From NCBI GenBank assembly GCA_025993795.1, contig JAMQHL010000048.1, forward strand, positions 1 through 64,000: a stretch of 64,000 nt of DNA. Reading direction: 5' to 3'. The DNA is from Planctomycetota bacterium (lineage in GTDB: Bacteria; Planctomycetota; UBA8742; UBA2392). How positions within the stretch are numbered: position 1 is the stretch's first letter; every line of letters starts with the position of its first letter. Positions 1 through 64,000 of the stretch are shown here, in pieces. Under the pieces are notes generated by a model. It did no database searches and was not told the origin of the DNA. It was given only the letters and a program-made list of their open reading frames with translations. The position numbers and the translations under genes were made by a program.

Positions 1-1621
1 CGCCCGCCAGTGCGCCCCAAGCCGGAATCACACGCAAAACACGCCAACAAACCCCAACCCCGATTATCCACAACCCCCGATGCAACATCCGGGCTAGGGC
101 GCGAAGGGCAGCGCTGATGCGTGGTTGGCCATACCCCTTCTCTACAAGTGCGAAGGGCACATTGGCGGCTTTGCACGCGCTTTTCAAGTGATCCTGTAAC
201 CCGTGGGAACAGAAACGCGCGAGCAGCAATACGATGCCATAGCGACCATTGCGGATGCGCTTGCCGATGCTGGCACCGTCGGCTGTCTCCGTGCGTTCGT
301 TTTCAATCCACTCGAGCTCGCTGAATCCGAAGTACTTCTGCAGCTTTTCGCGCCGGTATTCCCTGCGACTGCCGCCGACAACTACTCCAGTACGCCCCCC
401 GAACCATCCGTTGAATTCGTCAGTCGGACGAGCAGAGGGCCGAGGCTCGGACGCCACTTCGACGTCTCCAACGGCCGCGTGTCGTCCGCTTTCCTGCGCG
501 AGTGCGCCGATCTTTCGCAACGCCTTGCGCAGCGGACGAAACTCGCTGCCGGACTTGAAGTGGTGGGCAAGGGGCGCCAGCTGCGTCACTAAGCCTTCGT
601 CGAGCGGTTCGTTCGATGATCGGAAGTGCAGGATCTCGCTTACGAGCCCTACAAGGTATTCGCTGTCTGGTTCCGGTTCACTGACAAGCTCACCAAGCTC
701 AATCTGGAGTTCGTGCTGAATGCGGTCGTTCTCGGCTACCACCTGCTCGCGTCGTTTGCGTGCTGTTTCAGCTTCGACAGCTTTGCGCTCGCGCTCGGCG
801 CGCTCGGCAAGCCATTCCTGCAGTCGGGCGTTCCAGATTTCCTGGTGTTCCTGCCAATCTGTCTGGAATTTTCGGGCCACGGCATCGACCCAGTAGCCCT
901 TCGGCACCAGCAGTTCCGTGCAGATGCGCGTTAGTTGCCCGAAAACCTGATGCAACGCGCGCTCCTCTTCATTGTTGGCACTCTGCAGTGCTTCGTCCTG
1001 AAAAACGCGTCCGACAGCGCAAAGGATGTTCACACGGCACTCAAGCTCTACTTCGTCCAATAGCGATGCGCCGTTGTACAGGTCACGAACTTCTTTACCC
1101 CACTTTGCACACCGGACTGCCAGGTTGTCACAGGTCGCGCCTGCATCCGTCGGAAATGTCGGCGGCGGAGCAGGATAGTTTGAGTCCTCGACGACAGGCC
1201 CCGTGACCACCACGTTAGGCTGCATCTGCACGCTGGCTTCGTCTTCGGCAGGGCAGTCCGGCCCGGTTGACTCATGTGTGCTCGGCAGGAGGCTGCTGCC
1301 TACCGCGATAGCCGTGTCTGGACCCAACTTTGTTGACCCGGCATCAACTAGCCGGCGCAGGTCCTCCTTGATTCGCTTCTGTTCACTTCTCAATGCCCTG
1401 ACCAGAGCTTCGGCCTCGCGCCCAGCGCTTTGCTGCCCAAGTTGTGCTAGACGGGTGCTCTGCTGTTGAATCGCTGCCAAATACTGCGCAATAACCTGAT
1501 CGCGCTCGGCCAGCGACTTGCGCTCAACTGCGGTCTCAGCCTCATGAATGGCTTTGCTGAAGCGACTGCTGCATTCAGCCAGGTACTGGCGTAGATCTTT
1601 CGCATTTTGAGGAATGGTCAT
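1..1621 (-). CDS. Partial coiled-coil protein with DUF2325-like C-terminal domain (3' end off the window)
   Basis: An ATG at 1621 opens a minus-strand frame that stays open to base 1, about 540 codons, so the C-terminus lies outside the window. Residues 1-80 and about 270-320 are charged, helical and coiled-coil-like (rich in E, K, R, Q and A). A Pro-rich linker lies near 120-150. From about residue 408 to 500 the pattern resembles DUF2325: a GVVVGGSRRE strand-turn, a hydrophobic IVLLLARF strand, a helix, then VPFALVEKGYGQ. DUF2325 domains have an unsettled, possibly nucleotide-related role, and I do not assign a function. No strong ribosome-binding site precedes the ATG, so the exact start is uncertain. 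Confidence 0.6.
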   Translation of the reverse strand, partial: MTIPQNAKDLRQYLAECSSRFSKAIHEAETAVERKSLAERDQVIAQYLAAIQQQSTRLAQLGQQSAGREAEALVRALRSEQKRIKEDLRRLVDAGSTKLGPDTAIAVGSSLLPSTHESTGPDCPAEDEASVQMQPNVVVTGPVVEDSNYPAPPPTFPTDAGATCDNLAVRCAKWGKEVRDLYNGASLLDEVELECRVNILCAVGRVFQDEALQSANNEEERALHQVFGQLTRICTELLVPKGYWVDAVARKFQTDWQEHQEIWNARLQEWLAERAERERKAVEAETARKRREQVVAENDRIQHELQIELGELVSEPEPDSEYLVGLVSEILHFRSSNEPLDEGLVTQLAPLAHHFKSGSEFRPLRKALRKIGALAQESGRHAAVGDVEVASEPRPSARPTDEFNGWFGGRTGVVVGGSRREYRREKLQKYFGFSELEWIENERTETADGASIGKRIRNGRYGIVLLLARFCSHGLQDHLKSACKAANVPFALVEKGYGQPRISAALRALARMLHRGLWIIGVGVCWRVLRVIPAWGALAG

Positions 1622-1717
1622 GGAGCCACTCTACCACTCAAGGCGACACCCCTTTTTCGGGCAAGGTGCGCTCGTCGCCGCCTGACGGGTCACTCCACGC
1701 GCGTGCGACCACCGACG

Positions 1718-2449
1718 CTAGTGCTTCACGTCGATGCCGAAGCGGTCGCGCAGGAAATCAAGCAAGTCGAAAAAATTGTGAATCTCGAAGTCGGGCTTGG
1801 TTTCCCCCGGCTCAAACTGCCGCGCACTGCGCTTGTTCAACACCGTAATCATGCCGATGCGGTTGCACGGGTCTACGTCCATGCGCGGGCGGTCGCCGAC
1901 GTAGATACACTCGCTGGGTCGCACGCCAAACGCGGTGCAGGCTTTCAGCCAGAGCTTGGGGTTGGGCTTGCTGATGCCGATTTCATCGCTGATGAAGATG
2001 CCCTGCGGCTCAAACAGGTTGACCACGCCAAGGCGCACCAGCTTCTCAGCCTGCTTCAGGGCAAGACCGCTGGTGACCACGCCCAGCTTCAGGTCGGTCT
2101 GTTCGCGCAGCAGCTTCAGCACGTCTACGGCGTCTTCATAGGGGCGCAGCTCGCGGAACTTGGTCTCGTGGTATCCCACGACCGCGGCAGACACCAGGAT
2201 GGTCTCGCTCTGCCCCTCCCAGTAGTGCTTGGGCACCCGCCGCAGCAGCTTGTCGAAATGGTGCTCGTAGTTGCTGCTGAACTCGTTGACTATCTCGGCC
2301 AGCTCGCGCAGCGCGTCTTCCGTGGCCATGCGAAACCCGTGGGCCCGCATGTTCTCAATGGCATTGCGGCGCGCCAATGCCGCAAACTCGCTGGTCGAAA
2401 ACAGCGTGTCATCGATGTCGAAAAAGATCGCGCGTAACGTGTCTGCCAT
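1718..2449 (-). CDS. HAD-superfamily hydrolase (phosphatase-like)
   Basis: The 243-residue protein has all four HAD motifs. DIDDT at 11-15 holds the nucleophile D11 and general acid D13. VTSG at about 125-128 is motif II, the Lys of KPNP near 161 is motif III, and GDRPRMD at 185-191 is the metal-binding motif IV. The helical cap between motifs I and II is the C1 type of the archaeal/eukaryotic TIGR02253-like group. Such enzymes are cytoplasmic Mg-dependent phosphatases for small phosphorylated metabolites, and the substrate cannot be read from the sequence. It lies 14 nt downstream of a small membrane protein gene on the same strand, so the two may be co-transcribed. Confidence 0.85.
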   Translation of the reverse strand: MADTLRAIFFDIDDTLFSTSEFAALARRNAIENMRAHGFRMATEDALRELAEIVNEFSSNYEHHFDKLLRRVPKHYWEGQSETILVSAAVVGYHETKFRELRPYEDAVDVLKLLREQTDLKLGVVTSGLALKQAEKLVRLGVVNLFEPQGIFISDEIGISKPNPKLWLKACTAFGVRPSECIYVGDRPRMDVDPCNRIGMITVLNKRSARQFEPGETKPDFEIHNFFDLLDFLRDRFGIDVKH

Positions 2450-2463
2450 GGCCTGCCCGATCC

Positions 2464-2715
2464 CTACTTGCTGTCCTCAATCTCGCGGCGCGCATTCTCT
2501 TCTGCCAATTGGCGCTCGCGCAGCCACCAACCGATCACCACGCCCAACAACAGCACCGCCGAAACCGTGACCATGTGCGTGCCCCACGGAAAGCCGCGCC
2601 CATCGTCGAGCCCGATGGCGGCGAATACGATAGCGCCGACCAGTATCAGCACGGACAAGATGACGAGAACGCGCTGCACACAGCCTCCGACATCGATACA
2701 ACTGCTTATTGGCAC
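2464..2715 (-). CDS. Small two-helix membrane protein
   Basis: This 83-residue frame has hydrophobic segments at about 15-35 and 48-65, followed by a charged helical tail rich in E and R. It is therefore likely a hairpin inner-membrane protein with a cytoplasmic C-terminus. A GTG at 2679 is preceded by GGAGG four bases upstream and would give a 71-residue protein that still keeps both membrane helices. This start looks better than the ATG at 2715. The gene sits directly upstream of the HAD hydrolase. I do not recognise a family. Confidence 0.55.
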   Translation of the reverse strand: MPISSCIDVGGCVQRVLVILSVLILVGAIVFAAIGLDDGRGFPWGTHMVTVSAVLLLGVVIGWWLRERQLAEENARREIEDSK

Positions 2716-2719
2716 TTAG

Positions 2720-2773
2720 GTTGTACAACGCGCTGCGAACTGGCTTCACCGTGAAAGGATTCGCCACTATAGC
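2720..2773 (+). promoter_or_regulatory. Putative promoter and palindromic operator upstream of the 2823 gene
   Basis: TTCACC at 2745-2750 and TATAGC at 2768-2773 are spaced by 17 bases, as in a weak sigma-70-type promoter. A perfect 10-bp palindrome GTTGTACAAC lies at 2720-2729, between the two divergent genes. This is a by-eye assignment only. Confidence 0.3.
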
Positions 2774-2822
2774 GCACTAATATGTGGAAACACGACGCCA
2801 TTCAACCAATTCGGAGTCACAG

Positions 2823-3563
2823 ATGAAGAAGCTCTTTTGGGCAGGACTTGCGGTCGCGGCATTCACCTTTGGTATCGCGACCCCGTTTGCTGCCCAGGGC
2901 GCGCCATCCGGTGGCGGCGGCAAAGGGGGCGGCAGCGGCTACCAGGGCAAGGGCGGTAACGGCTACCAGGGCAAAGGCGGCCAGGGTGGCGGTGCTCCCG
3001 GACAAGGCGGCGGCAACTGGGTACAGGAACAGATCGACAAGCTCGGCTGGGGCGAGAGCGGGGAAGAAGAGCGCGTGCTCCCCGGCGACACAGTCAAGTC
3101 CGCCGACAAAGAGACGCGACTTGAAGCCGAAGCTGACAAGCTACAGCTGGAAGACAAGAAACTGCGCAAGGACTTCGTGAAACTGGGCAAGAAGGCCTGG
3201 GAAGACTGCGAAAGAGAGGATAAGCGCTGGTCAAGCGCCCGCAAGAAGGTCGCCGACGAGCCGGAAAAGCTCGCCAAGGAAGTTGATAAGCACAAAGAGG
3301 CGCTGGACAAGGCCTGGAAGGCCTGCGACGACGAGATCCTGAAGAAGGAAATCATGGTCGAGGACCTGCTGAAGCTGTTCCAGAAGAACACCGAAGACCT
3401 GCGCAAGGAAACCGCGACCGACAAGAGCGTGCGCCAGGACGAAATCCGTGAGCGCAAGGTCGCCGAAATCCGTAAGCAGGCCGCCGACTACATGAAGGGC
3501 GGCACCGGTGCCGGCGGCAACGAAGAGAAAGACAAGAAAGAGAAGAAGGAAGACGAAGAGTAA
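2823..3563 (+). CDS. Secreted Gly-rich/charged helical protein (paralogue of 4867-5583)
   Basis: The start at 2823 is chosen because GGAG lies six bases upstream and the frame then begins with a signal peptide (MKKLFWAGL..., cleavage near residue 26). The mature protein has a Gly-rich stretch at 28-65 with two YQGKGG repeats. It then has a strongly charged helical domain at 75-225 and an acidic/Lys tail. GDTVKSADK (88-96) and AWEDCEREDKR (125-135) recur almost unchanged in the protein at 4867-5583, so the two are paralogues. A zinc-metallopeptidase-like lipoprotein gene lies between them on the other strand. The family is unknown to me; a periplasmic or extracellular structural role is only a guess. 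Confidence 0.75.
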   Translation: MKKLFWAGLAVAAFTFGIATPFAAQGAPSGGGGKGGGSGYQGKGGNGYQGKGGQGGGAPGQGGGNWVQEQIDKLGWGESGEEERVLPGDTVKSADKETRLEAEADKLQLEDKKLRKDFVKLGKKAWEDCEREDKRWSSARKKVADEPEKLAKEVDKHKEALDKAWKACDDEILKKEIMVEDLLKLFQKNTEDLRKETATDKSVRQDEIRERKVAEIRKQAADYMKGGTGAGGNEEKDKKEKKEDEE

Positions 3564-3580
3564 CTCTCTCGATCGCACAG

Positions 3581-3611
3581 AAAGGCGGTCCCCTTGGGGT
3601 CCGCCTTTTTT
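3581..3611 (+). terminator. Rho-independent terminator
   Basis: AAAGGCGG-T-CCCC pairs with GGGGTCCGCCTTT across a two-base spacer, with one mismatch, and a run of T follows. It sits 18 bases after the stop at 3563 and just before the end of the convergent gene at 3614, so it may serve both strands. Confidence 0.8.
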
Positions 3612-3613
3612 GG

Positions 3614-4777
3614 CTACTTGTGGTACTCCACTTTGGCCTTCGCCAGCGCCCCTGCCAGTGCCTCCAACGCAGAGGCATCAACTTCTGCGGCCGCGAAAAC
3701 TGTGTATACCCGCCGACCGTCTTCGCCCTGAGCGTTATTCCACTGCGCAACCCGCAGGTTTGGCGCGCCCTGCACGCTGTCGTAATACTCCAGGGCGTCT
3801 TCGCGGGTGTCCCAGGTGGTCACACGCAGCGTGATCGACAAGGCACCCTTGCGGGCCGTAACTTCGATGTCGCCACCCCAGCCGGCCGCCACGCCAGCGG
3901 GGTCGGAGACGTCTGCGCGGTGCATTGCCCCGAGCACGCCGAACTCTCCTGCCGTTGTAAACGCTTCCGGCTCGAAACCGGCGGGCCACGGCAGGTCGGC
4001 AGGCAGACTGACCCGGTCTGGAAGCTCCGCCGGGTACTTTTCCGGGTGCAGGATCTGCTCGGTTGACTTCGGCAGCGCCTTGAACGCGGCGTCTACAGCA
4101 TCATATCCGTCGCGCTTCTTCAGCTCCTGAACGAACACCGCGCCGTACGAATAGTACAGCACGCGCAGCCACGCCCCGTCGTCACCGAGATCTGTCGGCT
4201 GCTTCACTTCGGTAATGCGTTTCACATGCGGGTTGTCGGGCAGTGCATCGATCATTACCTGCACCGCCTGGCCCTCGATCAGCGCCGTGACGGCATTGTC
4301 TTCGTCCGGTGTTGTGGCGCCTTTGCGAAGCTTCGCCAGGTCGTACAACTGATCCTGCAGCGCGTGCGTGCCTTCGTGCAAACGCAACCCGAAGGCGCGC
4401 TTGTTGCCTGCGGCTTCGGGTACCAGGTACATCGCCTTGGTGTCGTACTTGTAGAAGCCCAGTATGTTCTCGGGTGCGTAGTTACCCCATGACTGCACCT
4501 CTGCCTCAAGTTCCTCTTGTGAAAACACGTACACCGGTACCGGCGTCTTGAACTTGCGGCCGGTCACCTGCTCGATCAGACCGATCGCGCGGGTTTGCTC
4601 GGGCGCGTCGGCTGCTTCAAGCTTTCCACGCGTTTCTGCCTTGGGTGCGGGCTCGGGCTCGGGTTTTGGCTCTGGTTTCGGCTCGGGCCTGTTCTGCGGC
4701 GCCGGTTCCTCGGGGGATTGCGTCTCTGGGTTGGAACACCCGGCAAGCAGCAGCAGCAAGGGCATGACTCGTCGCAT
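3614..4777 (-). CDS. Lipoprotein with HEGTH zinc-metallopeptidase motif
   Basis: The 387-residue product starts with a lipobox signal (LLAGC, lipidated C14), followed by a Pro/Glu/Lys repeat spacer at about 20-47 that would hold the globular part away from the membrane. HEGTH at 134-138 plus a downstream Glu in ALIEGQA (about E168) has the form of a gluzincin active site with two His and one Glu as zinc ligands. The rest (170-387) is not recognisable. GGAGG seven bases upstream supports the ATG at 4777. The gene lies antisense between two secreted paralogues, which suggests a shared envelope role but does not prove it. Protease activity is inferred from the motif only. Confidence 0.65.
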   Translation of the reverse strand: MRRVMPLLLLLAGCSNPETQSPEEPAPQNRPEPKPEPKPEPEPAPKAETRGKLEAADAPEQTRAIGLIEQVTGRKFKTPVPVYVFSQEELEAEVQSWGNYAPENILGFYKYDTKAMYLVPEAAGNKRAFGLRLHEGTHALQDQLYDLAKLRKGATTPDEDNAVTALIEGQAVQVMIDALPDNPHVKRITEVKQPTDLGDDGAWLRVLYYSYGAVFVQELKKRDGYDAVDAAFKALPKSTEQILHPEKYPAELPDRVSLPADLPWPAGFEPEAFTTAGEFGVLGAMHRADVSDPAGVAAGWGGDIEVTARKGALSITLRVTTWDTREDALEYYDSVQGAPNLRVAQWNNAQGEDGRRVYTVFAAAEVDASALEALAGALAKAKVEYHK

Positions 4778-4866
4778 AGGAAAGCCTCCGGTGCCACTTT
4801 ATCGAATTCTGCGCTACCAATCAGGACCGAAAGGTGTTTCATGTCCATACCAACGGAGATTCTCCC

Positions 4867-5583
4867 ATGCGTATCGCGCTGGCTTTGTGTGTGTTGGCAC
4901 TGGTTCTGGTCTGTGGCAGCAATCTGTCGGCCCAGAGGGGCGTGCCCGCGGGCGGCAACCCCGGCAAGAACAAATACAAGCAATCCGGCGAAAAGCAGGC
5001 CAAAGAGGCGCAGAAGCGCGCCCAGGAGGCCGCCCGCAAAGCCGAACAGGAAGAGAAAGAAGCTGAACGAGAAGCCGAAAAGGCCGAACGCGAAGAGCGC
5101 CGGGCCGGCAAAGACCCAGAAGACACCGCCGAAAAGGCTCCGGAAGCAGAGGACAGCGAGAAGATTCCCCAACCCGGCGAGACCGTGAAGCGCGCGGACA
5201 AAGATGCGCAGATTGACAAGTGGATGGATGAACTGAAGCTCACGGACAGCACGTTGCGCGGCAAGTTCAAGACGCTGGCACGCGGCGCGTGGGAAGACTG
5301 CGAGAAAGAAGACAAGCGCTACTACGCCGCGCTCAAGAAGACCGACGACGCGGAAGGGCTGAAGAAGCTGGGCACCGAACACAAGGATAACCTGGCCAAG
5401 ACCTGGACCGAATCCGACGCCGCAACAACCAAAGACGGCCTGCTGGATGCCAAGCAGCTCGAAAGCTGGAAGAAGCTGAGCGAGCAGTTGCGCGCAGGCA
5501 CCAACACAGACCGCTGGCTGGCCGCCCAGAGCAAGCCCGCGGAGACCGAGAAGAAAGAAAAGAAGGAAGAATCAGAAGACTGA
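4867..5583 (+). CDS. Secreted charged coiled-coil protein (paralogue of 2823-3563)
   Basis: The start at 4867 has GGAG eight bases upstream and gives a clean signal peptide (MRIALALCVLALVLVCG..., cleavage after SAQ, about 23). Residues 35-90 form a Lys/Glu/Ala coiled coil. GETVKRADKD (about 104-113) and AWEDCEKEDKR (121-131) match the protein at 2823-3563. The C-terminus is again a Lys/Glu tail. The Gly-rich region of the paralogue is replaced here by the coiled coil, so only the approximately 120-residue core is conserved. I do not recognise the family. Confidence 0.75.
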   Translation: MRIALALCVLALVLVCGSNLSAQRGVPAGGNPGKNKYKQSGEKQAKEAQKRAQEAARKAEQEEKEAEREAEKAEREERRAGKDPEDTAEKAPEAEDSEKIPQPGETVKRADKDAQIDKWMDELKLTDSTLRGKFKTLARGAWEDCEKEDKRYYAALKKTDDAEGLKKLGTEHKDNLAKTWTESDAATTKDGLLDAKQLESWKKLSEQLRAGTNTDRWLAAQSKPAETEKKEKKEESED

Positions 5584-5599
5584 TCACCGCGAAAGCTCG

Positions 5600-5632
5600 G
5601 AAGGCGCGCCAGCGGGCGCGCCTTCTTCATTT
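5600..5632 (+). terminator. Rho-independent terminator
   Basis: A perfect 10-bp stem, GAAGGCGCGC (5600-5609) with GCGCGCCTTC (5616-5625), has a six-base loop and is followed by a short T-rich run. It lies 16 bases after the stop at 5583 and 6 bases before the end of the convergent cyclase gene. Confidence 0.7.
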
Positions 5633-5637
5633 CGGTA

Positions 5638-7497
5638 TCACTTCACCGGCTGGGCCTTGGCCTTGCGCTGGCGCTTGCTGGGGGCTTTGCCTTTGGCGAG
5701 TTGCCGGCCTTCCTCGTCAGTAAGGTAGTCAAGCCGGTCGCTGTCTGCCGCCAGTGCTTCTTCTGCCGTCAGCGGTTTCGGTATCGCGGGCAGGTCGGCG
5801 TTCTTCTTTCTGCGCGGGGCCCTGCGCCGCTTGGGCTTGTCTGCTGGTGCCCCAGAGGACGCATCGGCGACCACCGGCTCGCTGCGCCGCTCTACCTTCT
5901 TGCGGCGTCTTGGCTTGGCCTCCTCGGACTGGCCCAGGCGCGCGCTCAGGTTGCGGGTCAGGAACTCGGCGGCTTCGCGCACGACGTTGTCCACGACGCG
6001 GGCGCGGCTGGTATCGCTGCCAACCACCTCGGCCAGGCCGGTGGCCAGTGCATCGATGCTCTCACCCAGTTGGGCGCGGGCGCTGGCGACACTTTCCGGC
6101 ACGGGCCCCGGCTTGGCGCTTCCGTCAATCGGCGAGTTGTCGCCAGCCAGGCCCAGCCTGCGCTTGACCTCGCGTTCGGGGTCGCCGCTGCGTTCCATGA
6201 TCTTGAACTTTTCGCCGCCCTGGGCAACGACCACGCAGTTGCGGCCGTGGTTCTTGGCCACGTACAGGGCGCGGTCGCACTGTTCTTTCAGCGCCAGGTC
6301 GGTCTGCATGCCGCGCGGGTCAAACTCGGCCACGCCGAAGCTGGCGCTGATCGGCAGCAGGCGCCCACGATCGTCATGGAACTCGGTAGACGCAATGATG
6401 TGCCGCAGACGCTCGGCGGCCAGCGCCGCTTCGCCCTGTGGTGTGCCGATGGCAACGATGCACAGTTCTTCGCCGCCATAGCGGTAGACGGTGTCGCTTT
6501 CGCGGGCTTCGCGTTTGAGAATGCCCGCAACCTGCGTCAGCACACGGTCACCAGCCAGATGGCCGTAGGTGTCGTTGATGTGCTTGAACTTGTCGATGTC
6601 CATCATCACCAGGCTAAGCGCGCCGCCGCTGCGCTGCGCGACTGCAACCTGCTTCTTCATCTGGTCGGCGTAGTGGTTGTTATTGTAGAGCCCTGTCTTT
6701 TCGTCCTTGATGGCGCGGTCCCAGATGCTCGCCGTTTTCAGCCCCAGGCTGACCATGCGCACAAGCTGGCCTACAGCGCCCTCGTATGCGGGCATCTCGT
6801 CCTGAAAGTCGGGCTCGTCGGCGACGTTGCGGGCGATGCGCACGACGCCGCGCACACCATCGGGCGTTGAGAAGTATACGGCGATTACGAACTCGCCCGT
6901 GCGTTCATCCAGGCTGCGAACCTGGCGCCCCAGGCGGATCGCGTCTTCGACCAGCGATTGATCTACCCCTTCCTGCGTCAGCACTGGTGGAAAGCGGTCA
7001 ACGTGGTTGCGGCGCTCGGCACGGGCCACGGGGCGGCCGGTTTCATCGAGCGTGAATACGCTGATGCTGTCGCTGCGGGCAAAGTGCTCAAGCTGCTCCA
7101 GCACGACGCTGAGAATGCGTTCAAAGTCAACTTCCTGCTTGATCGCCATGCTCACCTGCTGCGCCGCGCTGACGAGGTCAAGGTTGCGCATCAGGCGCGT
7201 GCGCTCTTTGGCCACGTCGTCATTCAGGAAGCGTTGCAGGTTGCGGTACTCGGTTTCAAAGCGTACGCGGGCGCGATAGGTGGCGCTGGCGAACAGGGCC
7301 AGCATCGTCGCCATCAGGGCCGACAGGCCGCCCGCGACGGCAATGATCGAGTAGGCAAAGGGGTCATGCGTTGGCTCAGGGGCAAACGGGTTCATGCGCG
7401 TAAAGAAGTAACTCACCAGCACCACCGTCCCGATCGGCAGCAGCAAAGCCACGCCAAGAAGGTAGGTGCCACGCCAGGAAGTTTCAGTCTGCGCCAT
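5638..7497 (-). CDS. Membrane-bound GAF-GGDEF diguanylate cyclase
   Basis: Two N-terminal membrane helices (about 12-32 and 48-70) are followed by a GAF-like sensory region (about 105-255) and a GGDEF domain (265-430). The active-site loop reads GGEEL at 341-345, a catalytically competent variant. RESD at 332-335 lies exactly five residues before it, which is the RxxD product-inhibition site, so feedback control by cyclic di-GMP is likely. A basic, low-complexity tail with several RRRKK clusters (about 520-619) is unusual for the family and may bind nucleic acid or acidic lipid; that is a guess. The predicted reaction is two GTP to cyclic di-GMP at the inner membrane. Confidence 0.9.
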   Translation of the reverse strand: MAQTETSWRGTYLLGVALLLPIGTVVLVSYFFTRMNPFAPEPTHDPFAYSIIAVAGGLSALMATMLALFASATYRARVRFETEYRNLQRFLNDDVAKERTRLMRNLDLVSAAQQVSMAIKQEVDFERILSVVLEQLEHFARSDSISVFTLDETGRPVARAERRNHVDRFPPVLTQEGVDQSLVEDAIRLGRQVRSLDERTGEFVIAVYFSTPDGVRGVVRIARNVADEPDFQDEMPAYEGAVGQLVRMVSLGLKTASIWDRAIKDEKTGLYNNNHYADQMKKQVAVAQRSGGALSLVMMDIDKFKHINDTYGHLAGDRVLTQVAGILKREARESDTVYRYGGEELCIVAIGTPQGEAALAAERLRHIIASTEFHDDRGRLLPISASFGVAEFDPRGMQTDLALKEQCDRALYVAKNHGRNCVVVAQGGEKFKIMERSGDPEREVKRRLGLAGDNSPIDGSAKPGPVPESVASARAQLGESIDALATGLAEVVGSDTSRARVVDNVVREAAEFLTRNLSARLGQSEEAKPRRRKKVERRSEPVVADASSGAPADKPKRRRAPRRKKNADLPAIPKPLTAEEALAADSDRLDYLTDEEGRQLAKGKAPSKRQRKAKAQPVK

Positions 7498-7580
7498 TGG
7501 TGCCCCAGCGGGTTATCGGACCATTGGCGCAGATTCTTTAGGGATAAGGACTTGGGCCTTCCGCCCGATTGGCAACGGGC

Positions 7581-7642
7581 ATTGAACAATGAGCAATGGC
7601 GCTTTCCGGTTGCTAATTGTTCATTCCTCGTTGTTCATTGCT
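7581..7642. repeat. AT-rich imperfect inverted repeat with a third partial copy
   Basis: The 16-base arm at 7581-7596 pairs with 7610-7625 at 14 of 16 positions around a 13-base loop. A further partial direct copy (TTGTTCATTGCT) lies at 7631-7642. Its AT content stands out from the GC-rich surroundings. It lies just upstream of the ribosome-binding site of the 7663 gene, and could be a dispersed palindromic repeat unit or a leader hairpin. Confidence 0.5.
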
Positions 7643-7662
7643 GCTTGCTCTTTGGAGTCGCC

Positions 7663-8241
7663 ATGCCGGAACTGTTCCCGATCTTCCTGAACCTCGCGAA
7701 GCGCCCAGTGCTGGTCGTAGGCGCGGGCAAAGTCGCGGCCCGCAAAGTCCAGGCGCTGAAGCTCGCCGGCGCCGACGTGTATGTGATCGCGCCTGCCGTG
7801 TGTGGTGACCTGCGCACGCTTGCGACAGGCAACGAGGTCACGCTCGAAGAGCGCCCATACCGCAGGGGCGACTGCGAGGGCGCCTTTCTGGTGATCGCGG
7901 CGACCGGCGACAAAACGGTCAACGCAGCCATACGCGCCGAAGCTGAATCACTTGGCATCCCGGTCAACGCCGTGGACGACCCCGCCAACTGCAGCTTCTA
8001 CACCCCCGCAGTCGTGCGCATCGGCGACGTGCGTATCGCAGTAAGCACCCAGGGCAACGCGCCCGGCTTGGCGGGGATGCTCCGGGAACGGCTGGAAGAG
8101 ACCCTGCCGCAAGGCCTCGGTGCACTGGTAAGCGAGGCCGCCGAGTACCGTGCACGCCTGAAACAGGAAGAACCAAGCGAAGCCGAGAGATCCCGAAAGT
8201 TCAAAGAGTGGGCCAGGCAACGTCTGGACAAACTGTTCTAG
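7663..8241 (+). CDS. Precorrin-2 dehydrogenase / sirohydrochlorin ferrochelatase-type protein
   Basis: The 192-residue protein has the N-terminal NAD-binding fold of the siroheme synthase family. It begins with FPIFLNLAKRPVLVVGAG, has the dinucleotide loop GAGKVAARK, and contains the family signature N-A-V-D-D-P-A-N-C-S-F with IAVSTQGNAPGLA. Members oxidise precorrin-2 to sirohydrochlorin with NAD, and some insert iron to give siroheme for sulfite and nitrite reductases. No methyltransferase domain is fused, as in stand-alone Met8/YlnF-type enzymes. The start is at 7663 because GGAG lies five bases upstream; the same frame is open further upstream but lacks coding character. No other siroheme genes are in the window. 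Confidence 0.85.
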   Translation: MPELFPIFLNLAKRPVLVVGAGKVAARKVQALKLAGADVYVIAPAVCGDLRTLATGNEVTLEERPYRRGDCEGAFLVIAATGDKTVNAAIRAEAESLGIPVNAVDDPANCSFYTPAVVRIGDVRIAVSTQGNAPGLAGMLRERLEETLPQGLGALVSEAAEYRARLKQEEPSEAERSRKFKEWARQRLDKLF

Positions 8242-8253
8242 ACATCGCGCCAT

Positions 8254-9321
8254 TTACCCAATGTCTGTGATGCCCACGTTCTGGCCGCTGATGAACAGGC
8301 TTCCGTTCTGGATCGTGATGGCGTGGCTTTGGACCGGGTGCCCCTCGGGTTGCAGCACGAGAAACTCCGTGGCGTGGCCGATCACGATCCACCAGCGGCC
8401 CTTGGCACCGCTTTGGGCGGAACCCGCTGCGCTGCCCCTGCCTCCGGTGCCAGTGGTGTCATGGCTCGTGCTCAGGCTATAGGTGTAGTTGCCGTCCGCG
8501 TACAGGTCGAGCACTGCATCGCTGGTGCGCGACGCCGTGGTGCCGTCGGCGCGCCTGTTGTAGTGGCTTTCCATCTTCAGCAGACGCCTGCCTGCCAACA
8601 GCCCGATTGCGTCCTTGCGGCGCTGGGCGTCCTGCGGCTTGGCAAAGCGGGCAGACTCGGCCATGGCATCGATCACCTGCTTGATGCGCGACTGCCTGTC
8701 GTCGCTGCCGGACAATGTTGCCAGCATGGCGTTGCCGGCAGGGCCGCGCACAGCCACGCTGCGCCCCCGAAACGTGCCGTAGGCGGTTTGCGCCGTGTAT
8801 TTCTGGGTGTACCGGTTGCCATCGACGACGGGCTGGCCATCGGGCTGGAACACCAGCGTATACTGGGCAACCGGCAGCGGGATCGGCAGCGACAGCAGCG
8901 CCCGCAGATTCTCGTCGCCGACACCGGACAGGCCGATCCAGACGCCACCGATGATCCCCTGTGCCTGCAGGTTCACCAGTTCGGCCGCAGGAGGCATCAT
9001 GGTCAGCATGTAGCCGCCGGCGCCCTGTACGGCGGTCCAGCCGGCTGGCACGACAAAGCTCACGCCGACCGAAGCACTCTTGAGGCGTGTACTTCCACTG
9101 ATGCTGACGCCATAGCGAAGTTCTTCGCCGTCGAGCGTTTCTGGAACATCGTCGGGGATGGACTCTGGTGTGAGGTCGGGGCCGGTCGGGGTCTTGATCG
9201 CCAGGCTGGCACTGTTCGCAGAGTCAGACGCCGCCGAGGTATCAGCCAAGCTGTTACTGCCCGAAGCGCCGCCACATGCGGCAAGCAGCAACAGGGTGGG
9301 TAAGAAGATCGCGACTCGCAT
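8254..9321 (-). CDS. Lipoprotein of unknown function
   Basis: The ATG at 9321 has GGAG seven bases upstream and starts a typical lipoprotein signal (LLAAC, C16); an ATG at 9345 in the same frame lacks a ribosome-binding site. A Ser/Ala/Asp-rich linker (about 17-65) precedes a mostly beta-strand globular part. The protein is about 355 residues long. No catalytic motif is recognisable. The 3' end converges on the siroheme gene with a 12-base gap. Confidence 0.7.
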   Translation of the reverse strand: MRVAIFLPTLLLLAACGGASGSNSLADTSAASDSANSASLAIKTPTGPDLTPESIPDDVPETLDGEELRYGVSISGSTRLKSASVGVSFVVPAGWTAVQGAGGYMLTMMPPAAELVNLQAQGIIGGVWIGLSGVGDENLRALLSLPIPLPVAQYTLVFQPDGQPVVDGNRYTQKYTAQTAYGTFRGRSVAVRGPAGNAMLATLSGSDDRQSRIKQVIDAMAESARFAKPQDAQRRKDAIGLLAGRRLLKMESHYNRRADGTTASRTSDAVLDLYADGNYTYSLSTSHDTTGTGGRGSAAGSAQSGAKGRWWIVIGHATEFLVLQPEGHPVQSHAITIQNGSLFISGQNVGITDIG

Positions 9322-9398
9322 GGTCGGGCTCCGGATCCGGGACACAGGAAGGCGAGCACGGGCTGGTGGGTTGCGCCCTGCACGGGCGCAAGGCCACG

Positions 9399-10934
9399 CT
9401 AGAACTCTGCGCCTATTCTCAGCACGTAGTAGGTATTCGGAACGTCTTTCGGAACGTTGCGGAACTGCTTGAAGTCTTCGTCGTTGATCACGATCTCGAA
9501 TCCCAGGATCACGTTCCGCGCCAGCGTGAAGTTCACGCCGACCATGAACTCGCGCCGGTTGGCGGCGAAACCAGCGGCGTCGGCCAGGCTGAACCCGGGT
9601 ACCGCGCCTGACGACACCCGCAACACCCCGGCAAACGGGTCCGTGGCGTCGAGCGGGTTGTCGTTGTTGTTGGTGACCAGCTCGCTGTATCTGAACAGCG
9701 GCGTAATGCGCAGAAAGAACGGTATGCGCGGCAGCTCAAACGTGTAGCGCGCTTCAACGCCCCAAGCGTCGCGCGTAAAGCGCCCGTCTTCGCCGTGGAT
9801 GTAGTGCGACTGCACGAACAGATCGCCGCCGGCCAGCCGAAAAGAAAAGTCAATGTTCGCGCCCAGGCGCCACTTGCCCCGGCGCACCCGGCCGTTCGGG
9901 TCGATTTGCGTGCCGCCCTTGAAGGGGATGCGCATCATGCCCTCAATCAGGGCCACCTCGTTGCGGCTTAGCTGGTCGATGCTGCCCCAGCCCAGAAAGT
10001 GGATGTAGTTGGTGTTGGCGGCGGTGATGGCTTCCGGGCTGAAGTGCGAGTCATTGCGCAGAAAGCTTGTGGCATTGAAGTCAAAAATGAACCCGGCGCC
10101 GAACTCGGTTTGAATGTAGCGACTGACCTCGCGGGGATCGTCCAGGCCCCGGATATAGCGGGTCTTGTCATCCTGCATCATCGGGTAGTTCAGGCTGTCG
10201 TCCACATGGCCACGGCCAAGCAGCGTGCCGTCACTGAGCGCGCCCACCATGTAGAAGTTCTGCATGATGCGCAGGGTGTAGCGAATCTGGGCCACTTCGT
10301 CCTGATGAAATGCGCGGTGGCCAAGCGCCATCGTTTCACTGCCGCGGGACTGGCGCCAGAAGTGCCCGTCGATGCCGAAAAGAAAGCTGTCGGCGATGTA
10401 TCCCGATGGCAGGAACTGCCCCAGCGGCTTGTTGTAGACGATGATCGCCTTGGGGATCTCGATGATGTCCTGGTCCAGCAGCGAGTAATCGCCATTGTAC
10501 TGGATGCTCAGTTCGCTCTCGACCACGTCGCTGTAGCCGGCAAACACGCTGAACCATGCGCGGCTCAGGTTAATGCCGCTTGCGGCGCGCGAACCGCCGC
10601 CCGGTTGGTCACCCTTTGGGCTGTGCTGGCCCTGGCGATACTTGACCATAATGCCGCCGCTGAACTCCAGAAAAAGCTCCCGGCGCGACCGCAGGGGCGC
10701 GAAATCCTCAAATCGGCGGCGCACGGCATCGTCAACCTCGTCGCGGATGAGTTGCTCAAAGCCTGTGCGCTGGCGTGCCAGTGCGGCTTCAAGTTCTTCG
10801 CGGGTGATGCCGCCGTCGCGGCTCTCACCGTTGCTGCCCCCGTTGTCGGGGGGCAGGGCCGGTTGTGCCGCAAGCGGGCCTGCGACCAGGATGGCCTGAA
10901 AGATGAACCAAATCACGGACGTCAAGACCTTCAC
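9399..10934 (-). CDS. Outer-membrane porin-like beta-barrel protein
   Basis: From the GTG at 10934 the frame encodes a signal peptide (VKVLTSVIWFIFQAILVAG..., cleavage after LAAQ). A short coiled coil follows (REELEAALARQRTGF..., about 38-75), then around 400 residues of alternating aromatic/polar strands ending in YYVLRIGAEF. The C-terminal Phe and the strand pattern fit phosphate-selective porin O/P-like barrels, in which the N-terminal coil mediates trimerisation or tethering. The frame is open to a TTG at 11027, but the signal peptide argues for 10934. Upstream, TTGCCT and TATTAT spaced by 15 bases could be a promoter. Transported solute unknown. Confidence 0.7.
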   Translation of the reverse strand: MKVLTSVIWFIFQAILVAGPLAAQPALPPDNGGSNGESRDGGITREELEAALARQRTGFEQLIRDEVDDAVRRRFEDFAPLRSRRELFLEFSGGIMVKYRQGQHSPKGDQPGGGSRAASGINLSRAWFSVFAGYSDVVESELSIQYNGDYSLLDQDIIEIPKAIIVYNKPLGQFLPSGYIADSFLFGIDGHFWRQSRGSETMALGHRAFHQDEVAQIRYTLRIMQNFYMVGALSDGTLLGRGHVDDSLNYPMMQDDKTRYIRGLDDPREVSRYIQTEFGAGFIFDFNATSFLRNDSHFSPEAITAANTNYIHFLGWGSIDQLSRNEVALIEGMMRIPFKGGTQIDPNGRVRRGKWRLGANIDFSFRLAGGDLFVQSHYIHGEDGRFTRDAWGVEARYTFELPRIPFFLRITPLFRYSELVTNNNDNPLDATDPFAGVLRVSSGAVPGFSLADAAGFAANRREFMVGVNFTLARNVILGFEIVINDEDFKQFRNVPKDVPNTYYVLRIGAEF

Positions 10935-11112
10935 GCGTCGAATTGTGAGGGGTTGAGAGGCAGTCGTCAACGCCCGCTTGAACCTTGTGCAGTTAGTTCG
11001 ATAATACTTGGGCTCCAGGACAGGCAAGCTACATTGACTCCCCCTCGGGGGCTGTTAGGTTGGTCGGATTGTCCAAGTTTGGCGAGGCCCGGCGGAAGCG
11101 GGGAAGGAACGT

Positions 11113-11883
11113 ATGCCCCATACCGATGCCGGTTCTAAGGACGGCGTCATGGTCGTGCGAATGGTCACGGCTACAGATGTCGGCTTGCAACGCAAGAACA
11201 ACGAAGACTCCTGCGCAACGCTGGATGATGCGGGGCTTTGTGTGGTTGCAGACGGCATGGGTGGCCACTTGGGGGGCGAAATCGCCTCCAGCATTACCAT
11301 TGAGACCGTGACGGAAGCGTTCAGGTCGCGCGGCAAAGGCAGCCACGACGAACGCAAAGACGCTGAGCTGCTTCAGAAGAGCATCAAGGCCGCGAACAAA
11401 GAAATCTACCGCCGCGGCAACGCCGACCCCGCGCTCAAGAATATGGGCACCACGATTGTGGCGGCCGTGTTTGACGGCGACTACGTCGTGACTGCCAACG
11501 TCGGTGACAGCCGCATATACAGGCTTCGGGACGGCAAGCTGGCACAAGTGACTGAAGACCACTCATGGGTCGGAGAGTTACGCAAGAAAAACCTGATCAG
11601 CGAAGAAGACGCCCGCAGCCACCCTTTGAAGAACATCATCACCCGCGCTCTCGGCATGGAACAGACCGTCGAGGTAGACGTGAAGTGGGAAAAGGCCAAA
11701 TCGGGCGACGTGTACCTGCTCTGCACGGACGGCTTGACCGACTTGGTGCCTGACGGCGAGATCCAGGCCCACATGCTGAAGCCGGGCACGACGCTGGAAG
11801 CCTTGGCTGCCAGCCTGATTGAAGCCGCCAACAACGGCGGCGGCAGCGACAACATCACACTCGGCCTTTGCCGGGTCGAGTAA
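11113..11883 (+). CDS. PP2C-type protein serine/threonine phosphatase
   Basis: This 256-residue protein is a single PP2C/Stp1-type catalytic domain. Metal-binding and core motifs are all present: NED (30-32), DGMGG (47-51), GDSR (131-134), CTDGLTD (204-210) and SDN (245-247). It should dephosphorylate Ser/Thr phosphoproteins in a Mn/Mg-dependent way and so oppose the two Hanks-type kinases at 44009 and 62548. There is no membrane segment, so it is cytoplasmic. GGAAGGA upstream of the ATG at 11113 supports this start, although the conserved domain begins only at about residue 18, so a slightly later start is possible. Confidence 0.92.
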   Translation: MPHTDAGSKDGVMVVRMVTATDVGLQRKNNEDSCATLDDAGLCVVADGMGGHLGGEIASSITIETVTEAFRSRGKGSHDERKDAELLQKSIKAANKEIYRRGNADPALKNMGTTIVAAVFDGDYVVTANVGDSRIYRLRDGKLAQVTEDHSWVGELRKKNLISEEDARSHPLKNIITRALGMEQTVEVDVKWEKAKSGDVYLLCTDGLTDLVPDGEIQAHMLKPGTTLEALAASLIEAANNGGGSDNITLGLCRVE

Positions 11884-11906
11884 TCAGACCAATCACTGAG
11901 GCGCGG

Positions 11907-12125
11907 TTACTTCTCGCGGATCTTGCGAAGTTCCTCGGCAATTTTGCCAAGGTGCTCGTTGGTCTTGTCGAGCTTGTCGGCAATCGGCTTGAAGGTCTTG
12001 ATCTCTTTGACCTCGCCGGTCAGGCTTTCCACGGCGCGTTTGAGGTAGTCAACCTGCTTGCCGATGTCGGCAAGGTCATTGATTTCGCGGGCGACGTCTT
12101 TGATGGCGTTAGACTCGTCGGACAT
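11907..12125 (-). CDS. Small coiled-coil protein
   Basis: This 72-residue protein starts at the ATG at 12125, which has GGAGG five bases upstream (an ATG at 12146 in frame has none). The sequence is almost entirely amphipathic helix with heptad spacing of I, L and V and many K, E and D residues. It is probably a soluble homo-oligomeric coiled coil. It converges on the PP2C gene with a 23-base gap. No family recognised. Confidence 0.6.
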   Translation of the reverse strand: MSDESNAIKDVAREINDLADIGKQVDYLKRAVESLTGEVKEIKTFKPIADKLDKTNEHLGKIAEELRKIREK

Positions 12126-12273
12126 TGCAGCCTCCAATTGCGCCAATCGTGCCTGCGTGCGGGCCCCGTGGCAACGGGATTTCCGCTGCTATCGGCTTGC
12201 CCAAACCGTACAATGCCCTGTGCGCCGCCCCCGGCGCTTCCCCGAATCCCCTGCGGTTGCCCGACAAGGTCGT

Positions 12274-13038
12274 ATGGACCCGCAACTTGTGCATGCGCTG
12301 AGTCGTCTGACGCCCCAGATTGAGGCGGCACTAGAGTCCCATTTCCCGCCCCAGCGTGGCGCGCTTGGCGAATGCATGCGCTATGCCACATTCAGCGGCG
12401 GGCGCCGCATGCGCCCGGTGCTGTGTCTGCTCGGCGCCGACCTCTGCGGCGTTCAGGGCAAGCGTGCTCTGCCATTGGCGGCCGCCGTCGAGTTCCTGCA
12501 CACCGCCAGCCTGATCTACGACGACCTGCCTGCGATGGATAACGCAGCCCACCGCCGGGGCCAGCCGCCGGCCCACGCCAAGTACAGCCAGGGCGTGGCA
12601 TTGCTTGCCGGTCTGTCACTCGTTTCGCATGCGTTCAGCCTGTTCGCACCCTATCCGGCGCTGGCTCAGCTCGCGTCGCGCTGTGTCGGGGAAATGAGCA
12701 GCGGCCAAGCCATCGACCTGAACGGCGGAAACCGCAGCCCGCAGCACTATCTCAAGACGACGGCCTTGTTCCGGCTCGCGCTGACAGCCGCCGGCACAGC
12801 CTGTGATGCTGAATCAGCAAGACTGCAGGCGCTTGAGGCCTTTGCCACGCACTTCGGCACGGCATATCAGCTCATGGATGACGCTGACGATGAAGGCGCC
12901 GGTCAACTGGCAGTGCAATCGCATACAGAACTTGCGCTGGCGCTAGGCGCGCTACAACCGTTCGCGGACGACAGCGCCGCACACACCCTGTGCGAATACG
13001 CCCGCCAACTGCTGCAATTCGTCGCGGTCAAGCCATAG
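12274..13038 (+). CDS. Short isoprenyl diphosphate synthase (polyprenyl synthetase family)
   Basis: The 254-residue product has the GGRRMRP substrate loop (42-48), the first Asp-rich motif DDLPAMD (83-89) and the second one DDADD (202-206), plus GQAIDL and KTTALF. These are hallmarks of bacterial farnesyl/geranyl diphosphate synthases, which condense isopentenyl and allylic diphosphates. Two features are atypical. The usual NDD after the first Asp-rich motif is NAA. The part after the second motif is only about 48 residues, so the protein is some 40 residues shorter than usual. It may be active with altered specificity or be decaying. The start is taken at the ATG at 12274. Confidence 0.8.
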   Translation: MDPQLVHALSRLTPQIEAALESHFPPQRGALGECMRYATFSGGRRMRPVLCLLGADLCGVQGKRALPLAAAVEFLHTASLIYDDLPAMDNAAHRRGQPPAHAKYSQGVALLAGLSLVSHAFSLFAPYPALAQLASRCVGEMSSGQAIDLNGGNRSPQHYLKTTALFRLALTAAGTACDAESARLQALEAFATHFGTAYQLMDDADDEGAGQLAVQSHTELALALGALQPFADDSAAHTLCEYARQLLQFVAVKP

Positions 13039-13065
13039 CACGCGCTGACCCGCTGACAACCGCCG

Positions 13066-14175
13066 CTACTTGCCTTCGCCTGGCATCCGGATGCGTTTCA
13101 GCGGCACCCATTCGTCGTCGCTGTCGGGAAAACCGTCATAGTGGACAAAGTGCATACCCAGCCGGGTCTGCATGATCTTGGCCTTGTACCACTCACCGTC
13201 GAATTCGACCTCGACCTCCGTGCCGCCGGACAGCACCTTTGGCTGCCACTTCCGCAGCGTCGCCGGCTCAACCCACGCGTCCCACTTCTTGTCCCAGCCG
13301 ATCCAGGTGACGAGGCACTTGCCTTCTTTGTCGGCGAGGATCTTTACTTTGTACCACTTGCCCTCAGATTCGCCTTCGCAACGCTCGCCGGTGCGGCCGC
13401 TACGTTTGCCCTCAGTCTTGGCGAATCCTGTGTTAACGTCAAAACCGCCGGCAGCCGCGCTGCATGAAAGCTGTTCTTCGCTGAATGACATTTCGGCTTC
13501 GCAGTAGGAGGCGGCTTCTTGGAAGGTTACGGTGCCGTCCTCATTTGCATCCAGCAGTGCCGAGCCCTGAATCAGGTCCACAAGTGCCTGGGTGAAGGTC
13601 CAGTTACCAGTGCTCCTGGAGGTCGCATGGGCGCTGGTCAGCACACCGTACTTGAACTTCTTGCGCTTCCGCGCTTCTTCGGCCAGCGCGCCGCTGTGGC
13701 AGCAGTCGGCTGTTAGGAGCACCGTAGCGCCCTGGAAACCCTTCTCGATTGCGTCATAGATCAACGGAATGTGCCAGAAGGTCTTCGCGAACTTGGGCTT
13801 ACTGTCGTAGCAGATCAGCGAAACGGGGCGTTTTGCGTCTGCAAAGTCACGCGAGCCGTGCCCGGCGAAGTAGAACATCAGGGTGTCGCCCTCGCGGGTT
13901 TTGGCCAGCAACTCATCCAGTGAATTGACGCAGTGGTCCCGTGTTGCCTGCTCGTTCTTGATGAAAGTGATGTGGTCTTCGGGTACACCGCGCTTCTTGA
14001 GGGCGTCGATCATCACCGCGTCAACGCGGCCCTCATCGGGCCAGGTGCCCAGCTTCTTGTTCTGATACTGCAGCACGCCCACCGCAAATACCCAGGTCTT
14101 TTCGGGCTGCCAGGTAGTCTGGGCGTGCAGGGCCGTAGCAAACAGTAGCGCAGCCAACGCGAGTACGAATCGCAT
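13066..14175 (-). CDS. Secreted caspase-like protease with EF-hand and two Tudor/agenet-like modules
   Basis: A signal peptide (1-18, cleaved after LHA) precedes a caspase-fold (peptidase C14/metacaspase-like) domain. The catalytic His is H106 in YFAGHGSRD and the Cys is C159 in DCCHSG. At 209-220, D-A-N-E-D-G-T-V-T-F-Q-E fits the 12-residue EF-hand calcium loop, as expected if activity is calcium-controlled. The C-terminus carries two similar strand-rich modules (about 263-300 and 308-353) with W/G-x-W-Y-K-V/A-K-I cores, like Tudor/agenet/chromo-barrel domains. GGAG lies six bases upstream of the ATG. Metacaspases cleave after Arg or Lys. Substrate unknown; Tudor-like folds outside the cytoplasm are unusual. 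Confidence 0.8.
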   Translation of the reverse strand: MRFVLALAALLFATALHAQTTWQPEKTWVFAVGVLQYQNKKLGTWPDEGRVDAVMIDALKKRGVPEDHITFIKNEQATRDHCVNSLDELLAKTREGDTLMFYFAGHGSRDFADAKRPVSLICYDSKPKFAKTFWHIPLIYDAIEKGFQGATVLLTADCCHSGALAEEARKRKKFKYGVLTSAHATSRSTGNWTFTQALVDLIQGSALLDANEDGTVTFQEAASYCEAEMSFSEEQLSCSAAAGGFDVNTGFAKTEGKRSGRTGERCEGESEGKWYKVKILADKEGKCLVTWIGWDKKWDAWVEPATLRKWQPKVLSGGTEVEVEFDGEWYKAKIMQTRLGMHFVHYDGFPDSDDEWVPLKRIRMPGEGK

Positions 14176-14491
14176 GTATTTCTCCGGTCAGTTTCCCGCA
14201 GCATAGCCGCACCCCCCGCTGCTGGACAGAACGACCTGCGCCCGAATGTCGCGCACAGCCGACTACCCCGACGGTGGATCTGCGGAACGGCCAGTTCGGC
14301 CATAAGCTCACGCGCGGCAACGACCCGCGCCTCGTCAATGGTTGGCTTGGTGGTGACAGGGCCGTGGCTAAGAGCTCTCCTGCGCGGCCCCGTGCGCGGC
14401 GCTGTGCAGCTCCTGCAGAGAACTGGCATGAATCGGAAGCCGCAACGTCCGCGCCACCGGAAGTATGCTGTTCGCGGTCCGCCTAGGGCGG
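14176..14491. other. Intergenic region without a recognisable gene
   Basis: These 316 bases between the caspase-like gene and tRNA-Arg contain open frames in several phases, but none has a ribosome-binding site or a recognisable protein. No strong hairpin with a T run was seen. Confidence 0.5.
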
Positions 14492-14567
14492 TGGCACCCC
14501 GGGCAGGAATCGGACCTGCGACCTGCGGTTTAGGAAACCGCTGCTCTATCCACTGAGCTACCGGGGC
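14492..14567 (-). tRNA. tRNA-Arg (anticodon CCU)
   Basis: The minus strand folds into a full cloverleaf: acceptor GCCCCGG with CCGGGGT, the D arm GCTCAGTGGATAGAGC, anticodon loop TTCCTAA, and the T-loop GTCCGATTC. Discriminator G and the CCA end are encoded. It reads the rare Arg codon AGG. Confidence 0.95.
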
Positions 14568-14612
14568 GTGGGGTTACTCTAACAACGCGCCCCTGCGCGA
14601 AAAGGTTGCGGG

Positions 14613-16151
14613 CTATCGGCGTTCGCTGCTGCGGAACACCCGCACGGCGGCAAACCTCGGCGAGCCATCGCCGTACCGATAGTTCTGGTCCAGGCGCTGC
14701 TGCACCTTGCGGTTCAGTGCCGCAGTGTTTGTGCGCACGTCGCCTTGCAGCACAGCCGCCACATCGCGCCTGACATCTTCTTTCAGACGAGCTTCGAACT
14801 CTTGCCAGTTGGCACGGCGGGCAGGCTCGTCCGCGCCGACGAACTGGAACTGCACCTGCCAGTGTTCGTCGCCTGCTGCCGTCGCGAAGCTGATCGGCAG
14901 GTCATACGGGTTGGGGACGCTGCTTTCCTGCACCGACTCAAGCGAGCCGCCGCCCGGCTGCTGTGGACTGCTGCGGTCGCCAAAGATCATGAACAGCGCG
15001 ATGATTCCGCCAATCAGCAGCGCCAGCGCAACGCCAAGGATGGCGACCTTCACCCAGCTCAATGGTGCGCCGCCGCGAACTTCGCCCGTGCTGCCGTTGA
15101 TCAGGACGTTGTAGGCCTTTTCCTTGAATCGGTAGCCCATGATGTACACGGGCAGCAGCACGTGTTTGAAGCTCTGGCCCCAGAAGTTCGTGTTCACGCT
15201 GAGAAAGCGTTGCGTGTCGCCGGGCACGTCGCGCGCGCAACGTGAGTGGCACTCGCCGCGAATACCTGTCTCGGCGATCGTCCAGCATTCCTTCAAGTCC
15301 ATGCTGTAGCGCTCAGCGCGAAAGCCCGCCAAGTACTTGCTGTCGTATGGCACCAGCGCCTTGGTCGGGAAGGGCTCAATCTGCTGCATCCACTTCTGCA
15401 ACTCGGTGCCATAGTACTGCCGCGACGCGCACACCAGCCAGTCATCAAAGAAGTCGCGGCGCTGGCCGCTGGTCCAGACCCAGCGTACCTTCCGCACCTG
15501 GCGTGTCTGGCGCTTGCCCTGGCTGTCGGTGTAACTCTGTGTCACGTAGTAGTAGTAGCCCGCCTGCGCGGTCCAGCTTGAGTGGCTTTGCGTGTCGTAC
15601 GTCCAGAACGGCACATATACACCGTGCAGGTCCTCCACGTTGGCGCGCTGCTGCAGGGCACTGGGCCGCACCAGCTTGACCCACAACCGGCCCCAGAAGC
15701 CGTCGCCGCCGCTGAGCCACTTGCGGAACTTCTCGACCGCGTCAACGCCCTTGAATTGGAAGGGCAGCAGGCTTTCCGGCTGCAGCACGCCAGCCGGCAG
15801 CTCTTCTTCGACAATGCGCTTGCCGCCACAGTAGTCGCAGCGGGCTGTGTGGCCGCCTGTGTCCACGATGATGTCGGCGCCGCAATCCTGGCACTTGACC
15901 GCGCGCTTGCCCTGGGCCTGCACATGCTGCGCATGGCCAAGGTAGCGGGCAATCGCGTCGTTCAGGTCGTATTCAATGACGGCGGCGCCTTCGCGCACCT
16001 CAATCGCCTGGGTGTGGCCGCAATAGCCGCACTTGAGTTCGCGCGCTCCCGGCTTGAACTCAAGGTCCGCCCCGCAGCCGGTACACGGCAGCGTGGAGAC
16101 GCTGGTCTTGTTGCCCTCGACGGGCCCGTCATCATGATCGAATTCGCCCAT
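14613..16151 (-). CDS. Membrane protein with two N-terminal zinc ribbons
   Basis: The 512-residue protein has two zinc ribbons: CxxC pairs at C23/C26 with C41/C44, and C87/C90 with C105/C108. A large Trp- and Tyr-rich cytoplasmic region follows (about 125-360), then one membrane helix (368-390) and a C-terminal domain (400-512) on the far side of the membrane. Proteins of this layout are often annotated as zinc-ribbon or replication-factor-Y-like, but nothing here is a helicase; the helicase label would be misleading. The two ribbons look like a duplicated unit. Function unknown; one membrane helix linking an intracellular metal-binding part and an external domain would suit sensing or envelope scaffolding. 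Confidence 0.65.
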   Translation of the reverse strand: MGEFDHDDGPVEGNKTSVSTLPCTGCGADLEFKPGARELKCGYCGHTQAIEVREGAAVIEYDLNDAIARYLGHAQHVQAQGKRAVKCQDCGADIIVDTGGHTARCDYCGGKRIVEEELPAGVLQPESLLPFQFKGVDAVEKFRKWLSGGDGFWGRLWVKLVRPSALQQRANVEDLHGVYVPFWTYDTQSHSSWTAQAGYYYYVTQSYTDSQGKRQTRQVRKVRWVWTSGQRRDFFDDWLVCASRQYYGTELQKWMQQIEPFPTKALVPYDSKYLAGFRAERYSMDLKECWTIAETGIRGECHSRCARDVPGDTQRFLSVNTNFWGQSFKHVLLPVYIMGYRFKEKAYNVLINGSTGEVRGGAPLSWVKVAILGVALALLIGGIIALFMIFGDRSSPQQPGGGSLESVQESSVPNPYDLPISFATAAGDEHWQVQFQFVGADEPARRANWQEFEARLKEDVRRDVAAVLQGDVRTNTAALNRKVQQRLDQNYRYGDGSPRFAAVRVFRSSERR

Positions 16152-16296
16152 GAGGCGTTCCTTTTAATAGCAAGCGGCTCGTGGGGCGAGAGCCATGAAT
16201 GGCCCCGCCCTGCTTTTCGTGAACACGCGCAACGCCCAATCCGTAGTATCATTAGCCGTCCCGGCGTCCGGCGCCGGGGCTATCAGGAGAAATGCC

Positions 16297-19200
16297 ATGC
16301 GTCACCTGCTTTGGATGCTGCTGCTTGCAGGTTCGCCCGTGTTCGCCGCTGAGGCTTACACTGAGGCGCGCTTGTCGGTTGTGCAAGATGCTGATGACGG
16401 CGAAGAATCGGTCGAATCCTGGCTGGTCGACGCCAACATGGCCGCCGACAGCGGTCGCTACGCGGCTGCCAAGCTGGACTTCAAGAAGGCTGTCAAGGAA
16501 GACCCGTCCCACCAGGCCGCTGCACGGGGATTGGCAGGAGTCTATGTGCAAACGGGCGACTACAAGCTGGCACAGAAAGCTCTGGAAGGCTGTATCGCCT
16601 CCGTCCAAGCATCCGGCGCTGCCATTGAGCCGCGCACCCGCATTGCGCTGGCGCGCATCTTGTTTACCCGCGGCGAGTATTCCGGTGTTGAGAAGATCGC
16701 CGACGCACTGATCAGTGAATCTGCCGCTGAGGGCAAAGCCGCCACCCCGCGTGGCGAAATCGTTCTGGCTGCCATCGACGGTGCCTTGCTCAAGGGCAAC
16801 CTGTTGCGCACTCAGGGCCTGTATGAGGATGCCAACAAGCTGTACTCCTCGGTGCGCGAACTCGTCATGGCAAACCGCGGCGGTCTGATGCGCATTGACA
16901 CCAGCAAGAAGCGGCAAGCCGACATGGCCGACCTGTGGTGCAGCGCCGGCGAAGCCTACTTCTGGCAGAACAAGCTGCACGAAGCCAACGATTGCTGGGG
17001 CAACGCACTGCAAGCCGACGAGTACCACCTTCGTACCGCCGGCTGGATGGCGCGCCTTTACCTTGAGCAGAACCACGACAGCAGCAGTCGCGTGAACTAT
17101 TCCGAGCCCACGCTGCGGCATAACCCGAACGTGACTGAGCTGAAACTGCGGCTTGCCGAGGCCCACTTCTTTCGGTGGCGCAGCGGCGAGGGCATGAAGC
17201 ACCTTGAGGAAGGGCTGAAGGTAAACCCGGACCATCCGGAAGCGCTGGCAGTGAGGGCCCTGCGGTTTCTTTACACGGACCAGTATGAAGAAGCGCGCAA
17301 GGACTATGAGCGCGCCCTGAAAGTGAACCCGCAGCATGTCGAAGCCCTGGGCGCCAAGGCGCTGCACGGCAAGACACTTGGGCTGAAAGTGGTGTTTGAG
17401 CAGGCGGAAGCCGCGATGCTGGCAATCAACCCCAAGCCCGCGCGCTTTTACGAGATCATCGCGGACGGGCTGAGCGACCGCTTCCGTTACGTGGAAGCCT
17501 TCCCGATGTACGACAGGGCAATCGAGTGCAATGAAAGGCACTGGAGCGCATACAAAAGCCGCGGCATGGCGGCCATGAACTATGGCGACGACGTGCTGGG
17601 CAAAGCATCACTAAAGACAGCGTTCGACAACGACCCCCTGCGCAACAATCTGCAGACGCTGAACCTGCTCACGCTGCTCGAGAGCTACAAGAACTTTGAA
17701 CGCTACGAGTCCCCCGACGGACGCTGGCGGCTGCTGGTCCACAAGACCGAGGCGCCCGTGATGAAAGACCTGTACATCCAGCACCTCGACGCTTGCTGGG
17801 ACGGCATGACCAGGAAGTACGACTTCAAGCCGCGCACGCCAATTGTCGTCGAGGCCTTTCACCGCCACGAAGACTTTGAAGTGCGCACCGTCGGCATCAC
17901 CGGCTTGCCGGCGCTGGGCGCTTGCTTCGGGCAGTTGATCACGCTGGATTCGCCGGGGGCGCGGCCTGCGGGCACGTACAACTGGGCCAGCACGCTGCGG
18001 CACGAGATGGACCATGTGTTTCAGTTACAGATCAGCAACGGGCAGATCCCGCGCTGGCTGGCAGAAGGCAGCAGCGTGTACGAAGAAAAGATGACGCGCC
18101 CAGAGTGGGAGCGCCACATGGAAGACCAGTTGTTCATGCACTACCACATGGACGACATTCCCAGCGTCAAGAAATTCAACGAGTGGTTCCGCGACGGCAG
18201 CAAGGTGCTGTTCGCGTACTACCTTGGCAACGTGATGCTTGAGTTCATCGACAAGAAGCTCGGCGGCCTTGGCAGCGTCCGCAGAATGATCGAGATGTTC
18301 GGCGAAAAGAAGACGCCCGAAGAGGTCTTCCGCGCCTGCCTGAACATGGAACCCGAGGCCTTTGACACGCAGTTCCGCAACTATGTACGCGATGAACGCA
18401 TTGCCCACCTGCGCATGGTGCCCCGCATTTCACAGGAGCGCGTCACGGAGCTCTACTTCAAGTACGAAGACGGCAAGGCCGGCGTTGCCGATATGATCGA
18501 GCTTGCGTTGGGCTACGCGCAGCAGGGATCGCGCGTCGATGCCGAAACCTTCATCGGCTTGGCAAGCCGCAAGGGCATTGCCGAAGAACTCAGCCCCACG
18601 GGCGCGCGCTTCCACTATGTGAAGATGCTGCTGGCCCGCGGCGACGAGAAACTGCCCGCGGCACAGCGCGCCGCCAAGTCACGCGAGCACCTGGAAACCG
18701 CGATTGCCCGCGGCCTTGAAGACTTCCAGAGCTTCCTGATCATGGCCCAGTTTGCCCAGCGCGAACAGAACCAGTCGATGATGCTGCACTGGCTCAAGGA
18801 GGCCAACAGAGCCTTTCCTGAAAACCCGCAACCCTACGCCGCCATGTACCAGTACTGGCAACAGGCCGGCAACCGCGAAATGGCCGTCGAAGCCGCCGAG
18901 AACTGGATGAAGGTGGATGAAAACAACCTGCAACTTCGCATGTGGTTGATCGAGCAGGTCTACGACCCCGGCCGCAACTGGGTAAAGATGGCTGAGATGG
19001 CCGACCAGGCTGTCAATATTGCGCCGCTGATGGCAGGCACGCACCGCTACCGCGCGTTCGCGCTGCGCAAACTCAAGCGCTACGAAGAAGCAGTCCAGAG
19101 CTTCGAGTACGTGCGGCGTCTGGCCACCGGCAACACGCCCGAAGAAGCCGTGGCCGCCGAGGTAGACGCGCTGCTGGATATTGCTGCCACGTGGCTTCAC

Positions 19201-19329
19201 GCCGAGAAGTTCGACAAGTGCCGCGAAGTGCTGGAGAAGGCAAAGCTGCTCGACCCGAAAAACGAGCGCATCAAGACCATCCAGGAAGAACTCGAAGCCG
19301 GCGAAAAAGAGAAGGAAGAGGGCTTCTAG
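16297..19329 (+). CDS. Secreted TPR protein with peptidase MA-like zinc-protease domain
   Basis: The start at 16297 has AGGAG seven bases upstream and yields a signal peptide ending near PVFAAEA. The mature protein (about 990 residues) has tetratricopeptide repeats on both sides of a peptidase MA-like domain (about 495-700). HEMDH at 569-573 and the Glu of WLAEGSS (about 590) form a gluzincin zinc site. The domain order TPR - MA domain - TPR is common in planctomycetes and delta-proteobacteria, where the proteins are exported and of unknown substrate. A Lys/Glu tail ends the protein. It is transcribed divergently from the zinc-ribbon membrane protein. Confidence 0.8.
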   Translation: MRHLLWMLLLAGSPVFAAEAYTEARLSVVQDADDGEESVESWLVDANMAADSGRYAAAKLDFKKAVKEDPSHQAAARGLAGVYVQTGDYKLAQKALEGCIASVQASGAAIEPRTRIALARILFTRGEYSGVEKIADALISESAAEGKAATPRGEIVLAAIDGALLKGNLLRTQGLYEDANKLYSSVRELVMANRGGLMRIDTSKKRQADMADLWCSAGEAYFWQNKLHEANDCWGNALQADEYHLRTAGWMARLYLEQNHDSSSRVNYSEPTLRHNPNVTELKLRLAEAHFFRWRSGEGMKHLEEGLKVNPDHPEALAVRALRFLYTDQYEEARKDYERALKVNPQHVEALGAKALHGKTLGLKVVFEQAEAAMLAINPKPARFYEIIADGLSDRFRYVEAFPMYDRAIECNERHWSAYKSRGMAAMNYGDDVLGKASLKTAFDNDPLRNNLQTLNLLTLLESYKNFERYESPDGRWRLLVHKTEAPVMKDLYIQHLDACWDGMTRKYDFKPRTPIVVEAFHRHEDFEVRTVGITGLPALGACFGQLITLDSPGARPAGTYNWASTLRHEMDHVFQLQISNGQIPRWLAEGSSVYEEKMTRPEWERHMEDQLFMHYHMDDIPSVKKFNEWFRDGSKVLFAYYLGNVMLEFIDKKLGGLGSVRRMIEMFGEKKTPEEVFRACLNMEPEAFDTQFRNYVRDERIAHLRMVPRISQERVTELYFKYEDGKAGVADMIELALGYAQQGSRVDAETFIGLASRKGIAEELSPTGARFHYVKMLLARGDEKLPAAQRAAKSREHLETAIARGLEDFQSFLIMAQFAQREQNQSMMLHWLKEANRAFPENPQPYAAMYQYWQQAGNREMAVEAAENWMKVDENNLQLRMWLIEQVYDPGRNWVKMAEMADQAVNIAPLMAGTHRYRAFALRKLKRYEEAVQSFEYVRRLATGNTPEEAVAAEVDALLDIAATWLHAEKFDKCREVLEKAKLLDPKNERIKTIQEELEAGEKEKEEGF

Positions 19330-19573
19330 CCTCACGTTGCCGTCGGCATCTACGGCAAGTGCCTCCGCATCGGCGCCGGCAGACTGGCCGTGTCATGAAA
19401 GTCCCTGCGACGATAGCGGTTGGAGCGCAGCAATTCTGTATGCCTTGGCGAGTGTCGTAGCGCCCGGCCCGGAGCTGCAGCCACCATTGTGGATGCCTTC
19501 AATGAGCCTGCGGGGGTTGGAGGACGGGTCCGCACCTGATTCGCGAACCCCGTCTGTGCAGTGCCAGCCGGCG

Positions 19574-20506
19574 CTAAGCGTTGACCGCGACCTTGTCGAG
19601 GATCTTGCGCACGATTTCCTGGCCGCTGCGGCCGCCGCGCCGGTCAAAGCTGGCGCGCTCGATGACCCGGTGGCTCAGCACGGGCACGGCGATGGCTTTC
19701 ACGTCGTCGGGCACCACGAAGTCGCGGCCCTCGGTCAAGGCATACGCTTGCGAAGCCCGGAACAGCGCCACTGAGCCGCGTGGCGAAACGCCGCTGAGAA
19801 GCTTGGGGTGGTGGCGCGTCTCGCCGACGATCTCAAGGATGTAGTCGGCGATGCTTGCGTCCACGCGAACTTTCTTGACGGCTTCCTGGATCACAAGCAC
19901 GTCTTCGCGCGTCAGCACGCGCTCGACGCGTTGCAGTGTGTCGTTGTCGGCATGTTCGAACAGGATGCGCTTTTCGTCTTCGACGCCCGGGTACCCGACC
20001 TCGAACTTCAGCATGAAGCGGTCAAGCTGCGACTCAGGCAGCGGGTAAGTGCCCGCATGCTCAATCGGGTTCTGTGTCGCGATCACGAAGAACGGGCGTG
20101 ATAACTTGCGCGTCTGGCCCTCTGCAGTGATCTGCAACTCGCCCATGGCCTCAAGCAGCGCGCTTTGGGTGCGCGGCGTGGCGCGGTTGATTTCGTCAGC
20201 GAGCAGGATGTTGGTGAACACCGGCCCTTCACGAAACTCAAACGCGCTGTCGTGCTGCCGATAGATGCTGGTGCCGATAATGTCTGTCGGCAAAAGATCG
20301 GGCGTGAACTGCACGCGCTTGAAATCGCAACCCACGGCGCGTGCCAATGCCCGCGCCAGGGTGGTCTTTCCCAGCCCCGGCAGGTCCTCGATTAGAACAT
20401 GCCCGCGCGCAAACAAGCCCGTGAGCAACAGCCGCACGACCTCAGGCTTCCCGATCAAGGCGCGGGAAAGCTGATTGGCAAGTTTGGATGCAAGTGCAGC
20501 CGGCAT
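19574..20506 (-). CDS. MoxR-family AAA+ ATPase
   Basis: The 310-residue protein is a compact MoxR AAA+ ATPase: Walker A DLPGLGKTT (41-49), Walker B LLADEINRA, sensor 1 IATQNPIEHAGTYPLPESQLDRF, and a C-terminal lid. MoxR ATPases act as chaperones that work with von Willebrand/DUF58 partners on metalloenzyme or envelope-protein maturation. No partner is adjacent here; DUF58 and a second MoxR lie 8-9 kb away in the 24696-30475 operon. The frame is open upstream to 20719 but only the part from the ATG at 20506 is conserved; the ribosome-binding site (TCTGGGG) is modest. Confidence 0.85.
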   Translation of the reverse strand: MPAALASKLANQLSRALIGKPEVVRLLLTGLFARGHVLIEDLPGLGKTTLARALARAVGCDFKRVQFTPDLLPTDIIGTSIYRQHDSAFEFREGPVFTNILLADEINRATPRTQSALLEAMGELQITAEGQTRKLSRPFFVIATQNPIEHAGTYPLPESQLDRFMLKFEVGYPGVEDEKRILFEHADNDTLQRVERVLTREDVLVIQEAVKKVRVDASIADYILEIVGETRHHPKLLSGVSPRGSVALFRASQAYALTEGRDFVVPDDVKAIAVPVLSHRVIERASFDRRGGRSGQEIVRKILDKVAVNA

Positions 20507-20785
20507 GAAGCCCCAGATTACGGTTGAGCGGCGAAAGCCACAACGCCCCTGATGATAACGGCTTGCGCCAGCCAAAGTTCCGGACAATCGCGAAGAGTTG
20601 CCGGCGCTGCCACGGACGACCTTTGGCCACGGAACACGCGTGTCTTGCGGACGGCTACAAGGCGACAGGACAGGCTGGATGCCAAGAAGTGAATCGCGCA
20701 CACTGCATGCCCGGTTCATTCCATTGCCTTTCTCCGTGTTCTTCGGCGACCTCCGTGGCGGCTTTACGGCTTTCGGCGGGGGTCA

Positions 20786-21976
20786 CTAAATGCTCTCTGC
20801 CTTTTCCTGCGCGGCTTTGCCTTCTTCTTTCTTGCCGGCGGCCTCCAGCACCAGCCCCAAGGTGTGCCAGGCCTTCTTCAGGCGCAGCTTGTGGTTTTCG
20901 TCGGTCGCCCCGCTGGCTTCTTCGAGTTCGCGCGCCTTGGTCAGGGCCTCGATCGCCTGGTCCCACTTCTCGCCGCCGGCCAGCACTTCGCCCAGCGCGT
21001 ACCAGCTCTTGCCCTGGCTTACCTTGTCCGCATTCTGCTGCTCTTTCAGCCGGATCGACTTGCGGTAGGCCTCAACCGCTTCCGGCATCTGGCCCATTTC
21101 CTTGTGGCTTTCGGCCAAGCCGTGCAGCATGTAGGCGATCTCCAGCGGCGCGACCTTGTTGGCTTCGGCTTGCTGGATCAGCTTCTTGCGCTGCATCACG
21201 CCTTTCACAAATCGTCCGGCGTCGTGATAGGCCTCGGCCATATTGCGCTGGATCTGCAGCTTATAGTCGGCGGGCATCTTCGCCTTCTCGGCCAGGTCGC
21301 CGGCTTTGCGGTACAGCTCGGCGATCTGTTGGAACTCGCCCTCAAGCTGCTTTTCAAGAATCGCAATCTGCGGCGGCGCCGACGCCCCCTGCATGCCCTT
21401 CTGCACCTTCACGCTGGCCTGCATGGGCGCGATCTTCTGCTTAATGCTGTCGGCCAGATACAGCGTCAGCGTGGACATGCTTGCGTCGTCAACGCCGATC
21501 TGCTCGGCCAGTTTTACGGCCTTCGCGAACTGGTCCCCGGCTTCTTTGGGGCGGCCGCTGCGGAACATGCACTCGGCGTAGCGGTAAGTGACATTGAACT
21601 GTGACTCGGGCGGCGCACCGCAGGCTACTTTCTTGGCCGCGGCGGTGTTGAAGGCCTCAATGGCGTCGTCGAGTTTGTCGGTGCGGGCCAGTGCTTCGCC
21701 CAGCTTGGCATAGCTTGTGGCGTGGCCGTTGGCGTCGGCGCCGCCTTTTTCTTCAAGCTCGATCATTTTGCGAAACGCGTTGACTGCGTCTGGGGCCTTT
21801 TCGCGGGCCAGCGCGATACCGCCCACGCCCTCCCAGAAGGCTGCGGCATCAAGTGGTTGAAGGCCGGCCGGCGGTTCAAGCTTGCCCCCGCCAACCTCTT
21901 GCAGGATGACTTCGGCGCCGGACGTTTCTCCCTGGTAAAAGAGTTCCAGTGCTTCGTCGATCTTCGCGTGCGCCAT
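20786..21976 (-). CDS. Tetratricopeptide-repeat protein
   Basis: The ATG at 21976 with GGAG six bases upstream gives a 396-residue, all-helical, soluble protein built from TPR units (for example ATSYAKLGEALARTDKLDDAIEAF and KSWYALGEVLAGGEKWDQAIEAL). There is no signal peptide or membrane helix, so it is a cytoplasmic scaffold. It lies upstream of the MoxR gene on the same strand with a 279-base gap, so co-transcription is possible but not certain. No enzymatic domain seen. Confidence 0.75.
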   Translation of the reverse strand: MAHAKIDEALELFYQGETSGAEVILQEVGGGKLEPPAGLQPLDAAAFWEGVGGIALAREKAPDAVNAFRKMIELEEKGGADANGHATSYAKLGEALARTDKLDDAIEAFNTAAAKKVACGAPPESQFNVTYRYAECMFRSGRPKEAGDQFAKAVKLAEQIGVDDASMSTLTLYLADSIKQKIAPMQASVKVQKGMQGASAPPQIAILEKQLEGEFQQIAELYRKAGDLAEKAKMPADYKLQIQRNMAEAYHDAGRFVKGVMQRKKLIQQAEANKVAPLEIAYMLHGLAESHKEMGQMPEAVEAYRKSIRLKEQQNADKVSQGKSWYALGEVLAGGEKWDQAIEALTKARELEEASGATDENHKLRLKKAWHTLGLVLEAAGKKEEGKAAQEKAESI

Positions 21977-22038
21977 GGGTGTCTCCGGTGCGAGCCTAGT
22001 AAATCGTCGTTCCAGATTCGAGGTTCGATGTGATCGGT

Positions 22039-22857
22039 TCAGCCCACGATCTTTTCGACCATGTCCCACAGGCGGTCGCGCGAGTCCTTCAGCAGCGCAA
22101 TGCCGTGGGGGCGGCGCTCTTTGAACCTTGAATAGAACTTGCCCGTAACGCCCTGCAACTCAGGCGCGGTGGCCATCCACACGGACGGTTTGGCGCCGTC
22201 GGTGGGGCTGCGCATCAGCAGGTTGATCCAGAACTGGATGAACTTGGGGAAGTGGCGAAACAGGTTGGTGCCCACAATGCCGGGGTGCAGCGAGTTGGCG
22301 GTGACCACGCCGGCTTCGCGTTCGGCCCAGGTTATGGAGAGCATCGTCAGCGCCAGCTTGCTCTGTCGGTATGCACGGCGCGGCGAGTAGACGCCCTTGA
22401 GGTTCGGGTCTTCCCAGTGGATGACGCCGTTGAGGTGCTCTTCGCTGGAGACATTGACGATTCGGCCCTTGGCGGCGCGCAGCGCCTCAATCAGCGCCCT
22501 GGTCAGCAGGTGCGGGGCGAGCGTGTTGACGGCCCAGGTTTCATCGTGGCCTTCGGGCGTGATGGTCTGCTTGTCGGCCCAGATGCCCGCGTTGTTGATC
22601 AGCGCGTGGATCTGCCCGTGGCTGGCGGCGATGCGCGCGGCGCCTTCGCGCACGCTTGCCAGCAAAGCCATGTCCATGGCAACGCCTTCCGCAGAGCCGC
22701 CGGCGGCTTTGATGTCGTCAAGGGCGGGCTTGCAGCGGTCTTCCGAGCGGGCGATGACGACGACATGGGCGCCGCGTCCGGCAAGCTCAACGGCGCCAAT
22801 GCGGCCAATGCCCGACCCGGCGCCAGTGATCACGAAAGTCTTGCCCTTCAGGTCCAT
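22039..22857 (-). CDS. Short-chain dehydrogenase/reductase
   Basis: This is a 272-residue classical SDR. TGAGSGIG (about 11-18) is the cofactor loop, NNAG follows beta-4, the catalytic Ser sits in VNVSSEEH, and the Tyr/Lys pair is in YRQSK. The A-R-S motif after beta-2 suits NADP. The sequence most resembles retinol dehydrogenase/oxidoreductase-type SDRs acting on alcohols or ketones; the true substrate is unknown. The ATG at 22857 immediately precedes the conserved start of the fold (MDLKGKTFVITGAG). No good ribosome-binding site is seen, and the frame is open upstream without coding character. Confidence 0.85.
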   Translation of the reverse strand: MDLKGKTFVITGAGSGIGRIGAVELAGRGAHVVVIARSEDRCKPALDDIKAAGGSAEGVAMDMALLASVREGAARIAASHGQIHALINNAGIWADKQTITPEGHDETWAVNTLAPHLLTRALIEALRAAKGRIVNVSSEEHLNGVIHWEDPNLKGVYSPRRAYRQSKLALTMLSITWAEREAGVVTANSLHPGIVGTNLFRHFPKFIQFWINLLMRSPTDGAKPSVWMATAPELQGVTGKFYSRFKERRPHGIALLKDSRDRLWDMVEKIVG

Positions 22858-23045
22858 GCAGGGATGATGGGAGTACCTGGGCAGGGGCGCAAGTGCGGTT
22901 CGCCTGCAACTGAAACCGTGTTTCGTTCTGGTCACATGAAGCGAGAGATCTCCACATCCCGCTCTTCCCGCCATCGACCGTGACACCGGTTGAGTCACTT
23001 GTTTTCCTGACAATTGCCGCAACAATCCCGCCTGGCATTCGGACC

Positions 23046-23100
23046 GCGGGCTTCCAGCCCGCAATTTGTGCGGACGGGACGTCCGCGCTCCCTACGGAGC
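23046..23100 (+). promoter_or_regulatory. Three consecutive hairpins in the proS leader, the last covering the ribosome-binding site
   Basis: Three perfect GC-rich stems follow one another: 23046-23052 with 23056-23062 (7 bp, loop TCC), 23070-23076 with 23080-23086 (7 bp, loop GGA), and 23087-23091 with 23096-23100 (5 bp, loop CTAC). The right arm of the third contains GGAG, the proS ribosome-binding site, five bases before the ATG. It may be a dispersed palindromic repeat that inserted here, or a translational control element. Confidence 0.5.
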
Positions 23101-23104
23101 GATC

Positions 23105-24637
23105 ATGGCTAAGAACATCAAAACCCGTGCCGAAGACTACTCGCAATGGTACCTCGACGTCATCAAAGCCGCGCAGCTGGCTGATTACGCGCCCGTGCGC
23201 GGCTGCATGGTGATTCGCCCCGAGGGCTTTGCACTGTGGGAGGCGATCCAGCGCGACCTTGACCGGCGCTTCAAAGAGACCGGCCACGTCAACGCGTACT
23301 TTCCCCTGCTGATCCCCATGAACTTTCTCGCCAAGGAGGCCCAGCACGTTGAGGGCTTTGCCATGGAGTGCGCGGTCGTCACGCACCATCGCCTTGAGAA
23401 AGACGACAAGGGCGGCCTCAAAGCCGCCGGTGAGCTTGAAGAACCTTTCGTCATCCGGCCCACAAGCGAAACTGTCATCGGCCACATGTACGCCCAATGG
23501 ATCCAGAGCTATCGCGACCTGCCCGTGCTGATCAACCAATGGTGCAACGTCATGCGCTGGGAATTGCGCACCCGCCTTTTCCTGCGCACAGCCGAGTTCC
23601 TGTGGCAGGAAGGCCACACCGCGCACGAGACGCACGACGAGGCGCAGGAAGAAACGCTGCGCATGCTGGATGTGTACGCCAACTTTGCCGAGGAGTTCCT
23701 GGCACTACCCGTGGTCAAGGGCCGCAAGACGGAAAGCGAGAAGTTCCCCGGCGCCGACGCCACATATGCCATTGAAGGCCTGATGCAGGACGGCAAAGCC
23801 CTGCAAGCCGGCACATCCCACAACCTGGGGCAGAACTTTGCCAAGGCCTTCGACATCAAGTTCCTCGGCCGCGACAACAAGCAGCAGCACGCCTGGACGA
23901 CAAGTTGGGGCGTTAGCACGCGGCTGATAGGCGCGCTTATCATGGCGCACAGCGATGACGACGGGCTTGTGCTGCCCCCCAAGGTCGCGCCCGTGGTGCT
24001 GGCAATCGTGCCCATCTTCAAGACCGACGAAGACCGTGCCAAGGTCTCTGCGTTCATTGACAAGGCGGTTGCGGCGCTTGTGGGAGAAGAGGAAGTTGCG
24101 GCAGCTGCCAAACGCAAGCAGGGCGACCTTGCCAGCTACTTCTTTGACAAGGCCACGGGACAGCGCATTGTCGTGGATTGGCGCGACAATCGCCCCGGCG
24201 ACAAACAGTTCCACTGGGAACAGCGTGGTGTGCCCTTCCGCATGGAGGTTGGCCCCCGCGATGTGGATTCGGGCAACGTCGTGATGAAGCGCCGTTTCGA
24301 CCGCGCCAAGGAAGCTGTAGAGGCCGGCAAGCTTACGCCCGCGCACCTTCGCACCGAGCTTGCAGACGTGCAGCGCCTGATGTTTGAGAAGGCCCTGGCC
24401 TTCCGCAACGCCAGCACGCATTTCGTGACCAGCTACGACGAGATGAAGGCCAAGCTGGAGACAGGCGGATTCGTACGCTGCTTCTTTCACCACGGCAAAG
24501 AAGCCGAGGCCAAGATCAAAGAAGAAACCAAGGCCACCGTGCGCTGCATACCCTTTGACGCTCAGGACAAGCGGGGCAAGTGCGTCTACTCAGGCAAAGA
24601 TGACGCCCCCGAAGTGATCTTCGCCGTGGCCTATTGA
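23105..24637 (+). CDS. proS: Prolyl-tRNA synthetase, archaeal/eukaryotic type
   Basis: The 510-residue enzyme charges tRNA-Pro. It is the short type without the bacterial editing insertion, with class II motifs in order: RFKETGHVNAYFPLLIP (motif 1 region), FVIRPTSETVIGHMY, RWELRTRLFLRTAEFLWQEGHTAH (motif 2) and the anticodon-binding domain from about 290. A C-terminal domain follows, ending in a Tyr (VAY), as is typical for this type. The archaeal/eukaryotic form occurs in a minority of bacteria. The start is the ATG at 23105, with GGAG five bases upstream inside a leader hairpin. The gene is followed by a clear terminator and is probably monocistronic. Confidence 0.95.
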   Translation: MAKNIKTRAEDYSQWYLDVIKAAQLADYAPVRGCMVIRPEGFALWEAIQRDLDRRFKETGHVNAYFPLLIPMNFLAKEAQHVEGFAMECAVVTHHRLEKDDKGGLKAAGELEEPFVIRPTSETVIGHMYAQWIQSYRDLPVLINQWCNVMRWELRTRLFLRTAEFLWQEGHTAHETHDEAQEETLRMLDVYANFAEEFLALPVVKGRKTESEKFPGADATYAIEGLMQDGKALQAGTSHNLGQNFAKAFDIKFLGRDNKQQHAWTTSWGVSTRLIGALIMAHSDDDGLVLPPKVAPVVLAIVPIFKTDEDRAKVSAFIDKAVAALVGEEEVAAAAKRKQGDLASYFFDKATGQRIVVDWRDNRPGDKQFHWEQRGVPFRMEVGPRDVDSGNVVMKRRFDRAKEAVEAGKLTPAHLRTELADVQRLMFEKALAFRNASTHFVTSYDEMKAKLETGGFVRCFFHHGKEAEAKIKEETKATVRCIPFDAQDKRGKCVYSGKDDAPEVIFAVAY

Positions 24638-24640
24638 AGT

Positions 24641-24665
24641 CCCGCGACGGAAGTCGCGGGCTTTC
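24641..24665 (+). terminator. Rho-independent terminator after proS
   Basis: The perfect 8-bp stem CCCGCGAC / GTCGCGGG with a GGAA tetraloop begins four bases after the proS stop and is followed by CTTT. The T run is short. Confidence 0.65.
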
Positions 24666-24695
24666 CCGGCTGATATCCCTCGCCATAATGACTTG

Positions 24696-25940
24696 ATGCG
24701 CAAGGCGTTTGACCTCAGGCCGCTGGACTTTGGCGACGTGATGGGGCGGGGGTTCTCGCTCTATGCCGCGGCGTTTGTTGCCTTTGCGCGCTGGTTTCTA
24801 CTCGCGTACACGCTGCCGATGGTTCTGCTTACCGTGGCGCTGTACCTGATGTTCGACCCCTACAACTGGGTCGGCCATTCCGCCCGCCGTGAGCCCGGTG
24901 TCTGGGAAATCAACTCTCTCGCGGCCTATTACTGGCTGCTCAAGCTTGCTTCCGTCATATTCGGCACAACGGTGGGCGCCGCCGGTGTCTACTACCTGGG
25001 CTCGCGCCTTTACGTCGGCGGTCAGCCCACCCTGGTCGAGGTCGCCCGGGCATTCTATGCGCGAAGCACGCACTTGCTGGGCGCGTCGCTGTTGCATCTT
25101 GGCGCGGTGCTGGGCATCACGCTGGTTCTGTTCGGGTTGCCGATTTCGATGGCGCTCGGCGGTGAGGGGACCGGCGCCGTGGGCATGGCCGTCATGTTTT
25201 CCTTCCTGTGGGTGCCGCTGCTGGGCTGGTACCTGGGCGCATTTGGCCTCAATGTCCCGAGCGTGATGCTGGACGATGCTGAAGCAACCGAGAGCTTTGG
25301 TCGCAGCAAGTTCCTGACTCACGGTTTCCGGATGCGGCTGCTTGGCGTGATGGTATGCGCCGCACTGCTGGTCGGCGCGCCGGGGTTGCCGGGGCTGCTT
25401 ACGGTGCCGGCCTGGGTCGGCCAGTCGCTGCTTGAGGACGCGCAGTGGCCGCTGATCGGCGACCTGATTCGCGTGTTGTGGGACGGAGTGCTGCTGCCGC
25501 TGTTTTTCACGCCGGTTGTGGTGTTCTACTTCGACATGCGCTGCCGCAAAGAAGGCTACGATCTTGCCGTGATGGCCCGCAACTTCGGCATCGAGGAAGG
25601 CGAGATGATGCGCTATCGCATGAACCCGGACGTCGGCTATCGCCCACCAGGGTACAAGCCGCCCAAGGGCCGCCGGGCCAGCGTGCCGCGCATGCCGCAG
25701 GTGCAGCCACAACAGAACTGGGGCGGAAATCCACACTGGCAGCCGGCACCGCAGTGGGGCCCGCCGCCTCCCGGGTGGCAAGCGGGCCCGCCGCCGCCGG
25801 GCTGGATGCCGCCGCCACCGCCGCCAGGTTGGCAGCCGGGCCCGCCACCGCCGGGATGGGCCAACCCTCAATGGGCGCCACCACAGACCGGGCAAGGCCC
25901 ACCGCTGCCGCGCATGCCATTGCGCCGGAGGGACCCGTGA
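24696..25940 (+). CDS. Multi-pass membrane protein with Pro/Gly/Trp-rich tail
   Basis: The 414-residue protein has about six membrane helices (roughly 30-52, 76-102, 128-150, 160-182, 208-235, 262-282). It then carries the Y-F-D-M-R-C-R-K-E-G-Y-D-L signature seen at the end of glycerophosphodiester-phosphodiesterase-membrane-domain-like proteins. The last 80 residues are low-complexity P/G/W/Q, with repeated GPPPPGW units, and are probably disordered. It is the first gene of the operon that continues with DUF4129, DUF4350, MoxR and DUF58; its stop overlaps the next start (GTGA). Function unknown; likely a membrane partner of the MoxR system. Confidence 0.7.
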   Translation: MRKAFDLRPLDFGDVMGRGFSLYAAAFVAFARWFLLAYTLPMVLLTVALYLMFDPYNWVGHSARREPGVWEINSLAAYYWLLKLASVIFGTTVGAAGVYYLGSRLYVGGQPTLVEVARAFYARSTHLLGASLLHLGAVLGITLVLFGLPISMALGGEGTGAVGMAVMFSFLWVPLLGWYLGAFGLNVPSVMLDDAEATESFGRSKFLTHGFRMRLLGVMVCAALLVGAPGLPGLLTVPAWVGQSLLEDAQWPLIGDLIRVLWDGVLLPLFFTPVVVFYFDMRCRKEGYDLAVMARNFGIEEGEMMRYRMNPDVGYRPPGYKPPKGRRASVPRMPQVQPQQNWGGNPHWQPAPQWGPPPPGWQAGPPPPGWMPPPPPPGWQPGPPPPGWANPQWAPPQTGQGPPLPRMPLRRRDP

Positions 25941-26839
25941 CGAGACGCGTCCCGGCTGGTGCGTATGTGGGCCTGTTCGTTTGCGTCGCGCTGTTGCTGG
26001 CAGGCGTGCCGCTGCATGCCCAGAACACGGGGCAAGAACCCAAGGCCAAGCGGATTCTTGAGCGGCCGGAGTACAAGGGATACCGGGTCGAGACCCGCGA
26101 GTACGAAGGCGGCGAGGGTCAACCCGGTGACGTTTCCAATCAGCCATCGACCAACAGCCAGCCAGGTGAAGACAGCGGCTACTCTGAAGGCGAGACGGGG
26201 TGGCGCAAAGAGCGCGGATATCGCCGCAGCGGCGAAGCCGGACCGTCCCGCACGCCCCAGCGCCCGAGTGGCCGCGAAGACAGCAGCAGCAGCGGCTCGT
26301 CAGCGGACCTGAGCTGGCTTGGCGCGGTGTTTCAGGTTGTGTTCTGGGTAATCGTGATTGCTGCGGCGCTGGTGGCGATCTTTTTCATTGTGAAGGCCCT
26401 GATGGGCCTCAAGCTGAAGCGCAAGCCCAAGGCCGCAAAGAAGAAAGCAAACAGCCGGAAGAAACCTGGCGAAAGCACTGTAGCGCCTGCTGACGACAAC
26501 CTGCCGGAATTGCCGCCGGAGTTCGAAGACGCGCTGGTTCTCGCGCAGCGCGAATTCGAAGCGGCCCTGCATGCCCGCGACTGGGCCAAGGCGGCGCTGC
26601 TTGCTTACCGCATATTCTGGCTCAGGGCCGGTTGGCGCGGATGTGTTGAGCAGGCCGACGTAAAGACCTGGCGCGACGCACTGGCAATGGTGCGCGGCAG
26701 TGAAATGCGCGTGCGCGTACGGGAGCTGTTGCCGCTGGTAGAGAGCGTTCGCTACGGGCAGCACGTGCCGGCTGAGCGCGAGTTTGAAGACTGGAAACGC
26801 CGCCTGGACCAGATTGAACCGCGCGGGGTGCTGAGTTGA
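25937..26839 (+). CDS. DUF4129-containing membrane protein
   Basis: The GTG at 25937 overlaps the preceding stop and has GGAGGG just upstream. The 300-residue product has an N-terminal signal or anchor (VGLFVCVALLLAGVPLHAQ), an exported polar region (30-125), a membrane helix (about 128-152) and a basic linker. It ends with a cytoplasmic helical domain (about 190-290; EFEAALHARDWAKAALLAYRIFWLRAGW...) typical of DUF4129. DUF4129 proteins sit beside MoxR, DUF58, DUF4350 and transglutaminase genes in many bacteria. Role in the complex unknown. Confidence 0.75.
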   Translation: MTRRVPAGAYVGLFVCVALLLAGVPLHAQNTGQEPKAKRILERPEYKGYRVETREYEGGEGQPGDVSNQPSTNSQPGEDSGYSEGETGWRKERGYRRSGEAGPSRTPQRPSGREDSSSSGSSADLSWLGAVFQVVFWVIVIAAALVAIFFIVKALMGLKLKRKPKAAKKKANSRKKPGESTVAPADDNLPELPPEFEDALVLAQREFEAALHARDWAKAALLAYRIFWLRAGWRGCVEQADVKTWRDALAMVRGSEMRVRVRELLPLVESVRYGQHVPAEREFEDWKRRLDQIEPRGVLS

Positions 26840-28107
26840 GCGAGCCCGCGCCCCAGGCCAATCCCGTCCGACGCGAAACCATTTTCCGCGTGGTCATGGT
26901 CGGTGCGTTCATCGTGACTACCGTGATCTGGCTCGTGGTCGGCATATTTGACGCGCCACTGGTGCCCGACAACTTCACGAACAGCCATTCGGGCTCGCCG
27001 GGTGGTCACCACGCGTTTGTCGAGCTGCTGAAAGAGAACGGGCGCACGGTGCGGCGAGAGGCCGTCCGCCTGGAGTTGCCCGAGTACGATGCATACAAAG
27101 GCGCGACGTTGATGATTCTGGAGCCTCGCCCCGAGTTCGTGGACGAGTATCCCGGCGAGCTGGAGAACCTGCTGAAAGACGCGCGCGACATGCCTTCCAG
27201 TGTTGTTCTCGCGCTGCCGAAGCGGGCCTACTACCCCGAGTACGAGGACGAGAACGGCGACCTTGTACTTACGGAAGTGATTTTTCCACCCGACTTCGTC
27301 GATGAACTGATGCGGCAATCAGGCTTCGACCGCTGGTTCAAGGTCGGCCATGACAGGCGCGACAAGGTGCCCGTCTTGTCGATCGAGAACGGCGCAGACC
27401 GCCAGGTCAGCACCGAGATTCACCATCCCGTGCAAGTGCTGCGGCCGAGAAGTGAACTGTCAGACCTGCCCGCAACCGTTGAAATCATTGCCGCCACTGA
27501 CCGCGGTGACGCAATCGCTGTTCGGCTGCGCGGCGGCCTGGTGCTGGTCAGCGACCCGGACATGTTCTCCAACCGCTTTCTCGGTGAGCCCGGGATGGCG
27601 GACCTGGCGTTGGCGATGCTGCGAGGAGCGCCCCCGAAGGGCGAAATCGTCATCGACGAGGCGCTGCACGGGTTTGGCGCAGACTCAAGTCTTGAGTACC
27701 TTGCAGCCACTCCGCCGGGGTTGTGGGTGACGCTGAGCGTAGTGCTTGTAATGCTGCTGTTCGGCTGGCGACAGGCGACGGTGCTACGCCCGATTGATGC
27801 CGAGGTGCAGGACCGCGCCGAGCGACGGTATGCGATCGAGGGCCTGGCACGAATGATGGAGCGCACAGGTGCCCATGATGAAGCCGCACGGCGCATCGTA
27901 AGGCGGTCGTGGCTTGTCCTGGGCCAAGGGGTGGCGCAGGTGCAGGGCGCGGGCAAAGCCACTACGGCGATTCGCAAGGGGCGCACCGGGCGCGTCGTGA
28001 GGATGTCAGGCGCAAGCAGCGAGGAAAAACTTGTCAACATCGCGCGTCGTGTGGCACACCAGAAACGCTCGGGCGAAACCGAACACAGCCAGCTATGGTC
28101 AGACTGA
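26836..28107 (+). CDS. DUF4350-domain membrane protein
   Basis: A TTG at 26836 overlaps the DUF4129 stop (TTGA). The 423-residue protein has an N-terminal anchor (about 16-37), then an exported DUF4350 domain (about 50-280) with NSHSGSPGGHHAFVELL and RGGLVLVSDPDMFSNRF, resembling the GATase-like ABC-transporter periplasmic fold. A second membrane helix (about 295-313) and a basic cytoplasmic tail follow. DUF4350 regularly neighbours MoxR and DUF58; the fold is thought to bind ligand or partner rather than to catalyse. Coupled translation with DUF4129 suggests a fixed ratio. Confidence 0.75.
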   Translation: MSEPAPQANPVRRETIFRVVMVGAFIVTTVIWLVVGIFDAPLVPDNFTNSHSGSPGGHHAFVELLKENGRTVRREAVRLELPEYDAYKGATLMILEPRPEFVDEYPGELENLLKDARDMPSSVVLALPKRAYYPEYEDENGDLVLTEVIFPPDFVDELMRQSGFDRWFKVGHDRRDKVPVLSIENGADRQVSTEIHHPVQVLRPRSELSDLPATVEIIAATDRGDAIAVRLRGGLVLVSDPDMFSNRFLGEPGMADLALAMLRGAPPKGEIVIDEALHGFGADSSLEYLAATPPGLWVTLSVVLVMLLFGWRQATVLRPIDAEVQDRAERRYAIEGLARMMERTGAHDEAARRIVRRSWLVLGQGVAQVQGAGKATTAIRKGRTGRVVRMSGASSEEKLVNIARRVAHQKRSGETEHSQLWSD

Positions 28108-28131
28108 GTGCGCGTCGTGTAAGGAAACGAA

Positions 28132-29154
28132 ATGAACGAGTTCAATGAACCGATGCCCGACCCGTCACAGGCTGCAACGCCGATGCCGGCGACAGAGCCT
28201 CCAGAGCGCAAAATGCAGCGGTTTGCCGACGCGCTTGAGCACGCAGTCGACAAAGTGGTAAAGGGCCAGCCGGGCGTCGTGCGCCACATCCTGGTCGCGA
28301 TGCTGGTACAGGGGCACGTCCTGCTTGAGGGCAACCCCGGCACCGCCAAGACTCTGCTGGTGCGCACACTTGGCAAGCTGTGCCAGCTTGAGTTCCGGCG
28401 CATCCAGTTTACGCCCGACCTGATGCCCAGCGACATTACGGGCACCAGCATCTTCCGGCCCGATACCGCACAGTTCGAGTTCCGGCGCGGGCCGGTGTTT
28501 ACGCAACTGCTGCTGGCAGACGAGATCAACCGCGCGCCCGCGCGCACACAGGCTGCGCTGCTGCAGGCGATGCAGGAACGGATTGTCAGCGCCGATGGCC
28601 ACGACCACGAGCTGTCGGACATCTTCTCGGTGATCGCAACCCAGAACCCGCTTGAGAACGAGGGCACCTACCCATTGCCCGAGGCAGAGCTGGATCGCTT
28701 CCTGTTCAAGCTGATGATTGAGTACCCCGACGAGCGCGCCGAAAGCGACATTCTGAAGCAGCACGGGGCGCCCCGCACCGCCGACGAGTTCGCAGGCCTG
28801 GCCGGCAAGCCGCTGTTCGGCAGTGCCGAAATCATGGCGATGCGCAAGATTGTCATGCGCGTCGAAGTGCGGCCCGATATCTCGGACTACACGCTTGCGA
28901 TCATACGGGCCACGCGCGAGCACCCGTTTCTTCGTGCCGGCGCCAGCACACGCGCCGGCGTCATGCTGCTGCGTGCCGCGCGCGCCCTTGCCGCCACACA
29001 CGGCCGCGGCTTTGTTGTGCCCGACGACGTGCGCGCGCTAGCCCCCAGTGCGCTGCGCCACAGGCTGTACCGCACCGCAGCCGCCGAAATGGAAGGAACC
29101 AGCACAGACGCAATCCTGGAAGACATCGTGCAGAGAATACCGCCGCCACGGTAA
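28132..29154 (+). CDS. MoxR-family AAA+ ATPase (operon copy)
   Basis: The 340-residue ATPase has Walker A GNPGTAKT (67-74), Walker B LLADEINRAPARTQAALLQAMQE and sensor 1 IATQNPLENEGTYPLPEAELDRF. AGGAAACGAA precedes the ATG at 28132. It sits between DUF4350 and DUF58 with gaps of 24 and 4 bases, the standard MoxR-DUF58 pairing, where the ATPase is thought to remodel or activate client proteins together with the DUF58/vWA partner. It differs clearly from the MoxR at 19574, so it is not a recent duplicate. Confidence 0.9.
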   Translation: MNEFNEPMPDPSQAATPMPATEPPERKMQRFADALEHAVDKVVKGQPGVVRHILVAMLVQGHVLLEGNPGTAKTLLVRTLGKLCQLEFRRIQFTPDLMPSDITGTSIFRPDTAQFEFRRGPVFTQLLLADEINRAPARTQAALLQAMQERIVSADGHDHELSDIFSVIATQNPLENEGTYPLPEAELDRFLFKLMIEYPDERAESDILKQHGAPRTADEFAGLAGKPLFGSAEIMAMRKIVMRVEVRPDISDYTLAIIRATREHPFLRAGASTRAGVMLLRAARALAATHGRGFVVPDDVRALAPSALRHRLYRTAAAEMEGTSTDAILEDIVQRIPPPR

Positions 29155-29158
29155 ATCC

Positions 29159-30475
29159 ATGGGTTACTCGCCAACACGCATTACGCTGATCCTGGGGCTG
29201 GCGCTCGTTGCCCTGAGCGTGTTTGCGTTGACCGATGCATCGCTGGTGCTGCCGTGGTCGGTTGCATGTGGCGGTCTGTGCCTGGTGATTGCCGTGGACG
29301 CGTTGTTTCTGCCGCGCAAGGCGCAACTCGGTCTGCACCGCGGCGTGCCGACAGAAGTCGGCATTGGCGTTCCCTTCACCATGACGCTCGCCCTGCAGAA
29401 CGAGAGTGCCCGCGCCATCCATGGCGCGGTCTTTGACCTGTTGCCGCCAAGCATGGAAGGGCTGCGCGTGGCGCTGCCCTACGCGCTGTCACCCGACGAG
29501 CAGGCCGAGTGGAGTTTCGAGCTGACCGCCCATGATCGCGGGGCATTCACACTGGACGCGGCAACGATCGTGATGACCGGCCCGTTGCGCCTGATGCGCC
29601 GCATCGTGCGGGGCAGCGCGCCGGCCACGGTGTCCGTGATCCCGGGCGTCGAAATCCTGCGCAGCAACGAACTGATCCTGAAGGCGGCCCGCGACGCCGA
29701 CGCCGGCATCACCCGCGCCCGCGGCATCGGTCGCGGCGGCGAGTTTGAGTCGCTCGCGCCCTATGTGCCCGGCGACCCGCCGCAAGCGGTGGACTGGAAG
29801 GCTTATGCGCGCACCGGCCAGCTGGCTGTGCGCCGCTATGTGCCCGAGCGCCGACGCCACATCATGCTTGCATGCGACGCCGGGCGCCTGATGGGCACGC
29901 GCGTGGGCAGCACGCGCAAGATTGACCTGGCACTGGAAGCGATGACCCGCGTCGCGGCGGCGGCGCTGCAACGCGGCGACCTGGTTGGCATGGTGATCTT
30001 TGATGGCGAAGTGCAGAGCCTCATACCCCCGCGTGCGGGCAGCGGGCAGCTTGCCAAGATCGTGCGGGCGTCACTGAACGTCAAGCCGCGCCACACCGAG
30101 ACCGCATTCACGCCGGCGTTTGTGGCGCTGAACCACGCGCTGCCGCGGCGCGCGCTGGTGATCCTGGCAACGGACTTTGACAACGAGGCCCAGGGCTGGG
30201 AGTTGCAGCGCAACATCGCGCAGATTACGCGCCGGCACGTTGCGATTGTGGCTGCCATGCGCGACCCGGTGTACCACGCGACGGTGGCCGCCGAGGTCAA
30301 CGACGCCAGCGACGCTTACCGCCAACTCGCGTCGCTGACGCTGCTAGAAGAGCGCCAGATGATCCTCAGCCGTATCCACTCAACCGGCGTGCATGTGATC
30401 GACGCCGAGCCCGCCGAGCTGCAAGGCCCGCTGCTCAACATGTACGGCAGCGTCGTCACCGGCGGCCGCCTGTAA
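29159..30475 (+). CDS. DUF58 (vWA-like) membrane-anchored protein
   Basis: The 438-residue protein has two N-terminal membrane helices (about 8-25 and 32-50), a strand-rich middle, and the DUF58 signature FESLAPYVPGDPPQAVDWKA at about 195-215. A vWA-like C-terminal domain starts at HIMLACDAGR. It starts four bases after the MoxR stop. DUF58 proteins are the regular partner of MoxR ATPases. The last approximately 110 bp of the gene, including the stop codon, are repeated 2.86 kb downstream at 33225-33334. Confidence 0.88.
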   Translation: MGYSPTRITLILGLALVALSVFALTDASLVLPWSVACGGLCLVIAVDALFLPRKAQLGLHRGVPTEVGIGVPFTMTLALQNESARAIHGAVFDLLPPSMEGLRVALPYALSPDEQAEWSFELTAHDRGAFTLDAATIVMTGPLRLMRRIVRGSAPATVSVIPGVEILRSNELILKAARDADAGITRARGIGRGGEFESLAPYVPGDPPQAVDWKAYARTGQLAVRRYVPERRRHIMLACDAGRLMGTRVGSTRKIDLALEAMTRVAAAALQRGDLVGMVIFDGEVQSLIPPRAGSGQLAKIVRASLNVKPRHTETAFTPAFVALNHALPRRALVILATDFDNEAQGWELQRNIAQITRRHVAIVAAMRDPVYHATVAAEVNDASDAYRQLASLTLLEERQMILSRIHSTGVHVIDAEPAELQGPLLNMYGSVVTGGRL

Positions 30476-30477
30476 GC
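30368..30477 (+). repeat. 110-bp direct repeat, copy 1 (3' end of the DUF58 gene)
   Basis: These bases recur at 33225-33334 with only two substitutions, both within the first 20 bases of the repeat. The copy includes the DUF58 stop codon plus two bases. Similarity ends sharply on both sides. Confidence 0.95.
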
Positions 30478-30574
30478 CGGCACAGTTTTCGTTAGACAAT
30501 CTTGCTTTAGATTTGCCCCACCCCAGAAACCGGATAGCTTGGCCGGTCCGGTTGGGCGCAAGGAGGGAGCAGTC

Positions 30575-32133
30575 ATGCGAATCAGCGCACAAGTTCTTGG
30601 TGTTCTGGCGCACCTCGTTTTCGCGGGTTTGCTGCACGGCGGCGCTAACCCGAAGGTGCTTGCGGTAGCAGACATTCGGGAGTCTATCCCGTCCGACCTG
30701 CACGACTTGGCGATCCCGCCGGAACCCATTGCGCTGGACTGGTCGCTTGACGTAGCAGCGGGCAATGTTGTTCTGGACCGCGGGCTTGAGGTCACGCACG
30801 TCCGTTTTAACCACCACACCGGCCACGCTCAGGACGCCATGGAAATTCGGTGGTGCTTTGGTGGTGCTTTGAGGAAGAGCTGTTTCACGCGGACAGCAAC
30901 TTCGAAGGCGAGTACATTCCTGACGAGAAGCGGAACGACCCCTCAGCCTACGTAAACGGAATCACTCCGACGATCCAGGTTGTGATTCGCTCAAAGCAAC
31001 CGGACCCAGCCAACCCGGGCCAGTTCATTGACGACAGGTTCATCGGACGCAGCGTGATCTGGGCGACGGCAGAGGCCAGCGATCCGAACATTGGGGTTGC
31101 GTTCCTGTCCTTGAAACGGAAGCGCGTCTTCTTTGTAAACGGCGAGTCCCGTGACAGCGACCATCCGGGAGCATCGAAGCATGTGACGTTCGACGTTGGG
31201 GGCTCAATTCCGAGCGGATTCAATGCGTACAAGTGGAGTTTCACTTTCCACCTTGAGGGAGTCTGGGACGGCGCCGGCAACCTGATTGACGCGCAGGACG
31301 CTCAAGGAACCCCGATTGAATCCAAATTCGACAAGACTGCTGAACTTCACGCTTACTCAACGATTGGGCTGCCATCACTGCCTTGGAACACATCTCGGAT
31401 CCAAACTAAGCCGTGGGTCAATGCCATTGCATACGCAGGATACAAGTGCGGTACATTTGGCGGCGCGACTGCTGTGGAAGTCGCCGACAAAATCATTGCC
31501 TTCCTGCACTCCGGTCAAGGAATGCACTCGTACAACCACACCACGGGGGTTCCTTCGTACGGCTATGCAGGCGCGGATGAACGGCGCCAGACATGGGGCA
31601 TGTTCAATCTCACATCCTACATGTTTTGAGGTAAACTGGTGAACTGTGTCGATCAGGCACTTGCGGTGTCTTGCCTTGTGAACGTAGCCGCGCGGGATGG
31701 CACGAAGGTGGAGTTCCTGAGCCGTTTCGGCTATGTGCACCAGACGATATCCGTTGCTGGTGCACGGTTCAACAACCCCTTCTTTCTGGGGGTTCAAGTC
31801 TGGCCTTTCCCAGTTGTGAATGCCGACTCCACATACTCGCTAATCTTCGCCCTTGGCGCATACTGGTACGAGCGAACATTTCTTAAGTCCCACTTCTGGG
31901 TATCCCTTGCCAGCGGAGCCATTGGTGATGCGTGCTTTGGACCCGTGCTGACAGCAAGCGGACTTGGTCGCGCTACGTACATAGATAGCATTCGAGATAC
32001 CTCAACAACACCTGAACGTGTCATTCTCGAAAAGGATTCGCGTGGAACATGGAACGCGGTTCCTGTAGGCACTACTGGGCAGGCTGTGCATGCGCGTGCA
32101 TTTCTATTGGGACGTCACGGCCAGGCAAAATAG
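30575..32133 (+). pseudogene. Secreted transglutaminase-like protein, broken by a frameshift and an in-frame UGA
   Basis: AAGGAGG eight bases upstream supports the ATG at 30575, which starts a signal-peptide-like N-terminus. The frame is lost at 30849-30870, where 11 bases are tandemly duplicated; removing one copy fuses MEIRWCF directly to EEELFHAD and opens the frame to 31626. There a UGA (31627-31629) interrupts the same frame, and coding sequence resumes at once with GKLVNCVDQA. After it come the Cys of NCVDQA, the His of KSHFWV and the Asp of IGDACFGP, which match the Cys-His-Asp triad of transglutaminase-like proteases. Repaired, the protein would be about 515 residues. GAGGT seven bases before a GTG at 31639 could restart translation, but such a product would begin three residues before the catalytic Cys. 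Confidence 0.75.
30849..30870 (+). repeat. 11-bp perfect tandem duplication causing a frameshift
   Basis: GGTGGTGCTTT occurs twice back to back. Deleting one copy restores a continuous reading frame through the transglutaminase-like gene. It could be a fixed mutation or a slippage-prone on/off switch. Confidence 0.9.
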
Positions 32134-32168
32134 CCACAACGGGTGCAAGGAACGTCGGAGGGCTGCAA

Positions 32169-33218
32169 ATGCGCGGATCTTTTCTCACTTTGGGTTGTGT
32201 TTCGCTTCTCTTGGGATTTGCCACGATGAAGGCCGCTCAAGATGCGTCCGGGCGGTTGTCGGATCCCGATGTTACTGCGGCGCTGCGCTACGCGGCATGG
32301 CCAAAGGTCGAAGGCGAAGTCCGCGGGTACAGTTTTGAAGTTGCCGACTACGCGGCGCTGACCGGTTTCAAAAGCTATTCTGAGGATCTCGGCGCGCATG
32401 TCTGTACGACTGGTCACCTTCCGACATTGGCCGTATGGCTGGGCGGCAGGGATCCTTATCGGTTCATCGTGACGCGCCGCCTTAAACTGAAGTCCGACAG
32501 CGGCAAGGAACTGTCACTGGCAATCGCGGTCGCGCCCTCCGTGCACTATGCTCATCGCTGGATTATCGAACCGCTGGGGGGAGTATCGAGTTTCATCGGC
32601 AACTCGTATGTGCTTGGCGCCGAAAATGATCTGCCGATTGCCGACGTCTGCATTCTTCGTGACCCGCCGGCTAACCGAAGAGACTGGGATCCGAGAACCG
32701 CGAAGTCGCTGTTCTTCATTCGCAACAATGTCGTCGTAGACATTTCCGGCACCGGCTCTGGTGTCGATGTCGTCGCGCTGGCACGTGCCATGGACGCACA
32801 GATTGAACTGCAACGGGCCGCCGCAAATGGCGACCCCGAACGCCCCGAAGTCGAACTTGGGCTTGGCGCAAAAACGGTTCGCGTGAAGGACTTCAGCCCC
32901 GATTTCGCCAGTGTTGACGTAAATTTCGTGGCAAGCTGGGACCGCAAGGCGGAATTGGCAAAGGTCTTCGCCTTCAGCACCAGAGAAGCCGACAACTTCA
33001 AAACGGACGACGACGGTGAATCCGTACCGGATGACGAGCAACCCAAGACATTCGTTGCAGGTTTCCTTCGGTTCGACGACGCATCCAAGCCAACAAAAAT
33101 TGAACAGATCACTCCCGGCAAGGATGGAAAGCACCACGTCGGGATCGCCGCGTGGGGGCCGAACCTGCTTCCGAAAGTTATCTACGTCGAACTCGAAGTC
33201 GTCGGGCGTGATCGCTGA
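32169..33218 (+). CDS. Secreted protein of unknown function next to the transglutaminase-like gene
   Basis: GGAGGG six bases upstream of the ATG at 32169 and a signal peptide (MRGSFLTLGCVSLLLGF..., cleavage near residue 23) define this intact 349-residue protein. The mature part is strand-rich and acidic, with a D/E-rich loop (DDDGESVPDDEQ) near residue 280. No catalytic motif is recognised. It begins 36 bases after the broken transglutaminase-like gene and ends seven bases before the second 110-bp repeat, so the two genes form the cargo of the repeat-bounded segment. Confidence 0.65.
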   Translation: MRGSFLTLGCVSLLLGFATMKAAQDASGRLSDPDVTAALRYAAWPKVEGEVRGYSFEVADYAALTGFKSYSEDLGAHVCTTGHLPTLAVWLGGRDPYRFIVTRRLKLKSDSGKELSLAIAVAPSVHYAHRWIIEPLGGVSSFIGNSYVLGAENDLPIADVCILRDPPANRRDWDPRTAKSLFFIRNNVVVDISGTGSGVDVVALARAMDAQIELQRAAANGDPERPEVELGLGAKTVRVKDFSPDFASVDVNFVASWDRKAELAKVFAFSTREADNFKTDDDGESVPDDEQPKTFVAGFLRFDDASKPTKIEQITPGKDGKHHVGIAAWGPNLLPKVIYVELEVVGRDR

Positions 33219-33224
33219 GCGTCA

Positions 33225-33334
33225 AGCCGTATCCACTCCACGGGCGTGCATGTGATCGACGCCGAGCCCGCCGAGCTGCAAGGCCCGCTGCTCAACATGT
33301 ACGGCAGCGTCGTCACCGGCGGCCGCCTGTAAGC
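33225..33334 (+). repeat. 110-bp direct repeat, copy 2
   Basis: This copy matches 30368-30477 at 108 of 110 bases, including the DUF58 stop codon, but has no DUF58 gene in front of it. Together the copies bracket bases 30478-33224. Confidence 0.95.
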
Positions 33335-33574
33335 GAGCAATCCGGTCATGCGTACGCTCGACGGAAGGAAGCTCGAGACGTTCACGCTGTCCGACAACTG
33401 ACGCACGCGCCTGCGGAGGCGCGGGCCGCGAGGCGCAGAGTCCGTCGCCGCTGTCTTGGGGAACTTCGCCCAACCAATCGTACGCAAGGGTCGCAGCGGC
33501 TCCCTGCTGCACTTGATGTGCCGGTGGCTGGGCCCTAACGTACCGATCCTGAAGCAAGTGTTCAAAGGACGACC
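33335..33574. other. Intergenic stretch with one GC hairpin
   Basis: No gene seen in these 240 bases. A perfect 7-bp stem, CGCGCCT (33406-33412) with AGGCGCG (33417-33423), has a GCGG loop but no T run. Confidence 0.4.
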
Positions 33575-34081
33575 ATGCTCCATCCGGTATCGGGCGACAT
33601 TCTCCTGACAAAATCCGAAGCGATTGCCCACGGCATCGCCCCCAACGACGACTTCAAGCAGGGCCTCGCGCTTGCGCTGCGTGAGCAATACCCGTCCATG
33701 GTCAGGGACTTCCGCCACTGGTGTCATTCTGCCAAGCCCAAACCGGGCGAAGCCTGGATCTGGAGCGGCGTTGGCGCTGAGGGTCGCCCCATCCGGGTGA
33801 TCAACATGATGACCCAGCAGCCGTCGGAGGGGCACGGCCAGCATCCGGGCAGGGCAACACTGGCAAACGTCAACCACGCGCTGCATGCCCTGAAGAAGCT
33901 GGTGGAGAAAGAAGGCCTGAAACGGGTCGCGTTGCCACGCCTGGCAACCGGTGTGGGCGGCCTGAAATGGGACGAGGTTCGTCCACTGCTGCACAAGGTC
34001 CTCGACGACGTGAATTGCGAGTTCTACGTCTACACGACCTACAAAGCCGGGGTGCAGGCCGAGCAAGAAACGAAGTCGTGA
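33575..34081 (+). CDS. Macro-domain protein (ADP-ribose binding, possible ADP-ribosylhydrolase)
   Basis: The 168-residue protein is a single macro domain. GDILLTKSEAIAHGIAPNDDFKQGLA is the N-terminal ADP-ribose loop (about 7-32), and LPRLATGVGGLKWDEV (about 118-133) is the second binding loop, most like the ALC1/TARG1/DarG branch. Such domains bind ADP-ribose or remove it from proteins, DNA or nucleotides. In DarTG the macro protein is the antitoxin of the DNA ADP-ribosyltransferase DarT, but no DarT-like gene lies alongside. AGGA five bases upstream supports the ATG. It is bordered by a repeat-bounded segment and an apparently truncated gene, so it may be acquired DNA. Confidence 0.85.
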   Translation: MLHPVSGDILLTKSEAIAHGIAPNDDFKQGLALALREQYPSMVRDFRHWCHSAKPKPGEAWIWSGVGAEGRPIRVINMMTQQPSEGHGQHPGRATLANVNHALHALKKLVEKEGLKRVALPRLATGVGGLKWDEVRPLLHKVLDDVNCEFYVYTTYKAGVQAEQETKS

Positions 34082-34178
34082 GTGCCCGGCAACTCCGCCA
34101 CCCCGGATGCACTTGCTATCCGACAGCGGGCAGTTCATTGAGCTCTTCCGGAATTGTCGTGTTTGATAGACTCGCCGC

Positions 34179-35366
34179 ATGCACGCGGAATTCGCATATG
34201 TTTTCAGGCACGCAATGCTTCGGGATGCCGCCTATCAGGTTCAGCTGCCCGGAGATCGAGCCATCCTCCACAAGATCGCTCTCGAGTTGATTGAGCTTGT
34301 GTTCGGAGGCAAACCACCAGTACCCCGGCCGCTCGAACCGGGCGTGGAGCCCGACTCGACGCCGCATCCCATCGACCCCATTGCCGGCGATCTGGCCCAG
34401 CATGCGCTGCTCGCGTCGGAGTTACCGGGGGAGGTCGGCCTCGAGCTGCTGAATGCCCGCAAGCTGTATCTGCGGAGGGGCGCAGAGCACAGCGAGCGCA
34501 TGTTTCAGGGAGACAATGCAGCCGAGCAGTGGCGGTCGCTGGCTGAGCTGCTGCACGAGCCAGAGGACGGGGAAGCCCTGCGAAGGGCCGCGTTATGCCT
34601 GATGCGGGGCGGCAGACCGAAGGATGCCGAACCCCTGCTGCACGAAGCGATCAATCTCCTTCGTCGCGGTCGCCACCGTGCAGCGGAAGGAGTAACGCTT
34701 TCCACTCTGGGCCTGCTCCAGTCGGAAACCGGGCGGCGGGAAGAAGCCAGGCAAACGCTGCAGGATGCCCTGATGATCCACCGCGAAACGGGAAACCGAA
34801 ACTCGGAAGGAGCGTCTCTCGCGAATCTCGCGCACTTGCACGCGGTTGAGGGTGACCTCGACCGGGCGATCAGCAACTACGACGACGCCTTGAGGCTCCA
34901 TGAGGAGGTTGACGACCGCCGGCACCAAGCAATCGCCTACGGGAACATCGGGCTGATTCACATGATGAAGCGGCAGCCCGATCTTGCACACGAGTACTAC
35001 CGGCGGGCCTTGGCGACACAGCGTGAACTGGGGCTTCGCCGGTCGGAAGGCATCACACTAGGCAACCTGGCATCGTTGAACTACGAGGTCGGAAAGCTGG
35101 AGCATGCCGCTCGGCTATACGCGGAAGCTTTGGCCGTGCATGTAGAGGTCGGAAACCGCCGCTTCCAGGGTGTGTCGAAATGCGACTTTGCCCTGTGCCT
35201 GCTGGCTATGGGGCAGGCTGGGGAAGCTGAAGTACTTTGGAAGGAAGGCGAATCAGTACTGCGTGAACTTGGTGATACCAGCTCGCTATCGAGGAAGCTC
35301 AACGGCATGCGAAACGCGTGCAGTCAGGCGGGAGTTGCTCCTTTTGATGCCGGACCCACGCCGTAG
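34179..35366 (+). CDS. TPR protein resembling the C-terminal half of an ATPase/kinase-TPR protein
   Basis: The 395-residue frame opens with FAYVFRHAMLRDAAYQVQLPGDR, a stretch that normally links the ATPase part of large signalling proteins (STAND or kinase-ATPase-TPR types) to their TPR tail. Seven or so tetratricopeptide repeats follow (about 120-370; for example GNIGLIHMMKRQPDLAHEYYRRAL). Here nothing lies upstream of the linker: an in-frame stop precedes the ATG by two codons, and there is no ribosome-binding site. It is therefore probably a 5'-truncated remnant, though a stand-alone TPR protein remains possible. Confidence 0.65.
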   Translation: MHAEFAYVFRHAMLRDAAYQVQLPGDRAILHKIALELIELVFGGKPPVPRPLEPGVEPDSTPHPIDPIAGDLAQHALLASELPGEVGLELLNARKLYLRRGAEHSERMFQGDNAAEQWRSLAELLHEPEDGEALRRAALCLMRGGRPKDAEPLLHEAINLLRRGRHRAAEGVTLSTLGLLQSETGRREEARQTLQDALMIHRETGNRNSEGASLANLAHLHAVEGDLDRAISNYDDALRLHEEVDDRRHQAIAYGNIGLIHMMKRQPDLAHEYYRRALATQRELGLRRSEGITLGNLASLNYEVGKLEHAARLYAEALAVHVEVGNRRFQGVSKCDFALCLLAMGQAGEAEVLWKEGESVLRELGDTSSLSRKLNGMRNACSQAGVAPFDAGPTP

Positions 35367-35607
35367 TGTCAGGCATGCGCCCGGTCGAAACTATCGAGCA
35401 TCTGCACGGTTCAACGACGTTTCCAACCCCACCCGGCAGCCTCCCGCACCTCGGCGGGCGGCGCTGCGTCACGCTTCTCACCGCAGGCACGTCATCCTCG
35501 CCCGGACAAGGGCCTTAGAAGCGCCAGATTGTGCTCGCTCGGGGCAAGAAACAGGGGAGCGGGTCGGCAGAGGAATGCCCTGATCGGCTGCAAACCCGCT
35601 CTGTGTT

Positions 35608-35684
35608 TGGTAGCTGGGGCGGGAGTCGAACCCGCGACCTTAGGGTTATGAATCCTATGCTCTAACCACCTGAGCTACCCAGCC
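35608..35684 (-). tRNA. tRNA-Met (anticodon CAU), probably elongator
   Basis: The minus strand gives acceptor GGCTGGG with CCCAGCT, the D arm GCTCAGGTGGTTAGAGC, anticodon loop ATTCATAA, T-loop GGTTCGACTCC, discriminator A and an encoded CCA. The paired first base argues against initiator tRNA. A lysidine-modified tRNA-Ile(CAU) cannot be fully excluded. Confidence 0.93.
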
Positions 35685-35731
35685 GTGTCGCGTCAACGTA
35701 GCACCCGCGCCCTTGCCAGCAAGACCCGGCA

Positions 35732-37147
35732 CTACCTGCCGGCGTTGGCTGGCGCCGTCGCTTCCTTTTCAACGGTTTCGGGTTGCGACGACTTCTCGCC
35801 GGCACCTAAAGCCGCCGCGCCACTGAGGCCGATCGCAGCCAGCAGGCTGCCCCAGCGAATGATGCGCGCCAGCACACCGCCGACAGGTGCCAGCATCTTG
35901 AACATCAGGCCCATGAATTCACGCCGACCCAGGCTTTCGTACTTCGTCTGCAGGTAATCGAGCTGTTGCAGCGCAAGCTGCATCTTCAACTGCACCTGTA
36001 TGCGCTGGATGTCGTCTTCGATGCCGGGCACGTCTTTCATCGTCGCCAGCTTTTCACGCGCGGCCCGGTAACTCTTCTCCAGTTCCTCAAGCGCGGCACT
36101 CACGTTGCCCTTCAGTTCCTTCCGCACCGCACCCCAGGTCAGCCCGAAGCTCGCGCCCAGCAACACCACCAGCAGGATCAGTCCCGCGATGTCGCTGTCG
36201 GCGCTCTTGGTGTACAGCATGTAACCCAGGTGCATCAACCCGTAGAAGAACACCAGGCTGCCGGCCTGCGCGGTTACGCTGAACATCGGCCGGTACTGCC
36301 GCTCGGTCAGCACCAGGTCCACCGAGTCCACAAAGTCGTGACGACGCATGATACTGCGCACCACGACCGCGCCCGAAATCATCAGGTAACAGTAGTACCC
36401 GAACATCAGCCATTCGAAGGTCCAGATGGTCAGCAGCAGCCAGGCTTCGGCTGTCCGAGAGCTGGTATCAATCAACTGCAGATAGGCCGAATCAGTCCCG
36501 TAGATCGTTTCGTAGAACTTGTCGCCCGTGGCGAAAAACAAGAAGTCCCACAGGATGAACGGCACGGCAATCGCGATCGCAAAGAGGTTCACGCGGCTGC
36601 CAAGAAACCAGCGCTTGAACCTCTCCAGTTCGTCCTGCCGCACATCCAGGTGCGTGAATGCGCGGCCAAAGTTGCGGCTGTAAATGCCTTTGAAAAGGCG
36701 CAGGCACAGAAAATGCACCAGCAGCATCAGGGGCTGAAGCTGCCATTGCTTTTCACGTATGAAGTTCCAGATGTCTTCGGGGATATCCCCCGTGCCGGCC
36801 TCCATGAGTCGCAGCGCCAGCGCGACGATCCAGACCGCTGTGCATGTCACGAAGGTCGCAAAAAAATAGCGCGCGGCGCTGCCCGGCATCAGTCGGTCCA
36901 GCCACCAGCCATTCTGGACCTGCCTGAAATTGGCAGCATCGAAAATGTCGGCTTCGGGCTCGGGTCGGCGGTCGTTCTTGCGAAACGCCGTTTCGACCAG
37001 TTTCAGGCCCAACGAAGCGACGACCGGCCCCGTGTCTTTGCTTTTGCCCGGTGTTGCAGGCTTGGCCTCGGGCCCGGGCGTGTCGCTGCCCTTGGCCTCT
37101 GCGGCCCACTGGTTATCGCGGATCTCGGTGTGGTCGGGCTCGCTCAT
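35732..37147 (-). CDS. Multi-pass membrane protein with C-terminal coiled coil
   Basis: The 471-residue protein has a disordered charged N-terminus (1-85) and about six membrane segments (roughly 93-113, 135-150, 185-206, 235-263, 298-314, 319-341). A predicted coiled coil follows (about 343-400), then a last weakly hydrophobic stretch and an acidic tail. The ATG at 37147 overlaps the stop of the upstream tricorn-like protease (ATGA), so translation of the two is coupled and they likely share a role at the membrane. No family recognised. Confidence 0.65.
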   Translation of the reverse strand: MSEPDHTEIRDNQWAAEAKGSDTPGPEAKPATPGKSKDTGPVVASLGLKLVETAFRKNDRRPEPEADIFDAANFRQVQNGWWLDRLMPGSAARYFFATFVTCTAVWIVALALRLMEAGTGDIPEDIWNFIREKQWQLQPLMLLVHFLCLRLFKGIYSRNFGRAFTHLDVRQDELERFKRWFLGSRVNLFAIAIAVPFILWDFLFFATGDKFYETIYGTDSAYLQLIDTSSRTAEAWLLLTIWTFEWLMFGYYCYLMISGAVVVRSIMRRHDFVDSVDLVLTERQYRPMFSVTAQAGSLVFFYGLMHLGYMLYTKSADSDIAGLILLVVLLGASFGLTWGAVRKELKGNVSAALEELEKSYRAAREKLATMKDVPGIEDDIQRIQVQLKMQLALQQLDYLQTKYESLGRREFMGLMFKMLAPVGGVLARIIRWGSLLAAIGLSGAAALGAGEKSSQPETVEKEATAPANAGR

Positions 37148-40041
37148 TCCGTCTTGGCCTGTTCCTTTGTGGGAAGTTCCTGCGTGATCGTGGTGATCGC
37201 CGCTTCAAGCTGCGGGTCAAGGCGCCGAATGCGGTCCGCCGCGCTGAGCGGCACGTGCACGTCGGGCATCACGCCGGCGTTCTCGAGGTTGCGTTTGTCG
37301 TCCATGCTGAAGTAGCCCTCGGTCGGCACGCCGAATGTGCTGCCGTCGGACAGCTTGTCCCAGAAAGTCCCGATCACGTTGCCGGGGGTGCGCTCGCCGA
37401 CCACCTTACCCCGGCCCGTGGTCTTGATCGCCCACGGAAAGCACTCGCCGCCGCTGTTGCTGCGTTCGTCGCACAGCACGGTCACCGGCTTGTCCCAGTA
37501 CAGGCGCGGCTGCTTCCAGCGTTCGCGTGTGCGCGGCTTGATGTGCAGGTAGGGCCGTGCCATCAGCAGCTCCATGATTTCCATATAGCTGAGGCCACCG
37601 GAGTTGCCTCGGGCGTCGATGATCAAGCCGGCCGCCTTGTCGGCCTGCGGCGAGGCAATCAGTGTACGGAACTTCTGCAGGTTGGCGTCGTTCATGGCCG
37701 TCAGGTGAATGTAGAGAACCCGGTTCTCGGTGGCTTCCGCGACACGTTGGGTGCGCTGCGCCACCAGTTCTTCGTAGCGGCGGGCGCGGGACTGGGCCCA
37801 GGTTTCAGCGCGCATCGTGACCTCGCGGGCACCGGCCAACGTGCCGTCTACGCTTACAGTCAAGCGCAGGTTGTAGCCGGTCTTCCAGATATCGAAGTGC
37901 GACCACATGTTCTCGTCCACGCCAAAGCGCCGCCCGTTGATGCCGATGATGCTGTCTCCGACGCGCACCCACCTGCTGTCGAGGGGACCGCCCTTCTCAA
38001 CTTCCTGTACCAGCAGCGACTGGCGCCCGTCGGCGAGCTGTACCGGTTTCAGCTTTGCCCCCAGCTCGGCGCTGGCGATGCGGCCGCTGCCGCTGGTTCT
38101 GCCAAAGACGCCCATGTGGCTTGCCGACAGCTCACCGATTGCCATCCAGATGTAGTAGTAGCACTCTTCAATGGTCCGTGACCGCTCCACAAGCGGCAGG
38201 TATTTCTCCTTGATCTCGGGCCATGCTGCGCCGTGGAACTTTGCGTCGTAAAAGCGCGTATTGACCATTTCCCATGCTTCCGTGAACAGCGCCACGCGCT
38301 CCTGTTGCAGGTTTACGCGGTCCAGTGCGATCACAGGTATGTCGCGAGCAGCCTGCAGCTGCCGGGGCGCGGGCAGCATGCGCACCTTGCCCGCCTGGCC
38401 GAAGATGACGAAACGGCCGTCCGGCGTTTCGCTGATCGAGCCGGCGTGCGTAGCGACAGCCATCTCGCCATCGCCGGCGGGCGTGGTCACGAACAGACTG
38501 GCGGCGGGCTCGCCGGAGACCCAGCGCTCGAAATACAGCAGCTTGCCGTCGCCACTGAAAACCGGGCACTGCTCGGTTTCAGATGTACCAGTGACGAAGC
38601 GCTGGTTGGCGCCGTCGGCATCCATGATCCAGATGTCGGCGTTGCCGCGACGCCCGCTGTCAAACGCGATGCGCGTGCCATCGGGCGAATAGCTGGGGTC
38701 GTCGTCGCTCGCAGGATCGTTTGTGAGCTGGCTGGCGGCACTGCCATCCAGCGGTTGCACCCAGATGTCGCGATTGCCGCTGCGTTCGCTGCAAAAGGCA
38801 ATGCGCTTGCCGTCGGGCGACCAGTTGTGAAAGAAATCGTTTGCCTTGTCGGTGGTCAGTTGCCACGGCTCGCCGCCTGCAGCGTTTACCAGCCAAAGGT
38901 CGCTGTTGCCTGCACGCATCGACTGAAACGCAATCAGCTTGCCATCGGGGCTGACGCGCGGGTGGCTGTCGCCCTTGCCCGGCAGCGTGACACGCGTTGC
39001 GTTGCCGCCTTCCGGTGCGCTGGTCCAGATTGAGCCGCGCAGCTCAAAGGCCAGCAGCTTGCCATTGGCCGACAGGTGCGGGTTCTCCATGCCCTGGTTG
39101 AACATGCGTTCTTCAATCTGGGGGCCGCGCGCATCCTGCTGGACATCAAGTTTCACCAGCTCACCACTGCCCGCGCCTGCCAGCAGCGACTGCACGCTCA
39201 CGCGGTACAGATAGTGCATGCGCTGATAGACCAGCCACGCGCCGTTGTTCGAGATGCCCACTTCTTCGGCGCCGACGTCGGTAAAGCTGCTGAGCTGCTT
39301 TGGCTGCTCATGGAACGGCCCCGGCAGCGACATGAACTGAAAGCTGCGGGTGAGCTCGCGCGTGAACAGAATCTGCCCACCATGTACCAGTTTTGCGTTG
39401 CGGTCATTGCCTTGAAACTCGGTCAGGCGGTCCGGCAAGTTGTTGCCGGACCGAAGCAGGTACAGGTCTTCATTCGCAGAGCCGCTGTAACCACGGCGAT
39501 AGCGTGTAACGCTGCCGCTGCTGTATGCGACGTTTCCCTCATGCACATGCACGTCGCCCGGGGTGAAGTCATCATCCAATACCAGCTCTTCGGTGCCACC
39601 CGTGGCACGAATGCGCCACAGCGCGTGCCGGTCGTTGCGCGTGCTTGTGAAGTAAAGCCACTCGCCATCGCCCGAGAAGCCGGCCACATAGTCGCCGGCG
39701 CTGTGGCAGGTAAGCTGGGTGGCAGGCCCGCCATCGGTTGCGATCAGGAAGACGTCATAGTTGCCGTTGCGGTCACTGCTGAAGGCCAGCGTCTTGCCGC
39801 CGGGCGAGAGCGCGGGGTAGCTGTCATAGGCACCGTGCATTGTGAGCTGCGTGCAGTGCCCGCTGTGGTCGCGGCGCCACAGATCTCCCCACAACGAGAA
39901 GTACACGGTTTCCCCGTCGTCACTGATGACCGGGTGACGCGCACCGGGTTCGCCTTTCGCAGGGTCGTACAGGGTCGGTTTGGGCGCGTCCTGGGCTGCG
40001 AGGGCGCATGCCGAGACAATCAGGCAAAGCAGCATTCTCAT
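37144..40041 (-). CDS. Tricorn-type S41 protease (beta-propeller, PDZ, S41 domain)
   Basis: The ATG at 40041 with GGAG six bases upstream starts a 965-residue exported protein with an N-terminal signal (MRMLLCLIVSACALAAQ). Residues about 30-560 contain repeated PD40/WD-like SPDGK-type units, the propellers that admit peptides. A PDZ-like region follows at about 640-740 (VGDSIIGINGRRF), then an S41 catalytic domain at about 770-950 with the nucleophile in SNSGGE (Ser 863) and the oxyanion region DARGNSGG. Tricorn proteases trim oligopeptides. A periplasmic location is expected from the signal. The frame is open upstream to 40782, but that part is not protein-like. Confidence 0.88.
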   Translation of the reverse strand: MRMLLCLIVSACALAAQDAPKPTLYDPAKGEPGARHPVISDDGETVYFSLWGDLWRRDHSGHCTQLTMHGAYDSYPALSPGGKTLAFSSDRNGNYDVFLIATDGGPATQLTCHSAGDYVAGFSGDGEWLYFTSTRNDRHALWRIRATGGTEELVLDDDFTPGDVHVHEGNVAYSSGSVTRYRRGYSGSANEDLYLLRSGNNLPDRLTEFQGNDRNAKLVHGGQILFTRELTRSFQFMSLPGPFHEQPKQLSSFTDVGAEEVGISNNGAWLVYQRMHYLYRVSVQSLLAGAGSGELVKLDVQQDARGPQIEERMFNQGMENPHLSANGKLLAFELRGSIWTSAPEGGNATRVTLPGKGDSHPRVSPDGKLIAFQSMRAGNSDLWLVNAAGGEPWQLTTDKANDFFHNWSPDGKRIAFCSERSGNRDIWVQPLDGSAASQLTNDPASDDDPSYSPDGTRIAFDSGRRGNADIWIMDADGANQRFVTGTSETEQCPVFSGDGKLLYFERWVSGEPAASLFVTTPAGDGEMAVATHAGSISETPDGRFVIFGQAGKVRMLPAPRQLQAARDIPVIALDRVNLQQERVALFTEAWEMVNTRFYDAKFHGAAWPEIKEKYLPLVERSRTIEECYYYIWMAIGELSASHMGVFGRTSGSGRIASAELGAKLKPVQLADGRQSLLVQEVEKGGPLDSRWVRVGDSIIGINGRRFGVDENMWSHFDIWKTGYNLRLTVSVDGTLAGAREVTMRAETWAQSRARRYEELVAQRTQRVAEATENRVLYIHLTAMNDANLQKFRTLIASPQADKAAGLIIDARGNSGGLSYMEIMELLMARPYLHIKPRTRERWKQPRLYWDKPVTVLCDERSNSGGECFPWAIKTTGRGKVVGERTPGNVIGTFWDKLSDGSTFGVPTEGYFSMDDKRNLENAGVMPDVHVPLSAADRIRRLDPQLEAAITTITQELPTKEQAKTE

Positions 40042-40119
40042 GGCAGTCTCCTGAAGGCCCGCATGATGCCAAGTTTCGGCCCGCGTGGCGTCCCCCGACT
40101 CGGGTTGTAGACTGGCACC

Positions 40120-40659
40120 ATGGACCTCAAGAACAGCGCAATCCGCGGCCTGCTTGCCACCTTTGCTGCGGTGATTCTGTTCTGGCTGATGGACATGAAC
40201 TTCTGCGGATGGCTTGGCGCTTGGCTGACGCCGGGGGCCGCCTGGATCGTCGGCATCCTGATGGCAGCCGCGCTGGGCATCGCTTTCGCGGCACTCTGGG
40301 CGGGCTGGGTGTCGAAACAGAAGGTCACGAAGAAGGCGCCCGTCCTGGCTGCGGCAGTGGTTTACGGGTTGCTGGTCGGTGCGATCTTCATCTTTCTGGT
40401 GCCGCTTCTGCTTTCGGCGCTGGCAGGCGACCCGGGCATGATGCACGGCACGGGAACGGGCTTTGATTCCATTGGCGAGGCGTTCGGCGGACACGTCGTA
40501 CCTGAGCTTCCGGACCTCGGGTTTGACCCGCCGCTGCACTCGTTGGCAGACAACGACTGGATCCACCGCGACGACTTTGTCGCCCGGTTGCTGCCCTTTT
40601 CGCTGGCATTTGCCCTGTACGGCCTTGTGCTGGGCCTTACCGCCGGCACGCGCAGGTAG
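40120..40659 (+). CDS. Small membrane protein, first of two tandem paralogues
   Basis: The 179-residue protein has four hydrophobic helices (about 8-28, 38-62, 72-98, 155-175) and an external loop in between. It shares with the next gene the pattern W-x-M-D-x-N-x-x-G-W/A-x-G-A-W-L near the N-terminus and R-L-L-P-F-x-x-A-F-x-L-x-G-L-V-x-G at the C-terminus, so they arose by duplication. Function unknown. The neighbour order suggests an operon with the paralogue and an asparaginase-like gene. Confidence 0.65.
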   Translation: MDLKNSAIRGLLATFAAVILFWLMDMNFCGWLGAWLTPGAAWIVGILMAAALGIAFAALWAGWVSKQKVTKKAPVLAAAVVYGLLVGAIFIFLVPLLLSALAGDPGMMHGTGTGFDSIGEAFGGHVVPELPDLGFDPPLHSLADNDWIHRDDFVARLLPFSLAFALYGLVLGLTAGTRR

Positions 40660-40711
40660 GCAACTTCGGCCGCGATCGGGTATACTCCAGTATCTCTCCG
40701 CGAGGTGCCGA

Positions 40712-41272
40712 TTGCCGCTACCGCGTATTTTCCTGTTCGCTGTGCTGGCGCTGGCCGTGCTGATCGGCGTGCTATGGAGCATGGACGTGAACTACGGCGC
40801 ATGGGTCGGGGCATGGTTGTCGCCGCGCAACCAGTACACCGCCGGGTTTCTGGTGATCGTGGCAATCAGCATTTCCCTCACATACATGTACGCGAAACAC
40901 ATTGGCGAAATGTTTCCCGGTCCCGGGTACCTGCGCGGTTTGTGCTTCGGGGCTGTGTTTGGCGCGCTGGCAATCTGGGTGGTGCCGCCGGTGCTGTCAG
41001 GCATCGCTGAAGCCGTGGGCAACACTCAGGTCATTTTCCAGGGGCGCGGCATCACCAACCAGGAGCAGCGTGCCGACCAAGCCGAGCACCTGACTCGCGT
41101 CGAGCCCTGCCCCGCCATCGGCGACGTCAAGCCACCCTTGCGCTTCATGACCGAAGACCATGAATGGGCCCCTGCGGACTCATGGAAGGGGCGGTTGCTT
41201 CCATTCGGCGTCGCGTTTCTGCTGTGGGGCCTTGTCATCGGCACCTTCCTGAGTGAAGAACGCAAACCATGA
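40712..41272 (+). CDS. Small membrane protein, second of two tandem paralogues
   Basis: A TTG at 40712 with GAGG six bases upstream starts a 186-residue protein with four hydrophobic segments, related to 40120-40659 by the W-S-M-D-V-N-Y-G-A-W-V-G-A-W-L and R-L-L-P-F-G-V-A-F motifs. The large polar loop (about 115-150) contains a Cys and several charged residues. Its stop overlaps the start of the isoaspartyl peptidase gene (ATGA), so the two are translationally coupled. Function unknown. Confidence 0.6.
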   Translation: MPLPRIFLFAVLALAVLIGVLWSMDVNYGAWVGAWLSPRNQYTAGFLVIVAISISLTYMYAKHIGEMFPGPGYLRGLCFGAVFGALAIWVVPPVLSGIAEAVGNTQVIFQGRGITNQEQRADQAEHLTRVEPCPAIGDVKPPLRFMTEDHEWAPADSWKGRLLPFGVAFLLWGLVIGTFLSEERKP

Positions 41273-42162
41273 GCTTCCCGATCATCCTTGCCCACGGTGG
41301 AGCGGGCGCCCCCAACACAGACTCGGACGGCCCTGAAGCCGCCTGCAAGCACGCGCTGAAGTTTCTGACCGACGGCGAAATCGACGCGGCGCTGCGCGCA
41401 GTGATTGAAGCCGCCGTCATTCTTGAAGACGACGTGCGCTTCAATGCCGGCACGGGCGCGAACATGCGCATTGACGGCAGCATCCAGATGGATGCGATCC
41501 TGGCCACCAGCGACGGGCGCATCGGCAGCGTGGCGGCCATCGAAAAGTGCCGCAACCCGGTCCGTGTTGCGCGGCTGGTGATCGACAGCCCCCACGTGAT
41601 GCTGTGCGGCGACGGCGCCACGCAGTTCGCGCGCCACCGGGGTGTAGCAGAGCACGACATGACCACACCCAAGGCCCAGGATCGCCACGCAAAAGCACTG
41701 GAGCGCCTCAAGACCGGCGAGTTGCGCCCGACCGAACAGAAGTGGCGCGGGCGCGGCATGCACGGCACGATCGGTGCCGTGGCCCGGGCTGCCGACGGCA
41801 CGTTTGCCGTGTCCTGCAGCACAGGCGGGACGAGCATGATGCTGCCGGGCCGGGTCGGTGATTCACCGATCTTTGGCGCGGGCACGATGTGCGGTGAACA
41901 CGGCGCCGTGTGCGCCACTGGCGACGGCGAAGAGATCATCCGGCGCCTGGCAAGCATGCGCGCGTACCTGCGAATTGCGGCCGGAGAGCACCCGCAACAG
42001 GCCTGTGAAGCCGAGGTCGCGACGATTCCGGCCCCCTACGTTGCCGGCTTCATTGCGGTCAGCGCGGCAGGCTTTGGCATGGCTGCTACGAGGGACGAAA
42101 TGGCCCGCGCGGCACTGGAGTATCGCGACGGCAAGGTCGGCATCCAGCGACCTGCCAGTTGA
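41269..42162 (+). CDS. Isoaspartyl peptidase / plant-type asparaginase (Ntn hydrolase)
   Basis: The 297-residue precursor belongs to the type 2 asparaginase family. HGGAG lies near the N-terminus, and the conserved cleavage site G-T-I-G-A-V-A sits at 166-172, so T167 should become the N-terminal nucleophile after self-cleavage. STGGTSMMLPGRVGDSPIFGAG is the substrate-binding stretch. Such enzymes hydrolyse isoaspartyl dipeptides and L-asparagine. It has no signal peptide. It is coupled to the preceding membrane protein gene by an ATGA overlap, an unusual partner. Confidence 0.9.
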   Translation: MSFPIILAHGGAGAPNTDSDGPEAACKHALKFLTDGEIDAALRAVIEAAVILEDDVRFNAGTGANMRIDGSIQMDAILATSDGRIGSVAAIEKCRNPVRVARLVIDSPHVMLCGDGATQFARHRGVAEHDMTTPKAQDRHAKALERLKTGELRPTEQKWRGRGMHGTIGAVARAADGTFAVSCSTGGTSMMLPGRVGDSPIFGAGTMCGEHGAVCATGDGEEIIRRLASMRAYLRIAAGEHPQQACEAEVATIPAPYVAGFIAVSAAGFGMAATRDEMARAALEYRDGKVGIQRPAS

Positions 42163-42219
42163 CACGTCAAGTGCAGAGGGCACACTAGGGCAAGCGCCTG
42201 CCCGCCTTTCACCCAATGC

Positions 42220-42295
42220 GCGCCCGTAGCTCAGTGGATAGAGCAGCTGCCTTCTAAGCAGCCGGTCGCAGGTTCGATTCCTGCCGGGCGCGCCA
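42220..42295 (+). tRNA. tRNA-Arg (anticodon UCU)
   Basis: A cloverleaf with acceptor GCGCCCG / CGGGCGC, D arm GCTCAGTGGATAGAGC, anticodon loop CTTCTAA, T-loop GGTTCGATTCC, discriminator G and an encoded CCA. It reads AGA and AGG codons. Confidence 0.96.
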
Positions 42296-42633
42296 CAATT
42301 GAAGCGGATTCAGCGGGGCCGACCTTGCGCTGGCTCAAGGCGGCCGGCTGGCGGCGACGGCAGCGGCGACAGGCTAAAAACCCGAAGGAGTGCCACCCGC
42401 GCCACCAGCCAGCTGACGCCGCAAACTCTGAAAGTGTCCCGCGCTTTCGGGACTAAACCGGGTGGTCCCGCTGTTTCCACTTTGCCTTGGTTGTTGCCCC
42501 CGACCGAGGCGCAAAGTGAGGGATCGGGGCTCACGCCCCGGTCCCTCGCGATTTCACTTACCCCAGCCTGCCTTGCCGCAGTATGGCTTGGCTGCACTGC
42601 TTCTTTCCCGGTCCGATATCCGAAAGACCTGAC
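42296..42633. other. Intergenic region with one strong hairpin
   Basis: No gene is supported in these 338 bases. A 13-bp stem (42518-42530 with 42535-42547, one G-U pair, loop TCAC) is flanked by further complementary bases (AAGT at 42514 and ACTT near 42556). There is no T run. It may be a palindromic repeat or part of the leader of the next gene. Confidence 0.5.
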
Positions 42634-43203
42634 ATGGCCAAAATCCTCGCATTCGCCGGTAGCCTGCGCAAAGGCTCGTGGAACAAGAAGCTCGTCCGCA
42701 TCGCCGCCCAGGGCGCCCGCGAAGCCGGTGCCGAAGTCACGATGCTTGAAATCGAGGAGTACCCGTTGCCGCTGTATGACGGCGACGTGGAAGCGGCATC
42801 CGGATTGCCCGAAAACGTCGTCAAACTGAAAGACCTGTTCAAGGCGCACCAGGGGTTCTTGATCAGCAGCCCTGAATACAACGCCGGGATGCCCGGTGTG
42901 CTCAAGAACCTGACCGACTGGTTGTCGCGACCCCGCGAGGGCGAAAAGCTCTTCGAGATTTTCGCCAACAAACCCGCGGCGGCCATGGCCGCGAGCACCG
43001 GCGCGCTCGGGGGCAACCGCATGCTGTCGGGTCTGCGCGCGCACATGCTGCATATCCAGATGCTGGTGATCCCGCAAACGTTCGGGCTGGCCAAAGCCGC
43101 TGATGCCTTTGATGAGGCGGGTCTGCTGCAAGACGCCAAGGTCAGCGAAATCGTGAAGGACCTGGGCAAGCGCGTAGCTGAGCTGGCGGCCGGGCTTGAG
43201 TAG
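42634..43203 (+). CDS. NAD(P)H-dependent FMN reductase
   Basis: The 189-residue protein has the flavodoxin-like fold of the FMN-reductase family: GSLRKGSWNKKL (9-20) binds the FMN phosphate, and SPEYNAGMPGVLKN (about 79-92) is the family signature. These enzymes reduce FMN, quinones, azo compounds or chromate with NAD(P)H. The ATG at 42634 directly precedes the conserved first strand (MAKILAFAGS). The ribosome-binding site is weak. It lies alone downstream of tRNA-Arg. Confidence 0.88.
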   Translation: MAKILAFAGSLRKGSWNKKLVRIAAQGAREAGAEVTMLEIEEYPLPLYDGDVEAASGLPENVVKLKDLFKAHQGFLISSPEYNAGMPGVLKNLTDWLSRPREGEKLFEIFANKPAAAMAASTGALGGNRMLSGLRAHMLHIQMLVIPQTFGLAKAADAFDEAGLLQDAKVSEIVKDLGKRVAELAAGLE

Positions 43204-43253
43204 CTGTCGGCGAGGTCCTGCTATTCGGCGTGCGTTGGCGCTATATTCGCCGC

Positions 43254-44012
43254 ATGAAGTGGCAGCCGATTGCAGCTTCCTTATCTGTCATCGCGCTCTT
43301 TATGGGCGGGATGGCGGTGTGGCACGTTACCCGCGACGACAGCCCGCGCAAAGCGAGCAACACGCCCGCAAACGATGCGACCGACCTTCCGGTCGACAAC
43401 GGCGAATGGAAATCCGTCAAGCTTCGCGACCTGCCGTCAATGGACCCCATCGGCCTTTGGCCAAGCCATGGCGCTCGCGTGTCAGACCCGCAATTGTGGG
43501 TAGTCTGGGAAACGCGCCAGCATGCGGCATGCCGCGTGATCGCCCGCAGCGGCAACAGCGCGTGGTACGAGGTTGGTTCAACCAAGGCCTTCACCCACTA
43601 CATGGCGCTTGATCTCAGCCGCTTCAACGACGAAGCCTGGTTCTGCGTTGAATGGACCGAGGACGGCCGCGAGTACCGCAGCCAGGAGCGGCTTGTCAGT
43701 TTCGGCGTGGGCGCAGCGTTCGGCCGGCGCACGTACCGGATTGCCGTGCCGAAGGCCGAGCCGGGCAAGCCCTATGAGATCAGCGTGGTCGGCGGGGACT
43801 TGCGGCGCCTGAGTGGCGACGCGTTCTTGACCTCGTTGTTTCCCGACAACGTTCATTGCTGGACGCTGCCCCGGCCTGACCTGGGCGTGTTGCAGTTCGG
43901 CGTGACGGACCCCGCGAGCATTCCTGACGCCGGCTGTTTCGGGTTTCTCGAACTGCGGGACCCGGCCACAGGCACGGTGGACCGCGTGTTGATCGAGCTG
44001 CGGCCCGTCTAG
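43254..44012 (+). CDS. Membrane-anchored protein of unknown function
   Basis: From the ATG at 43254 the 252-residue protein has one N-terminal helix (about 5-24, acting as an anchor or signal), a short linker, and a strand-rich exported domain with many Trp, Tyr and Cys residues. An in-frame GTG at 43230 is possible but gives no better context. No motif recognised. Its 3' end overlaps the convergent kinase gene by four bases. Confidence 0.6.
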   Translation: MKWQPIAASLSVIALFMGGMAVWHVTRDDSPRKASNTPANDATDLPVDNGEWKSVKLRDLPSMDPIGLWPSHGARVSDPQLWVVWETRQHAACRVIARSGNSAWYEVGSTKAFTHYMALDLSRFNDEAWFCVEWTEDGREYRSQERLVSFGVGAAFGRRTYRIAVPKAEPGKPYEISVVGGDLRRLSGDAFLTSLFPDNVHCWTLPRPDLGVLQFGVTDPASIPDAGCFGFLELRDPATGTVDRVLIELRPV

Positions 44013-45700
44013 CGGCTAATTTTGGCGTGGCCGAAGACTTTCAGCAGGTTCTGGAATGCGGGTACGTTCTCAAGGGTCTTGAAGGCTGCATTGTCGGCAA
44101 GCCGCTTGCGGTCGCGGAAACCGTTCTTTACCGCGCGCTCGAGGTATTTCAGGCCTTCGGCGGGGTCGCTCGGTGCGGTGAGGACCGCAAGCCAGTACAG
44201 CGTCTCGGAGAAGCTGGGGTTGATCTCAAGCGCCCGCAGCAGCAGCGAGCGCGCCTTGTCTTCCTGCGTGCGTTTCGACAGCAGCACTGCCAGCGCGACA
44301 TAGCCGCGCTCATCGGCGGGCACCAGCTCGATGCACTTTTCATACTCGCGCTCGGCGGCTTTCCAGGCGCGGCCCTTTTCATAGATCTTACCCAGGCTGA
44401 TACGGGCCTCGACGTTGTGGGCATTGAGCTTGAGTGCATAGGTCAGGTTTTCGCGCGCGCCCGAAAGGTCGCCGGTCATACGCTGCAGGCTGCCCAGAAA
44501 GCTGCGCGCGCGCGGGTCATCAGGATTGAACGTCACGGCGGTCTGGTAGTCGGCCAGCGCCTCTTTCATCTTGCGCATCTTGCGGTAGATGTGGCCGCGC
44601 AGCATGTGCAGCCGCGCGTCGTCGCCCTTGATGCGCATCGCGGTTTCAATCTGTTTCAGAGCATCGTCAAACCGCGCCCGCTTCATGGCCTGCTGGGCGT
44701 CGGTCACCGAGTTCTCGAGTTGTGTCGTCATGCTCAGCACGGCCAGCTCAATGGTTTCGTTGCGGTCAAGCTCTTCGCTGGCTTCTTCGGCGGCCTGGCG
44801 CGCCAGCTTGTAAATGCCGCTGCCCTCGCTGCGCTGCACGGTCACGGTGCGCCTGCGCTGGCTGCGAATCAGCTCAGCGGCCGCTTCCAGGTCTTCGGCC
44901 AGTTCGTCGGCGTTTTCGTAGCGGGCATCCGGCTTCTTGGCAAGCATGCGGTTGACGATGCGTTCAAGTTCGCGCGGCAAGCCGGGACGCAACTCGTTCA
45001 GTGGCGGGTGATCGTCCTGCTGGTGCATCAGGATCAGCGCCTGTGCCGTTTCGCCCAGGAAGGGGCGCCTTCCGGTCAGCAGCAGATACAGGGTCGCGCC
45101 CAGCGAGTAGATGTCGCTGCGCCCGTCCACAGGCTCGCCGCGGCACTGCTCGGGGCTCATATATGGCGGGCTGCCGCTGTGTCCGCCTGAGGCATCACTG
45201 CCTAGCGCCGCAGCCACACCGAAGTCGCTGATTTTCACGCGCCCGCTGTTCAAGATCAGCAGATTGTCCGGCTTGATGTCGCGGTGTACCACGCCGCGCT
45301 TGTGCGCGTACGCCAACCCGCGCGCGGCCTGCGCCGCGATCTTGACCGCCAGCAATGGGTCAACGCCCTGGCGCGAGACGAGGCGCGAAACGGGCACGCC
45401 GTCCACAAGCTGCATCACCAGGTAGGGCTGGCCATCGTGGGCGTCCACGGCATAGACGGGCGTGATGTTGGGGTGCTCAAGCTGGCCTGCCATGCGCGCT
45501 TCGTTCATGAAGCGTTCTCGCAGCACATCGTTGCGCGAAAGCTCGCGCGGCAGGACTTTCACGGCAACCAGCTTGTCGAGCCCGGTATGCTTGGCTTTGT
45601 AAACGTGGCCCATGCCGCCTTGGCCGATGCGCGAGATCAGCTCGCACTTGCCCAGGGTTGTGCCCGTCAAGTCTTCAGGATCGTTTCGGTTGCCCGCCAT
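44009..45700 (-). CDS. Hanks-type Ser/Thr protein kinase with C-terminal TPR domain
   Basis: The 563-residue protein begins with a complete kinase domain: glycine loop GQGGMGHV (26-33), Lys48, HRDIKPDN (139-146), DFG (159-161) and SPE (172-174). After a linker (about 280-330) come TPR units (about 340-520; for example ARLHMLRGHIYRKMRKMKEALADY), which probably recruit substrates. There is no membrane helix, so the kinase is cytoplasmic, unlike the one at 62548. The PP2C phosphatase at 11113 is a possible antagonist. Activation-loop control by autophosphorylation is expected. Confidence 0.93.
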   Translation of the reverse strand: MAGNRNDPEDLTGTTLGKCELISRIGQGGMGHVYKAKHTGLDKLVAVKVLPRELSRNDVLRERFMNEARMAGQLEHPNITPVYAVDAHDGQPYLVMQLVDGVPVSRLVSRQGVDPLLAVKIAAQAARGLAYAHKRGVVHRDIKPDNLLILNSGRVKISDFGVAAALGSDASGGHSGSPPYMSPEQCRGEPVDGRSDIYSLGATLYLLLTGRRPFLGETAQALILMHQQDDHPPLNELRPGLPRELERIVNRMLAKKPDARYENADELAEDLEAAAELIRSQRRRTVTVQRSEGSGIYKLARQAAEEASEELDRNETIELAVLSMTTQLENSVTDAQQAMKRARFDDALKQIETAMRIKGDDARLHMLRGHIYRKMRKMKEALADYQTAVTFNPDDPRARSFLGSLQRMTGDLSGARENLTYALKLNAHNVEARISLGKIYEKGRAWKAAEREYEKCIELVPADERGYVALAVLLSKRTQEDKARSLLLRALEINPSFSETLYWLAVLTAPSDPAEGLKYLERAVKNGFRDRKRLADNAAFKTLENVPAFQNLLKVFGHAKISR

Positions 45701-45745
45701 GGGGTCGGATCATACCCGTGACACGCCGCGATGTCAGGCGAGCGC

Positions 45746-46765
45746 TCATCCGCCCAGGTAGCTCATTTCCGCCCTTGGCAGGCCCGCTGTGTTGGCGTTG
45801 CGCAGTTCGCTGTAACGGTCTTCGCGCCCCCGCCAGATGCCCTCAATCAGGGCGCGCAGATCGTCTTGGCTCACGCCTGCCCGCAGGGGGCCTTTCAGGT
45901 CGTGTCCCGCGCCCGCAAACAGGCAGGTGAACAACTCGCCCCGGGCGCTCAGCCTGGCGCGCGTGCAATCGCCGCAGAAGGTGTTGGTGACGCTGCTGAT
46001 CACGCCGATTTCGCCCTGCCCGTCGGCATAGCGCCAGCGGCCTGCGACTTCGCCCTTGTAGCTCGGGTCGGCGCTTTCCAGCGGCCAGCGCGCATGCACG
46101 CGGGCAACAATCTCGCGCGCGGGCACGACGTCGTCCAGGCGCCATCCGTTGGTGGTACCGACATCCATGTACTCGATAAAACGCAGCACGACGCCGGATC
46201 CGCGCCAGCGCTGGGCCATGGCCTCAATCTCGGCGTCGTTCTCACCGCGCTTGACCACCATGTTGATCTTGAGCGGTGTCAGGCCTGCTTCAAGGGCCGC
46301 ACCGATGCCCTTCAGCACCGGGGCCGTGCCGATGCCCCTGCCATTCATGCGCCCGAACACCTTGTCGTCCAGGCTGTCCAGGCTTACGGTCACGCGCGAC
46401 AACCCGGCCTGCTTCAGCGCGCGCGCGAATGTCGGCAGCAGTAAGCCGTTGGTGGTCAGTGCAATGTCGTCAATGCCGGGCGCGGCACGCAGCAATGCAA
46501 TCAGGTCTGGCAGGTCACGGCGCAGCAGTGGCTCGCCGCCCGTGATGCGCAGCTTGCGGGTGCCCAGGCCCGCGAACACCCGCGCCAGGCGCGCGATTTC
46601 TTCGTAATCCAGGATCTCCCTGCGCGGCAGAAAGGCGTGGTCCGGGCCGAACACGTCCGCCGGCATGCAGTATTCGCACCGCAGGTTGCAGCGGTCGGTC
46701 ACCGAGATGCGCAAATCGCGCATGTGACGGCCCAATGTATCCTTGACGTGATCCCGCTCGGTCAT
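45746..46765 (-). CDS. moaA: GTP 3',8-cyclase (molybdenum cofactor biosynthesis)
   Basis: This radical SAM enzyme turns GTP into 3',8-cyclo-GTP, the first step of molybdopterin synthesis, together with MoaC. The SAM-binding cluster is C26-x3-C30-x2-C33, ITGGEPLLR follows, and the C-terminal GTP-binding cluster uses C264, C267 and C281. The protein ends in GG, as required for activity in MoaA. At 339 residues it is full length. The other moa genes are not in the window. Confidence 0.96.
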   Translation of the reverse strand: MTERDHVKDTLGRHMRDLRISVTDRCNLRCEYCMPADVFGPDHAFLPRREILDYEEIARLARVFAGLGTRKLRITGGEPLLRRDLPDLIALLRAAPGIDDIALTTNGLLLPTFARALKQAGLSRVTVSLDSLDDKVFGRMNGRGIGTAPVLKGIGAALEAGLTPLKINMVVKRGENDAEIEAMAQRWRGSGVVLRFIEYMDVGTTNGWRLDDVVPAREIVARVHARWPLESADPSYKGEVAGRWRYADGQGEIGVISSVTNTFCGDCTRARLSARGELFTCLFAGAGHDLKGPLRAGVSQDDLRALIEGIWRGREDRYSELRNANTAGLPRAEMSYLGG

Positions 46766-46867
46766 GCCCGCATCCTAGCACACGCCAGTGCGGGCAAGTA
46801 CTACGGGCAGCGCACCTGTGCCCTTCGGGCTTTCGCGCCGGGCATTTCCTTGATAAGAACCGCCTCT

Positions 46868-47272
46868 ATGGCTGGGCTTGAAGGCAAGCAATTCGTCGTC
46901 ATCCGCGTTCCCAACGTTGTGGAAGAAGCCGACTTTTTCAGTCGCATCTACAACGCGGCTGCCCTGGTCGTGAACGACGCGATCCGCCAGGTCGACACGG
47001 GCAAGTTCGTCGTGCGGATCGAGAAGGCGGAAGGCGAGAAAGACCGTTCGTGCCACGTGTCCTTTGAAGTCAGTGTCGCCAACGTGAACCGCTTTGCCGA
47101 AGAGGTCTGGAATCGAGGCATCAAGTACGCCAGCCGTCCGCAGAACTGTGCAGATGGTCTTCGGCGCGTCGGGTTTGTCAGCCCCAACGAGATCCGGATC
47201 AGCGGCGTCGGACCGCTGAAGATGGACTCGACCGGCGCCTTCCCCGCGTTTCGCCCGGACCTGAAAGGGTAG
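46868..47272 (+). CDS. Small protein of unknown function upstream of queF
   Basis: The 134-residue protein starts at the ATG at 46868 and ends two bases before queF, so the pair is almost certainly co-transcribed. The predicted strand-helix pattern (FEVSVANVNRFAEEVWNRGIKYASRP, then VGFVSPNEIRISGVGP) faintly recalls a single vicinal-oxygen-chelate (glyoxalase) domain, but metal ligands are not evident. A link to queuosine metabolism is suggested only by position. Confidence 0.55.
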   Translation: MAGLEGKQFVVIRVPNVVEEADFFSRIYNAAALVVNDAIRQVDTGKFVVRIEKAEGEKDRSCHVSFEVSVANVNRFAEEVWNRGIKYASRPQNCADGLRRVGFVSPNEIRISGVGPLKMDSTGAFPAFRPDLKG

Positions 47273-47274
47273 CG

Positions 47275-47634
47275 ATGGCCGACGCACCCACGCGCGATAA
47301 TCTTGAGACTTTTCCGAACCCGAATCCGGCCCGAGACTACGAAGTCCGCATCGACGCGCCTGAGTTCACTTGCATCTGTCCCAAGACCGGCCACCCGGAT
47401 TTCGCCAACATGCAGCTTACGTACGTGCCGGACCGGCTGTGCATTGAGCTGAAGGCATACAAGCTCTACATTCAGGGATGGCGCAATGTCGGTATCTTCC
47501 ACGAAGCCGTCACCAACCGCGTTGCCGAAGACCTGATTGCCGTGCTCAAGCCGCGCTACCTGAAGCTTGTCGGCGCGTTCCATGCCCACGGCGGCATCAC
47601 CACTACGGTTACGATCGAACACCGGTCAAGCTAG
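47275..47634 (+). CDS. queF: NADPH-dependent 7-cyano-7-deazaguanine reductase
   Basis: A 119-residue type I (unimodular) QueF, which reduces preQ0 to preQ1 with NADPH in queuosine biosynthesis. The catalytic Cys is C35 in CPKTGHPDF and the catalytic Asp is D42. ELKAYKLY (58-65) is the QueF NADPH-binding signature that separates it from GTP cyclohydrolase I. Length and motifs fit the Bacillus-type enzyme. Other queuosine genes are outside the window. Confidence 0.95.
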   Translation: MADAPTRDNLETFPNPNPARDYEVRIDAPEFTCICPKTGHPDFANMQLTYVPDRLCIELKAYKLYIQGWRNVGIFHEAVTNRVAEDLIAVLKPRYLKLVGAFHAHGGITTTVTIEHRSS

Positions 47635-47677
47635 CTTTCGAGAGTGCCTTTGTTTACATGGTTACCCGAGGTCAAGC

Positions 47678-48445
47678 ATGGCGGCCAATTTCCATGGAAA
47701 GCGCGTCCTGGTCACTGGCGGCGGCACCGGCATCGGCCGGGAGGTCGCACAGGCCTTTCTGAAGCAGGGTGCGCGCGTGGTAATCTGCGGCCGTCGCCAT
47801 GGCCCTCTCAAGGATACCGTCGAGAGCCAGCAGCCCGCGTTTCCTGACTTTCACTATGTGGAGTGCGACATCAGCGACCCCGAGGATGTCAGCGAGTTGC
47901 TTGAGAAAGTTCGGCAGGTGCTGGGCGGGTTGGACGTGCTCGTCAACAACGCCGGCGTCAACGAGCGCGGCAATCTCGAGGAAACGACTCTAAAGGTCTG
48001 GGACCGCGTCATGAGCGTCAATCTGCGCGGCGCATTTCTGGTCGCGCAGGCCGTTCTGCCATTGCTCAGAGAATCGGGGCGCGGCGCCAACGTACTCAAC
48101 ATTTCCAGCAACCTCGGGCGCCAGGCCGAGCAACACCAGTTGGTCTATTCCGCGAGCAAGGCCGGCCTCGACATGTTCACGCGTTGCTGCGCGCTCGACT
48201 ACGCCGACGAAGGCATCCGCTTCAACACGATCAGCCCGGGCGTGATCGATACCCCGATGCAGGACACGAACAAGGGCGAGCTGGGGTATCAGGAGTGGCG
48301 CAGCCAGATGGAGCAATTGCACCCGCTGCGCGCGATCGGCCTGCCCAAAGACGTTGCCGCGGCGGCCCTGTTCCTGTGCAGCTCGGACGCAGACTGGCTG
48401 ACCGGCGTCAACCTGCCGGTCGATGGCGGGATGTGCGCACGCTGA
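47678..48445 (+). CDS. Short-chain dehydrogenase/reductase
   Basis: The 255-residue classical SDR starts at 47678 with GAGG six bases upstream. It has TGGGTGIG (cofactor loop), NNAG, the catalytic Ser in NISSN, YSASK with the Tyr and Lys, and SPGVIDTPM. It is most like 3-oxoacyl-ACP reductase/glucose-dehydrogenase-type SDRs. Substrate unknown. It follows queF by 43 bases and may be transcribed with it. Its 3' end overlaps that of the convergent ferredoxin/activase-like gene by 38 bases. Confidence 0.88.
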   Translation: MAANFHGKRVLVTGGGTGIGREVAQAFLKQGARVVICGRRHGPLKDTVESQQPAFPDFHYVECDISDPEDVSELLEKVRQVLGGLDVLVNNAGVNERGNLEETTLKVWDRVMSVNLRGAFLVAQAVLPLLRESGRGANVLNISSNLGRQAEQHQLVYSASKAGLDMFTRCCALDYADEGIRFNTISPGVIDTPMQDTNKGELGYQEWRSQMEQLHPLRAIGLPKDVAAAALFLCSSDADWLTGVNLPVDGGMCAR

Positions 48446-49633
48446 TTGTACCGGCAAGCCCGGGCGTCATCGCGGCGCGCGCGGCCCCCAAGGCGGCTGC
48501 GTGCGGCAACACAACGAGCTCGCCGCCCCAGAAACCCAGTGCTTTTGCGACGCCGGCATCAACTGACATGCCGTAGTCACCGGTAAGCGCCGCTCGGCAC
48601 GGCGCGCCCGCGAGCTTCTCGCCGGCGCGGCGCAGGGCGTGAATGGCTTGCCGGCACGCGTCCAGCATGGCCTGCGTGAGCGCAATGTCGCGGGTGGCGG
48701 TGATGATGCTGCCTCCGGGCGTGACGGCGTCAGCGCCGGGCCCGACCAGCAGTGCCTGCTGTGTGCCCTGAAACTGGCGGGTGAAACGCGACGAGATCAA
48801 CTGCCACTCAGTGTTGCACATGCCTGCCTGCAACAGCGCGGCAAGGCAAGCCAGCACGCCTGTCGTAGACATGCCGGCGGGAGGGGCTTTGTCCACTGTG
48901 GTCAACACGGTGCGCGTCTTGAGCGGCGACCACTCCACGCTGTCGATTGCGCCCCTGACGTGGGGCACGTCGCCCAGCAGCGGGCTGGTCATCACTGCCT
49001 GTGATGTAGTGACGCCATCAGCAACGAAAGCCGCAACGCCGGAAACATCAAGAACCACGCAGGGTTCAGTTCCCAGGTGTGAAACACCCAGCGCCAGCGC
49101 AGCGGCGGGCGAGATGTCGGTGCCGACACGAAAGGCCCCGGCGCCATGCGCCTCAGGCATTGCGTGCAAGGCGTGGGGCATTGCGCGCGCGATGCGCCCA
49201 TCGGCATGCACCTCGTAGCAAGCACCGCGCAAGGGGTGCCAGCGCACACCCTGGCTGGCCCGGTGGCTGGTGCTACTTCCCAACCTTCCAGCGTCTGCAC
49301 GCGCGGCCTGTCTGCGAGCGCATTTACGGGGGCGGCGTCCACGACCAGCTCGCCGCGCGCAAAGCCGCGGCACGCCAGCCAGATGGGCTGGCCGTTGCGC
49401 GAGTGCTGGGGTGCGAGCGAGCTGCCGGCACCGTCGTGAAAGTTGGCGGGGTCGCCGCTGACGTCGTGGTCACGACATACAGGCAGTGCCACGCGGCACT
49501 GGTGGCAACTGCCGTTTCCGCCGCATGAGCTGTCAAGGTGAACGCCGCTGCGCCTAGCTGTGTCCAACAGCGTCTCGCCATCGATGGCTTCGGCGATGCG
49601 GTCGGCAGTGCGGAAGTAGACGCGGTGGCCCAT
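48408..49633 (-). pseudogene. Ferredoxin-ASKHA reductive-activase-like (RACo/DUF4445) gene with a frameshift
   Basis: The ATG at 49633 opens a 2Fe-2S ferredoxin domain (C37, C43, C46, C88) that is protein-like to about residue 125. The downstream part is protein-like in another frame, from about 49265 to the stop at 48408. One missing base in 49240-49280 would join them into a product of about 405 residues. The second part follows the layout of the C-terminal ASKHA ATPase domain of corrinoid reductive activators, but key motifs have drifted: the DIGTNGE element reads DVSGVAA, and the GICGSG element reads GMSTTG. The middle domain of true RACo proteins is absent. Sequencing error, programmed shift and decay are all possible. 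Confidence 0.65.
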
Positions 49634-50320
49634 CGCAGCAGTCTAGCGGATACGGGCATCAGCGCACGCGGGTCTCGGGCAGGTCACGAATCTGACAGAT
49701 TTTTTCGAAACCGGATTGAACCCGCAATGTCATGCGTCGTTTCTATTGGTGTAGCAGCAAGGCAGGAAACAGGCAGCGCCGAGCACGGTTCCGCCGATTT
49801 CCCACTTTGCCGCTCAACTTCTTGGGACATCCGAGATTGGTACCAAGCGGTAGCTCCGCAACGGCACCGGTCTGTCAGGAAAAGATGTCCGAGGGAGGGG
49901 GGACCCCGCAGGAATCATCGCGTGGCCGGGGCATCGGCGCGAATCTACTGGGCAGCGTCACTGCCCCGTCCCGCGAAACCAGACCCAAACCACACCAGAA
50001 GCACGACGCCTGCATGAGCAGCCCGGAGAATCTCCGCGCCCACTGCCCCGGCACGCCACGGGCTTCTACCCGACAACTTGCAGTAGGAGGGAGGGCGCCT
50101 CGGCTCTCCCTCGCCCCGGGAGCGGGGGAGGTGCGTTACCTCCCCCGTTTGTTTTAATCGGCGCTCGTGCCGGGTGCCACCGATGCCTTCACTCCAGATT
50201 GAGCCGGCTGTGGGTTTGTTGACTTGAATGTTGCGCCCCAGCCGCGACGGATGTTGACTTGCAGGCAACGTGAAACATTGGCCCCACTTAGCCGCATTCC
50301 GCGCTACCCAGGACCATCAA
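49634..50320. other. Long intergenic region ending in an orphan terminator
   Basis: No protein-coding gene is supported in these 687 bases. The right part (about 50080-50155) is a chain of GC-rich hairpins ending in a strong terminator on the plus strand, although no plus-strand gene ends nearby. This suggests an untranslated transcript. I could not match it to 6S RNA, tmRNA, RNase P or SRP RNA by eye. Confidence 0.45.
50123..50155 (+). terminator. Strong rho-independent terminator without an obvious upstream gene
   Basis: A perfect 10-bp stem, CGGGGGAGGT (50123-50132) with ACCTCCCCCG (50138-50147), loop GCGTT, followed by TTTGTTTT. The nearest upstream plus-strand stop codon of a real gene is 1.7 kb away. 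Confidence 0.8.
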
Positions 50321-52315
50321 GTGAAACCAGCATGCAGTCAGGCTCTCTACTTGGTGTTGCTGCTTGGGTGTTGCCTGACTTTTGGCGGCCCTGCGCCGGT
50401 ACAAAGCCAAACGCGCGACGGGCACACGCCCGGCTCTTTGGCGCCCGATGAGGTGCTGCCGTCGAATCCCGCCGAGCTTGCGGCTAAGCCGGATTCGGGT
50501 CGCGACTACAGGACGTTCAGTCGGGTGCGCCGGTTCGGTTCGCGTGTGTATGACTGCAAGTGTTTTGCCTTCAGTCCTGACGGCCGGACCATTGCGTATG
50601 GAGGCGCAAAGGGGCGCATACTCATACGTGAAGTATCCAGCCGCTGTGTTGTCGCAGCGATTGACGAATTGCCTGACTCGGTGGACTGTCTCCGATACAG
50701 CCCGGACGGCAAGCTGCTGGTTGCGGCTGTCGGCAAGCGGGTGAAGATATGGAACACTTCCACCTATGAGCACTTGCGTGACCTGCCGGCATGTAAGAAC
50801 GACGTGTCGGGGTTTGTATTCAGTCCGGACGGGCAACTGCTGGCGGTCTCTGTGGATTACCACGACATGGTTGATCTCTGGAACATGGGCACATTCAAGA
50901 AGTACAAGTCGCTGGCAATCGAGAGTGACACCCCTGGCGGACTGCAATTCAGTACCGATGGCAAGACCCTGTTTGTCGGTGATGTGCAGGGGCGGCTGAC
51001 GTACTGGGACGTCAAGACAGGGGTGCAGCAGCACATCGTAGTGGGCCCTGACGGGGTGATGCGAGAGAAGGATGCCATCATCCAGGCGCACAGAGACAGC
51101 ATCACAAGTGTTGAGGTCAGCCCGGACGGGCGGCTCATTGCAACTGCCGGTTTCGACAAGGTCATCAAGCTCTGGGACAGGGCAACCGGGGAAGAAGTGC
51201 TCACAATCCTGGGGAACACGGAATGGGTCAACGACGTCGCGTTCAGCCCCGACGGCAAGACCCTGCTGTCTTGCTGCGCTGGGGGCACGACGAAGATCTG
51301 GGATGTCGCAACGGGCCGGCATCTCGTTGGCTACGGCGCGGGCCGGTACGCCTATACCCGGGATGTCGGCTTTTCGCCGCGTGGGGACTGCTTCGCATCG
51401 GCGGAGGACGACCATTTGGTTTTGTGGGAGAACGCGCCCCACAAGCAGCGGAGGAAGTGGGCAGCCCATGCCGAACGGCTCAGCGCGATTGCTTTCAACT
51501 CGACAGGGACCGAACTTGTGACTGTCGGATGGGACAGCCTGTTGCGAACCTGGGATGTGAGCACCGGTACCCTGCGGCGATCCCATGAATTTGGTGGGTG
51601 GGCCGGGTCGATTGCAGTGATCGACACGGACAAGAAGGTGGCCCTAGCGAACGATGCAGTTGACGTTCGCGATCTGGATTCTGGCGCGAAAGCATGGGAG
51701 TACCAGTCCCGCTTCAGCACTGTTGCCCTCGGGCCGGACGGCGGTGAATTGATTGCCTTCGTCGACCAGTCTGCAATGATTTTGCACGCGACTTCCGGAG
51801 AGAGACTGCGGAGTCACGACCTTGTGGCCGAAAAGGACTACTTCGCGGCAATCAGTCCCGACGGCAAACGACTCGCGGTGAAGCGCTCGGATGGCACCAT
51901 TTCGATCCTGGACTCAAGTGACTTCTCGGAACTCAAGGACCTTCCGGCAGGCGAACGCTTTCAACACGCCGCCTTCAGCCCGGAGGGGCTGCGTCTGGCT
52001 GGCGTCGTTACTGGCGAGTACTTTCCTTCCAAGCTGACCGGGTGGGACATTGAGTCCGGCACTCTACAGTTCAGCGTGGACGTAGCTGATGATATGTCAG
52101 ACGTGCGCTATTCGCCGGATGGCCGATTCGTGCTGATCACGAGCCATATGGCAGTGATCATCCATGACGCAACAAGCGGAGACGTTGTCGGCAGTATTGA
52201 GGGGCATGCAAACACCATTACCTGTATGGCGTATTCGAGAGATGGCTCCCACATTGCGACAGGCGACGCATCGGGCGAGATTCGCCTGTGGCAACTGTCA
52301 GACTTCATCAAGTAG
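50321..52315 (+). CDS. Secreted WD40 beta-propeller protein
   Basis: The GTG at 50321 is chosen because AGGA lies seven bases upstream and the frame then starts with a signal peptide (VKPACSQALYLVLLLG..., cleavage after VQSQ); an in-frame GTG at 50270 is the alternative. The 664-residue protein is almost wholly WD40 repeats, about 13 units of the F-S-P-D-G-R-x-I-A type, suggesting two propellers. No catalytic domain is fused. It is convergent with, and related in architecture to, the WD40 lipoprotein at 52323. Probably a protein-binding scaffold in the periplasm or outside. Confidence 0.8.
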   Translation: MKPACSQALYLVLLLGCCLTFGGPAPVQSQTRDGHTPGSLAPDEVLPSNPAELAAKPDSGRDYRTFSRVRRFGSRVYDCKCFAFSPDGRTIAYGGAKGRILIREVSSRCVVAAIDELPDSVDCLRYSPDGKLLVAAVGKRVKIWNTSTYEHLRDLPACKNDVSGFVFSPDGQLLAVSVDYHDMVDLWNMGTFKKYKSLAIESDTPGGLQFSTDGKTLFVGDVQGRLTYWDVKTGVQQHIVVGPDGVMREKDAIIQAHRDSITSVEVSPDGRLIATAGFDKVIKLWDRATGEEVLTILGNTEWVNDVAFSPDGKTLLSCCAGGTTKIWDVATGRHLVGYGAGRYAYTRDVGFSPRGDCFASAEDDHLVLWENAPHKQRRKWAAHAERLSAIAFNSTGTELVTVGWDSLLRTWDVSTGTLRRSHEFGGWAGSIAVIDTDKKVALANDAVDVRDLDSGAKAWEYQSRFSTVALGPDGGELIAFVDQSAMILHATSGERLRSHDLVAEKDYFAAISPDGKRLAVKRSDGTISILDSSDFSELKDLPAGERFQHAAFSPEGLRLAGVVTGEYFPSKLTGWDIESGTLQFSVDVADDMSDVRYSPDGRFVLITSHMAVIIHDATSGDVVGSIEGHANTITCMAYSRDGSHIATGDASGEIRLWQLSDFIK

Positions 52316-52322
52316 GCGCGGC

Positions 52323-54305
52323 TTATTGGTCCGCGATGTCCCACTCGTAGACGGCCCGCCAGCTACCCGCCGAGTAGAGAGTTTTTCCGTCCTCGCGAAA
52401 GGCCAGTGAGCGGACCCAGATGTCGTGTCCGGGCAGCACCATTGCACAGGCGCCAGTGCTGAGTCGCCAGATTCGAATGGTTGCATCACGGCTGCCGGAC
52501 ACTAGCTGCGTGCCGTCCGGGTGAAACGCCACGCAACTGACTTCTTTGTCATGCCCCTCGAACACTCGAGTCGTTTCACACCTTGAAACGCTCCAGAGCC
52601 TGATCGTTTTGTCTTCGCCGCCTGAAACCAGAGCCGTGCCGTCTTTGTTGAACGCAATCGTGAGGATCCGGCTCGTGTGGCCCCAGCACGTGCCGATCAA
52701 CTCGCCATTCTCGATACTCCATAGCCTGACCGTATCGTGTCTTGCAGCGGCAAGCACCTTCCCATCGGGACTGAACACGATAGCGCCAAAGCTGAAGCCG
52801 GATTCTCCGAACTGGATGTTTCTTGGCTCGGCATCAGAGGCCAGGTCCCAGATCAGCAGCGAACTCGTGGAGGTGTTGGCGATGCTGCACGCCAAGTGCC
52901 TGCCGTCCGGCGAAAACGCAACGTCGCATACACTCGCAGGCGTCTTTAGCCGCCTGATCTCTTCACCGGTAGGCGCGGCTATGATGACTACCGCGCTCTC
53001 CTTGCCGTCTCCGCCGCTGGCCAGCCGGGTACCGTCGGGGCTGATGGCGATGCTGACGACGCTGTCTTTGTGCCCACTCGGGAACTGCCGAACGGTGCCG
53101 GCGGCTGTGTCCCATGCGGAGATCTTGTCGCCGGTTCCGGCTGTGAACAGCGTACTCCCGTTGCCACTGAGAACCGAGCACAGCACCATTTCGTCGGCCA
53201 GTGGCCCCAGGCTGCGGATGCGCTCTCTTGTCGCGGTGTTCCAGATGGTCACCATTCCGCCGCTGCTGCTGACGGCAAGCTTGGCGCCGTCGGGCGAGTA
53301 CGCAAGCGCGCTGCAGCTGGTTGGTTCCTCGTGCAGTTGCGCCAGTTCTTGCCCGGTCAGGGTGTCCCAGGTGATGACGTGCCCATCTCCGCATGTTGCC
53401 GCGACGGACTTGTCATCGGGTGAGAATCGAACCTGGAACACTGTACCCAATTTGGTCCCCAGGATGCGAATGGTGGACCCGTCAGAGACCCGCCACAGTT
53501 GGACCCTGCCGTCGGTGCCGCAGGAGGCAAGCCCCAGTCCGTCCGAGCTGTACGCGACGGACAGTGTGCTGGCCGAGTGATTGGCAAGAACTTGCCGGCG
53601 ATCGCCGGTGGCAGGGTCCCACAAGCGAACCGCGCCGTCGCCCCCGACCGAAGCGAGAGTGCTCCCGTCAGGGCTGAACACGACCCTCGCGACGAATTTC
53701 GCGTGGCCCTGGAACGCGCGCACCAGTTGACCCGTGTCAACCCGCCAGATCTTGATCATCGTGTCGGTGCCGCCGGTCGCAACCAGCTTGCCGTCGGGGC
53801 TGAACGCGACCGAGCGAGCCACGCCGGTGTGTCCCTGCAGCGTCGCCCGGCCGGAACCGTTCGCCGCGTTCCAGAGTTTGACAAGGCCGTCCCTGGCCGC
53901 CGTCGCGATCAGTTTGCCGTCCGGGCTGAACGACACCGCGTGAATCGGCGCGGAGTGTGCCCTCTTCGCGTATCGTTGTTCACCGGTAGAGGCATCCCAG
54001 AGAATCAGCATGTGGTCACTGCCGATTGTGGCCAGGCTGGAGCCATCAGGGCTGAACGCCAGGTCGTAGCACGTGGCCGTGTGTCCGATCCCGAATTGCC
54101 GGAGGATGCGTGACTCTACTTCAATTTTCGGGGGGGCCTCGGTTGTCGGAGGGTCTTCGGTTGAGGCAGGGGGATCGCCGCCCCCGGGCGTTGTGGGGGG
54201 CGCGGAGTTTTGCACCGGCGCATTTGCTTCGCGGTTGCCCGAGCACGCAACGACGGCTCCAACCAGCAGTAGCAATGAAACGAGTGTTGCGGGTGCACGG
54301 CGCAT
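52323..54305 (-). CDS. WD40 beta-propeller lipoprotein
   Basis: The 660-residue product begins with a lipobox (VVACS, lipidated Cys at about 21) and a Pro/Glu/Thr-rich spacer (about 25-65), then about 14 WD40 repeats (F-S-P-D-G-x-x-L-A ... L-W-D), enough for two seven-bladed propellers. It is thus a membrane-tethered scaffold facing the periplasm. Its stop lies seven bases from that of the convergent secreted WD40 gene. The two may act together, one soluble and one anchored. No enzymatic part. Confidence 0.82.
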   Translation of the reverse strand: MRRAPATLVSLLLLVGAVVACSGNREANAPVQNSAPPTTPGGGDPPASTEDPPTTEAPPKIEVESRILRQFGIGHTATCYDLAFSPDGSSLATIGSDHMLILWDASTGEQRYAKRAHSAPIHAVSFSPDGKLIATAARDGLVKLWNAANGSGRATLQGHTGVARSVAFSPDGKLVATGGTDTMIKIWRVDTGQLVRAFQGHAKFVARVVFSPDGSTLASVGGDGAVRLWDPATGDRRQVLANHSASTLSVAYSSDGLGLASCGTDGRVQLWRVSDGSTIRILGTKLGTVFQVRFSPDDKSVAATCGDGHVITWDTLTGQELAQLHEEPTSCSALAYSPDGAKLAVSSSGGMVTIWNTATRERIRSLGPLADEMVLCSVLSGNGSTLFTAGTGDKISAWDTAAGTVRQFPSGHKDSVVSIAISPDGTRLASGGDGKESAVVIIAAPTGEEIRRLKTPASVCDVAFSPDGRHLACSIANTSTSSLLIWDLASDAEPRNIQFGESGFSFGAIVFSPDGKVLAAARHDTVRLWSIENGELIGTCWGHTSRILTIAFNKDGTALVSGGEDKTIRLWSVSRCETTRVFEGHDKEVSCVAFHPDGTQLVSGSRDATIRIWRLSTGACAMVLPGHDIWVRSLAFREDGKTLYSAGSWRAVYEWDIADQ

Positions 54306-54483
54306 GACGACCCCCTGGCAAGTTTCACTACCTTACAATTCGCGCCTTGCGGTTGGATTCCCTGCTGAAAGTTCTTCACGCGTGAAATGCCGCCAGTGAT
54401 TCGCCGGCGGCATTCTCGCGGCCGTGGTTTCCGACACTCCTCCACATCCCCGGCGTTGTCGCAGCCGCTGCTAGACTCGCGGC

Positions 54484-57400
54484 ATGGGACGTGAGCTTTA
54501 CCGCATACCGTTGGGCAGCGACGACAGCGACTGGCTGGTGGCCCAGGTGCGCGACGCGATTGCGTCGGCCGATGCGCTTGACCATTTGGCGGTGCTGCAC
54601 CTGGCGACGCCCGATCGGCGTGCATCGCAACTTCGCCGGCGCGTATTCGATGGCGGCTATGGCGTGCATTACCCCGCGGGCTCGCCCGAGCGCATTGCCC
54701 GCCAACTGCTTTCCGAGTTCGAGCCCAAACTGCAGGTCCGCACCCAGGTCGAGCGCGACTTCGACTTTTTTGCCGCGTTGTCCGAAACACTGGCCCGGCG
54801 CAACGACCGGCGCCGCCCGGGTCGCCCGCTGGTGAATGAGTTGCTGGTCGCCTGGAAGCGCCTTGCCCAGGCTCTGCCACCGGCGCAGCGCACGCCTAAA
54901 CGACTCGAGGCACTGACCGCGCCCTTGGGCCAACGCATCCCGGTGTTGCTGGGTGTCGTGGAACACTATCGCAAGCGCCTTGCGGCAACCGGCTGCACCG
55001 ACCCAGAAGACGCGCTGTGGGAGGCCGCGCAGCGCATGCCGCGCTGGAACTTCGCGCCCGCACTGGTGCTGGTCGACGACCTTGACCGTGTCAGCCCCGC
55101 ACGCGCCGCGTTTCTGGACGCGCTGGCCGGCCGCGCCGCGCGCTGCCTGTTTCTGCTGCGCGGCAGCCGGGACGAATTGACCTTCCTGCAGCAGCCCCAC
55201 GAAGTTCAGCAGGCGCTTGTGCTCGATGCGGGCGGCCGGGTCGCCGCCGCACCCCAGCTGCCGCCATTGCCGGGTGCTGCGGTGCTTGAGGCGTGGCAAT
55301 CAGACGCATCGCTTGCGGGCGGCGTCGAGATGATCAGTCCCGCGTCGCGCGCCGCTGAAGTGCGCGAAGCCGCCCGCTTTGTGCGCCGGGCCTTGAACGA
55401 CGGCGCTCCGCCGTCAGGCCTCTGCGTTGCGATGCCGTCAACCGGCGCCTATGCAGAGCTGATCTCGGAGATTTTTGCCGCCGCTGCAATTCCGTATGAC
55501 GCGCCCTTTGAGGCGACACTGGACCAGGCGACGCCAGTGGCGGCGATCCTGGACCTGATACGCGCAGCCCACGACGGCTTGGACCGGACCGCGCTGATGG
55601 ATGCGCTCGCTTCGCCCTACCTGGCGTTCGGGCAAGCCACGCACCAGGAGATTCTCGGCAAGGTTCAATCGGCCACGCTCAAGGGATGGGTTGTGGGCGG
55701 CCGTAACGCGCAGCGTGATTGGCTGGACAAGCTGAAGCTCCATTGCGACGAGCAATCCTTGAAGTGGCTCCAGTCGGTGCTCGTGCTGCTGGCGCCGTTC
55801 AGCCGTGGCAGCGGACTTGCCGCCGACCTTGCCGGCGCCGTCCGCGACTTGTTGCGCAGGTCGGGTGCGACTGCAATTGCGCAGGATGATGCTGCGGGGG
55901 GCACGGTGCATGCGGCCACTCGGGCATTGGCCCTGCACGAGTTCGGGCGCCTGCTCACCGAGATGCAGACCGAGTTCAAACGCATCGGCAATCCCTCGTT
56001 GCGCGTGTCTGACTTTCTGCGCGCTCTGGGCGAGCAGACGGTGGCCCGCAGCGTGCGCCCCCCACAGGCCCGCGGCGAGAGAGTGCGCGTGCTGGGCCTG
56101 CGCGAGCTGCGCGGCGCCCGCTTTCAGCAGGTGATCGTCATGGGTCTCACCGATACCGATCTGCCGCTGTCTGACGAAGACTCGATGTTCCTGCCCGCTG
56201 CCCGGCAAGAACTGCTGGCCCACACAGCCGGTGCGGCGATGGCCGCTGAACTGTGCGCACCGATTGATACCGCACGCCAGGCGGATTACCTGTTCGCGCA
56301 CGCGCTGGTTGCGGCGTCGGGGCGGCTGGTGCTGTCGCTGCCCCAGGCGCAGGGTGACACACCGTTCGTGCCCGCGACGCCGCTGGCCCGGTTGAAGCGC
56401 TGCCTTGGCCTGGACAAGCCGCCTGCGGCACTGGGACCGGAGTCGCCGACGTCTGACCATGAGCTCGCGCGCGAGGCAGCGCGACAACTGACCCGGGCCG
56501 AGTCGAGCCCCGGGCAACGCCATACGCTGGCGCTGGACGCCGCGCTGAAGACCGGCCTTCACGGGCGCGCGATTGAACTTGCACGCTCAGACATGGTGGC
56601 GGCACCGACCGAGTACGACGGTGCGGTGACCGCTCTGCCGGGTTTGCAGCAGCGCTTCAGTGCCACGGCTGATGAACAGCGCCACAGTTTTTCGCCAAGC
56701 CAGATGGACAACTATGTCGAATGCCCGCAGCGTTTCTGGGCGCGCTATGTGATGAATGCAAAGCCGGCCGACGAGCCTACGCTGGACACGCCGCCCCATG
56801 CGATCGGCACGTTGCTGCACACGGCGTTTGAACGCTATGTCCTGTTGCTGCGGCGCGAGGCGGGCCAGCCGGATGTCCTGGACGACCCGCTCAAGCGCAA
56901 GCCCGTGCATCTGCTGGATGTCGCCGACGACGAGAGTGCCGCGCGCGCGGCCGGGTATCGCCTGGTCGGCGACGCCTTTGAACAGGCGTGCGCGATTGAA
57001 AAGACCCAGGGGCCATTCTGGGAAGGCGTGAAGCGGCAGGTGCGCGCGGGCCTGCCCGGAGAGCCGCCGGCAGGCCTGGGGCGCGGCCTGCTTGCTCGTT
57101 TTGTTGATGAAGAGATTGCGCGGGCGCAGCAGGGCATCGGCGTTCGCTTTGCCGAGTTCGACTTCGGCAAAGACAACCCGCCCACGCCCGAGTCACCCGA
57201 CGCGGTGCCCCAGCCGATCGATCTGCCGCTTGAGACCGGCATGATCCGGCTGATGGGAAGTGTGGACCGGGTGGATGAAGGCCCGGACGGGCTTGAAATC
57301 GTGGATTACAAGACGGGCGGCGCCAGGACCACGGCGGAAGTGAGAGACGGCGAGGCATTTCAGCTTGCCACCTACCTGGCCGCGATTGCGAAACTGACCG

Positions 57401-57747
57401 GCAGCAAACCGCGCGGCATGAGCTATCTGCTGGTACCGCCGCAGAAGAAGGTCGAGCGCAAAGACGTCACGCTGCTGAACAGAAAGCCGGCGTTTGAAGT
57501 CGCCAAGCTGGTCGAGGAAGTGCTGCCGCGGCGCCTTTCCCGCATGATGAACGCGCTTTCGACGGGGGTTTTCGTCCACCTGCCCTTCGCATCGCCCGGC
57601 ACACCCTGCCGATATTGTGACTACGCCGGCTCGTGCGCCCGGCGCGAAGACGTAATCGAGGAACGCCAACTGCGGAAGGACGGAACCCCCGGCGCCTATC
57701 TGCCGGACAGGGAGCTGGCTGTGCCACAGGCGGAGCCGGCTGAATGA
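54484..57747 (+). CDS. addB: AddB/RexB-type subunit of helicase-nuclease (PD-(D/E)XK nuclease with Fe-S cysteines)
   Basis: The 1087-residue protein has a UvrD-like but apparently ATPase-dead N-terminal part (no Walker A) and a C-terminal RecB-family nuclease. The Fe-S-type Cys set is C747 in YVECPQRF plus C1042, C1045 and C1051. GTLLHTAFERY is the nuclease His helix. The active site is in SVDRVDEG and VDYKTG (about 928-944, D941/K943). This is the AddB layout, in which AddB recognises Chi and cuts the 5' strand during double-strand-break repair. The stop overlaps the addA start (ATGA). Confidence 0.85.
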   Translation: MGRELYRIPLGSDDSDWLVAQVRDAIASADALDHLAVLHLATPDRRASQLRRRVFDGGYGVHYPAGSPERIARQLLSEFEPKLQVRTQVERDFDFFAALSETLARRNDRRRPGRPLVNELLVAWKRLAQALPPAQRTPKRLEALTAPLGQRIPVLLGVVEHYRKRLAATGCTDPEDALWEAAQRMPRWNFAPALVLVDDLDRVSPARAAFLDALAGRAARCLFLLRGSRDELTFLQQPHEVQQALVLDAGGRVAAAPQLPPLPGAAVLEAWQSDASLAGGVEMISPASRAAEVREAARFVRRALNDGAPPSGLCVAMPSTGAYAELISEIFAAAAIPYDAPFEATLDQATPVAAILDLIRAAHDGLDRTALMDALASPYLAFGQATHQEILGKVQSATLKGWVVGGRNAQRDWLDKLKLHCDEQSLKWLQSVLVLLAPFSRGSGLAADLAGAVRDLLRRSGATAIAQDDAAGGTVHAATRALALHEFGRLLTEMQTEFKRIGNPSLRVSDFLRALGEQTVARSVRPPQARGERVRVLGLRELRGARFQQVIVMGLTDTDLPLSDEDSMFLPAARQELLAHTAGAAMAAELCAPIDTARQADYLFAHALVAASGRLVLSLPQAQGDTPFVPATPLARLKRCLGLDKPPAALGPESPTSDHELAREAARQLTRAESSPGQRHTLALDAALKTGLHGRAIELARSDMVAAPTEYDGAVTALPGLQQRFSATADEQRHSFSPSQMDNYVECPQRFWARYVMNAKPADEPTLDTPPHAIGTLLHTAFERYVLLLRREAGQPDVLDDPLKRKPVHLLDVADDESAARAAGYRLVGDAFEQACAIEKTQGPFWEGVKRQVRAGLPGEPPAGLGRGLLARFVDEEIARAQQGIGVRFAEFDFGKDNPPTPESPDAVPQPIDLPLETGMIRLMGSVDRVDEGPDGLEIVDYKTGGARTTAEVRDGEAFQLATYLAAIAKLTGSKPRGMSYLLVPPQKKVERKDVTLLNRKPAFEVAKLVEEVLPRRLSRMMNALSTGVFVHLPFASPGTPCRYCDYAGSCARREDVIEERQLRKDGTPGAYLPDRELAVPQAEPAE

Positions 57748-60700
57748 AGGCACCCGCATCCACATCCTCGCTCAATCCCGGCCAGTGTGCTGCCCTTGAC
57801 CTGCAGCGCGACATGATTGTCAGTGCCGGCGCCGGCGCCGGAAAAACCCAGGTGCTGGGCCTGCGCGTGCTGGCGCTGCTTGAGCACGGGCACGCGCGCA
57901 TCGACGAAATCGTCGCGTTCACGTTTACCGAAAAGGCCGCAGCGGAAATGCGCGAGCGTGTACAGTCGCTGTTACTGGGCCGCATTCAGGAACTTGAGCT
58001 GGTGAAGGACAAGGTCTTTCTGCCGCGCCTGAAGCAGGCGCAGTCTGAGTTCAGCCGCAACCGCATCAGCACGGTGCACAGCTTCTGCTATTGCCTGCTT
58101 GGCGAGTACGCGTGGGAAGCCGGGCTTGAGCCGAATGCGCCGATCCTGGACGAGCGTCGGCAGGCGTCTGCGCGCGATGCGGCAACCCGCGCCGTGCTGC
58201 TGCGCGGTAACCTTGATGAAGACGCCGCATTGGCCGGCGCATTGAGTCGCCTGGGCTCTGCCATGCCGCTGCGTGATCTGCGCGACGCCGTGGAGTCCCT
58301 GCTGCGTGAACGCAACGTCGGCGGCCCGGCCCTGCAACTTGCGGCAAAGCGCTGGGCAGAGCCGGATGCTGAAACCGCCCGCCGCAGGCAGGAACACGCG
58401 GAGTTGCTTGAGGCCGCAATGGCCCCCGTGCACGAGGCAATGTCACAGCTCGACTTCAAGGCCGCAAAGTCAGCGACCGGCGACAAGCTTTCGGAGCTGA
58501 TGCTTGAACTGAAACAGGCAGATGCAGTGGCAATGACGTCGCTGCTGCTGACGTCAGCGGGCCGCCCGCGCAGCTTTGCTTCAAAGGGTGCCGCATCCAG
58601 GTGGAAGCATGACCCGGAGGCACTGGAGCAAGGGCGCTCGGACGTGCAGGAGCTTGCGAACTTGTTCGCCGATGCAATGGCGCAGGTGCCGCTTGGGCTT
58701 GATGAAGCATTCGAACGTCGCGCCGGCGCCGTGCTTTGCGACCTTTGGGAGGTGTTCCAGCGTGTGGCGCGCGAGTATGCCGAGGCTTGCGCCGGCGGCC
58801 TGGACTTCCTTGACCTTGAGCTCCGTGCGCTTGCACTGCTGAAAGACAGCGCTGACACGCGCGCCGAGATTGCGCGGCGCATGCGCTTTCTGCTTGTGGA
58901 CGAGTTCCAGGACACCAACCCCACGCAGGCCGCGCTGTTCGCCCTACTGCGGCAGGCCGACGACACTCCCGGCCGCTTCTTTGCCGTCGGCGATTCCAAG
59001 CAGTCGGTGTACGGTTTTCGTGGCAGCGACGTCAGTATTTTCAACCGAGCACTCACCGAGATTCCGGCGCGCAACAAGAAGAGCGGCGCCGGCAAGCTGC
59101 CGCTGGCGCCGCCCTGGGGGCTGGTGTGCGACGACAGCAAGGAACAGCGTGGCGGCGTGATTCGGCTTGCGCACAACTACCGCACGGTGGCGCCGGTGCT
59201 TGAACTCGGCAATCGCGTGTTCCAGTGCGTGTTCACGGTACCCGACCCGCAGCCCCACGACGCCTGCCCGCAGGACATGATCGCGGGCTCTAGCGCGGCA
59301 CCGATTCTCAAGCCTGTCGAGCTGCACTTCCTGCCCAAGCCCAAGCACGGAAAGCCCGACGAAGATGCCGCCCGCGTACGCAGAGACGACGAGGCGGAGT
59401 TCATTGCCAAGCGCGTAGAGGCCCTGCGCGACGAAGGCGTGCCGCTGCGCGACATCGCAATCCTCGTGCGCCGCGGCACACGCAACTGGGAGTACCGTGG
59501 CGCCTTTGCGCGCCACGACCTGTCGCTGCTGGTATTGGGCGAAGCCGGCTTGTTCAGCACCCAAGAGGGCCAGGACTGCCTGAACCTGCTGCGCGCACTT
59601 GCCAACCCCGGCGATGACATTGCCATGCTGGGCCTGTTGCGCTCGCCCCTGGCAGGCCTTTCAGACCGCTATCTCACCGAGTTGGCGCTTCGGCATGACC
59701 GGCGCCAGTCGATTCTGGCACGGCTTCAGGCCGATGCGGCAGCGGCGCCGCCCGAGGCCAGGACGTTTCTCGCGCGCTTTGCGGCGCTGCGTGAGCGCGC
59801 CGGCCGCGATGCCCCGGCGCTGCTGCTGACTGAGGCTTTGGCACAATGCGGCTATGCCCTTGCCGTTGGTTGCGGCTTCGATGCCGAACAGCGCCTGGGC
59901 AACATCGACCGTATAGTGGAAGTCGTGCGCGAAACGCAGCAGGAGTTTCCGGCACTGGCGCTTCTCGTGCGCGAGCTGCTGAATCGCCTTGAGGCGGGCG
60001 ATGGCGAGTCGCAGGGCACGCCCGAAAGCGGCGCTGACGGCGTGCGCTTGCTGACGGTGCACAAGGCCAAGGGGTTGGAGTTTCCCGTCGTGATCGTGCC
60101 GGACCTAGCGGCAACCCCCGGCGGCGGTGGCGGCGGCGTCATACGTTGCTGGCCCGTGGCGCCGGATCAGCCGCTGGGGCTGTGGCTGCGCTCTACAGAA
60201 GAAGAATCGCTGGGCGATTCACAGTGCGACCTGTATGCCCACCTGGCCTCCAAGGATCACGCTGCGCGCGCCGAGGCTGAAGAGCGGCGCATTCTTTACG
60301 TTGCCTGGACACGCGCGAAGTCGCGGCTGATCCTGGTCGGTACCGTGGGGCAGGAGATCAAGAGTAACGGCTGGGCACAGCTTCTGGCGCAGTCGCTGGG
60401 CGTCTGCCAGTGGGGCGACGCCAGCGCTGAAGCGGCTCTCAGCCTGCAATGGCGCGGGCCCGTCGAGCGCTCTGCGCCCCGGTCACACGCGCTGTCAATC
60501 CGTCGCGCTCGCGGCGCGTTGAAAGAGGGCAGCCTTGAGTTGCCTGAAGTGATCGACAGCTCTTTGTGTGTCGCGCATACCGCCGTGCCCACCGTGTGGA
60601 TCAAGCCAGACGCAGCCGAGTTCGGCACGCTGGTCCATGCTGCGATGGAGCGGCACATCCGCGCGGCAGGCGCTGAGGCAGGCGTGCTGGATGCGGGAGA

Positions 60701-61064
60701 CAGCGAGCTCGCGGCGCATTTCCAGCGCGCGCGGCAGGCGCTCGCAACCCGGCCGGTGGCACTGCGCGAACGGCCAGAATTCGGATTGCTCACGCCACAG
60801 GGCGCGCGGCGTCTCGACCTGTTGCGTGAACTGGAAGGCGACACCTATGAAATCATCGACTACAAGACCGATCGCGTGCAGGGCGAACTGCAAGCCCACG
60901 CTGAAACCGAACATGGCCCGCAACTGCGGGTCTATGCGCGAAGCCTAGTTGAGATGCTCACGGCCCGGGGCAAACCGCCGCAACTTGTTCGGACCTTTGT
61001 GTGTTTCACCGGCCCGGATGCCTTGAACCCAGCCGAGCGGCTGGTTGAAATCCCGCCGGAATGA
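57744..61064 (+). CDS. addA: AddA-type UvrD/RecB helicase-nuclease subunit
   Basis: The 1106-residue protein is a superfamily 1A helicase fused to a RecB-type nuclease. Walker A is SAGAGAGKT (27-35), motif Ia AFTFTEKAAAEM, Walker B LLVDEFQDTNP (about 381-391), motif III GDSKQSVYGFRG, motif V TVHKAKGLEFP and motif VI YVAWTRAK. The C-terminal nuclease has GTLVHAAMERH and EIIDYKTD (about 1036-1043). With AddB it forms the AddAB complex that resects DNA ends for homologous recombination. The four-base overlap with addB fits a fixed 1:1 ratio. No separate RecD is present. Confidence 0.92.
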   Translation: MKAPASTSSLNPGQCAALDLQRDMIVSAGAGAGKTQVLGLRVLALLEHGHARIDEIVAFTFTEKAAAEMRERVQSLLLGRIQELELVKDKVFLPRLKQAQSEFSRNRISTVHSFCYCLLGEYAWEAGLEPNAPILDERRQASARDAATRAVLLRGNLDEDAALAGALSRLGSAMPLRDLRDAVESLLRERNVGGPALQLAAKRWAEPDAETARRRQEHAELLEAAMAPVHEAMSQLDFKAAKSATGDKLSELMLELKQADAVAMTSLLLTSAGRPRSFASKGAASRWKHDPEALEQGRSDVQELANLFADAMAQVPLGLDEAFERRAGAVLCDLWEVFQRVAREYAEACAGGLDFLDLELRALALLKDSADTRAEIARRMRFLLVDEFQDTNPTQAALFALLRQADDTPGRFFAVGDSKQSVYGFRGSDVSIFNRALTEIPARNKKSGAGKLPLAPPWGLVCDDSKEQRGGVIRLAHNYRTVAPVLELGNRVFQCVFTVPDPQPHDACPQDMIAGSSAAPILKPVELHFLPKPKHGKPDEDAARVRRDDEAEFIAKRVEALRDEGVPLRDIAILVRRGTRNWEYRGAFARHDLSLLVLGEAGLFSTQEGQDCLNLLRALANPGDDIAMLGLLRSPLAGLSDRYLTELALRHDRRQSILARLQADAAAAPPEARTFLARFAALRERAGRDAPALLLTEALAQCGYALAVGCGFDAEQRLGNIDRIVEVVRETQQEFPALALLVRELLNRLEAGDGESQGTPESGADGVRLLTVHKAKGLEFPVVIVPDLAATPGGGGGGVIRCWPVAPDQPLGLWLRSTEEESLGDSQCDLYAHLASKDHAARAEAEERRILYVAWTRAKSRLILVGTVGQEIKSNGWAQLLAQSLGVCQWGDASAEAALSLQWRGPVERSAPRSHALSIRRARGALKEGSLELPEVIDSSLCVAHTAVPTVWIKPDAAEFGTLVHAAMERHIRAAGAEAGVLDAGDSELAAHFQRARQALATRPVALRERPEFGLLTPQGARRLDLLRELEGDTYEIIDYKTDRVQGELQAHAETEHGPQLRVYARSLVEMLTARGKPPQLVRTFVCFTGPDALNPAERLVEIPPE

Positions 61065-61138
61065 CAACCACTTAGGGCAGCGACAAGGCACGATACAGAG
61101 TGGCTGTGCATTTCGCCATTGAGGGTTGTGGAGTAGCG

Positions 61139-62551
61139 GTGAGCCTGTTCAACGTCAACTCGCGTCTGGCCAGGCATGTGCTGTTTTTCGGCTTGCCGTT
61201 GGTGCTGGGTCTGGCGTGTCATGCGTTGTTCAACCTGGTCGACACGCTGCTTGTCGGCCAGCTTGGCGGGGAAGCGGGTGCGCAGGCAATCAGCGTCACC
61301 GGGCTGTGCGACCCGATCACGACGTTCCAGACGATCCTGTTCAACGGCCCGATCGCGGGCGCGGGCGTTCTGCTTTCCCGCGCATTGGGCGAAGGCAACG
61401 AAGAGAACCTGCGCCGCATCGCGCTGCGCGCCAGCGGTTTCGTGCTGGCACTGTCCGCGATCATGGGCGTTCCCGGCTGGATCTGGTCTCAAGAAATCGC
61501 CACCGCGATGGGGGCGCACGAGGGCTGGCAGCTTGAGCAGTGCACCGAGTACCTTGAGATCATGCTGGCAGGCGGTTTCACAGCCGGCATGTTCCTGTAC
61601 CTGACGACGCTTGAGCGCTCGCTGGGCCGCACCAACGTATTTCTGCTGTTCTTCATGCTGAGCAATGTGCTGAACGCGCTGTTCGGGTTGTTTCTGATTT
61701 ACGGTGCGGGCCCATTCCCCGGCTTCTTCCCGGGCTTCCTGCGTGCCTGGTGCGAGGTTCTGAACCTGCCCCGAATGGGCGTGATCGGCAGCGCGTGGTC
61801 GACCGTGCTGGCGCGCGCAATTGCGGGCGGCATGCTGCTTGGCTACGGCCTGTGGCGGGGGCACATGCGCGGCAAGCTGCGTTGGTTGATCCCGCAGGGC
61901 CGCGCCGTGCTGGAGCTGATGCGCATCGGAATGTGGAATAATGGGCAGATTGCCGCGCGCGGACTGGCGGGCGGCGTCATGATCCGCACGATGCAGGAGG
62001 CCGGCCGCGGCGACCCCAACGTGGTTGGCGGTGTGTTCGTCGGCCTGAAGGTTGAGCTGCTGCTGATCCTGCTCAGCTTCGGTTGGGGGGCCGCAGCGCA
62101 GACGCTGGTCGCGTCAAGTCTTGGCGCCGCGAAGCCGGAACGCGCTGCCCACGAAGAACGCCTCACGATCGTGTTCGCCACCTTGACCGGCATTCTGCTG
62201 ACGCTGCCGGTGTTTGTGTTCGCCCCGGAAATCGCCAGTTGGTTCAACCCGCAGCCTCAGCTTGTGTACTGGGCCGAAAACTACATGGAGTTGATGGCCG
62301 TGGCTTTTGTGTTCACGCCAGTCAACGTCGTGATCAGCCAGTCACTGGTTGCGCGAAACCACCTGCGCATTCCCGTGATTCTTGACAGCGTTGTGCTGCT
62401 GGGAGTGATGTCGCCGATCCTGATCATCGCAACCCTCGCGGGTGCTGGCGTAAAGGCGCTGATCCTGGTGAACATGTTCACCGTGGTCGGGCTCACGATT
62501 ATCTACGTGGTCGTGCGCCAGCGAGTAGTGAAGCACGATGCCACGCGCTAA
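61139..62551 (+). CDS. MATE-family multidrug/toxin efflux transporter
   Basis: The 470-residue protein has about 12 membrane helices in two similar halves and the MATE pattern (FFGLPLVLGLACHALFNLVDTLLVGQLGG near the N-terminus, with an equivalent in the second half). MATE proteins exchange Na or H for cationic drugs or metabolites at the inner membrane. The GTG at 61139 with GGAG five bases upstream is preferred over a GTG at 61100 without one. It follows addA by 74 bases; its 3' end overlaps the convergent kinase gene by four bases. Substrate unknown. Confidence 0.85.
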   Translation: MSLFNVNSRLARHVLFFGLPLVLGLACHALFNLVDTLLVGQLGGEAGAQAISVTGLCDPITTFQTILFNGPIAGAGVLLSRALGEGNEENLRRIALRASGFVLALSAIMGVPGWIWSQEIATAMGAHEGWQLEQCTEYLEIMLAGGFTAGMFLYLTTLERSLGRTNVFLLFFMLSNVLNALFGLFLIYGAGPFPGFFPGFLRAWCEVLNLPRMGVIGSAWSTVLARAIAGGMLLGYGLWRGHMRGKLRWLIPQGRAVLELMRIGMWNNGQIAARGLAGGVMIRTMQEAGRGDPNVVGGVFVGLKVELLLILLSFGWGAAAQTLVASSLGAAKPERAAHEERLTIVFATLTGILLTLPVFVFAPEIASWFNPQPQLVYWAENYMELMAVAFVFTPVNVVISQSLVARNHLRIPVILDSVVLLGVMSPILIIATLAGAGVKALILVNMFTVVGLTIIYVVVRQRVVKHDATR

Positions 62552-63756
62552 ACGGCGATGCCCATGTACATCATGCATCCGCCAACGCTCAGCACGAAAA
62601 TGGCGATCAGCACCAACGTAACCCAAAGCAGCATATTTGAGCTGGTGGACGAGCTGGGGTGATGCATCGGCATGTGCATAGGCGGATGGCTCATCATCGG
62701 CGCCGGCGACGGCGGCGCACTGAAGTGAAACTGCGGCCCCGGTGGCGGCGGCGTGGGCGGCAGCGGCACATACTGCGAAACGCTGCCGTGCTTCAGCAGG
62801 TCATCCAGCGAAGCCAGTCGCGTCATGCCATGGCCCGCCTGTGCCAAAATCTGCGAGATCCGGTCACAGACTTCGCGTGCACTGGGCCTGCGGGCGGGTT
62901 CGCGCGCGGTCATGTCGATCAGCAGATACACAGCGGCGTCAGGTATGTGCCCGAACTTTTCGCGTTCATAGGGGATGTCGTTGTTCACGTGCTGGACGGC
63001 GACGCTGACCGGCGTCGTGCCTGAGTATGGCGGCGCGCCCGTGATCAAGTGCCAGGCCGTCACGCCCAGCGAGTACACGTCGCTGCGCTGGTCAAGGTCT
63101 TTGCCGCCGGCTTGCTCCGGGCTCATGTAGTGGGCAGTTCCGATGGCGGCGCCGGGCATGGTCAGTTCGGTCGTGGCCTCCACGGCGCGGGCCAGGCCAA
63201 AGTCGCCAAGTTTGACGCGGCCGTCGCGCGCTACGAATACGTTGTGCGGCTTGATGTCGCGGTGCACGATGCCCTGCGCGTGCGCATGGGCGAGCCCGTC
63301 GGCAATCTGCGCGATCACTTTCAAGCACGCCACGCCGTCGAGCGCCCCGTGTTGCTTCAGCAGTGCGGACAGATCCGTGCCATCCACGAACTCCATCACG
63401 ATGTAGGGCACGTTGTCCTGCTCGTTCACATCAAGCACGCGCACAATGTTGGGATGGTCAAGCCTTGCCGCAGTGCGCGCTTCGCGCAGAAAGCGCTGCC
63501 GGGAGGTCGGGTCGGCGCTGATGTGCACGCCCATGGTCTTTACAGCCACCGCTACATCAAGCCCGATGTGGCGGCCACGGTAGACCCGCCCCATGCCGCC
63601 ACGGCCGAGCTCTTTGGTGACCAGCACCTGGCCAAGTCGCATCTTGATGCTGGTTTCGTCGATGGGCTTGGTGCCGGTGTCGGAACTGTCAGAGCCGATC
63701 TCGAGCAATGTATGCTCATCGACCGGCTTGAAGTCGCTGTTGTCATCGGGGTCCAT
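62548..63756 (-). CDS. Hanks-type Ser/Thr protein kinase with C-terminal membrane anchor
   Basis: The 402-residue protein has an acidic N-terminal extension (1-38) and a full kinase domain: GRGGMGRV (51-58), Lys73, HRDIKPHN (165-172), DFG (185-187) and SPE. It is followed by a Pro/Met/His-rich linker (about 335-370) and one C-terminal membrane helix (about 374-395), leaving only a few residues outside. It is thus a tail-anchored cytoplasmic kinase without an external sensor, unlike PASTA-type kinases. The HPxNIVRVLDV and TAHYMSPEQ motifs are typical of planctomycete kinases. Confidence 0.92.
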   Translation of the reverse strand: MDPDDNSDFKPVDEHTLLEIGSDSSDTGTKPIDETSIKMRLGQVLVTKELGRGGMGRVYRGRHIGLDVAVAVKTMGVHISADPTSRQRFLREARTAARLDHPNIVRVLDVNEQDNVPYIVMEFVDGTDLSALLKQHGALDGVACLKVIAQIADGLAHAHAQGIVHRDIKPHNVFVARDGRVKLGDFGLARAVEATTELTMPGAAIGTAHYMSPEQAGGKDLDQRSDVYSLGVTAWHLITGAPPYSGTTPVSVAVQHVNNDIPYEREKFGHIPDAAVYLLIDMTAREPARRPSAREVCDRISQILAQAGHGMTRLASLDDLLKHGSVSQYVPLPPTPPPPGPQFHFSAPPSPAPMMSHPPMHMPMHHPSSSTSSNMLLWVTLVLIAIFVLSVGGCMMYMGIAV

Positions 63757-63795
63757 GGCCGGATTGTAGTGGCTCGGTGGCGTTCGCGGCAGAGC

Positions 63796-64000
63796 CTAGA
63801 GTGCCCTGAGCGCAAAGCCGAGCGCGCTCGTGATTTCGCGCTGTTTCGCCTTCAACTCGGCGCGGGAATCGGCGCCCAGGTTGAACACGCAATACCGGAA
63901 ACTAGCACCGTCTTCGAATACGAATTCATCCACCATCTGGCCGGCAGCGATTTCGGCCCAGGCCAGTGTGCCAGGAAACCGCTCCATGACCCCGGCAAGT
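63796..64000 (-). CDS. Partial protein (5' end off the window)
   Basis: The last 68 or so codons of a minus-strand gene end at 63796. The frame stays open through the right edge, so the ATG at 63987 may be internal. The visible part has one aromatic strand region (FRYCVFNLGAD) and a basic helix (ELKAKQREITSALGFAL). No family recognised from so little. Confidence 0.4.
   Translation of the reverse strand, partial: LAGVMERFPGTLAWAEIAAGQMVDEFVFEDGASFRYCVFNLGADSRAELKAKQREITSALGFALRAL

Follow-up and report, generated by a model that had tools for sequence, protein, structure and literature searches.

A two-gene cassette behind the duplicated 3' end of a DUF58 gene in a Planctomycetota genome, with further cassettes of the same anatomy

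Analysis of a 64,000-nucleotide stretch of DNA from a Planctomycetota bacterium (the window) revealed a foreign, very probably horizontally acquired two-gene cassette that lies behind an intact DUF58 gene and is followed by a second, truncated copy of that gene's 3' end. That the cassette was inserted at the gene end, which was duplicated in the process, is very probable whichever mechanism produced it: relatives lack the cassette at this place, its G+C content is low, a sister species (G002) carries the cargo at another place with a flanking repeat of its own, and other cassettes have the same anatomy. A preliminary description of this DNA had already read the segment as cargo that looked inserted or duplicated with a gene end as its junction, and on these grounds we retain its reading as an insertion. 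The source genome, G000, is a draft assembly of 3.29 Mb in 75 contigs (85% complete), in which the window lies on contig C42; the genomes with which it was compared are mostly draft assemblies as well. The coordinates of the features are collected in Table 1.

Table 1. Features of the DUF58 locus in the window and of related loci elsewhere.
Feature	Coordinates	Strand	Details
DUF58/VWA protein gene, intact; 3' end includes repeat copy 1	29159..30475	+	Pfam DUF58, E 9e-31
Repeat copy 1 (proximal): final 108 bases of DUF58 including stop, plus 2 bases	30368..30477	+	
Inserted cassette, 2747 bp	30478..33224	+	56.8% G+C; absent at relatives' DUF58; homolog elsewhere in G002
Cassette gene 1, broken	30575..32133	+	ORFs; alignment with G002 homolog
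Cassette gene 2, intact; encodes secreted protein without family assignment	32169..33218	+	ORF; homologs in G002, G011
Repeat copy 2 (distal): 5'-truncated DUF58 end	33225..33334	+	starts 6 nt past gene 2 stop
Junction region, within the genus unique to G000	33335..35607	.	gene remnants, DarG-like gene, TPR fragment
DarG-like macro-domain gene	33575-34081		Pfam macro domain; PADLOC DarG model, E 3e-22
TPR fragment	34179-35366		
tRNA-Met(CAT), 3' end toward junction region	35608..35684	-	
DUF1015 end duplicated behind two-gene PIN-domain module	L164 10437-13228 (G000:C26)		84 bp, 94%
tRNA-Pro 3' end duplicated behind two-gene cassette with LRR protein	L198 1018-2788 (G000:C29)		22 nt
Tandem tRNA-associated units	L055 8164-8396, L099 675-1010, L056 1049-1435, L120 2239-2419, L221 near 1504		

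The two copies of the repeat are identical at 108 of 110 positions (E 1.7e-48). As had been claimed for them, both carry the DUF58 stop codon (30473-30475 and 33330-33332), and each ends in ...CGCCTGTAAGC. The two mismatches, TCA/TCC and ACC/ACG, are both synonymous, and to the right of either copy the divergence begins two bases after the stop. A search of the whole G000 genome for the 110-bp sequence returned these two copies and no third. In a survey for close direct repeats that covered about 1.8 of the 3.3 Mb of G000, this repeat ranked first, being the longest near-identical direct repeat with copies less than 15 kb apart. An assembly artefact, which had been raised as a threat to the whole reading, is unlikely since two sites in unique contexts distinguish the copies and the anatomy was found again on other contigs and in another assembly.

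The G+C content of the cassette is 56.8%, compared with 67.6% for DUF58. Gene 1 is disrupted twice: an 11-bp tandem duplication (30849-30870) shifts its frame, and it also contains an in-frame TGA (31627-31629), while its homolog in G002, with 68% amino acid identity, carries a TAG. Gene 2 is intact, begins with a signal-like peptide and has homologs in G002 (44%) and G011 (28%). The cargo had been described as a broken transglutaminase-like gene and an intact secreted protein; the state of the two genes and the signal-like N-terminus agree with this, but the transglutaminase label drew no support from Pfam, NCBIfam or the PDB and appears to reflect a motif resemblance only (Cys/His/Asp-like). 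Neither gene had a match in Pfam, NCBIfam or PADLOC, sequence profiles gave no convincing PDB match, and the predicted structures were set aside at a mean pLDDT of 30 (gene 2) and 34 (gene 1). Counting the host, homologs of gene 2 occur in 3 of 99 genomes and those of gene 1 in 5 of 99, and a gene 2 profile matched 8 of 392 genomes of the phylum, a number that includes G000 and several weak partial matches. When genome contigs were scanned for gene 1, G002 alone was found. In the distant genome G022, homologs of the two genes lie side by side, and in G011 a transposase gene that encodes an integrase-core (rve) domain splits a gene 1 homolog.

Only the two genes lie between the repeat copies, and the statement in the preliminary description that no recombinase is present inside was borne out; the cassette holds no transposase either. 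The sole inverted repeat of at least 25 nt in the region is a weak pair located off the cassette ends, and the 6 nt between the gene 2 stop and copy 2 leave no room for an attC site. A composite transposon or an integron was rejected on these three grounds. A phage or plasmid origin was also rejected: neither the gene 2 profile nor the PIN protein of the DUF1015 cassette was matched in viral contigs, and the PIN protein was unmatched in plasmids.

The DUF58 locus without the segment was found in relatives. Genes for SpoIIM and RDD come next after DUF58, with no cassette, in G002 (whose DUF58 protein is 97% identical in amino acids) and in five further members of the family, and none of the relatives examined has the cassette at DUF58. 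The insertion need not be clean, since copy 2 is followed not by SpoIIM and RDD but by the gene remnants, DarG-like gene and TPR fragment that extend up to the tRNA-Met gene. No long match to this junction region was present in G001 or G002, and SpoIIM was not found in the 85% complete assembly of G000. By synteny, the neighbours of the DUF58 block (19573-30477) differ from those in G002 on both sides. Since the sequence past copy 2 is non-native and the neighbours of the block have changed, the insertion sits at a rearrangement boundary, without a demonstrable exact empty site. A simple inversion of the block was considered and rejected because it fails to account for both flanks. The borders of the block, at 19329-19573 and 30478-35607, are breaks in synteny with G002, one of which ends at the tRNA-Met, and may represent either a true rearrangement or an assembly misjoin. 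The DarG-like gene shortly past copy 2 has no obvious DarT partner.

G002 has the same gene pair at an unrelated locus (L039 8952-11804) of a different contig, where it lies between an M50-like and a WYL gene that converge and is flanked by an exact 32-bp direct repeat. With G008 as a control, this repeat was identified as the native 3' end of the M50 gene, and a contig end of G000 (C12) has the same WYL-side junction as G002. The right ends of the G000 and G002 cassettes coincide to within about 3 nt of the repeat, and the left flanks of the two are also related (0.9% of shuffles reach the alignment score; p ~0.01). Directly behind the intact gene 2 of G002 lies a decayed 91-bp 3' end of a second gene 2, which is the mark of an earlier module that was displaced. 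We also observed that contig C42 of G002 (L106 1-180) starts with about 100 C, beside a 70-bp sequence that is common to the left flank of the G002 cassette. This sequence sits behind an ABC transporter gene, the last codons of which differ from G000 while the residues are the same.

Two further cassettes in G000 show the same pattern. The first duplicates the end of DUF1015, and in G008, a member of another genus, DUF1015 is followed by the same TatD gene without a cassette. The proximal copy of the DUF1015 end has two synonymous sites in common with G008, while the distal copy has two in common with G001, a closer relative in the same genus; these few sites (two versus two) hint that the proximal end may be the incoming one. 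The second cassette was found by a tRNA scan: the last 22 nt of tRNA-Pro are repeated 2 nt past the cassette stop codon. Every cassette runs in the direction of its upstream gene, which in G002 is WYL, and ends 1-15 nt past the last stop, taken for G002 to be that of the decayed copy of gene 2, and the G+C content of the two cassettes for which it was measured is 55-57%. A scripted search for distal copies that start just past a stop codon gave 12 hits versus 10 in a control interval, so this feature alone is not enriched; among the hits, the proximal copy lay at an ORF end only in the window and at DUF1015, and that of the tRNA-Pro hit lay at a tRNA end. A repeat on contig C22 of G000 (L182) was rejected as a further case, being an ordinary tandem lipoprotein duplication. 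Taken together, the occurrence of one pattern at several genes and a tRNA suggests recurring capture of gene pairs that have no recombinase of their own.

We consider homology-anchored, illegitimate (or Campbell-type) capture of incoming DNA the likeliest mechanism, and give it about an even chance. The cassette would have entered immediately behind DUF58, with the orientation of that gene and with duplication of its 3' end, from incoming DNA of a close relative in which the end of the same gene was followed by the cassette. Homologous recombination in the gene end, acting as the anchor, would leave an intact DUF58 carrying the incoming 3' end. The right junction would then form just past the second stop of the cassette, by illegitimate joining or, with a circular form, by a single crossover of the Campbell type, and would enter the resident DUF58 about 110 bp before its end, so that the resident 3' end would be left beyond the cassette as a dead remnant. 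The foreign cargo, its absence from this locus in relatives, the duplicated gene end and the recurrence of the pattern are observed, and we infer the direction of replacement, the homologous anchor and the illegitimate nature of the right junction. Under this model, the repeat would end at the stop codon because homology between the gene orthologs ends there, and the variable repeat length, with no recombinase needed, would also be explained. Consistent with capture, the copies agree at 108 of 110 positions and end 2 nt past the stop, and the displaced gene-2 end in G002 is the signature described for displacement by homology-facilitated illegitimate recombination (HFIR; PMC5361080). No donor genome with a single-copy DUF58-cassette arrangement was found. 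Against capture, the common right end and related left flanks of the G000 and G002 cassettes suggest a discrete element over random joins, and the tRNA cases, in common with integrase sites, start at the T-loop.

The T-loop borders and the shared cassette ends are indeed explained better by an integrase in trans than by capture. This main rival, somewhat doubtful overall and favoured at the tRNA sites, holds that the cassette is a CIME-like or satellite element that carries the target 3' end as its attachment site, so that a site-specific recombinase supplied in trans would restore the target gene on integration. The 3' ends of DUF58 and DUF1015 are restored through the stop codon, the tRNA-Pro repeat and the 154-155 bp units of four other tRNAs (see below) begin in the T-loop, and the cassette ends are common to G000 and G002. 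However, no cassette contains a recombinase, the protein-gene targets are without a common core sequence, the repeat length ranges from 22 to 110 bp, and a simple motif search of 1.8 Mb yielded only two clear tyrosine recombinases, both XerC/D-like by motif. The proposal of passive integration without a recombinase in the preliminary description fits the segment; its analogy with integrating elements that regenerate a gene end is less certain, there being no common att core between the protein-gene targets.

It is improbable that a transposition mechanism of unknown kind made long and variable target-site duplications: one cassette occupying two unrelated loci, its ends similar and the duplications 32 and 110 bp long, would agree with it, as would the 70-bp left-flank sequence shared with contig C42 of G002 behind the ABC gene, but no transposase was found, and duplications that end within 2 nt of the stop in two cases are unexpected from a random staggered cut. 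A local tandem duplication of the DUF58 end and immobile cargo, followed by deletions or inversion, would suit a locus that is a rearrangement boundary with changed neighbours on both sides relative to G002; it is highly improbable, leaving unexplained why G002 has this pair at another place with a repeat of its own, as well as the DUF1015 and tRNA-Pro cases. Beyond the single locus, one could imagine a lineage cassette system, which we regard as unlikely, in which two-gene modules without recombinases enter co-directionally behind any gene, protein-coding or tRNA, and end at the last stop, with the host 3' end rebuilt, the old end left downstream and one shared mechanism acting in trans.

Integrase-less islands (CIMEs and tRNA-targeting islands) lie between att sites at the 3' ends of genes. 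As with them, a regenerated gene 3' end precedes the cassettes and is duplicated on the far side; unlike these islands, the cassettes have targets unrelated in sequence, no recombinase and a very small cargo of two genes. Capture as we propose it resembles HFIR, which has been proposed for the displacement of T6SS effector-immunity modules in Vibrio cholerae and likewise combines an upstream homologous anchor, a new module and the old 3' end downstream, whereas here unrelated housekeeping genes and a tRNA, instead of an effector locus, would serve as anchors (PMC5361080). Insertion with long target duplication has been reported in Helicobacter pylori (Nobusato et al. 2000 Gene 259:99, as described in PMC1643837 and PMC3031569; PMC2884548 is also cited on the mechanism). 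It shares with our cases a gene complex, a long and variable direct target duplication and an association with rearrangement. Its cargo there consists mostly of restriction-modification genes (frequent, not obligatory), in contrast to the secreted-protein, PIN and LRR pairs found here, and, unlike the H. pylori insertions, the present cassettes are co-directional at gene 3' ends, end at the last stop codon and occur in Planctomycetota. Such insertions carry a direct copy of the target, from tens to hundreds of bp long, on either side; here the duplications measure 110 bp for DUF58, 84 bp for DUF1015 and 32 bp for the G002 pair. DUF58 stands without the cassette in G002 and others, though the right flank in G000 is rearranged. 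Cargo of the restriction-modification type was not found: the DUF58 cassette genes are without a family match, and a PIN-domain pair is present only at DUF1015. No known element family fits fully. The cassettes take long-target-duplication insertion beyond the H. pylori restriction-modification genes for which it was described: the lineage is uncultured, the cargo is different and the architecture is uniform. They also provide concrete loci at which population sequencing could test how small modules without recombinases move.

The repeat sequences found at DUF58, at DUF1015 and at M50/WYL bear no relation to one another and have no common core, while the tRNA sites share the T-loop. A candidate T-loop-like motif was noted by eye and post hoc at the start of the DUF58 repeat (CGTATCCACTC versus CGAATCCTCTC of tRNA-Pro) and is given as a lead only. 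Tandem units of 154-155 bp lie behind tRNA-Met, tRNA-Val, tRNA-Lys and tRNA-Arg of the genus. Each holds the last 22-27 nt of the tRNA and hairpins, most with the palindrome ACAGTCC..GGACTGT, and in the three loci that were scanned against Rfam (L055, L056 and L099) the only matches were tRNAs. These units are possibly small elements that target tRNA 3' ends.
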